The position numbers were made by a program, and so were the translations under genes. 32,570 bases of DNA, from the NCBI GenBank assembly GCA_011390635.1, contig JAABSA010000040.1, positions 1-32,570 of the forward strand, in the 5' to 3' direction. This stretch comes from Desulfotignum sp. Lineage in GTDB: Bacteria; Desulfobacterota; Desulfobacteria; Desulfobacterales; Desulfobacteraceae. Positions 1 through 32,570 of the stretch are shown piece by piece; position 1 is the stretch's first letter; each line of letters starts with the position of its first letter. The notes beneath the pieces were generated by a model, which saw only the letters and a list, made by a program, of their open reading frames with translations, was not told the DNA's origin and did not search any database.

Positions 1-29
1 TGTGTGGGAGAGTAGGACACCGCCGGATT
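1..29 (+). rRNA. 5S ribosomal RNA, 3' end (partial)
   Basis: The first bases read like the conserved 3' part of bacterial 5S rRNA: GTGTGGGAGAGTAGG followed by the CCGCCGG that closes the terminal helix. The rest of the gene lies to the left of the window. A strong intrinsic terminator follows within 10 bases, as expected at the end of an rrn operon. The exact 3' end is uncertain by a few bases because the pairing 5' end is not visible. Confidence 0.85.
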
Positions 30-36
30 ATCTATC

Positions 37-77
37 AAAAAGCCCTGACCGGTTACAGCTACCGGTCAGGGCTTTTT
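37..77 (+). terminator. Rho-independent terminator of the rRNA operon
   Basis: A perfect inverted repeat pairs AAAAAGCCCTGACCGGT (37-53) with ACCGGTCAGGGCTTTTT (61-77) around a 7-base loop. The GC-rich stem ends in a T run on the plus strand. It sits directly behind the 5S rRNA end, so it most likely terminates the rrn transcript. The A/T ends are symmetric, so it could also stop transcripts from the minus-strand gene at 114-410. Confidence 0.93.
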
Positions 78-113
78 GCATTTTGGTATCGGTGCAGCCA
101 TTGCCAGACTTTT

Positions 114-410
114 TCATCCCAATACTTTTATTGTGTCTGTCACGCTCAATAGTGTTTCAAGTGTCCATGAAGCTCCTTCTATTTGGGTGAACGGCAGCAT
201 TGTTCTAGATATTTCCACCAGCGCTTCGTCCGCTTTTCCTTTTTCCGTGAAAATAATGTTGTATCCCTTGTATTCGAATTCATCAGAACAGATAAACGTC
301 TGCCATTTTTTTATTCCTTCAGTAGGTGGATTCTCCTTTATACCTGCAAAGCAGTTCATCCATTCATCCTTTTTGTTGCTTGGCATCGTGAAAGTTCCCA
401 TAAATATCAT
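114..410 (-). CDS. Small conserved-looking protein of unknown function (98 aa)
   Basis: The start at 410 is chosen because AAAGGAG lies about 9 bases upstream; a further upstream ATG at 443 has no such site. The protein is soluble, with no signal peptide or membrane segment. It begins MIFMGTFTMPSNKKDEW and ends with a pattern suggesting alternating strands and helices (KGYNIIFTEKGKADEAL). The size and pattern would fit a small ferredoxin-like alpha/beta barrel, such as DUF3303-type proteins, but no motif proves this. It is transcribed alone on the minus strand, toward the rrn terminator. No function is assigned. Confidence 0.6.
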   Translation of the reverse strand: MIFMGTFTMPSNKKDEWMNCFAGIKENPPTEGIKKWQTFICSDEFEYKGYNIIFTEKGKADEALVEISRTMLPFTQIEGASWTLETLLSVTDTIKVLG

Positions 411-467
411 TGTAAATATCTCCTTTTGCATAATACTGTTCAATGTTGTCCATATCAGAACCGACAG

Positions 468-494
468 GCCTCCAGAGGAAATAACTCTGGAGGC
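468..494. repeat. 10-bp perfect hairpin upstream of the small gene
   Basis: GCCTCCAGAG (468-477) pairs perfectly with CTCTGGAGGC (485-494) around a 7-base loop. It lies about 58 bp upstream of the start of the 98-aa gene. Neither side carries a T run, so it is not a typical terminator; it could be an operator or a leader structure. The remaining stretch to 788 shows no gene and no recognised element. Confidence 0.5.
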
Positions 495-788
495 TTCATA
501 TCAGCAATTTCAATCTTCCTGTTTTTAGAAAAAGCTTCATATGATTATTTTGAATAGGCAAGGGTTCAAAATCCATCGCTATTCATCCCTGATTATAAAA
601 AATTTGAAAAAGAACCATTAGGACAACAAGAAAACTAAACCAGAATTACTGAATTTTTACTCTTTCTGTCAAGATAATTATAAAAAATTGTCAATGACCA
701 CTCCGCCTTGGGGCATCAGGATAAGACTTCGATTGGTTGCGGTAGAGATAGAATGGGGGTGTCGGAGCTGCAATATTATCCACTGCAT

Positions 789-829
789 GAGTTTTCTGAG
801 GCTGAAAAAACTTTTTTAAAAGAAAACTC
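789..829 (-). terminator. Possible terminator hairpin after the PfaA-like gene
   Basis: GAGTTTTCT (789-797) pairs with AGAAAACTC (821-829), with an inner A-run/T-run pairing between them, 11 bases past the stop of the megasynthase gene. The stem is AT-rich and lacks a clear trailing T run on the minus strand, so the terminator call is weak. Confidence 0.35.
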
Positions 830-839
830 CACAATTTGT

Positions 840-3800
840 TTATAGGTCCTTTGGCTGGAGGGGCTGAACATTATAATGTGAATCACACTCTTTTTTTAAA
901 AACGCCACACCAAAGTTTTTCATTTCATAAATACAGATACCGTCCACGGTGAGAGCGCCGTCAGCCACAACCGCATACCGGCCTATGCTTTTTGATGCAT
1001 CCTTGACAGCAGAGACATCCCTGATATGGGTATGAATCCGGATATGCTGATTGGCAGGAATAATCTGTCCCCGGTATATCCATTCATGGTTTTGATCCAG
1101 GACCAATTGTGGGGTATACATTTTGGGATCAATGTCATATTTTTGCAGCAGAAAAAACCGGATTGTCTGGAGAAAAGCTTCTATTCCCAGAGATCCAGGG
1201 CAGACCGGATCCTGGTAAAAATGGGCATCAAAAAACCATTCTTCGGGGTTGTTTTTTTTGCCGGCCCGGATATATCCTTTGTTAAATCTGCCCCCGTCCA
1301 GGTCCATAACCTCAATGGTATCAATCATGCGCAGCGCTTTGGCCGGCATACCGTTGTCAGGGTCAACCGTCGAATCATCAGGTGTGATCGGGGCATCATC
1401 GCCAAATACCAGTACCGGGTCACAGGACTGCAAAGAATCAATCTTTCGGAGCTGGTTTGCATGCCGGAACCGGTTTGTATCATGAAGTTGATTTGCTTCA
1501 CAGGACTGGTTTGTATCATGGAGCTGTTTTGGATCATGCAGCTGGTTTGTTCCATGGGGCGGATGTTGGTTTTCATCATGGGAGTGACCTGCATCAAGAT
1601 CATGGATGGCAGATGCATGGTCCGGCACCAGACTGCTGTTGCGGATGCCTTTTTGTTCAGCCAGGGCCTGGGCGGTAAAAAATCCAAAATTGGTGGTGCC
1701 CTGGTATACCATCTGTCCCTGACAGAGAACCTGCACAGCAAAATTCTGGATGATCATGCCCCCGGCTTTGGATACATCGGTCATGCGCACTCGAATAGTC
1801 AAGGTGCCTGACTGCCTTGTGATGTGGGACAAAAGGCCGGCCTTTCCCCCAAGGTTGCGAAAATACAGGCGCGCATCACTGTGCAGGGCTGATCCGGCAT
1901 AGGCTGCCAGCCAGCCGCAGGGCTGGAGGGCGATTTCAAGCAAAATGCAAAACGGCAGGAAGGGGGTGCGGTTGGCAGTAAAATACCAGGCATTTTCCGG
2001 AATATCATATTGGGTTTGGATCCAGCCGCCGGGCTGCATCATCCATTGTTCATGATCTGCCGTGAGAACCCGGTCCATGAAAAAATACGGGGGCCTGGGC
2101 AGCCTGGCAATTTGCCGGTCTTTGTCAAATGTTTTGTATTTTGTACCGAAAGCATCCGAAGGTTTTCCCTGGGCAAAGGCCAGAATTGCATCTCTGGCAA
2201 ACAAGGGCCGGGGTTTGAATTTTTCGTGTAAACCATCATCCACAACTGCTTCAAATCCGGTGATGCTGGCCACTACCGTGTCGGAAGCATCCAGAAAGGT
2301 GAAATATCCCTTGATACCGTGTTCCGTGTTTTCGTTCACCGTAAAAATGATACAAACTTTGTTGTCCCTGCTGTCTTGGCCGGCATCTGTCTTGCTCTGG
2401 TGAAAAGATGCGTACATGCGAAAACTTCCCATATAGGTCGGCAGGCAGACCTGGCCGCGGTTTTCCCAGGTCCAGATAATGGCGGCCTGGAAAGCCGCAT
2501 CCACCAGCAAAGGATCTGTGACCCATTTTTCCTGTGACGGCGCTCGAAACCAGTGGTCTGGTGCCGGGGCAGGGCGGGCAGTCACTGCAATGCCTCGGTC
2601 AGAGATGCCGGTGATGGCATCAATGGCCTGGAGTGCCGGGCCATGGAATAAAATGGTTTCATAGGCTTGTGCAACGGTAATTGTGCCGGGCTGTAAATCC
2701 ATGCGGGATGAGGCGGACAACACCGGTGGTGGTGGCAGTACATTTTTTAAAACAGCCGTGGCCAGGGCATGGATATGCTCCTGTCCGGTTGTGCTGCACG
2801 AACTCAGACTGGCCTTTGCAGTGAACTTGGTTTCTTCAGGGGTGCATTTTCCCAGGTTCACCGCAAGTTTCAGGGGGGCATTTTGGGGTTTGACACCGGT
2901 GAGCAGCCGCATGTCATCCAGGCCGGCAACCATAAGACCGGGATTGTTTTTTTCAGCGGCCAGGGCCATCACCTCTGCCAGCAGGGCAAAGGGAACTACC
3001 GGCTCATGGTTGATTTTATGGGATTCCAGAATTGGGAGACTGTCCCGGCTGATTTCCAGTTCCGTCACCCGGGACAGCACAGGAGATCTCTTTTTCTCCA
3101 GACCCGGTCCCGGAGCTGTGATGACGACTTCCACAGGATGGGAATCAGGATTTTCCATTTCCCGTATCAATTGACGGCACCCGGCCTGCAAAGGAATCAG
3201 GCCCACTCCTTTTTTTGCAAATGCGCGTTTGAGACCTTCATGTACCATTCCCCCGTCCCAGGGACCCCAGTTGATGGACAAATATTTGCACCGGGGATTT
3301 TTCCGGGCAAGGGTGCCGGCGGTTTTGTTGAGCACCTCATTGGCCATGGCATAATCGCACTGACCTTGATTTCCGGTTCTGGCGGCTATGGATGAAAACA
3401 ACACCATATGGTGTAAAGGATCATCTGCAGTGGCAGCCACCAGGGCATGCAGCCCGTCCACTTTGGTGTCAAATACCCGGTTGAACTGGTCCGGTTTTTT
3501 TTCGGCAATGAGTTTGTCTTCCAATACCCCTGCCCCGTGGATGACCGCGGTGACGGGTCCGAACCTGTCCCGGATTTCATCGATGGTTTGGTACAGTTTT
3601 TGCGCATCACGGATATCTGTGGGCCAGTAGTCAGCCTGTGATCCATGGGACCGGATCTGGTCCATGGTGTCCTGGATCTGGCGGTTGGCGCAGATTGCCT
3701 GGTATTGTTGTTCAACATCTGCAGGTTTGGGTTTTTTGTGTGTGAATCCATGGGTAAGGATTGCTTTTTTCAACCTGGCCGGATCAGTGATGTTTCGGGA

Positions 3801-6800
3801 CCATTCAGGTTCGGCAAAAGGAGCCGGAGAGCGCCCCACAAGGGCAATAGCAGCAGAACTGGTTTGTGCCAGCGCAACGGCACAGGCGGCAGTCACCCCT
3901 TTTGCACCGCCGGTTATCACCACCACATCCTTGTTGGTGAGACATGGTTTCCCTTGTTTTTCCGGTGCGTTTTTCAGGGTGGGAATCAGGCAGTTGTCGC
4001 CGTTCAGCCCCATTTCCACGGCACCGTTGGTCATCATCAGTGCGGCGGCTGCTTCGATATGGGTTTTGCACGTGTTCATGTCACCGGGCAGATCCAGGGC
4101 GTGGCACAACACATCCTTCCATTCCAGGTGGGCGGTTTTTGCAAGACCAGCCAGGCCCCCGTATACCGGGTGTGTGGCAAATCCCTGGTCATCAAAGCCA
4201 AACCCGCCCCCGCCAAATGTTATGGTTGCCAGAAACGCGCCTTTCTGCCGGGCACAGGCAGTAAGGTGGGAGGCGTTTTTCCGGGTCAGCGCAAAAGCGG
4301 CCTTTACAAAAACCGCTGCGCTTTTTGCATCCATGTCCATCCATTTGTGCTGGATAATGACAATGCCGGCAGCATCCGGCAGTTGTGGAACAGGTTGTGC
4401 ACCGATATCAATGATATCCGCCGGCAGGCCCTGTTTTTCAAACTCTTTTTTAAAGAGGCCTGCAATGCCATCCTGGTCCCGGGTGATATAGATTTTTTTG
4501 TTGTCAGGCACCTGGATCCGGGATCCGTTAAAAAAACGGATCTGGTGGACGGGATACGGGGTTAACACGATTTTCTGGCGCACCAGATCCGGTGGATCAG
4601 CGTCTTTCAGCTGGTTCTGCCGTTGAGCAGCGTTTTTTTTTTGGGGGGCGTTTGCCCCGGGTTCGGTGTGGTCCAGAAAAGTAACAATATCCTGTATGGT
4701 TTTGAGTTTTGCCATGGCATCGCCGGACAGGTGTTTGGCACCATCTCCAAGGGCCTGTTCCAGGCGGGACAAAATTTCCACCCGTTTGATGGAATCAATG
4801 CCCAAATCGGATTCCAGGTTCATGCCGGGTTCCAGCATTTCCGAAGGAAAGCCTGTGAGCGAGCTGATGGTATCCACCAGAATGTTTGTGATTCGAAACG
4901 GGTCTGATTCGAGGGGTGATCCCGCATCAGGTGCCGGGAGGATTTCAGCCCCTGTGGCTGTCTCAGACACTGGGGGGGCAGCAGTTTTCGTGTCTGTACC
5001 GGATGTGCAGGCGCTGCCGATTGTGCAGGCAGTATCTGGTGTACAAAGCGTATCAGGTATGTGAACGGTACCAGCTGCCGGGAGCGGGTCGGGTGCAGAA
5101 GAAAGATCACCTGTCACGGTATGTGGTTTGGCCCGGACATCTGTCTGTGGCATCTGTGCTGTAATGGCCTGGCAGATGTCTGTCAAGGTCCTGACAGATC
5201 CGATATTTTCCGTGGTAAGTCCTTCGGTGTCTGGCAGTTCTTTTTCCAGCGCTGAAATGATTTCCACTTTTTTTATGGAGTCGATGCCAAGATCTGATTC
5301 AATATCCATGTCAGGTTCCAGCATCTCTTCCGGAAATCCGGTAAGGCGGCTTACGGTGGCAAACAGAACGGCCTGGATGTCAGGCATGCCGGTATCAGGT
5401 GCTGCCCGGTAATCGGATCGGGCTGCAGATGCAGCGGATGGGACCGGTGATGCCGGCGGCATACTTGGAACATCCGGCAAATGGATGTGACCGGGATCGG
5501 CCTGAAAAGTGGTTGCAGGTGTGTGACGGGGCGGGGTTTCACCATTGACTCTGGATGGCGGGGTGTGATGTGCCGGTGATGCCGGCGAACCGGTCCGGGG
5601 GGCAGAAACGGGATTGGGCAGAGGCATTGTGCCGGCCCCGGCCATGAACTGGCGTGTCTGTTCCATGATCGCGGCCAGGGTGTGGCCCGCCTGGGCCTGG
5701 GTTTCAAGAAATTTTTCGTGGGTTCTGGCTGTCTGTGCCTGCAAAGCCTGCATGGCTTCCAGCCCTTTCTGCACCAGGTGCATGGCATTCAGATCACGGG
5801 TGTTTCCACCCGGGGCGGCAGTGGTATCACCGGTACGGGCAGTTGTGCCTGCAGTGGCAGATGGTGTTTGATCAGCTGCGGTTGGTGCCGGTTCAGTTTG
5901 AAATGGTGCGCATGGAGCTGCAGGTGGCGCCTGTTCACCCGCAGATGGTGCCTGTGCTGTCAGGCCTGTGTTGTAAGAAGTGGTGTGCATATAAGATCCT
6001 TTTTTCAAAGCTTGCTGCGTATTCGGCCGGGTCTGTTGAAAAACCGGTGTGTGTGGGTTTTTGGTTTTTTGGGGGGGAATACCATCGTGTTTTTGTTCTG
6101 GTTTGTGTATGGTAACAGGCTTGGGGTTTGCGCCTGACAGCATTACCCGCATGCGTTTGGATTCAGGTTTTGCGACCGGATCTTCCCATTGGGTCAGATC
6201 CACGAAAAATCCCTTTTCCGCAATGCTGCACAACACCATTGCCAGATCCGCCAGACCGGATTTTTTGCCGCAGGAACCATCCATGCAGACTGCGATGGCA
6301 GACTGTGATGGTAGAATACGGTTTACCAGTCCGGTCAATACGGTCTTTGGTCCAGCTTCCACAAAAAAAGACACCCCGTTGGCATGCATGGTTTCAATGT
6401 TTTCCATGAAACGCACCGGATGCATCAGCTGATTGCCTAAAATGGATTTTATCTTTTCCGGATCCGCCTCATAGGGTTTTCCCGTGGTATTGGACATCAC
6501 CTGGATGTCGGTGGGCACAATCGTCTGATCTGCCACAAATGCGCTGAAGGGTTCGGCTGCATCCGCCACCAGATGGCTGTGAAATGCTGCGGCCACCGGC
6601 AGTTTGATTGCCCGTAATTTATTTTTTTTACATAACAGCGCCGCTTTTTCAATCTCCCGGGTGGGACCGGATAAAACCCCCTGGACCGGGCTGTTCTGAT
6701 TGGCCAGCACCAGGTCCAGATCCTGATCCGAGAGCAGTGTTGCAATTTTTTGTGCATCCGCCTGGACTGCCAGCATACTGCCGCTGTCCGAACCGGTTCT

Positions 6801-8972
6801 GCCGGCCGCTGCCATATGTTTTCCCCGGACCGCAGCCAAAGTGAGCAGGGTGCTGCCATCCATCCATCCGGCTGCATGCATGGCAGCCAGTTCTCCAAAG
6901 CTGTGGCCGCAGGCCATGTGGGGCTGGATCCCGAACCGTTTCAACACCCGGGTCATGGCAAGGCAGACAGCACCGATGGCCACCTGGGCCACCTGGGTGT
7001 GCCGCAGCCTGGATTCAGACACAGATCTGTCCTGGACATGTCGGGGCAGCGCAAACATCAATTCCGTTAGATTGTGGGGTATCTCTTTGTGGTTGCGGCT
7101 GTCACGGGCGTGGCTTTCAAAAATCTTTTGGGCAAGGCACAAGGCATCCATGGCTTCGGGAAATGTGGCAAACAGATCTTTTCCCATATCAGGATACTGG
7201 CTGCCCTGGCCGGGAAATAAAAATCCCAGTTTTCCTTCGGCCGGACCGGAACCATAAAAGAGCGGGTATTTGGACGGCCCCCCTTTTTCAACCAGGGCAC
7301 GGGCCTGGTCAAGCAGCGCATCAAGGTTGGTATCCTTTTCCAATACCATGAGCAGCCGCACAGGGTGATCTGCACAAAACGTTTTTCTGGTTTCACCGGC
7401 CTGCCAGGCGATGAGCCGGGACATTTCCCCGTCATCCATGGGATGCTCCGGGGTGACTCCGGCATGGAATGCTGCCAGTTTTTGTTGAAGAGATTGGGTA
7501 TCACGGGCTGAAAATGCGGCAATCTGCACAGATCCATCCCAGGAGACATGGGATTTTTGTCCTTCATACTCTTCCAGCACTGCATGAAAATTGCTGCCCC
7601 CGAATCCAAAAGCCGACACACCGGCCCGTCTGGGGTCATTTTTCTGCCGGGAGTATGGAACCCAGGGTTTGGACCGGTTGTTCAGGTAAAAGGCCGAGGC
7701 ATTGATATCCAGATCAGGATCCGGGACATCTGCCTTCAGTGTCCCGGGGATCACCTTGTGGTGCAGGGCCAGGGCGGCTTTTATGATGCCGGCGACACCG
7801 GCCGCAGCCTTGGTATGTCCGATCATGGATTTTACCGACCCGATGGCGGTTCTGTTTCTGTGGTTTTGTGGATCAAAACAGGATTTCAAAGCGGTAAACT
7901 CCACTTTGTCGCCCACCCGGGTGCCGGTGCCGTGGGCTTCGAGCAGTCCGATACTTGAAGGATCAATATCCGCCTGCTTGTAAGCATCCTGCAATGCCCT
8001 GCGCTGACCGTGGGCGTCCGGGGCATAGATGGCTGATGTTTTTCCGTCACTGGCAGTGCCCACCGCTTTGATGACCGCATAAATCCGGTCTTTGTCTTTT
8101 TGTGCATCTGCCAGGCGTTTGAGCACCAGCATGCCGATGCCTTCACCCAGGACTGTGCCGTCCGCATCTTTGGAAAAGGGTCTGGCATCACTGGTATGGG
8201 AAAGCACCCCGGTTTTTGCAAAACACATGTGCATGAAAATATCGTTCAGACAATCCACACCACCTGTGATGGACATATCGCATTTATGGGCGCAAAGTTC
8301 CATGACCGCAGAATGCAAAGCGGAAAGAGAGCTGGCACAGGCAGCATCACTGACATGATTGGTGCCCGACAGATTGAACCGGTTGGCAATCCTGCCGGCA
8401 ACCACATTGCCCAGCAGGCCGGGAAAAGAGTTTTCCTGCCACTGGGCATAGGATGACTGGATGGCGTGCAGAATCTGTTCTTTTTGTTCCGGCGCAATGG
8501 CTGCCTCATCCAGCGCTTTTTTCCAGATGGGGTGGCCAAGCCTTGCCCCTAAAGGAATAACCAGTTCCTGGGTGCCGGTCACCCCCAAAATAACATTGAC
8601 CCTGGCTGTGGAAAGAAAGGGATGGTCTTTGGCATATCCGGCATCTTCCAGGGCCATTTTTGCCACTTCAAGACCCAGAAGCTGGGATGTGTCAGTGGCC
8701 GTGATATTGTTGGGAGGAATGCCAAAAGCAGAGGGATCAAAATTGATTTTCGGGATAAATCCGCCCCGGGAACAATAGGTGTGGTCCGGCCGGGAGGGAT
8801 CCGGGTCAAAATAATCCCTGAGCTGCCAATGGGTGTCATCCGGGATCTCTTCAATGGCATCAACGCCGTTGAACAACAGATGCCAGAATTCTTTGAGATT
8901 ACATGATTTGGGAAAGATACATCCCATGCCGATGATAGCGATGTCTGTGGTCCGGGTGTGATCCTGTTTCAT
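840..8972 (-). CDS. pfaA: PfaA-like multidomain polyketide/PUFA-type lipid synthase (KS-AT-ACP-ACP-KR-DH-DH)
   Basis: 2710-aa iterative megasynthase. KS about 9-470, with Cys212 in DAACASS, His347 in EAHGTG and His386 in MIGHTKAA. AT about 583-890, with Ser691 in GHSFGE and His798. Two ACPs carry phosphopantetheine serines at 1232 and 1394 (LGIDSI). KR about 1680-1910, with Ser1860/1861, Tyr1874 and Asn1878. A PKS-type DH about 1980-2240 has His1985 and Asp2158 (DAAFQ). A FabA-like hotdog pair spans about 2260-2695; only the second half has the catalytic-type His (DAHFYQDPV, His2584). This order is PfaA with the DH end of PfaC fused on; PfaC's KS-CLF is absent. Linkers are Ala/Pro-rich and repetitive. 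The start at 8972 places the KS at the usual distance; an in-frame ATG at 9038 adds 22 residues without a ribosome site. pfaD lies upstream on the same strand. The expected product is a fatty acyl or polyketide lipid, not predictable from sequence. Confidence 0.92.
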   Translation of the reverse strand: MKQDHTRTTDIAIIGMGCIFPKSCNLKEFWHLLFNGVDAIEEIPDDTHWQLRDYFDPDPSRPDHTYCSRGGFIPKINFDPSAFGIPPNNITATDTSQLLGLEVAKMALEDAGYAKDHPFLSTARVNVILGVTGTQELVIPLGARLGHPIWKKALDEAAIAPEQKEQILHAIQSSYAQWQENSFPGLLGNVVAGRIANRFNLSGTNHVSDAACASSLSALHSAVMELCAHKCDMSITGGVDCLNDIFMHMCFAKTGVLSHTSDARPFSKDADGTVLGEGIGMLVLKRLADAQKDKDRIYAVIKAVGTASDGKTSAIYAPDAHGQRRALQDAYKQADIDPSSIGLLEAHGTGTRVGDKVEFTALKSCFDPQNHRNRTAIGSVKSMIGHTKAAAGVAGIIKAALALHHKVIPGTLKADVPDPDLDINASAFYLNNRSKPWVPYSRQKNDPRRAGVSAFGFGGSNFHAVLEEYEGQKSHVSWDGSVQIAAFSARDTQSLQQKLAAFHAGVTPEHPMDDGEMSRLIAWQAGETRKTFCADHPVRLLMVLEKDTNLDALLDQARALVEKGGPSKYPLFYGSGPAEGKLGFLFPGQGSQYPDMGKDLFATFPEAMDALCLAQKIFESHARDSRNHKEIPHNLTELMFALPRHVQDRSVSESRLRHTQVAQVAIGAVCLAMTRVLKRFGIQPHMACGHSFGELAAMHAAGWMDGSTLLTLAAVRGKHMAAAGRTGSDSGSMLAVQADAQKIATLLSDQDLDLVLANQNSPVQGVLSGPTREIEKAALLCKKNKLRAIKLPVAAAFHSHLVADAAEPFSAFVADQTIVPTDIQVMSNTTGKPYEADPEKIKSILGNQLMHPVRFMENIETMHANGVSFFVEAGPKTVLTGLVNRILPSQSAIAVCMDGSCGKKSGLADLAMVLCSIAEKGFFVDLTQWEDPVAKPESKRMRVMLSGANPKPVTIHKPEQKHDGIPPQKTKNPHTPVFQQTRPNTQQALKKGSYMHTTSYNTGLTAQAPSAGEQAPPAAPCAPFQTEPAPTAADQTPSATAGTTARTGDTTAAPGGNTRDLNAMHLVQKGLEAMQALQAQTARTHEKFLETQAQAGHTLAAIMEQTRQFMAGAGTMPLPNPVSAPRTGSPASPAHHTPPSRVNGETPPRHTPATTFQADPGHIHLPDVPSMPPASPVPSAASAARSDYRAAPDTGMPDIQAVLFATVSRLTGFPEEMLEPDMDIESDLGIDSIKKVEIISALEKELPDTEGLTTENIGSVRTLTDICQAITAQMPQTDVRAKPHTVTGDLSSAPDPLPAAGTVHIPDTLCTPDTACTIGSACTSGTDTKTAAPPVSETATGAEILPAPDAGSPLESDPFRITNILVDTISSLTGFPSEMLEPGMNLESDLGIDSIKRVEILSRLEQALGDGAKHLSGDAMAKLKTIQDIVTFLDHTEPGANAPQKKNAAQRQNQLKDADPPDLVRQKIVLTPYPVHQIRFFNGSRIQVPDNKKIYITRDQDGIAGLFKKEFEKQGLPADIIDIGAQPVPQLPDAAGIVIIQHKWMDMDAKSAAVFVKAAFALTRKNASHLTACARQKGAFLATITFGGGGFGFDDQGFATHPVYGGLAGLAKTAHLEWKDVLCHALDLPGDMNTCKTHIEAAAALMMTNGAVEMGLNGDNCLIPTLKNAPEKQGKPCLTNKDVVVITGGAKGVTAACAVALAQTSSAAIALVGRSPAPFAEPEWSRNITDPARLKKAILTHGFTHKKPKPADVEQQYQAICANRQIQDTMDQIRSHGSQADYWPTDIRDAQKLYQTIDEIRDRFGPVTAVIHGAGVLEDKLIAEKKPDQFNRVFDTKVDGLHALVAATADDPLHHMVLFSSIAARTGNQGQCDYAMANEVLNKTAGTLARKNPRCKYLSINWGPWDGGMVHEGLKRAFAKKGVGLIPLQAGCRQLIREMENPDSHPVEVVITAPGPGLEKKRSPVLSRVTELEISRDSLPILESHKINHEPVVPFALLAEVMALAAEKNNPGLMVAGLDDMRLLTGVKPQNAPLKLAVNLGKCTPEETKFTAKASLSSCSTTGQEHIHALATAVLKNVLPPPPVLSASSRMDLQPGTITVAQAYETILFHGPALQAIDAITGISDRGIAVTARPAPAPDHWFRAPSQEKWVTDPLLVDAAFQAAIIWTWENRGQVCLPTYMGSFRMYASFHQSKTDAGQDSRDNKVCIIFTVNENTEHGIKGYFTFLDASDTVVASITGFEAVVDDGLHEKFKPRPLFARDAILAFAQGKPSDAFGTKYKTFDKDRQIARLPRPPYFFMDRVLTADHEQWMMQPGGWIQTQYDIPENAWYFTANRTPFLPFCILLEIALQPCGWLAAYAGSALHSDARLYFRNLGGKAGLLSHITRQSGTLTIRVRMTDVSKAGGMIIQNFAVQVLCQGQMVYQGTTNFGFFTAQALAEQKGIRNSSLVPDHASAIHDLDAGHSHDENQHPPHGTNQLHDPKQLHDTNQSCEANQLHDTNRFRHANQLRKIDSLQSCDPVLVFGDDAPITPDDSTVDPDNGMPAKALRMIDTIEVMDLDGGRFNKGYIRAGKKNNPEEWFFDAHFYQDPVCPGSLGIEAFLQTIRFFLLQKYDIDPKMYTPQLVLDQNHEWIYRGQIIPANQHIRIHTHIRDVSAVKDASKSIGRYAVVADGALTVDGICIYEMKNFGVAFLKKECDSHYNVQPLQPKDL
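1452..1547 (-). repeat. Degenerate repeat encoding an Asn/Gln/His linker within the FabA-type DH pair
   Basis: Within the megasynthase the stretch around residues 2462-2510 repeats a NQLHDTN-like unit (NQLHD, KQLHD, NQLHD, then NRFRHANQL). At DNA level units such as TTTGTATCATG and TTTGGATCATG recur about every 18-21 bp. The repeats separate the two hotdog halves of the terminal dehydratase. Such tracts usually arise by slippage and act as flexible spacers; the unusual composition is visible, the role is inferred. Confidence 0.75.
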
Positions 8973-9083
8973 AAATAGCTGCTTTAACAATAAAAAGGTT
9001 TTAGAAAGGAATATATCTGTCTGGAACCTGGAAATCATCCATTGGCAGGGGTTTTGACAAAACTTTTACACAGGACGGGGGGA

Positions 9084-9164
9084 CAGAACCGTACCTTTCG
9101 GGATGGCGGTCAGAACCTGATCTTTTGGGATGGCGGAGGAACCTGTCTTTCAGCATGGGGGGTG
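9084..9164. repeat. Three imperfect 27-bp tandem repeats between pfaD and the PfaA-like gene
   Basis: Units begin at 9084, 9111 and 9138. The first two match closely (CAGAACC, four variable bases, CTTT then GGGATGGCGG); the third is diverged (GGAACCTGTCTTT). They fill most of the 217-bp gap between the two lipid-synthase genes. I see no promoter or open gene there. The repeats may be a slippage product or hold a processing or attenuation structure. Confidence 0.7.
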
Positions 9165-9189
9165 ACCAGTCTATTTGGGGATGAGCCGG

Positions 9190-10776
9190 TCATGCATAAG
9201 ATTTTTCGCCGGCCAGGGCCAGTATCCGGTCTTTTTCCATGGGAAATACCGATGATGTTCCCATGGGCAGTGCAATACCCTGGGTTTTTAAAAACATGGC
9301 CCGGGTGATGACACAGGCACCGAACAACAAATTCATGGCCAGATCTGCGGTTCTGCGGTTTTCAGGACCGGCAAGAAAACTGTTTTGGGCCCACAGGTTA
9401 AAGGCACCCATGGCCGGGCCGCACCAGATCTGGTAATCCATTTTGCGCTGTGCGTTTCCCTGGATGGCCCATTGGGAACTCTGACCTAAATAGGACCGGA
9501 ACACCAGGGCCATTTTGTGTTTTGCATCCGATTGTGCTTTGTCGATCTGGCCGGGCATTTTTCTGGATACAAAAAAATCTTTGGTTGCCTGCCAGGCTGT
9601 CTCAAAATCTGTCTGCAGAAATTTGGTTTCGATTTCCTGTCGTGCAGCTTCCGGGATATCTGCAAAATTGTCATATGCCCGGTACAGCTGATACAGCTTT
9701 TCCGCCCGCAACGGAAACAGGGTGCCCCGTTTCAGCACCTGGACCCGGGCACCTATCTCAAACATGTCGGCTGCCGGTGCCATGGCCACATCCGCCTGTT
9801 CTGCCTGGCACAGCAGTTCTTTGACCTCCTGGCTGATCCCTGCTTCCACACAGGACTGGTTGATGGATCCGGTCAGAATATAGGCCGCTCCCATGCCGAA
9901 GGCGGCAGCAGCTGACTCTGGTGTGGCAATGCCCCCGGCCAGCCCCACACACAGATCAGAAGGATATCGGTATTGTTCCATGAACTGGTTTTTAAGGGTT
10001 ATCATGGTGGGCAAAAGGGCCAGGGCCGGCCTGTTGTCTGTGTGTCCCCCGGAATCTGCTTCTGCGGTCAGGTCCTGGGCCATGGGGATATACTGTGACA
10101 GCGCAGCTTCCTGCCGGGTGATCAGATGTTTTTGTTCCAGCAGGCTGATAATTTTTTGGGGAGGCGGTGAAAAAAACTGGCGCGCAATCTCGACCCTGGA
10201 AACCTTGGCAATAATCCGGTTCGGGGCAATGACCTGCCCGTCAGGTGTCTGGTGAATCCCCTTGACCCGGTAATAGACCAGAGCCGGGGTCATGCGCATG
10301 AAGGCGGCCGCACTGACCAGGCGGATGCCATGGTCCAGATATAGCTGTACAGTCGCCATTTCATGGTCCGGATCTGACAGGGAATGAATCAAATTAAAGC
10401 CAAACGGTTTGTCCGGCAAACCGGATGTCAGGTGCACAGCCGCTTTCCGGATGTTTTCCAACGAAAGGCCGCCTGCTCCGAAAAACCCCACCATGCCGTT
10501 GTCAGCCATGGTTTCCACCATCTGGACCGAGGAGATGCCGTTGGCCATGGCCCCGGCCACATAGGGATAGGCAAGGCTGTGCCGGCGGGTGAAGGTTTTG
10601 TCCCCCAGGGCATCAAGGCAGATTGCCGGTGCAAATGCCGTGAACAAAAACGCACTGTTTTCATGGGATTTGCCGGGATAGGTATGCCTGAAACACACCT
10701 GGTTGTTCCCGCTGGTCACAAATATGGGTTTTGAAATCTGAAAAAGGGCGGATCTGATGGCTTCCGGGGTATTCAT
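9190..10776 (-). CDS. pfaD: PfaD-like enoyl reductase (FMN TIM-barrel, nitronate monooxygenase superfamily)
   Basis: 528-aa PfaD homologue, close to the family's usual size of about 540. PfaD is the stand-alone enoyl reductase that works in trans with PfaA-type synthases, reducing the 2,3-double bond of the growing acyl-ACP. Visible family features are the N-terminal PEAIRSALFQISKPIFVTS, GAGGLSLENI, an FNLIHS segment, and the glycine-rich barrel strand GLAGGIATPESAAAAFGMGA followed by YILTGSINQ. The conserved C-terminal YQIWCGPAMGAFNLW segment is also present. The start at 10776 (MNTPEAIRS) fits family length; an ATG at 10848 would add 24 residues with no better ribosome site. It precedes the PfaA-like gene on the same strand by 217 bp and follows xerD by 90 bp. 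The pairing strongly implies they form one lipid-synthase system. Confidence 0.93.
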   Translation of the reverse strand: MNTPEAIRSALFQISKPIFVTSGNNQVCFRHTYPGKSHENSAFLFTAFAPAICLDALGDKTFTRRHSLAYPYVAGAMANGISSVQMVETMADNGMVGFFGAGGLSLENIRKAAVHLTSGLPDKPFGFNLIHSLSDPDHEMATVQLYLDHGIRLVSAAAFMRMTPALVYYRVKGIHQTPDGQVIAPNRIIAKVSRVEIARQFFSPPPQKIISLLEQKHLITRQEAALSQYIPMAQDLTAEADSGGHTDNRPALALLPTMITLKNQFMEQYRYPSDLCVGLAGGIATPESAAAAFGMGAAYILTGSINQSCVEAGISQEVKELLCQAEQADVAMAPAADMFEIGARVQVLKRGTLFPLRAEKLYQLYRAYDNFADIPEAARQEIETKFLQTDFETAWQATKDFFVSRKMPGQIDKAQSDAKHKMALVFRSYLGQSSQWAIQGNAQRKMDYQIWCGPAMGAFNLWAQNSFLAGPENRRTADLAMNLLFGACVITRAMFLKTQGIALPMGTSSVFPMEKDRILALAGEKSYA

Positions 10777-10866
10777 GGGTGTTTTTTTTCCGAGCAAAAG
10801 GGTTATGGGCAAGCCTGTCTCATACCACAAAAAGATTTCAATGATCAAGCCATTGTAAATCCAAGG

Positions 10867-11754
10867 TCAGCGCCTGGGATGGTATTTTTCATGCATGCGT
10901 ACCAGGTAATCTCTGGATATATGGGTATAAATCTGGGTGGTGGAGATATCTGCGTGGCCCAGCATGGTCTGGACGGACCGCAGGTCTGCCCCCCCTTCCA
11001 GCAGGTGGGTGGCAAAAGAATGGCGCAGGGTATGGGGGGTGATACTGCGGGAAATGCCGGCCAGGGCTGCGTATTTTTTGATAATTTTCCAGAACCCCTG
11101 CCGCGTCATGGGCTTTGCCGCCCTCGCAACAAAAAGAAATGGGCTGGTGAGCTGCTTGAGCACCAGGGGCCGGGCCTGGTCCTTCCACCGGACGGTACTC
11201 TCCCTGGCCCGGGAGCCGATGGGCACAATCCGTTCTTTGGCTCCTTTTCCCATTACCCGCACCAGGTTGGCATCCAGATTAACATCTGATGTTTTCAAAT
11301 GGATGAGTTCAGATACCCGCAGACCCGCTCCGTACATGATTTCCAGCATGGCGGCATTGCGCAGTTCTTTGGGCCGGGTGGTGTCGATGGCCTCCAGCAG
11401 GGCTTCCACCTCCGGTACAGACATGATTTCGGGAAGGGCCTGGCCGGTTTTGGGAATATCAACATCCTTGACCGGATTGAACGCTGTATGGCCCTGGGTT
11501 ATCAGAAATCTGTACAATCCCCGGATGGTGATCAGATGCCTGGCCCGGGATTTCGGGGCCAGGCCTTTGCGGGTCAGATGGATCAGCCAGGCCAGGATTA
11601 CGGTGGTATCTGCCTCGTCCAGGGCCTGTATCTTGTTTTCTGCCAGAAAGTTGGCATATTGGGCAAGATCATCAGCATAGGATGCAATACTGTTGGGGGA
11701 CAATCCCTTTTCCACGATGAGAAAATCAAGGTATTCCTGGATGAATTTGTCCAT
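10867..11754 (-). CDS. xerD: Tyrosine recombinase XerD
   Basis: 295-aa site-specific recombinase of the XerC/XerD type, which resolves chromosome dimers at dif with its partner and FtsK. Residues 1-90 form the SAM-like core-binding domain. The catalytic domain carries the full active set: Arg146 (GAGLRVSEL), Lys170, His241 and Arg244 (HTLRHSFATH), His267 (LGHADI) and nucleophile Tyr276 (TQIYTH). The start at 11754 is supported by AAAGG about 8 bases upstream; a start at 11778 would overlap the preceding gene. It sits between the acidic FGE-like gene (13-bp gap) and pfaD, probably cotranscribed. It carries no cargo or attachment sites here, so the housekeeping XerD role is more likely than a mobile integrase. 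Confidence 0.93.
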   Translation of the reverse strand: MDKFIQEYLDFLIVEKGLSPNSIASYADDLAQYANFLAENKIQALDEADTTVILAWLIHLTRKGLAPKSRARHLITIRGLYRFLITQGHTAFNPVKDVDIPKTGQALPEIMSVPEVEALLEAIDTTRPKELRNAAMLEIMYGAGLRVSELIHLKTSDVNLDANLVRVMGKGAKERIVPIGSRARESTVRWKDQARPLVLKQLTSPFLFVARAAKPMTRQGFWKIIKKYAALAGISRSITPHTLRHSFATHLLEGGADLRSVQTMLGHADISTTQIYTHISRDYLVRMHEKYHPRR

Positions 11755-11767
11755 GGTACGCCTTTGT

Positions 11768-13729
11768 TTATAAAGCAAGTTCGGAAATGCAGCGAAATCC
11801 GATAGTGTTGGAAGTAAATCCGGTTTTAAACAGGCCCCTGGAGCTGATGCTCACTTCGGAGCTGCTGTTCCAGGCTGCGCCTTTGGCAATGCAAAACGTC
11901 TGGTCACTGATGTTTGTGACCGAAAGTTTTTCCACATCGGATGTCCATTCCATTACGTTTCCCAGCATATCAACGAGGGTGAAGGCATTGGCATGCAGTT
12001 CATAGGCATCCACCGGGCAGGTATCTGCCTGGCCGCTGGCTTCAATATTAAGTGCCCGGGTGGCAAAGTCGTTTCCCCAGGGATATCTGTACCCCAGATC
12101 AGTTCTGGCTGCGGCTTCCCACTCTGCCTGGGTGGGAAGCCGCCTGCCGATCCATGATGCATACGCAAAGGCATCTTCCACACTGACCTGGACCACCGGG
12201 TGGTTGCGTTTTTCGTGCAAAGAAGAACCGGGGCCGTGGGGCTGGTACCAGCAGGCACCGTTCACCTGGCTGGAGCCTGCGCTTTTGTGCCATGATGCCT
12301 GGTTCCCTTTCCGTTTGTACCGGGAAAAAAACACCGTGCCGAATCCGCATTTTTCCGCTGTGGTCTGGTAGCCTGTTTTGTCTATGAAAATTTCAAACAA
12401 GGCATTGGTGACCGGATACCGGGCGATATGGACTTCAGGCATGGGAAACTGCTGGAGTTCCAGCATGGCAGTCCTTTCTTTTTTGGTGCCCACGGTATAG
12501 ATTCCTTTGGGCACCTTGACATAGGCATTGAATTTTTTTTCCCTTTCCCCCAGGGTATCATCGAATTCTTCGGCCAGGGCCTGCTTTTCCCTGAAATCTT
12601 CCAGGGCCTGGAGCTCTTCGTCCGTCAGCTCGTCAACTTCTTCCAAATCTTCGTCTTCGTCCAGAACTATCTCATCGATATCCTCATCAAGCGTTTCTTC
12701 TTCATCCAGTTCTTCGTCCGGTTCAAGTGCCACCAGTTCTTCGTCTTCGTCTACTTCGGTAATCCGGTCATCCTCATCCAGGATTTCGACCTCTTCTATC
12801 TCCTCATCTCCATCCAGTTCCCGGGCCTCTTCCATCTCCTCATCTTCCGCCGGTTCCGTGACCTCTTCAAGGTCTTCGTCCGGTGCATCAATTTCTTCAT
12901 CATCATCTTCCAGGGGCGCCGTGTCTTCATCTGATGCATCTGACGCAGTTTCTTCTAAATCCTGGTCAGCTTCCAGTTCAACCAGTTCTTCGTCTGGTGC
13001 AAGTGCCACCAGTTCTTCATCTTCGTCTGATTCGATAATCCGGTCATCATCATCCAGGGCTTCGATCTCTTCGATTTCCGCATCCTCATCAAGTTCCTCG
13101 ACCTCTTCCAGGACTTCATCTTCATCCAGGATGATTTTTTCAGTATCCTCTTCGCCACTTTCACCGCCGCCACCATCCTGCGCTTGTGCGTCATCTGCCG
13201 GTATGTCATGGGAGATGCGTTTCAGAAGATTTTTTATCTGTTCAATGATATCCAGGGATTCTTCGGTATGACCATCCATCTGGAATTCATCCAGAAAATC
13301 GGTGAGGGCCTTAAGAATACCGGTTGCCTGCTGCAGGTCGATACCCCCGGTTTTGATGGCATCACTGAAAGAGGAAAGCAGGTTGTTTTTGGCATCCTCT
13401 GTCATATCAAAGATATTGGCATCTGTAATGATGATATTTTCAGGATTTTTGTCTTTGCGGGATAAGCGTTTGAGATCAGCATTTATGGCGGATCTGAGAC
13501 TGGAAAAATTTCTTCTTTTGGCCAGGATTTTTGCATTGTTCTCACCCACATCCCAGATCGCTTTTACCAGGATGTCGGTGTCAATGTGATGCAAAGCATG
13601 CACCGCATCTTCGGAAGTGTAAAAAGACTGGATGGCTGCCAGTGTTTTGTGTTTGGCGGTACCGGCCCGGTAGTTCAGGCTTGCAGCCGCTTCCCGGATG
13701 CCTTCCAGGGTGATGGAAATGTTGGCCAA
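11768..13729 (-). CDS. Acidic-linker protein with C-terminal FGE-sulfatase (SUMF1-like) domain lacking the catalytic cysteines
   Basis: 653 aa in three parts. Residues 1-185 form a helical domain I do not recognise. Residues 186-397 are an extremely Asp/Glu-rich tract. Residues about 402-650 are an FGE-sulfatase domain with hallmark strings LPTQAEWEAAAR, YPWGND, LVDMLGNVMEWTSD and a terminal IGFR. True formylglycine-generating enzymes have two cysteines in the C-terminal RGGSW-xC-xxxxC region; here the segment reads GAAWNSSSEVSISSRG, with serines instead, so catalysis as an FGE is unlikely. No signal peptide is seen. The start is TTG at 13729, supported by AGGAGG five bases upstream; no closer ATG fits. 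It heads the minus-strand group and diverges from the ParA operon across 133 bp, suggesting shared regulation. A binding or scaffold role is inferred. Confidence 0.85.
   Translation of the reverse strand: MANISITLEGIREAAASLNYRAGTAKHKTLAAIQSFYTSEDAVHALHHIDTDILVKAIWDVGENNAKILAKRRNFSSLRSAINADLKRLSRKDKNPENIIITDANIFDMTEDAKNNLLSSFSDAIKTGGIDLQQATGILKALTDFLDEFQMDGHTEESLDIIEQIKNLLKRISHDIPADDAQAQDGGGGESGEEDTEKIILDEDEVLEEVEELDEDAEIEEIEALDDDDRIIESDEDEELVALAPDEELVELEADQDLEETASDASDEDTAPLEDDDEEIDAPDEDLEEVTEPAEDEEMEEARELDGDEEIEEVEILDEDDRITEVDEDEELVALEPDEELDEEETLDEDIDEIVLDEDEDLEEVDELTDEELQALEDFREKQALAEEFDDTLGEREKKFNAYVKVPKGIYTVGTKKERTAMLELQQFPMPEVHIARYPVTNALFEIFIDKTGYQTTAEKCGFGTVFFSRYKRKGNQASWHKSAGSSQVNGACWYQPHGPGSSLHEKRNHPVVQVSVEDAFAYASWIGRRLPTQAEWEAAARTDLGYRYPWGNDFATRALNIEASGQADTCPVDAYELHANAFTLVDMLGNVMEWTSDVEKLSVTNISDQTFCIAKGAAWNSSSEVSISSRGLFKTGFTSNTIGFRCISELAL
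12539..13174 (-). repeat. Acidic Asp/Glu tract with an internal ~92-residue duplication
   Basis: Residues 186-397 of the FGE-like protein are about half Asp/Glu. A 35-residue segment beginning at residue 215 (13087-12983) recurs at residue 307 (12811-12707). Both contain the core DEDEELVAL followed by PDEEL, and DDR-I-E upstream. The spacing suggests duplication of a unit of about 276 bp followed by drift. The tract is probably disordered and extended. Confidence 0.8.
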
Positions 13730-13825
13730 GGGGCCTCCTGTAATATAATGTGGAACTGAATTGCATTATCCTATATTCCCCTTTTTTTTTCAACCAGGTA
13801 ACCGGCTGCAAACTTCAGTTGGGGA

Positions 13826-13853
13826 TTGATATTTTTTTAGATTGTGCTACAAA
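13826..13853 (+). promoter_or_regulatory. Candidate promoter of the ParA-mqn operon
   Basis: TTGATA (13826-13831) and TACAAA (13848-13853) are separated by 16 bases, inside the AT-rich divergent spacer. A start site about 7 bases further would leave almost no leader before the ATG at 13863. The weak -10 makes this tentative. Confidence 0.3.
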
Positions 13854-13862
13854 TAAAAGATT

Positions 13863-14639
13863 ATGGCCATTGTGTTGACAATTTGCGGACAGAAAGGCGG
13901 TACCGGCAAGAGCGTTGTCGCAGTAAATCTTGCAGCCAGTCTGGCCCTGTATGAAAAAAAAGTATTGCTCATAGATGCTGATCCATCAGGGTGCAGCACG
14001 GAATGGATTGGAATAGATAATGCCGGGCAGGGCCATGATCTTGTCTCTGTCTTTACTGGAAAAACCCGGTTTCCGGATGCCATTGTAAAAACACGCCTCA
14101 GGTGGCTGGATGTACTGCCGGCTGGATTCGATCTGTTTCAAAGTGCTTTGAAACTGTCGGACAGGGTGTCCAACCAGATTATTCTGCGGCTGCTGATCCA
14201 GGAAGATGCCCCATCCAGTTACGATTATATTATTATTGATGCCCCGTCTTCCTATGGGTTTTTAAGCATCATGGCCATGGCTTCGGCAGACTGGCTCATC
14301 GTCCCTGTATGTCCGCAGCATGGCGCCGCAGCAGATTTTCACTGTCTGCTCATACTGATACGCTATATTCGTAAAAATCACAAAATTCCCTTGAAAATCG
14401 GGGGATTTGTTTGTAACCGCTGCAATGATCCCTCTGCGGTAGATGATATCCAGACGTTTGCAGGTCCCAAAAAATCGTTTCAGGCAGCGGATCTGGTATA
14501 TGATACCCATATCCCCTGGGATTTAGCAGTGGAAAAATCTATTGAAAAAAAGACGCCTCTGGCATTGTATGACATAAAAAGTCCGGCTGGTTCGGCTTTT
14601 TTGAATTTTGCAAAAGAAATCCACAAGATATTTACCTGA
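13863..14639 (+). CDS. ParA/MinD-family ATPase
   Basis: 258 aa with the deviant Walker A motif GQKGGTGKS at residues 9-17, including the signature lysine that marks ParA/MinD/Soj proteins. The Walker A' region VLLIDADPSGCSTEW and the switch YIIIDAPSS follow. Such ATPases dimerise on ATP binding and position DNA, complexes or proteins in the cell. No ParB-like gene or parS-like repeats are seen nearby, so plasmid-type segregation is not indicated. It is the first gene of a plus-strand run; the next ATG lies 14 bases after its stop. Ribosome-site strength is poor (AAAAGA), consistent with a very short leader. Its partner may be one of the next two proteins; that is inference from gene order. 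Confidence 0.88.
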   Translation: MAIVLTICGQKGGTGKSVVAVNLAASLALYEKKVLLIDADPSGCSTEWIGIDNAGQGHDLVSVFTGKTRFPDAIVKTRLRWLDVLPAGFDLFQSALKLSDRVSNQIILRLLIQEDAPSSYDYIIIDAPSSYGFLSIMAMASADWLIVPVCPQHGAAADFHCLLILIRYIRKNHKIPLKIGGFVCNRCNDPSAVDDIQTFAGPKKSFQAADLVYDTHIPWDLAVEKSIEKKTPLALYDIKSPAGSAFLNFAKEIHKIFT

Positions 14640-14652
14640 AAAGGGGTGTTCC

Positions 14653-15051
14653 ATGAAAGTGACAAATCCCGAATTGATCCAGGAAAGTGAAAGAGAATTT
14701 ATTGATACCATCAATGCGGAGCTTGACTGGGAGGCAATAGAAAAACTGCTGATGGAAAAGCACCGGTTTGCCCTGCAGGATGACGTGGATTATAAAAACG
14801 GGGACATGGTGGTTTTTGATAATCAGATCGCCTATAAATTTGATTTTGAGATCAAGGTCCCGTTGTCTGTTGTTTTCAACCGCCAGGGCGAATGCCTTGC
14901 CATTTCCACAACGCACGATGATCAAGACCCAATGGAAATTGCGCCTGCAGAAATGGCGGATATCAAGGAGCGCAGCAGTGAAAAGGTGGGGCAGCTGGCT
15001 TCGAGCATTGCGGATATGATTTCTGAAATCAACCAGGGAGATGAAGCGTGA
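14653..15051 (+). CDS. Unknown 132-aa protein in the ParA operon
   Basis: The start at 14653 is chosen because AAGGGG lies 9 bases upstream; an ATG at 14608 would overlap parA. The protein is acidic and soluble, with an N-terminal helix, a beta-rich centre (YKNGDMVVFDNQIAYKFDFE, then VPLSVVFNRQGECLAIS) and a C-terminal helix. No signal peptide or membrane segment is present and I recognise no family. Its stop overlaps the next start as TGATG, implying translational coupling. It probably acts with the ParA-like ATPase and the coiled-coil protein. Confidence 0.82.
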   Translation: MKVTNPELIQESEREFIDTINAELDWEAIEKLLMEKHRFALQDDVDYKNGDMVVFDNQIAYKFDFEIKVPLSVVFNRQGECLAISTTHDDQDPMEIAPAEMADIKERSSEKVGQLASSIADMISEINQGDEA

Positions 15052-16514
15052 TGGCACAGCAGATCCCCATTACCCCGGAGGTTGTAAAAAAACAGCTGGA
15101 TGAAATACTGGCCCGGGAAATCACCTCTTTTGTCGATGTGGATTTTGATGCGGCCATGATGTCTTTCAACCTGGCCACCATAGCCTGTATCACCCTGATT
15201 GTGGAACGGGAAAAAGAAATCAAGCAATATGTGGAATTTCCCCCGGAACGTTATGTGCTGGAAGATTTTATGGCAGAATTGACAGACATCGGCCTGGAAC
15301 ATGATGATTATCTTGAAGCAGCTGTGCATGCGTGTTTTGAAAAAGGATACATGCGCAAAGATGATGACCGGCAATTGTATGCTGAAATGCCGGCCTTTAT
15401 GATGGCAGGTCTCTTGGATTCCATGTTTCCGGGTATGCAGGGCATAAACCTGATTGCCTTTGTCCTCCAGATGAATGAAGAGGTGAATGCCGGCCGCAAA
15501 AGCCTGGATCTTGCCAAAAAAAGTTTTGCAGCATCCCTCAAGTCCCGGGGGGTATCTGTATCTGGTCACAATGCCACCAGGCGGGCTTCTGAAATGGTGG
15601 CAGGTAAAATAAAAGCGGTTCAAAAGAACAAAGAAATTGCCAGAAAACTGAAAAAAGAAAACCTGGACCGGCTTTCCAGGCTGGTAAAGACCCGGCGTAA
15701 AAAATCAGACGAATATATTCAGAAAGTCCAGGTAAAAGATGTGTTTGACAAGGGCCCCACACCAGAGGAGATAGAAGAGCGCAAAGCCCAGGTCGAAGAG
15801 GCCCGGGAATCTGCCCGCAAAGCAGCAGAGCTGGCCAGGCAGCTGGCGGAAAAAGACCAGAAAATAAAGGAAGCGGAAATCCTGGCAAAGGATGCGGCAG
15901 ACCAGCTTGGGCTTTTGAAGGAAAAAGAAAAGCAGTTGCAGGATGCCAGTGAAAAAGCCGCCAGAGCAGAGGAACGGGCAGCTATGCTGGAAGCAAAGGA
16001 AGCGGATATGGCCCGGCGGGAAGCGGAACTCAAGGCCATGGAGGAGCGTATCCGCTCAGAAGAAGCAAAGATGAGACAGCAAAAGGATGCAGCTGTTTTT
16101 TCGGATACCCCGGACCCTGCAGATGCAGTTTTGCAGGATCAAAATGAGGATGAAGCGGATATCGCATCCAGAATTGCCGCTTTTGAAAGTGACCTGGCCA
16201 TGGCCTGCCCGCTGTGCCGGAACGGGAAAATTGTTACCAATACAACAGGCAAGGGCAAAGAATATTTTTCGTGTACAAACAGTGACTGCAGGTTTGTCAG
16301 CTGGGATAAACCCTATCATTTTGAATGCCCGCTGTGTAAAAACCCGTTTTTAACCCAAACAACCTCCCCGGATGGGGGAAACGGACTCAAATGCCCCAGG
16401 GCATCCTGTTCCTATTCCCAGCAAAACCTGAATGATCCAAAATTGAATATCCCGGATTCCCCGGCAGAACCCAGAAAAAAAAGAAAGGTTGTCAGAAGAA
16501 AAAAAAGAAGCTGA
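15051..16514 (+). CDS. Coiled-coil protein with two C-terminal topoisomerase-type zinc ribbons
   Basis: 487 aa. The N-terminal 170 residues are mainly helical and of unknown type. Residues about 180-355 are a long charged coiled coil (repeated EKE, ARAEERAAMLEAKEADMARR). Two zinc ribbons follow: Cys386/Cys389 with Cys408/Cys413, and Cys426/Cys429 with Cys448/Cys453. This spacing matches the C4 zinc finger at the C-terminus of bacterial topoisomerase I. A basic tail (RKKRKVVRRKKRS) ends the protein and may bind nucleic acid. The ATG at 15051 is preferred to the GTG at 15048. It overlaps the gene before (TGATG) and mqnE after (TGATG). A DNA-associated structural role with the ParA ATPase is inferred. 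Confidence 0.85.
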   Translation: MAQQIPITPEVVKKQLDEILAREITSFVDVDFDAAMMSFNLATIACITLIVEREKEIKQYVEFPPERYVLEDFMAELTDIGLEHDDYLEAAVHACFEKGYMRKDDDRQLYAEMPAFMMAGLLDSMFPGMQGINLIAFVLQMNEEVNAGRKSLDLAKKSFAASLKSRGVSVSGHNATRRASEMVAGKIKAVQKNKEIARKLKKENLDRLSRLVKTRRKKSDEYIQKVQVKDVFDKGPTPEEIEERKAQVEEARESARKAAELARQLAEKDQKIKEAEILAKDAADQLGLLKEKEKQLQDASEKAARAEERAAMLEAKEADMARREAELKAMEERIRSEEAKMRQQKDAAVFSDTPDPADAVLQDQNEDEADIASRIAAFESDLAMACPLCRNGKIVTNTTGKGKEYFSCTNSDCRFVSWDKPYHFECPLCKNPFLTQTTSPDGGNGLKCPRASCSYSQQNLNDPKLNIPDSPAEPRKKRKVVRRKKRS

Positions 16515-17616
16515 TGAACATAACATTCACGGATGAACGGCTGGAAAAAATTTTGGCCAAAGCCAGGCAGGGCTCCCGTCTTTCAAAAGAAGACGGGATT
16601 TGTATTTATGAAACAAAAGATCTCATGGGCGTGGGTATGATTGCCAACGAGGTGCGGTCTGCCCGGCACGGCAAAAAAGCCTATTATATTTATAACCAGC
16701 ATCTGAACTATACCAATATCTGCAAAAACCGTTGTCAATTCTGTGCCTATGCAAAGGACAGAAAAGAATCCGGTGCCTATGCCTGGTCCATAAAAGAGAT
16801 TGAACAGCGCCTGATGGATCGTATTGATGAACCCGTGGATGAGCTGCACATAGTGGGCGGACTCAATGAAGCACTGGGGTTTGAATATTATATCGACCTG
16901 TTGAAAACCGTTAAGCGGATCCGGCCCGCTGCCACCATCAAGGCCTTTACCTGTGTGGAAATCGATTACCTGTCCCGACTGTCCGGCCTGGGTATCGACC
17001 AGACCATTGCGCAGCTGAAAGCAGCCGGTCTTGGGATGATGCCCGGGGGCGGGGCCGAGATACTCAACACCCGGATCCATGATACGCTGTTTCCAAAAAA
17101 GATCGACCATACCCGATGGACCCATATTGTCAAGGCAGTTCACAAAGCAGGCATTAAAACCAATGCCACCATGTTGTACGGCCATATTGAAACCATTGAG
17201 GAGCGGGTGGCGCATCTTATAACCCTCAGGGAGATCCAGGATGAAACCGGCGGGTTTTCCGCTTTTATCCCCTTGGCATTTCATTCACAGAACACAAAAC
17301 TGTCTCACCTGCCTCCCACCACGGCCATGGATGATCTCAAGGCAGTGGCGGCAGCCCGCCTGATGCTGGACAATTTCGACCATATCAAGGCCTATTGGGT
17401 GATGATCGGCGAGCCCCTGGCCCAGGTGGCCTTAAGTTTCGGGGCCGATGATCTGGACGGCACCATTATGGAGGAGCGCATCACCCACACGGCCGGTGCC
17501 AGATCCGCCAAAGGCCTGACCCAGAACCAGATGGAGACCATGATCCGCAAATCCGGATATGAACCGGTACAGCGCGATTCTTTTTACAATCCAAAAACAG
17601 ATGCAGCCATAAAACC

Positions 17617-17620
<4 letters not shown>
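16514..17620 (+). CDS. mqnE: Aminodeoxyfutalosine synthase MqnE
   Basis: 368-aa radical SAM enzyme that joins 3-[(1-carboxyvinyl)oxy]benzoate with an adenosyl radical from SAM to give 6-amino-6-deoxyfutalosine, in the futalosine route to menaquinone. The cluster motif is CKNRCQFC (Cys70, Cys74, Cys77), preceded by the family string NYTNIC. MPGGGAEIL and GFSAFIPLAFH are shared with the MqnC/MqnE/CofH group. Length is normal. The start overlaps the preceding stop by one base and its own stop overlaps mqnC as ATGA, so the genes are coupled. MqnE rather than MqnC is chosen because of HIVGGLNEALGFEYY and the neighbouring, clearer MqnC. Confidence 0.95.
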
Positions 17621-18675
<1,055 letters not shown>

Positions 18676-18688
18676 CGGTGTCGGGAAC

Positions 18689-19903
18689 ATGACGGCACCG
18701 GGATCCGGCATCAGGTTTATCAGAGAACCCGTCCAGCCCAAAACCTTCCGGGCCGGGTGGGTGATCAAAGATCCCTGGACCATTGTGGAAAATGGCTTTG
18801 TTGCAGTGGCAGGCGGGCAGATCCGGAAAATTATGACCAGCGCGCCCAAAGGGGAAGCAATCGTGGACTGCGGACCCGGCATACTCATGGCACCGCTGGT
18901 CAATACCCATCTGCATCTGGAATTGTCGGCCCTCCAGGGTCGGCTGCCCTTTGACAAAGGGTTCTCATCCTGGGTGGCGGCCCTGCTTGCACAAAGGGAG
19001 GCCGCCGGCACCCGGACCCTTGCTGCTGCTGCATACAAAGCTGCCGGATCACTGAAGGATCTGGGGGTGGGCCTGGTGGGGGAGGTATCCACCCTGGGCA
19101 TCACACAGGCTGCGTTGTCAGACCTGTCAGTTGCCGGTGTCTGGTTCAGAGAATACCTGGGGGATGAAAGCCAGAATATCCACCCGGGGGATGAAAGCCT
19201 GCATATCCGCCTGCAGCAAGGGTTTCCTCTTTCATTGTCAGCGGCAGGCCATGGGCCCCACACCACCTCTCCACATCTGCTGACTGCTGTAAAACACCGC
19301 ACCCGTGCGGCCGGGCTTGTTTTTTCCATCCATGTGGCGGAATCTGATGTGGAAATGGATTTTATTGCCGGCACAAGGGGGAGCGGATGGAGAGCGTTTC
19401 TCTCTTCCCGGGGAATTGATACACGCACCTGGCCTGTGGGGAACAAAACCCCTGTGGCGTATCTCAACCATCTGGGATTGCTGGATGACCATACGCTGGG
19501 AGTGCACCTGCTCCATGTCACAGACCGGGATCTGGATATCCTGGCAGAAACCGGGTGCAAAATCTGCCTGTGTCCCAGAAGCAACCAGAATCTGCATGCC
19601 GGGCTGCCTGATATCGCATCCCTGCTGGCCCGGAACCTGGCACCGGCCCTGGGGACTGACAGCCTTGCCTCCTGCGGTTCTCTGGGGATTTTTGATGAAA
19701 TGGCCTTTGTTCGGCAGCATTATCGGGCCATCTCCCTGCCTGACATTCTGGCCATGGCCACGGTGAACGGTGCAGCTGCCCTGGGTCTGGGCCGGTACTG
19801 GGGAACCCTTGACAAAGGGAAACAAGCGCAATTTTTATATCTGGAGATTGGGGCACGCACCCCGGCCGATGTGATGGAAAAGGTGACATCCTGTGAAATC
19901 TGA
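18689..19903 (+). CDS. mqnX: Aminodeoxyfutalosine deaminase (amidohydrolase family)
   Basis: 404-aa metal-dependent amidohydrolase, likely converting 6-amino-6-deoxyfutalosine to futalosine. The metal site is visible as His74 and His76 (NTHLHLE), His215 (SIHVAESDVE), a later His at 276 and Asp324 (LGTDSLAS). The GHGPHTTSP string fits the subgroup. The start at 18689 is chosen because it places the N-terminal beta domain at its usual length and GGGA precedes it; a start at 18635 would overlap mqnC heavily. Its stop overlaps the mqnA start by 11 bases. A generic chlorohydrolase is the alternative, but position between mqnC and mqnA supports the futalosine role. Confidence 0.88.
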   Translation: MTAPGSGIRFIREPVQPKTFRAGWVIKDPWTIVENGFVAVAGGQIRKIMTSAPKGEAIVDCGPGILMAPLVNTHLHLELSALQGRLPFDKGFSSWVAALLAQREAAGTRTLAAAAYKAAGSLKDLGVGLVGEVSTLGITQAALSDLSVAGVWFREYLGDESQNIHPGDESLHIRLQQGFPLSLSAAGHGPHTTSPHLLTAVKHRTRAAGLVFSIHVAESDVEMDFIAGTRGSGWRAFLSSRGIDTRTWPVGNKTPVAYLNHLGLLDDHTLGVHLLHVTDRDLDILAETGCKICLCPRSNQNLHAGLPDIASLLARNLAPALGTDSLASCGSLGIFDEMAFVRQHYRAISLPDILAMATVNGAAALGLGRYWGTLDKGKQAQFLYLEIGARTPADVMEKVTSCEI

Positions 19904-20723
19904 CAATCTGAATATGGGAAGAATCAGTTATATCAATGCATCTCCGGTCTATTACGGTCTGGACCACGGCCTTACACCCGACTGGCTGACCCTGGTGACG
20001 GATGTGCCGGCTGCCCTGAACCAGCAGATAACGGCGGGTGATATTGATATCAGTCCCATCTCCGCGGCATATTATGCCATGCACCATACGGAACTGCTCC
20101 TGCTGCCGGATTTTTCCATCTCCTGCCATGGACCGGTGATGAGCGTGATCTGTGCCGCCAATTTTCCTTTAGATGAGCTAACCGGAAAAACCGTGATGTT
20201 CTCCAGAGAATCAGCCACCGGTGCAGCGTTTTTAAAAATGATTTTTGCCCGGCGGGGGGTGGTACCTGATTTCAGGGTGGGTTCGGCGGGAGACATCAAC
20301 GCGATTCCAAAAGATGTGGATGCGGTCATGGTCATAGGCGATGCCGCCCTGACCCAGCCCTGGAAGCAGCGGTTCTCATATTGTTTTGATCTGGGTCAGA
20401 TCTGGTATGAAATGATGCACCTTCCATTTGTGTTTGCGGTTTGGGTGGTCCGCAGATCCTATGCAGCGGCCCATCCAAAACGCGTTGCGCAGGCAAGGGA
20501 CCTGCTTGTGGCCAGCCGGAAGGCAGGATATGCCAATCTGGAGGCGGTGATTGCCGCGGGCCAGGCAAAGCTTGGCCTGGACAGGCAGGTTGTTGCAGCG
20601 TATTATGACCGGCTGTATTGTGATCTGGATCCCCTGAAGATAAAGGCCATGACCTGTTTTTTTGATGCGTTGTATCAGCAGAAAATGCTGTCATCCCCGG
20701 CAGAGATTGCATTTTTCACTTGA
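19893..20723 (+). CDS. mqnA: Chorismate dehydratase MqnA
   Basis: 276-aa MqnA, which dehydrates chorismate to 3-[(1-carboxyvinyl)oxy]benzoate, the first committed step of the futalosine pathway. The family opening [15 protein letters not shown] is present, as are [21 protein letters not shown] and a periplasmic-binding-protein-like fold. [10 protein letters not shown] and the C-terminal YDRLYCDLD region also match. The GTG at 19893 is preferred because AAGGTGA lies about 6 bases upstream; an ATG at 19914 is the alternative and would remove seven residues. It ends the plus-strand operon; tRNA-Pro converges on it. No clear terminator is seen in the 34-bp gap. Confidence 0.95.
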
Positions 20724-20757
20724 AAAACAATAGGGTGGGGCAAAAGGGCTTGAAAAA

Positions 20758-20834
20758 TGGTCGGGATGAGAGGATTTGAACCTCCGACCCCAGCGTCCCG
20801 AACGCTGTGCTCTACCAGACTGAGCCACATCCCG
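20758..20834 (-). tRNA. tRNA-Pro (anticodon CGG)
   Basis: On the minus strand a 77-base cloverleaf includes an encoded CCA. The acceptor CGGGATG pairs perfectly with CATCCCG. The anticodon arm is CAGCG-TTCGGGA-CGCTG, giving CGG, which reads CCG proline codons. The T arm contains GGTTCAAAT. A C at position 1 is usual for bacterial tRNA-Pro. Confidence 0.96.
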
Positions 20835-20855
20835 ACTATTGAAAAACCTGTATTA

Positions 20856-20882
20856 CTTATACCAAATCTCATCAAAAGTCAA
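20856..20882 (-). promoter_or_regulatory. Candidate promoter of tRNA-Pro
   Basis: On the minus strand TTGACT (20882-20877) and TATAAG (20861-20856) are separated by 15 bases, about 20 bases before the tRNA 5' end. The spacing is short, but both hexamers and the following TA match the tadA promoter. Confidence 0.5.
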
Positions 20883-20901
20883 ATCATAAAATTCGGTTGC
20901 T

Positions 20902-20918
20902 GGATATTTGCCATGAGC
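20902..20918 (-). promoter_or_regulatory. 17-bp element upstream of tRNA-Pro promoter, shared with tadA
   Basis: The minus-strand sequence GCTCATGGCAAATATCC lies 19 bases upstream of the tRNA-Pro -35 box. It differs by one base from the copy at 23040-23056, which lies 18 bases upstream of the tadA -35 box. An activator or factor-binding site is possible; chance similarity is not excluded. Confidence 0.4.
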
Positions 20919-20966
20919 AGGCCGGGTTTTCGACCGTTTTTTTATAGTGGTCTATCCCCGGACCCG

Positions 20967-21128
20967 CCTCCGGAGGTGTGGTGTGCCCGGCCCGAGATCC
21001 TTCGGGGGACCTGTTCTCATGAAAACAATCAGGTGCAGAAACCTTTCTTCTGGTTGAAAACCATTCCGGCATATTTTACCTGGTCCCCCTGCGGCTCTGA
21101 CGGTCCGTTCACACCACACCTCCGGAGG
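20967..21128. repeat. Long inverted repeat with perfect 19-bp ends
   Basis: CCTCCGGAGGTGTGGTGTG at 20967-20985 has its exact reverse complement at 21110-21128. Inside, GGGGGACC (21004-21011) pairs with GGTCCCCC (21082-21089), and bases between also partly match, so the arms extend imperfectly to about 45 bp around a 70-bp centre. No transposase or plausible gene lies inside. It could be a small non-autonomous element or a structured RNA. It occupies the gap between tRNA-Pro and purA. Confidence 0.75.
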
Positions 21129-21177
21129 CTCTCTGCAGATCCTTATGGATCCTAACGTGGGAAATCCGAAACCCAGA

Positions 21178-21227
21178 TGCCTCTCCTCATTTTCCTGTTT
21201 TTTAAACAGAAGCTGAGGAGTAAGGCA
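21178..21227 (-). terminator. Imperfect hairpin after purA
   Basis: TGCCT/CTCCTCA (21178-21189) pairs with TGAGGAG/AGGCA (21214-21227) across a 2-base bulge; inside, CTGTTT pairs with AAACAG. It begins 14 bases past the purA stop. No T run follows on the minus strand, so it may be a terminator or a 3' stabilising structure. Confidence 0.45.
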
Positions 21228-21240
21228 ACCTGGCGGATTT

Positions 21241-22979
<1,739 letters not shown>

Positions 22980-22992
22980 AATCCAGGTTCTA

Positions 22993-23021
22993 CTTATATA
23001 AAGCTTTTATCCCGAGGTCAA
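22993..23021 (-). promoter_or_regulatory. Promoter of tadA-purA
   Basis: On the minus strand TTGACC (23021-23016), a 17-base spacer and TATAAG (22998-22993) form a good sigma-70-type promoter. The predicted start near 22986 lies about 7 bases from the tadA ATG. Confidence 0.65.
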
Positions 23022-23039
23022 ATATTTATTGGCAGATCG

Positions 23040-23056
23040 GGATATTTGCCATAAGC
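23040..23056 (-). promoter_or_regulatory. 17-bp element upstream of tadA promoter, shared with tRNA-Pro
   Basis: The minus-strand sequence GCTTATGGCAAATATCC lies 18 bases upstream of the tadA -35 box and matches the tRNA-Pro copy at 20902-20918 at 16 of 17 positions, in the same orientation. Confidence 0.4.
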
Positions 23057-23227
23057 CTGCCCTGGAAAGACCGCCATGGATCAAACCGCCCCGGGCAGCT
23101 CGGTGTTCCGGCGGGGTCCTCTTTGGTAGAAATATATGTCTGGCTAGCCCCTGGAGGTATGCTGCTTACCAACGTCCTCCCAATACACCATCCATTTTAG
23201 CAGATATTCAGTGCAGGTATAAAATCC

Positions 23228-23256
23228 TTGAAATCTGACTTGAAGCCTGATATAAA
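23228..23256 (+). promoter_or_regulatory. Promoter of tRNA-Arg
   Basis: TTGAAA (23228-23233), a 17-base spacer and TATAAA (23251-23256) form a near-consensus promoter. Transcription would start near 23263, nine bases before the mature tRNA. Confidence 0.75.
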
Positions 23257-23271
23257 CTGGAGGTCTTATGC

Positions 23272-23348
23272 GCGCCCGTAGCTCAGTTGGATAGAGTACC
23301 TGACTACGAATCAGGGTGTCGGGAGTTCGAATCTCTCCGGGCGCGCCA
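23272..23348 (+). tRNA. tRNA-Arg (anticodon ACG)
   Basis: A 77-base cloverleaf with encoded CCA. The acceptor GCGCCCG pairs perfectly with CGGGCGC. The anticodon arm CCTGA-CTACGAA-TCAGG gives ACG, which needs A34-to-inosine editing by TadA to read CGC and CGA. The T arm contains AGTTCGAAT. It has its own promoter and marks the boundary between the core block and the accessory DNA to the right; I saw no second copy of its 3' end that would indicate an attachment site. Confidence 0.97.
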
Positions 23349-23857
23349 ATAAAATCAGATAGTTGCAAAAAATAAATCCCAAAAGATGGCCATTTTTGCA
23401 CCGGTCTCCCGGAACAATTACCCCCCCGGATACAAAAAACAAGCTTCCCCATTTCTCCGGAGTCATCCGGTGCCACACCTCTCACCACCTGACATACATC
23501 TCCGCATATCCCCCACGGGGTCGCCCGGATATGCATCATCATACAGAATGTGAATTTTGAACCGGTCTCCCTGGGCGTTCACATGGTGGTGGTCCGTACC
23601 GCTGCCGGAAAGCTCCTGAAATTGCATAGTTTTGAAGCTGCCGGGCCATAGCCCACCACTTTTCAAGGAGCATGTCCATTTTGGAGCACAAAAAAAGCCC
23701 CCAGGCCATCCAGGGATCTGATGGCGGTGCCGCTGGCCAGACGGATTATTTACACCCCGAAAATACACCTGCAACAGATCCGCCACCAATGACACGAACA
23801 AATCAAAGCCTACACCCCCCACGCCATGATTTCATGTGTTCCCGGCAGAGCGGCCGC
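23349..23857. other. 509-bp stretch without a supportable gene
   Basis: Open frames exist on the minus strand, for example one ending at 23463 containing GDRFKIHILYDDAYPGDP, and a short one reading SGTAIRSLDGLGAFFVL. None has a ribosome site or a recognisable family, and the protein-like pieces are in different frames. It may hold a decayed gene. No terminator is clear behind the tRNA. Confidence 0.4.
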
Positions 23858-24133
23858 TTATTCAACACTCAGGATCGGCAGCCGCATCAATACACTGTGG
23901 AAATGAACCATGTTCTGGTCAATGGTGAGATCCCGGCGGATGGACTCCGGCGTTGCCAATTTATATTCAGGGCTTCCAGGCGCATCTTTACAGATCAGCA
24001 GACCACCATCATGACCGGGAGATGATTCAAGATAATAAAGATGATACCTGTCCCAAGGGTTCTCGCATTGTTTCCGGAGCCATTGTTGCAGTTCTTCATG
24101 GAACCGGTTTTTGGTATCCCGTATGGTTTTCAT
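23858..24133 (-). CDS. Small unknown protein (91 aa)
   Basis: The start at 24133 is chosen because GGGAGATG lies about 6 bases upstream; a longer frame from 24187 lacks a site and would overlap the preceding zinc-ribbon gene. The protein is soluble and mixed alpha/beta, beginning MKTIRDTKNRFHEELQQW, with a DGGLLICKD segment. No signal peptide, membrane helix or known motif is seen. It lies 17 bases after the 54-aa gene on the same strand, so the two are probably one transcript. Function unknown. Confidence 0.65.
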   Translation of the reverse strand: MKTIRDTKNRFHEELQQWLRKQCENPWDRYHLYYLESSPGHDGGLLICKDAPGSPEYKLATPESIRRDLTIDQNMVHFHSVLMRLPILSVE

Positions 24134-24150
24134 TCTTTCATCTCCCTGGT

Positions 24151-24315
24151 TCACAGTGTTGGTTCCGACAAAAAATACTTGCCCCACTCACAGAAATAAA
24201 AGTATTCATATGTCTCCCGGCACAGCTCAAACAGGTCATTTCCACCCCGGCAGGTCCGACATGGCGTTTCCTTCATCAGCCCGGATGCGCCGCAGCACTC
24301 ACACTTGGGTGTCAT
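24151..24315 (-). CDS. Small zinc-ribbon-like protein (54 aa)
   Basis: A short gene starting at 24315 with AAGGAGG about 12 bases upstream, one of the strongest ribosome sites in the window. The product begins MTPKCECCGASGLMKETPCR and carries Cys5, Cys7, Cys8, Cys19 and Cys22, with further Cys32 and Cys42. The CxCC...CxxC spacing suggests a zinc ribbon or rubredoxin-like knuckle. The C-terminal half is aromatic-rich (YEYFYFCEWGKYF). Length is below the usual gene-calling cutoff. It precedes the 91-aa gene by 17 bases. A regulatory or protein-binding role is possible, but no family is recognised. Confidence 0.65.
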   Translation of the reverse strand: MTPKCECCGASGLMKETPCRTCRGGNDLFELCRETYEYFYFCEWGKYFLSEPTL

Positions 24316-24589
24316 ATTTTTTCAAACCTCCTTGGGAATAATTCTTCGGCCGCATTCCCTGGATCCTGTCTGGTGCTCCAAATTATAAAATGAAAGATAT
24401 GATTGTTTTCTGCAAGAATCAATGATAACGAGACTATGGTTAGGTTTTATGGAATCAAGTTTTGCAAGATGGTTGAGCTTTCGAAAAAGTCTATAATAGT
24501 TGAGGTAATCTATTGGATTTTGGAAGATTGTTTATGATTTGGTTAACAAAAAAGCAAATTCTTATCCTTTAAAAAATAGGAACTGCAAA

Positions 24590-27500
24590 ATGAATAAATT
24601 ATCATCGATTATATTGAAATTGAGAATCATACTGTTTATAACGCTGTTCATGGTCCTGTCTTCTGTTTCTGCCCGTGCTACTTTATCAGAATATGCAGTA
24701 TCGCAACTCTACGTTTCCATCTTTAACCGCGCATCGGAAGGCGAAGGGAATCAATACTGGAGAACCCTTGAACTGGACATGGCAACTACTGCCGATGTCA
24801 TGCTGGAAACTGATGCAGCCAAAGATTATTTCGGTACCAGCTTACATTCAAACCAGGCGTTTATCGAGCACATCTATCTTAACACATTGAATAAAACCCC
24901 CTTGGATGATCCCGATGGTATTGCTCATTGGGTTGGCCTGCTGGACAGTGGGATGACCAGAGGCCAGGTCGTTTCATCTCTGGTGAGCGTAATTAACGAT
25001 TATGCGCCGGATGGGGCATATTATAATCCTGATGATGTTGTCACTGTCGCCGCCTACAATCAGTTTTTAAATCGTGTTCTCGTTTCCTCCTATATGGCGT
25101 ATACTGTTCAAAATCCGCCTGCAGATTGGGCAACTTCAACGTCATTCAGTTTTGGTTTAATCGTTACAAATGCATCCGAAACAATCCTTGATGCAATGAA
25201 TAAAATAGATGCGATTACCGGCAGAGAGATTGGTGAACTTACCATCACCGACTATTTTCCTGAAACTGGCCCGGCCGGATCTTATCTTATTTTAAAATTG
25301 GCTGCCCCTGTTTCAGATTTAGGTACAAATTTCACGGTTCTATATAATCAGAACGCATTGGATATCAATACAATTGTCAAAACAGGAGAAGATACCCTGC
25401 AGGTAATGATTCCCGCAGATGCCGAATCCGGTGATATTCAAATTGCTTCCGGAAGTTCTTTGAGCAATACCGTACCGTTTTTTGTGACAACCCCTGTCAC
25501 CACCACGCTGCTTTCTCAATCTGTCAGCCCGTCTGCAACCGATCAGGTGATCAATTACAATGATGACATAATGATCACCATACCGCCTGATATCCTGGAT
25601 ACCACCAGAACCCTGTCCATTTCAAAAGTAGAAGGTGCCCCGGTGAATGCAACTGCCCCGTTTTCACCAGCTTCCGCCTTTGATGTCAGTATTGAGGGGA
25701 TGGATCAACTTACCGATTATATAGAAATTACAGTCAAATATGATCCGGAGATCCTGAACCCGGATTATCCGGCAGGCGATCAATTTACAGCCATGCGGTG
25801 GGATGAGGCGGAACAGTCCTGGCTTCCCCTGCCTTATCAGGTAAACAGCGAGTCGAAGTCCCTCAGCATGTATACAGATCATTTGAGCACCTTTGTATGG
25901 TCTGTCATTACTTCAGTTGCAGAAGGAATAGACACAATTATTGAAGAAAACATTCTCAATGATGTTTATATTACCCCTGAAGGCAATTTCAGGCTTCTTT
26001 ACAGCAAATCAGCCATAAGCGGGCACACCAATTTAAATGATGCAACCTGGGAAAGAATAACCTATAAAAATCCTGTTTATCCCCTGGCGGTGTACCAGGC
26101 GGAACATCCCAAGTTTATTCAGGATATGGGAAACCTTCTTGAAACAGCATTGCAGAGTTATGTCGGTGTGAATAAATTCAAGGATCCGATCACAAAACCA
26201 GGTAAATTCTGGGGCACCTCAAGACACCCGATTACTGTTAAAATTGATTCGTGGTGGCTGCAACTTGCTGGTGCTCCCAATTATGAAAAACTGTTTGAAA
26301 ACATACATCTGCCCACCCTGTATTTAAACGATTTTGATCCGCCTGGTTATTTTGCTTATGGAACAATAGGCCATGAACTGTTTCACCGGGTTCAGGCTGA
26401 ATATTATGGAATAAATGGATTTCTGTTCCCACACTACTTGTGGTGGATCGAAGCTGCTGCGGAATATGCCGGATTCCGGGCCGCATGGCCGAACAACCGG
26501 TCAGATGGTCACCTGAATGGCATCAAAGCGGATTTTTTCAATTATCCTCTCAACCATACTGGTGTTCCTTCCGGCTGGGGGGAAAGAGAATATCAATATG
26601 CTGCATCGGTTTTTATTCAGTTTCTTGTGGAAAATAAGAATCTTGATTTCAGGGAGATGGTGGAATATGTTGCCCAGGGAGACCCTTTGGCCAGACTGGA
26701 TGAATTTGTGTTGTCGAAACATTCTGTATCCTTGAAAGATTATTATGCCGAGTTTGCGGCCGGGGCAATTTTTTCTGAGAATGGGTTCATGGAAAAGCTC
26801 GGGTTCAGTGCAGCTGATATTGCCGGACAGGTTGGAAAAGACAGCTTTTCCATACCTGAAAATGATACCCTGACCATAGAAGTTGCCGCTGAAAGTGATG
26901 ATATGTTGGTTAATGTTTATATTACGGAAGAAAACAAACGGTTTTCCGGCGACGGCACCCCTTCTCTGCAAGGCACGTTAAAAAATGGTGAAAGCCTTGA
27001 TATACCAGTGCGCAATTTAGGTCAATCAAACGAATTGTATCTTCTGGCAGTCACCGGTAAAGCGCACTCCATTTTGTTGGAAGATCCATACAATGACAGT
27101 ATAAACTATATTCCGCAAACAGGATTGACTGTTACAATTAAAAACAAAAACATAACCCCTGTTGAACAAATAAACCGTTCATTTACCCTGGAAGGAAACT
27201 ATCTGGCAAAGCTGTGGGGTGTGAACCTTGAGGTTCAACCAGAGGAGCCTGAGCCCGATGATCAAGAAGATCTGGTGATTGAATTTGAAGATAAACAAGG
27301 CTATCACATTAGACTGTCGCTAAAAGATTTGAGCGAGGAAACCCATGAGTGGATAACGGAGACGGAATACAGCAGATCGTTTGATGTATTTGAGGTGACG
27401 TTGCCTCAATTCCCTGCAGGCTACCATATAGGCCCCGTGGCCGTAAAAGTGGAAGTACTCGATTCTGGCATCGCTACCTGGTACATGAAAGCCAGCCATA

Positions 27501-27655
27501 GTCTTGGCAGTGGCTACGGTATGGCCACCCCCAATGATGAAGGGTATTACGGATTCTCAAGCGATTATTATTACCTTGTCAAGATCTTTCCGGAAGATGC
27601 ATCCAAATCAGGATCTTTGACCTACATTCATATCAAATCGCCAAGTAGTCAATAA
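24590..27655 (+). CDS. Secreted DUF4214 protein with TIG-like and gluzincin-type metallopeptidase-like domains
   Basis: 1021 aa. Residues 1-30 form a Sec signal peptide ending VSARA. Residues about 33-200 match the DUF4214 pattern (YVSIFNRASEGEGNQYW, then LNKTPLDDPDGIAHWV), typical of surface proteins. Residues about 216-300 look like an IPT/TIG beta-sandwich. Residues about 520-740 contain His595-Glu596-Leu-Phe-His599 followed by WWIEAAAEYAG with Glu621, a layout seen in gluzincin zinc peptidases. The C-terminal third is beta-rich, with an acidic EEPEPDDQED linker. The start at 24590 has AGGAAC upstream; a TTG at 24539 gives an implausible leader. Base composition is more AT-rich than the core block. 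It stands alone, with a possible -10 TATAAT at 24492. Peptidase activity is inferred from the motif. Confidence 0.85.
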   Translation: MNKLSSIILKLRIILFITLFMVLSSVSARATLSEYAVSQLYVSIFNRASEGEGNQYWRTLELDMATTADVMLETDAAKDYFGTSLHSNQAFIEHIYLNTLNKTPLDDPDGIAHWVGLLDSGMTRGQVVSSLVSVINDYAPDGAYYNPDDVVTVAAYNQFLNRVLVSSYMAYTVQNPPADWATSTSFSFGLIVTNASETILDAMNKIDAITGREIGELTITDYFPETGPAGSYLILKLAAPVSDLGTNFTVLYNQNALDINTIVKTGEDTLQVMIPADAESGDIQIASGSSLSNTVPFFVTTPVTTTLLSQSVSPSATDQVINYNDDIMITIPPDILDTTRTLSISKVEGAPVNATAPFSPASAFDVSIEGMDQLTDYIEITVKYDPEILNPDYPAGDQFTAMRWDEAEQSWLPLPYQVNSESKSLSMYTDHLSTFVWSVITSVAEGIDTIIEENILNDVYITPEGNFRLLYSKSAISGHTNLNDATWERITYKNPVYPLAVYQAEHPKFIQDMGNLLETALQSYVGVNKFKDPITKPGKFWGTSRHPITVKIDSWWLQLAGAPNYEKLFENIHLPTLYLNDFDPPGYFAYGTIGHELFHRVQAEYYGINGFLFPHYLWWIEAAAEYAGFRAAWPNNRSDGHLNGIKADFFNYPLNHTGVPSGWGEREYQYAASVFIQFLVENKNLDFREMVEYVAQGDPLARLDEFVLSKHSVSLKDYYAEFAAGAIFSENGFMEKLGFSAADIAGQVGKDSFSIPENDTLTIEVAAESDDMLVNVYITEENKRFSGDGTPSLQGTLKNGESLDIPVRNLGQSNELYLLAVTGKAHSILLEDPYNDSINYIPQTGLTVTIKNKNITPVEQINRSFTLEGNYLAKLWGVNLEVQPEEPEPDDQEDLVIEFEDKQGYHIRLSLKDLSEETHEWITETEYSRSFDVFEVTLPQFPAGYHIGPVAVKVEVLDSGIATWYMKASHSLGSGYGMATPNDEGYYGFSSDYYYLVKIFPEDASKSGSLTYIHIKSPSSQ

Positions 27656-27932
27656 CATAAAATGAGTTTGACTGTTTATAAAATCGGAAGCTTCAGTGGG
27701 TTGGAATATAAGAAACTCTGTGAACTCTGGTGCGCCAGAATAAGCATAGTCATTCTAACAACCTAAAAGGAGTTTTTCATATAAAATTGCTGATTAGACA
27801 TATAGCTGCGATCTGTCGTGTAAAGGTAACAAAATACGGGGACAAAGACCAGTCAACAAGGCTGGGAGCCGTAATCAAGACCGGCAGAATGTCACACAGA
27901 AAAAAGACGTCGGTGTTGTTGAAACTGAAGAC

Positions 27933-28121
27933 ATGGAGAAAACTTTGTCTGCAAGAAGGTCTCTACCGTAATTTCAGCAAACATTCCCCGACGAGGAGTC
28001 ATACTCAGCCTACCTTTACTCAGCACACTTTCCTGATGGTTTCTCATGTCCCTACTGCGGCTGGACTGGGAATAATGCATTCCACTTCGAAGGATGGCCA
28101 GATATGCTGCGATGCCGGAGA
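27933..28121 (+). pseudogene. IS1595-type transposase, N-terminal remnant
   Basis: In one frame from ATG 27933 the translation reads MEKTLSARRSLP, a TAA at 27969, then FQQTFPDEESYSAYLYSAHF, PDGFSCPYCGW and FEGWPDMLRCRR. This matches the zinc-ribbon N-terminus of IS1595-family transposases (F..FP.EE....YL, WPDGF.CP.CG, LRC..C). The frame ends at 28122 where it merges with an unrelated receiver-domain fragment. The DDE catalytic domain is missing, so the gene is dead. The family match is from memory of the pattern. Confidence 0.7.
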
Positions 28122-28258
28122 TGAATGGCCGGGACCTGGCAGAAGAAATCACCGCACTTTGCCCCGGCATCCGGCTTTTGTTCATGTCCGGGTATACCTC
28201 CAATGTCATTGCTCATCATGGTATCCTGGATGAGGGGGTGGCATTTATCCAGAAAACT
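28112..28258 (+). pseudogene. Response-regulator receiver domain, C-terminal remnant
   Basis: In a second frame the translation reads MPEMNGRDLAEEI, then PGIRLLFMSGYTSN and GVAFIQK. This is the classic second half of a REC domain: the MPEMNG loop after the phosphoacceptor Asp, the (T/S)GY strand, and the conserved Lys (K at 28253-28255, normally followed by Pro). The MSGYTSNVIAHHG form is typical of hybrid sensor kinases. The first half with the Asp is absent. Upstream it abuts the transposase remnant, downstream a lipocalin fragment. Confidence 0.75.
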
Positions 28259-28488
28259 ATCAATATGCTTTTGTCTCCGGCCCAAGTACAAAATACCCGT
28301 GGTTGTTGTCCCGGACACCTTCAGTAGCAAGAGAAGTTTTTGAAAAATTCATCGAAATGTCCAAGTCGCGTCGTTTTGATACAGATGCTGCATTACGAAA
28401 ACACCTTGCAGGAGAATACCAATACTTGAAAAGGAATCTGTGTATTGGGAATCTGCGTCTGCCACTTACCGTGCCGTTAAATTTATGA
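28258..28488 (+). pseudogene. Lipocalin (Blc-like), C-terminal remnant
   Basis: A third frame reads YQYAFVSGPSTKYPWLLSRT, then PSVAREVFEKFIEMSKSRRFDT and on to a TGA at 28486. The order (Y.YA.VSGP...Y.W.LSRTP) followed by an amphipathic helix and FDT is the C-terminal signature of bacterial Blc-type outer-membrane lipocalins. The whole barrel N-terminus is missing and there is no start. The fragment is directly joined to the receiver-domain remnant at about 28254-28258. The last 30 residues do not resemble lipocalin and may be random read-through. Confidence 0.65.
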
Positions 28489-28503
28489 AATAAGGAGCAT
28501 CCC

Positions 28504-31500
28504 ATGTTAAAACGGATCAAGTCCATTACCATATTATTCATAATGGTTTTTCCTTTGCCGCTGCATGCTGCATTATTCCAGGTCGGTCCCCAGAGAACTT
28601 ATCAGACGTTGCAGGAAGTCGCCGTGCTGCTTAATCCCGGTGATGTGGTAGAGGTTGATGGAGACCATACCTATCCAGGGGATATTGTCTTTAACCGGGC
28701 AGGATCAGCATTGGAAAAAATACATATCAGGGGAATTCGGGTCAATGGCAACCGGCCGGTGATTTCAGGAGGAAGTAACGGTGTTGCCTTTACTACGCCA
28801 TGGCCGTATACCGGGCCGGAGGGTGGACATCATTATGTTTTTGAAGGTTTTGAAGTAACGAATGCCCAAATCAGGGGGATTTTCCACCAGGCCCAGGATC
28901 TTACAATCAGAGACTGTTTGGTTCATGATTGTCCTGCGCATGGCATCCTGGGGGCTGATCAGGGATCCGGTTCACTTCTCCTGGAATACACGGAAGTGAC
29001 TCGCTGCGGCAGCGGAGATAATCGTCACCAGATTTACATGGCTACTGATGAAGTCAACAATCCCGGAAGCATTTTTAGAATGCAGAACTGTTTTATTCAC
29101 AATGCCGGGGGGGGGAATAATGTCAAAAGCCGGGCCGAGCGGAATGAAATTTATTATAACTGGATTGAAGGTGCTTTTTACCACGAATTGGAATTGATCG
29201 GTCCTGATTCTGATGCCGATGGCGGCAATCCGTTTTTAAAAAGAGAAGACAGTGATGTTGTGGGAAACGTATTGATCAAAAGGGCCACCATTGCCAATAA
29301 CAACCCGGACTTTTCGGTTATACGGATCGGCGGTGACGGAACAGGAGAAAGCAATGGTCGATACCGTTTTGTGAACAATACCATCATGAGCGGTACGGGA
29401 GCTGTATTCAGAATTTTTGACACCCTGGAGTCGGTTGAAATTCACAATAATATTCTGTTTAATCCTGCCGGTATTGTCCGGTTTAAAAGAACTGTTGAAG
29501 CGAACTGGGTATCAGGCCAGGAAACCATATCCGGTGGGAATAACTGGGTCAAAGCCGGTGTCGAGGAATTACCCGTACAGTTAATCAACACGGTGATGGG
29601 TAATGATCCCGGGTTTACTGCCGCAAACCAGAACAATCTTTATCCGGATGCAGACAGTCCGCTAATTAATGCCGGGACCCTGACTACAGAGTCTGCTGCA
29701 GGGTTTGAATTCCCGGACCCTCTGCCCGTACCCTTGAAATTGCCGCCGCAGGGAGCCATTGAATCTGTTGGAGCGGCTCTTTCAAGAGTTATAACGGGAA
29801 ATATTGACATCGGGGCTTTTGAAAAAAATAATGCCGGCAATGTGCTTTATGTTGATGATGACAACAGGTCCGGCATTCAAAATGGAACCATCCAATATCC
29901 CTATGAGGACATCCAGACCGCTGTTGAAAATGCAGTCAGCGGGGATATCATAAAGACCGCCACAGGCTCCTACGGCCCCGTGGAAACCCTGGGAAAATCC
30001 CTCACTTTTTCAGGGGGCTTTACAGGCGCTGTTACCGCAACTTATACCAGCGGTCAGGGCGGGGATTTTTCCAGCCAGGCACATGGCCCGGATGCTACTG
30101 TCATTAGCGGAGGGTTTCAAAATAATGGTGTGACGTTCACCCGTTTTGATGATAACGCCTATCATGGTGTCCTGGATAATTTTACGGTCAGCAGCAGCCG
30201 TAAGGGAATTGTATGGGATACGCAAATATCCTGGCCGCCTCCGGACAACATAACCATCAGTAATTCAATTGTTGAAAATAACGGGCAAGCCGGGGATACC
30301 TCCACTGGTTCCGGGATTCTCCTCTGCGGGGAAAACAACAGGATTATAAGCAATGTCATTCGAAATAACCATGGCGGGCGGGGTGCCGGACTGTCCCGCA
30401 GCGGAACACCCGTAAATCTTCTGGTAACTGGAAACCGGATTGAAAACAATATCTGCTATGATGACCATGGCGGCGGGGTGTATTTAGATGGAAGTGTTAC
30501 CCTGACCAATAACCTGATCAGCGGCAACCGGATTGAATTGGGATATGGATGGGGCGGCGGGATTCTGATACTGGGAACGGCACAGATGTCACTGAACACC
30601 ATCAGTAACAATTATGCTCCGACTTACGGTGGCGGCGTTTTTATTGACGAAGGCGCCACAGCCTACATGAACAATGACCTGGTATACCATAATATAACCG
30701 AACAGGGAATTGGTGCCGGGGTAGCGGTTGATGACGGATATGAAGGTGCATCCCGCCTTTTCATGACCAATTGTACCGTTGTCTTTAACAACCCTGATTT
30801 TCCCGCTGATGAATACTCACGAGGCGGTAATGGAATGTTCCTGGACAGTAACTCTTCTGCAACTGTAACCAATTCTGTTTTCTGGGGTAATGTTGATGAT
30901 TTTTATGTCCGCGACGGCAGCGCCCTGGCACTGACCTATTCGCTGAATCAGGAAGGATGGGCCGGAACCGGTAATTTTTCAGCAGACCCCTTGTTTGCAG
31001 ATCCGGCAACAGGAAACTTTTACCTGAAATCAGTCACTGGCCGGTATAATCCTGCAACCGCCACTTTTATATCTGACAACAGTCACAGTCCCGGTATTGA
31101 CGCCGGTGATCCGGTGTCATCCTTTTCCAATGAGCCACAGCCCAATGGTTCCCGTATCAATGTGGGCTGTTATGGCAATACGGCCCAGGCCAGCCGGTCG
31201 CAGCAAGCCGGATCCGTCATTATCCTGACCGGCACATCCCCGAATCATACCATCGCAGCAGGCACTGATGCCCGAGTCTATGGTACAGCACCATCCAACC
31301 AGATTATCCTTGCAAGCGGATCAAAGGCAGAATTGCTCAATTTTCCTGGACAGAACTTCATACAGATTCAAGCCAGCTCAAATCTGTTTTCCGTTTCCCG
31401 TTCAGGTACTTTTGTGACTTTTGAAGGATCAGACGGAACAGTCCTGAAAATACCGGCTACGGCTTCTGTCCAGACCATTGCCTTCACTGACCAGACTTTG

Positions 31501-31581
31501 ACGTTGAATATTCATAATAATCAGGTGATGCTGGATGACCAGGTGATTACATTAATCCACGCTTCAATTGAAGGCGGTTAG
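28504..31581 (+). CDS. Secreted double right-handed beta-helix protein
   Basis: 1025 aa. Residues 1-22 are a signal peptide (IMVFPLPLHA). A first parallel beta-helix covers about 25-420, rich in short Asn-containing turns (VFEGFEVTNAQIRGIF, NNTIMSGTGAVFRIF). A second begins near 447 with LYVDDDNRSG and PYEDIQTAVENA, the opening seen in DUF1565/pectate-lyase-like repeats, and runs to about 880 with many GGG and NN turns. Residues about 903-1025 form a separate repeat-like C-terminal domain (SNLFSVSRSGTFVTFEGSDG, then VMLDDQVI), which I associate with surface proteins. AAGGAG sits 8 bases before the ATG. No catalytic site is evident; polysaccharide binding, a lyase or an adhesin are all possible. 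It follows the remnant region directly. Confidence 0.85.
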   Translation: MLKRIKSITILFIMVFPLPLHAALFQVGPQRTYQTLQEVAVLLNPGDVVEVDGDHTYPGDIVFNRAGSALEKIHIRGIRVNGNRPVISGGSNGVAFTTPWPYTGPEGGHHYVFEGFEVTNAQIRGIFHQAQDLTIRDCLVHDCPAHGILGADQGSGSLLLEYTEVTRCGSGDNRHQIYMATDEVNNPGSIFRMQNCFIHNAGGGNNVKSRAERNEIYYNWIEGAFYHELELIGPDSDADGGNPFLKREDSDVVGNVLIKRATIANNNPDFSVIRIGGDGTGESNGRYRFVNNTIMSGTGAVFRIFDTLESVEIHNNILFNPAGIVRFKRTVEANWVSGQETISGGNNWVKAGVEELPVQLINTVMGNDPGFTAANQNNLYPDADSPLINAGTLTTESAAGFEFPDPLPVPLKLPPQGAIESVGAALSRVITGNIDIGAFEKNNAGNVLYVDDDNRSGIQNGTIQYPYEDIQTAVENAVSGDIIKTATGSYGPVETLGKSLTFSGGFTGAVTATYTSGQGGDFSSQAHGPDATVISGGFQNNGVTFTRFDDNAYHGVLDNFTVSSSRKGIVWDTQISWPPPDNITISNSIVENNGQAGDTSTGSGILLCGENNRIISNVIRNNHGGRGAGLSRSGTPVNLLVTGNRIENNICYDDHGGGVYLDGSVTLTNNLISGNRIELGYGWGGGILILGTAQMSLNTISNNYAPTYGGGVFIDEGATAYMNNDLVYHNITEQGIGAGVAVDDGYEGASRLFMTNCTVVFNNPDFPADEYSRGGNGMFLDSNSSATVTNSVFWGNVDDFYVRDGSALALTYSLNQEGWAGTGNFSADPLFADPATGNFYLKSVTGRYNPATATFISDNSHSPGIDAGDPVSSFSNEPQPNGSRINVGCYGNTAQASRSQQAGSVIILTGTSPNHTIAAGTDARVYGTAPSNQIILASGSKAELLNFPGQNFIQIQASSNLFSVSRSGTFVTFEGSDGTVLKIPATASVQTIAFTDQTLTLNIHNNQVMLDDQVITLIHASIEGG

Positions 31582-31885
31582 GACGAACCGGTTTCCTCAC
31601 AACAAAAAGCCCCTATGGGCCGGGGATGGCATGGCTGAAAAAATGTTCCTTTTACAATGGTATAGAGCCCTCCTCATTTCAAGCAGCCTGTCCACCAGTT
31701 GCCTGTGTTGTGTGTGATCCGCGTCAATTATCTTGGCCGGTTTTTTCCATGATAACTGTTGTGCCGGACATTGATGCCAGTTCAGAGAACTTGTTCAGAA
31801 AATTTTACTTGCTTGATTTATTGGGATACTGTTGATAATAAGCTGAAATACGATTTTTCACGCAAGTAGATAAAAGGAAAAAGAA
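31582..31885. other. 304-bp intergenic stretch
   Basis: No gene is supported. A short GC-rich segment near 31608-31625 (AAAAAGCCCCTATGGGCC) resembles a weak hairpin with a T run on the minus strand only, but no minus-strand gene precedes it. The right end is AT-rich and may hold the promoter of the winged-helix gene; I cannot pick clear hexamers. Confidence 0.4.
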
Positions 31886-32266
31886 ATGAAAGTTAATATT
31901 TCCATCCAATTTGACCAGGAATTTACCACAGCTATCAAGGACGCTTTTCGAGAGATCTCAGAAGGGATTAGAAACCAGCAAGTAAATCTTGATGAATCTG
32001 ATAGTTCTGTGCCAACCCAAAAGGTCTCCGAGCCAAAGCCAAAACAAACCAAGCCGGCCGCTAAAAGAAAACCAAGAGCCAAACAAACATTGAGAGGCAC
32101 TGTCTTGAAGGTTATCGAAAAAAACAAAGACGGCATATCAAGAAAAGAACTGCAGGAAGAAACCGGCTTCTCCACAAAGCAAATCTCAAACTATGTATAT
32201 CAGCTTAAAAAAACTCAGAAGATTGAGATGACAGAAGACGGACTGTTGAAGCCCCTTTATTTTTGA
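31886..32266 (+). CDS. Small DNA-binding protein with basic linker and C-terminal winged helix
   Basis: 126 aa. Residues 1-35 are a strand-helix segment (MKVNISIQFDQEFTTAIKDA) that could dimerise. Residues about 47-68 are a Lys/Pro/Ala-rich tail (KPKQTKPAAKRKPRAKQ), like those of nucleoid proteins. Residues about 69-126 form a winged helix-turn-helix (VLKVIEKNKDGISRKELQEE, TGFSTKQISNYVYQLKK, then a wing IEMTEDGLLKPLYF). AAAAGGAAAAAGAA precedes the ATG. It stands alone and converges on the TRAP permease gene. A transcription regulator or histone-like DNA binder is inferred; no family name is certain. Confidence 0.78.
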   Translation: MKVNISIQFDQEFTTAIKDAFREISEGIRNQQVNLDESDSSVPTQKVSEPKPKQTKPAAKRKPRAKQTLRGTVLKVIEKNKDGISRKELQEETGFSTKQISNYVYQLKKTQKIEMTEDGLLKPLYF

Positions 32267-32297
32267 TCATGTCCGTTGCCACTTGTGTCACGGGCAT

Positions 32298-32570
32298 TTA
32301 TCCCATTAAGCCAGGCAGCCATAATGCCAGGGCCGGCCATATGATGATCATAGCCATGGCCACCATGTCACATCCGATAAACGGCAGGGCTGCATAACAG
32401 ATATCTTTTATGCCGATATCATCGCTTGCTACCCCTTTCATCACAAATAGCATCATTCCGAACAGCGGAGTTGTCATACCCATTTCAAAGTTTATGAGCA
32501 TGATGATGCTGAACCAGACAGGATCAAATCCGAGCATATGGATGCCATGATCATTTTCCAGTGCAGCCTG
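32298..32570 (-). CDS. TRAP transporter large permease (DctM-like), C-terminal part
   Basis: The last 90 residues of an inner-membrane protein whose start lies beyond the right edge. The reading frame is open to the window end. The hydrophobic segments and the strings INFEMGMTTPLFGMMLFVMKG, DIGIKDICYAALPF and IIWPALALWLP match the C-terminus of TRAP large permeases, where N.E.G..TPP.G..LFV.KG is conserved. These carry out sodium-driven uptake of organic acids with a small subunit and a periplasmic binding protein, none of which is visible here. The TPP is TPL, a minor change. It stops at 32298, convergent with the winged-helix gene. Confidence 0.88.
   Translation of the reverse strand, partial: QAALENDHGIHMLGFDPVWFSIIMLINFEMGMTTPLFGMMLFVMKGVASDDIGIKDICYAALPFIGCDMVAMAMIIIWPALALWLPGLMG

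Follow-up and report, generated by a model that had tools for sequence, protein, structure and literature searches.

The Desulfotignum sp. genome analysed here probably (we put it at about 0.72) encodes one complete Pfa-type synthase, the genes of which are dispersed, with the second FabA-type dehydratase (DH2) relocated to PfaA, and which would feed head-to-head hydrocarbon synthesis. Judged by sequence, the very unit gained by PfaA is missing from PfaC (KS-CLF-DH1). The pfa and ole genes are spread over three contigs without physical linkage and therefore we infer their joint function from complementarity and conservation.

The pfaA-DH2 fusion gene and the adjoining pfaD

The window, i.e., the whole stretch of DNA that was analysed, has a length of 32,570 nt and is the complete contig C40 of a 98-contig draft genome; it stops 839 bases beyond the pfaA stop codon. 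The pfaA-DH2 fusion gene is located on the minus strand. Its open reading frame extends from the first ATG over positions 840-9038 (2732 aa), with the second Met (840-8972, 2710 aa) as the likelier start. The product reaches 1296 bits with the PfaA model TIGR02813 (curated cut-off 1010), and its Pfam content comprises a KS, an AT, two PP-binding (ACP) domains, a KR, a PS-DH and two FabA-like stretches. All of the following domains are encoded on the minus strand. The ketosynthase KS_A (7734-8948, PF00109/PF02801) carries the Cys motif DAACASS and the malonyl/acyl transferase MAT (6285-7223, PF00698) the motif GHSFG, followed by two acyl carrier proteins at approximately 5004-5273 and 4659-4898, both assigned by Pfam and the motif LGIDSIK, the ketoreductase KR (3255-3923, PF08659) and the PKS-type dehydratase PS-DH (2169-3158, PF14765), which is the point where the outgroup PfaAs examined end. 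Behind it follow psiDH2 (1629-2138), apparently the inactive half of the fused FabA-type double hotdog since the catalytic His is replaced in a by-eye reading, and DH2 (864-1418, PF07977), the predicted active FabA-type hotdog with the motif WFFDAHFYQDPVCPGSLGIEA and, by trees and motif, the counterpart of PfaC DH2. At the psiDH2/DH2 boundary a 36/18-bp tandem repeat (1448-1564) encodes a low-complexity linker, which is also evident from the alignment. The catalytic motifs of the KS, the AT, both ACPs and DH2 are intact.

The adjoining pfaD (9190-10776, minus strand) codes for the enoyl reductase; its product was assigned with TIGR02814 (605 bits, cut-off 449) and matches the PfaD chains 6lkc and 4yx6 in the PDB. 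In a search of the whole genome it was the sole PfaD match. PDB sequence searches with the whole PfaA and the whole PfaC led to PKS/FAS entries. On these profile and motif matches we regard the protein of 2710 aa as a genuine PfaA (KS-AT-ACP-ACP-KR-PKS-type DH), extended by a C-terminal FabA-type dehydratase and adjoining PfaD. The Pfam and TIGR models thus bear out the domain list of the original prediction including the neighbouring PfaD, except that the FabA "pair" is to be read as one unit.

Nature and origin of the C-terminal dehydratase unit

Two stretches of the fusion protein resemble FabA, one at about residues 2301-2470 with a weak match and a replaced catalytic His (by eye), and one at about residues 2541-2725 with a strong match. 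A build of one pseudo and one active half in a double hotdog is described for such dehydratases in PMC9667614, and as modelled the two stretches are one unit of this kind. The structure model of the fused unit has a modest confidence (pLDDT 63.5), and with Foldseek the hits were, as expected, to FabA, to double-hotdog dehydratases and to some thioesterases. Two separate FabA-like dehydratases on the fusion protein were ruled out on the basis of the trees, the motif and the model together with the build described in PMC9667614.

The first dehydratase tree was based on 79 units minus one truncated unit (L128); for the second tree a further 16 units were dropped (both units of L254, L244, L047-L050, L074 and L216), including the 6 DH2 units that were set apart in the first. 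All PfaC DH1 units fall into one clade, both in the first tree (39 units, 100/99) and in the second (31 units, 100/100). In the first tree 22 fused units and 10 PfaC DH2 units form a 32-row clade (99/99), and 6 of the 17 PfaC DH2 units, all from distant systems, lie outside the remaining DH2 group. By tree and motif the fused psiDH2-DH2 unit corresponds to DH2 of the canonical PfaC, which makes more exact the earlier view that the DH end of PfaC is joined to PfaA; this view was right. The fused units were recovered as a single clade in 18% (first tree) and 0% (second tree) of the bootstrap trees. As they form no single clade and six PfaC DH2 units stand apart, a single relocation is not proved.

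PfaC and ole genes elsewhere in the genome

Contig C16 carries a gene for a PfaC of 1536 aa with the order KS-CLF-psiDH1-DH1, which ends there without a DH2. The first KS has the Cys motif, the second has not, and a match to 6riw spans both. The description of the system as condensed and lacking KS-CLF holds for the window only and is refuted for the genome as a whole. The pfaC stop codon overlaps the start of oleA, behind which oleB-like and oleC-like genes follow. OleA scores 426 bits with NF006720 (cut-off 285), a model which we take to stand for OleA. The OleC-like protein is over the cut-off of NF006754 and reaches 607 bits with the olefin-beta-lactone-synthetase models (cut-offs 850 and 900), and the OleB-like protein scores below the NCBIfam cut-offs of the haloalkane-dehalogenase models. 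An OleD-like gene is present on contig C43 (398 bits with the OleD models, cut-off 580), and the genes that adjoin oleC in three loci of outgroups match it with 371-410 bits.

In the genome search FabA domains were found only in the PfaA fusion protein and in the C16 PfaC. Both FabA-type units are present in the genome, DH2 on PfaA and DH1 on PfaC; a PfaC with DH1 and DH2 in tandem was not found, and it is this trait that sets the variant apart. PfaA has two ACPs and not the four or more tandem ACPs of the EPA/DHA types, and single-ACP clusters were not excluded in the 2011 survey (PMC3098273). According to PMC5067506 the number of ACPs changes the productivity and not the product profile, and on this report a different product due to few ACPs was rejected. 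Since both dehydratase units are present and pfaC is coupled to oleA, and in view of the same report, the different, perhaps shorter or more saturated lipid that had been proposed is not supported. The expected lack of a PfaB-type AT was confirmed for the whole genome, where PF00698 matches at E ≤ 1e-5 occur only in PfaA and in proteins on C98 and C44, none of PfaB type. That the pfaA-pfaD cluster holds no phosphopantetheinyl transferase was likewise right, and two genes of the PPTase family (PF01648) are located on C43 and C41, with scores below the cut-off of the NCBIfam PPTase models.

Distribution in Desulfobacteraceae and outgroups

The family was surveyed in 59 genomes, many of them drafts, which were sampled evenly out of a larger set. 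By hand count PKS-DH and psiDH2 share one ORF in 45 of the 59 genomes. In 6 further genomes, all of genus g247, psiDH2 lies in ORFs of about 900-1140 aa, and the remaining 8 are undecided. An automatic tally with a PfaA C-terminal query gave 54/59, a number which includes two genomes with a PfaC-like ORF alone and one 76-residue match; the query matches all high-quality genomes of the family (34/34). PfaD is encoded in 52/59.

Besides the own pfaC locus 20 others of the family were fetched, picked from the DH1 matches listed in the C-terminal query search as a part of such matches, and these encode a KS-CLF PfaC as well. Of these 21 loci 20 extend past pfaC and are thereby informative; oleA lies downstream of pfaC on the same strand in all 20, and in 18 of the 20 the pfaC stop overlaps the oleA start, the latter taken as the first possible codon. 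In one genome (G397, L123) about 3.6 kb separate pfaC-oleABC from the fused gene. The frames of PfaA seem to be interrupted at L156, a Desulfamplus locus.

For the comparison of named loci the best 80 out of 569 were used. PfaA of the outgroups examined stops near the PKS-DH, and both units are on PfaC in the order psiDH1-DH1-psiDH2-DH2. Among 61 ORFs that carry a KR and are complete at the 3' end, the fused unit is absent in 57 and present in 4, a count in which at least one record appears twice (L069 and L224) and in which PS-DH was not seen in L050 and L072. Four of the 57 unfused ORFs (L166, L184, L186 and L215) belong to records with Desulfobacteraceae in the title. A quick PfaD tree places these apart from the fused rows with a branch support of 90, L166 being nearest to family f9 and L215 to family f10, and therefore the record title is taken as broader than the family of the window. 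Five genomes of the same order without the fusion (G161, G232, G254, G295 and G105) also have pfaC followed by oleA. Three same-order f3 genomes as well as G036 and G333 have a DH1-DH2 PfaC and no oleA within the fetched stretch.

Comparison with known systems

Canonical Pfa systems (Types A and B; Shulse and Allen, 2011, PMC3098273), as described in that survey, have in common with the present one a PfaA with KS-MAT-ACPs-KR(-DH), the PfaD ER, the KS-CLF on PfaC and two FabA-type units in total. In difference to them, DH2 is here on PfaA instead of PfaC, there are two ACPs, no PfaB AT was found and the genes are on separate contigs. The Type I clusters of Geobacter and other Deltaproteobacteria, with a pfaBC fusion and often with ole genes, share the combination of Pfa and ole, and section 10 of PMC3098273 reports hentriacontanonaene from G. 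bemidjiensis. However, in the Type I-comparable loci L054 and L065+L250 (one genome) pfaD-pfaA-pfaC-oleA stand together and PfaC carries an AT, DH1 and DH2. Other families of the same order, represented by the five genomes named above, resemble Desulfotignum in a single pfaD and in pfaC followed by oleA, and in all of these genomes but G295 in pfaA behind pfaD. In contrast, as far as their PfaA was seen it stops at the PKS-DH, and the four complete PfaCs (2277-2393 aa) have an AT, DH1 and DH2.

The Type S cluster of Desulfobacterium autotrophicum HRM2 (PMC3098273) is from the same family. For this strain section 9 of the survey reports that fabA and fabZ are missing and regards Type S as a possible core fatty acid synthase; the cluster may correspond to the synthase of ~3900 aa described below rather than to the PfaA-DH2 system. 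For Pseudoalteromonas sp. DS-12 a change in the position of DH units has been published (PMC3098273), but this is a swap within pfaC and not a move onto PfaA. Among openly licensed papers the literature search found no description of a PfaA-DH2 fusion, none on PUFA synthase in connection with Desulfobacteraceae and no lipid data for organisms with PfaA-DH2.

Proposed pathway and alternative explanations

The roles of the Pfa domains are described in PMC9702510. By analogy to characterised Pfa systems, the MAT would charge both activated ACPs, condensation would be carried out by KS_A and by the KS-CLF of PfaC, and the KR would reduce the product. The PKS-type DH together with PfaD would lead to saturated steps, whereas DH1 on PfaC and DH2 on PfaA would dehydrate and isomerise to yield cis double bonds. 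As in characterised Ole systems, OleA would take a polyunsaturated acyl chain off the ACPs and join two such chains head to head. The OleA product would be converted by OleD, OleC and OleB to a long polyunsaturated olefin. In Shewanella and Geobacter this olefin is 31:9. The PfaB-type AT may be dispensable provided that OleA off-loads. An in vivo link of Pfa and Ole via OleA is reported in PMC6463001, and the coupling of pfaC to oleA suggests a polyunsaturated hydrocarbon. What weighs against one complete synthase of this kind is the spread over three contigs, the lack of a PfaB AT, the small number of ACPs, the OleB, OleC, OleD and PPTase scores under the NCBIfam cut-offs given above and the DH1-DH2 PfaC loci at which no oleA was seen.

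A much less probable reading is that the same dispersed synthase chiefly supplies poly- or monounsaturated acyl chains of membrane phospholipids, the hydrocarbon being minor or conditional. The Pfa FabA-type dehydratases would then be one source of anaerobic cis double bonds in genomes without FabA/FabZ/FabF. It is consistent with this that the genome search found no FabA/FabZ outside Pfa, that FabF is above the cut-off in none of the 59 family genomes, that the PfaA C-terminal query matches every high-quality one, and that loss of fabD in E. coli is complemented by pfa genes, an effect credited to the PfaA MAT (PMC8174602). However, oleA stands behind pfaC in each informative family locus, and the phospholipids seem to be supplied by a separate type I synthase of ~3900 aa (ER-KS-KS-AT-KS-ACPs-KR-DH), next to which three genera have an acyltransferase gene.

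That PfaA-DH2 and PfaD form a self-sufficient condensed synthase, which works without KS-CLF and whose lipid product is different, shorter or more saturated, is very improbable: the pfaD-pfaA pair does occur without an adjoining pfaC here and in many relatives, but a KS-CLF PfaC is encoded in the own genome and in the other family loci fetched, and it is devoid of exactly the DH unit present on PfaA. Even less credit is given to a decaying remnant, as was considered for the pfa genes of D. autotrophicum (PMC4882568, section 4.2) and would suit the Desulfamplus locus; it was rejected on the open frames and intact catalytic motifs of the window genes and on the presence of pfaD and of the fusion in most of the family genomes surveyed. 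An assembly chimera of pfaA and a pfaC piece, conceivable for a draft of 98 contigs, is refuted by the same fusion in the single- or few-contig genomes G428 and G403 and in the isolate Desulfocicer vacuolatum (L155).

Implications for lipid metabolism

FabF, FabZ/FabA and a stand-alone FabD of FAS II were not found in the own genome, with exceptions among relatives. A FabH-like gene is present in all 14 family genomes searched for FAS II, a search in which matches are listed down to about E=1e-27, so that weaker FabZ/FabI may be hidden. It is conceivable, although we consider it rather doubtful, that Desulfobacteraceae live without FAS II elongation (FabF, FabZ/FabA, FabD) on two type I systems, the ~3900-aa synthase for saturated phospholipid chains and the dispersed Pfa-Ole system. 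If this is true, Pfa would be part of the core lipid metabolism and not a secondary luxury, and the system would have adapted to this core role by placing DH2 on PfaA and tying PfaC-DH1 to OleA. For the D. autotrophicum Type S synthase a core role was already put forward in 2011 (PMC3098273, section 9), to which the present analysis adds the pattern across the family and the Pfa-Ole part.

When only one contig is read, a dispersed system can give the impression of a synthase that is minimal and incomplete. The arrangement described is a natural rearrangement found across the family, by which a PUFA-type synthase has its two FabA-type dehydratases on different proteins, and therefore ordinary gene exchange would allow the role of each to be tested. 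Polyunsaturated hydrocarbons are predicted from it for marine sulfate reducers, in which the pfa genes had been regarded as possible remnants, and it turns the building of membrane lipids without an evident FAS II into a testable question in named isolates.

The proposed split Pfa-Ole system

The ORF at 840-9038 (minus strand) passes the PfaA model TIGR02813, and Pfam places in it KS (residues 31-435), AT (606-918), two ACPs, KR (1706-1928), PS-DH (2117-2263) and two FabA-like stretches, as had been listed in the original prediction. Intact motifs were seen for KS and AT, for each of the two ACPs and for the final dehydratase. The pfaD ORF (9190-10848, minus strand) passes the PfaD model and is the single match in the genome (4.09 Mb, 98 contigs). 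As the window is all of contig C40, no sequence can be read past base 1. A 36/18-bp tandem repeat within pfaA (1448-1564), between the inactive hotdog psiDH2 and the active DH2, encodes a His/Gln/Asn-rich linker that is longer than in most aligned relatives, and a 27-bp tandem repeat (9084-9158) lies in the pfaD-pfaA gap.

A genome search for KS and FabA domains detected a 1536-aa PfaC on contig C16, which refutes the claim that the system lacks KS-CLF. The protein has a KS with DAACASS, then another KS that lacks the cysteine motif, i.e., the CLF, and a weak and a strong FabA stretch. The next gene, whose start overlaps the pfaC stop, reaches 426 bits (cut-off 285) with NF006720, which we take to be the OleA model; OleB- and OleC-like genes follow it. 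On contig C43 lie genes for an OleD-like protein, at 398 bits versus a cut-off of 580, and for a PPTase resembling HetI, at 97 bits versus 370. In domain searches of the genome, FabA domains were found only in the PfaA fusion and the PfaC, and AT domains only in PfaA plus two further large proteins; therefore no PfaB was found. In the fetched locus L016, a 246-aa protein without Pfam match (16383-17123) is encoded between oleB and oleC; judged by eye it likely has a transmembrane helix, and counterparts lie at this place in 11 other family loci.

In 20 of the 21 pfaC loci from the family the sequence extends past the gene, and all 20 have oleA downstream, overlapping the pfaC stop in 18 and separated by 63 and 1617 bases in the other two. 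In G397 (L123) the pfaC-oleABC operon shares a contig with the fused PfaA C-terminus; the two converge and lie approximately 3.6 kb apart. Among same-order genomes without the fusion, pfaC is followed by oleA in G161, G232, G254, G295 and G105, and this was not seen in the fetched stretches of the three f3 genomes or of G036 and G333.

Identity of the fused dehydratase

In outgroup PfaC proteins the order is psiDH1-DH1-psiDH2-DH2, of which the first half matches the PfaC on C16 and the second half the window protein. A tree built from 78 dehydratase units groups all 39 of DH1 type in a single clade (support 100/99). Another clade of 32 rows (99/99) unites the 22 fused units with 10 DH2 units of PfaC; six DH2 units from distant systems and one from G333 lie outside it. 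The DH1 clade was kept (100/100) when 16 long-branch or distant rows were removed. The fused units were not recovered as a single clade in the dehydratase trees, and it is the distribution that suggests one or more moves of DH2 from PfaC to PfaA. The family motifs, approximately WFLTCHFxDDxVMPGTLMYECC for DH1 and WF[FY]xAHF[YF]QDPVCPGSLG[IV]E for fused DH2, share the conserved His and Glu. AlphaFold models the fused unit with two hotdogs (pLDDT 63.5, pTM 0.69), and in Foldseek the unit matches FabA and other double-hotdog dehydratases; the predicted fold is in line with the pseudo plus core dehydratase described in PMC9667614.

Distribution of the fusion

Across the phylum sample PfaD occurs in 33 of 395 genomes, but within the family Desulfobacteraceae in 52 of 59. 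When the 59 genomes were searched with PKS-DH, psiDH2 and DH2 as query and tallied by hand, 45 had PKS-DH and psiDH2 in a single ORF and eight were undecided. In the six further genomes, which all belong to genus g247, the ORFs with psiDH2 measure ~900-1140 aa; that of G408 also carries KR. In both genomes of genus g253 seen in detail (G410, G452) PfaA is split ahead of KR. Not all genomes have pfaD and pfaA side by side: ~18 kb separate them in G403, and in the Desulforapulum autotrophicum MAG (L168) pfaA was not found within 10 kb of pfaD. The named loci identify the family as Desulfobacteraceae: the window PfaD shows 79% identity to that of Desulfotignum, and the others are Desulfospira, Desulfocicer and Desulfobacula.

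In the phylum sample and the named loci (best 80 of 569), 61 KR-bearing ORFs have a complete 3' end; the fused unit is absent in 57 and present in four (L150, L154, L155, L173). Four of the 57 are titled Desulfobacteraceae and are separate from the fused rows in a PfaD tree. Other arrangements were seen in a Myxococcaceae MAG (L213), where PfaD is fused to the PfaA N-terminus (2854 aa), and in G333, which has two PfaD genes, the second (L052) adjoining a separate 458-aa protein that matches PfaA AT.

Fatty acid synthesis background

FabF above the cut-off was found in none of the 59 family genomes; 23 have weaker matches, at best 474.6 bits (G438) versus 493.75, and in the control nine of 14 named genomes exceeded it. 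Seven E. coli proteins were used as a single query on 14 family genomes and five outgroups. Among the matches listed (to ~1e-27), FabH occurs in all 14, FabF-sized KS ORFs in seven but not in the window genome, FabZ only in G452 and FabD-sized ORFs only in G422, G449 and G452, whereas all five outgroups have FabF, FabZ and FabD. No AT in an ORF below 1369 aa was found in 10 family genomes, whereas three outgroups have a FabD of 314-346 aa.

A ~3900-aa type I synthase (NMO-KS-KS-AT-KS-ACPs-KR-DH) is a candidate core fatty acid synthase. It adjoins genes for a PF01553 acyltransferase and a regulator of the sigma-54 type in G000, G403 and G428, representing three genera (L014:4561-16356 on C98; L269:6663-18410; L270:950-12784). 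For D. autotrophicum, Shulse and Allen (PMC3098273, section 9) report the absence of fabA and fabZ and propose its Type S synthase as possibly core. A putative second type I synthase seems to be interrupted by contig ends, its candidate pieces being ER-KS-AT on C44 (L015:8208-12701) and KR beside a second PPTase-family gene on C41 (L255:8081-12000).

Elsewhere in the window, probable menaquinone genes of the futalosine pathway (16514-20723) encode a VitK2_biosynth protein, an amidohydrolase and two radical SAM proteins of the CofH/MqnC type. There are also two ~1030-aa ORFs (24539-27655 and 28504-31581), one with DUF4214 and the other without Pfam match.

Proposed function

According to the review PMC9702510, saturated steps come from the PKS-type DH with ER, FabA-type DHs perform dehydration and isomerisation to cis bonds, and chain lengths are divided between KS_A and KS-CLF. 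In Shewanella a predicted 16:4 chain is taken from Pfa by OleA and yields 31:9 via OleBCD (PMC6463001), the same hydrocarbon as produced by Geobacter bemidjiensis (PMC3098273, section 10). With DH2 carried by PfaA, DH1 by PfaC and oleA overlapping pfaC, the parts fit this scheme, and the synthase probably follows it. The original observation was real, yet drawn from half a system, the PfaC half being on C16. Among Ole-coupled Pfa synthases the system represents a new architectural variant, its chemistry appears ordinary as far as sequence tells, and the interest lies in the DH2 relocation and the surrounding lipid metabolism.
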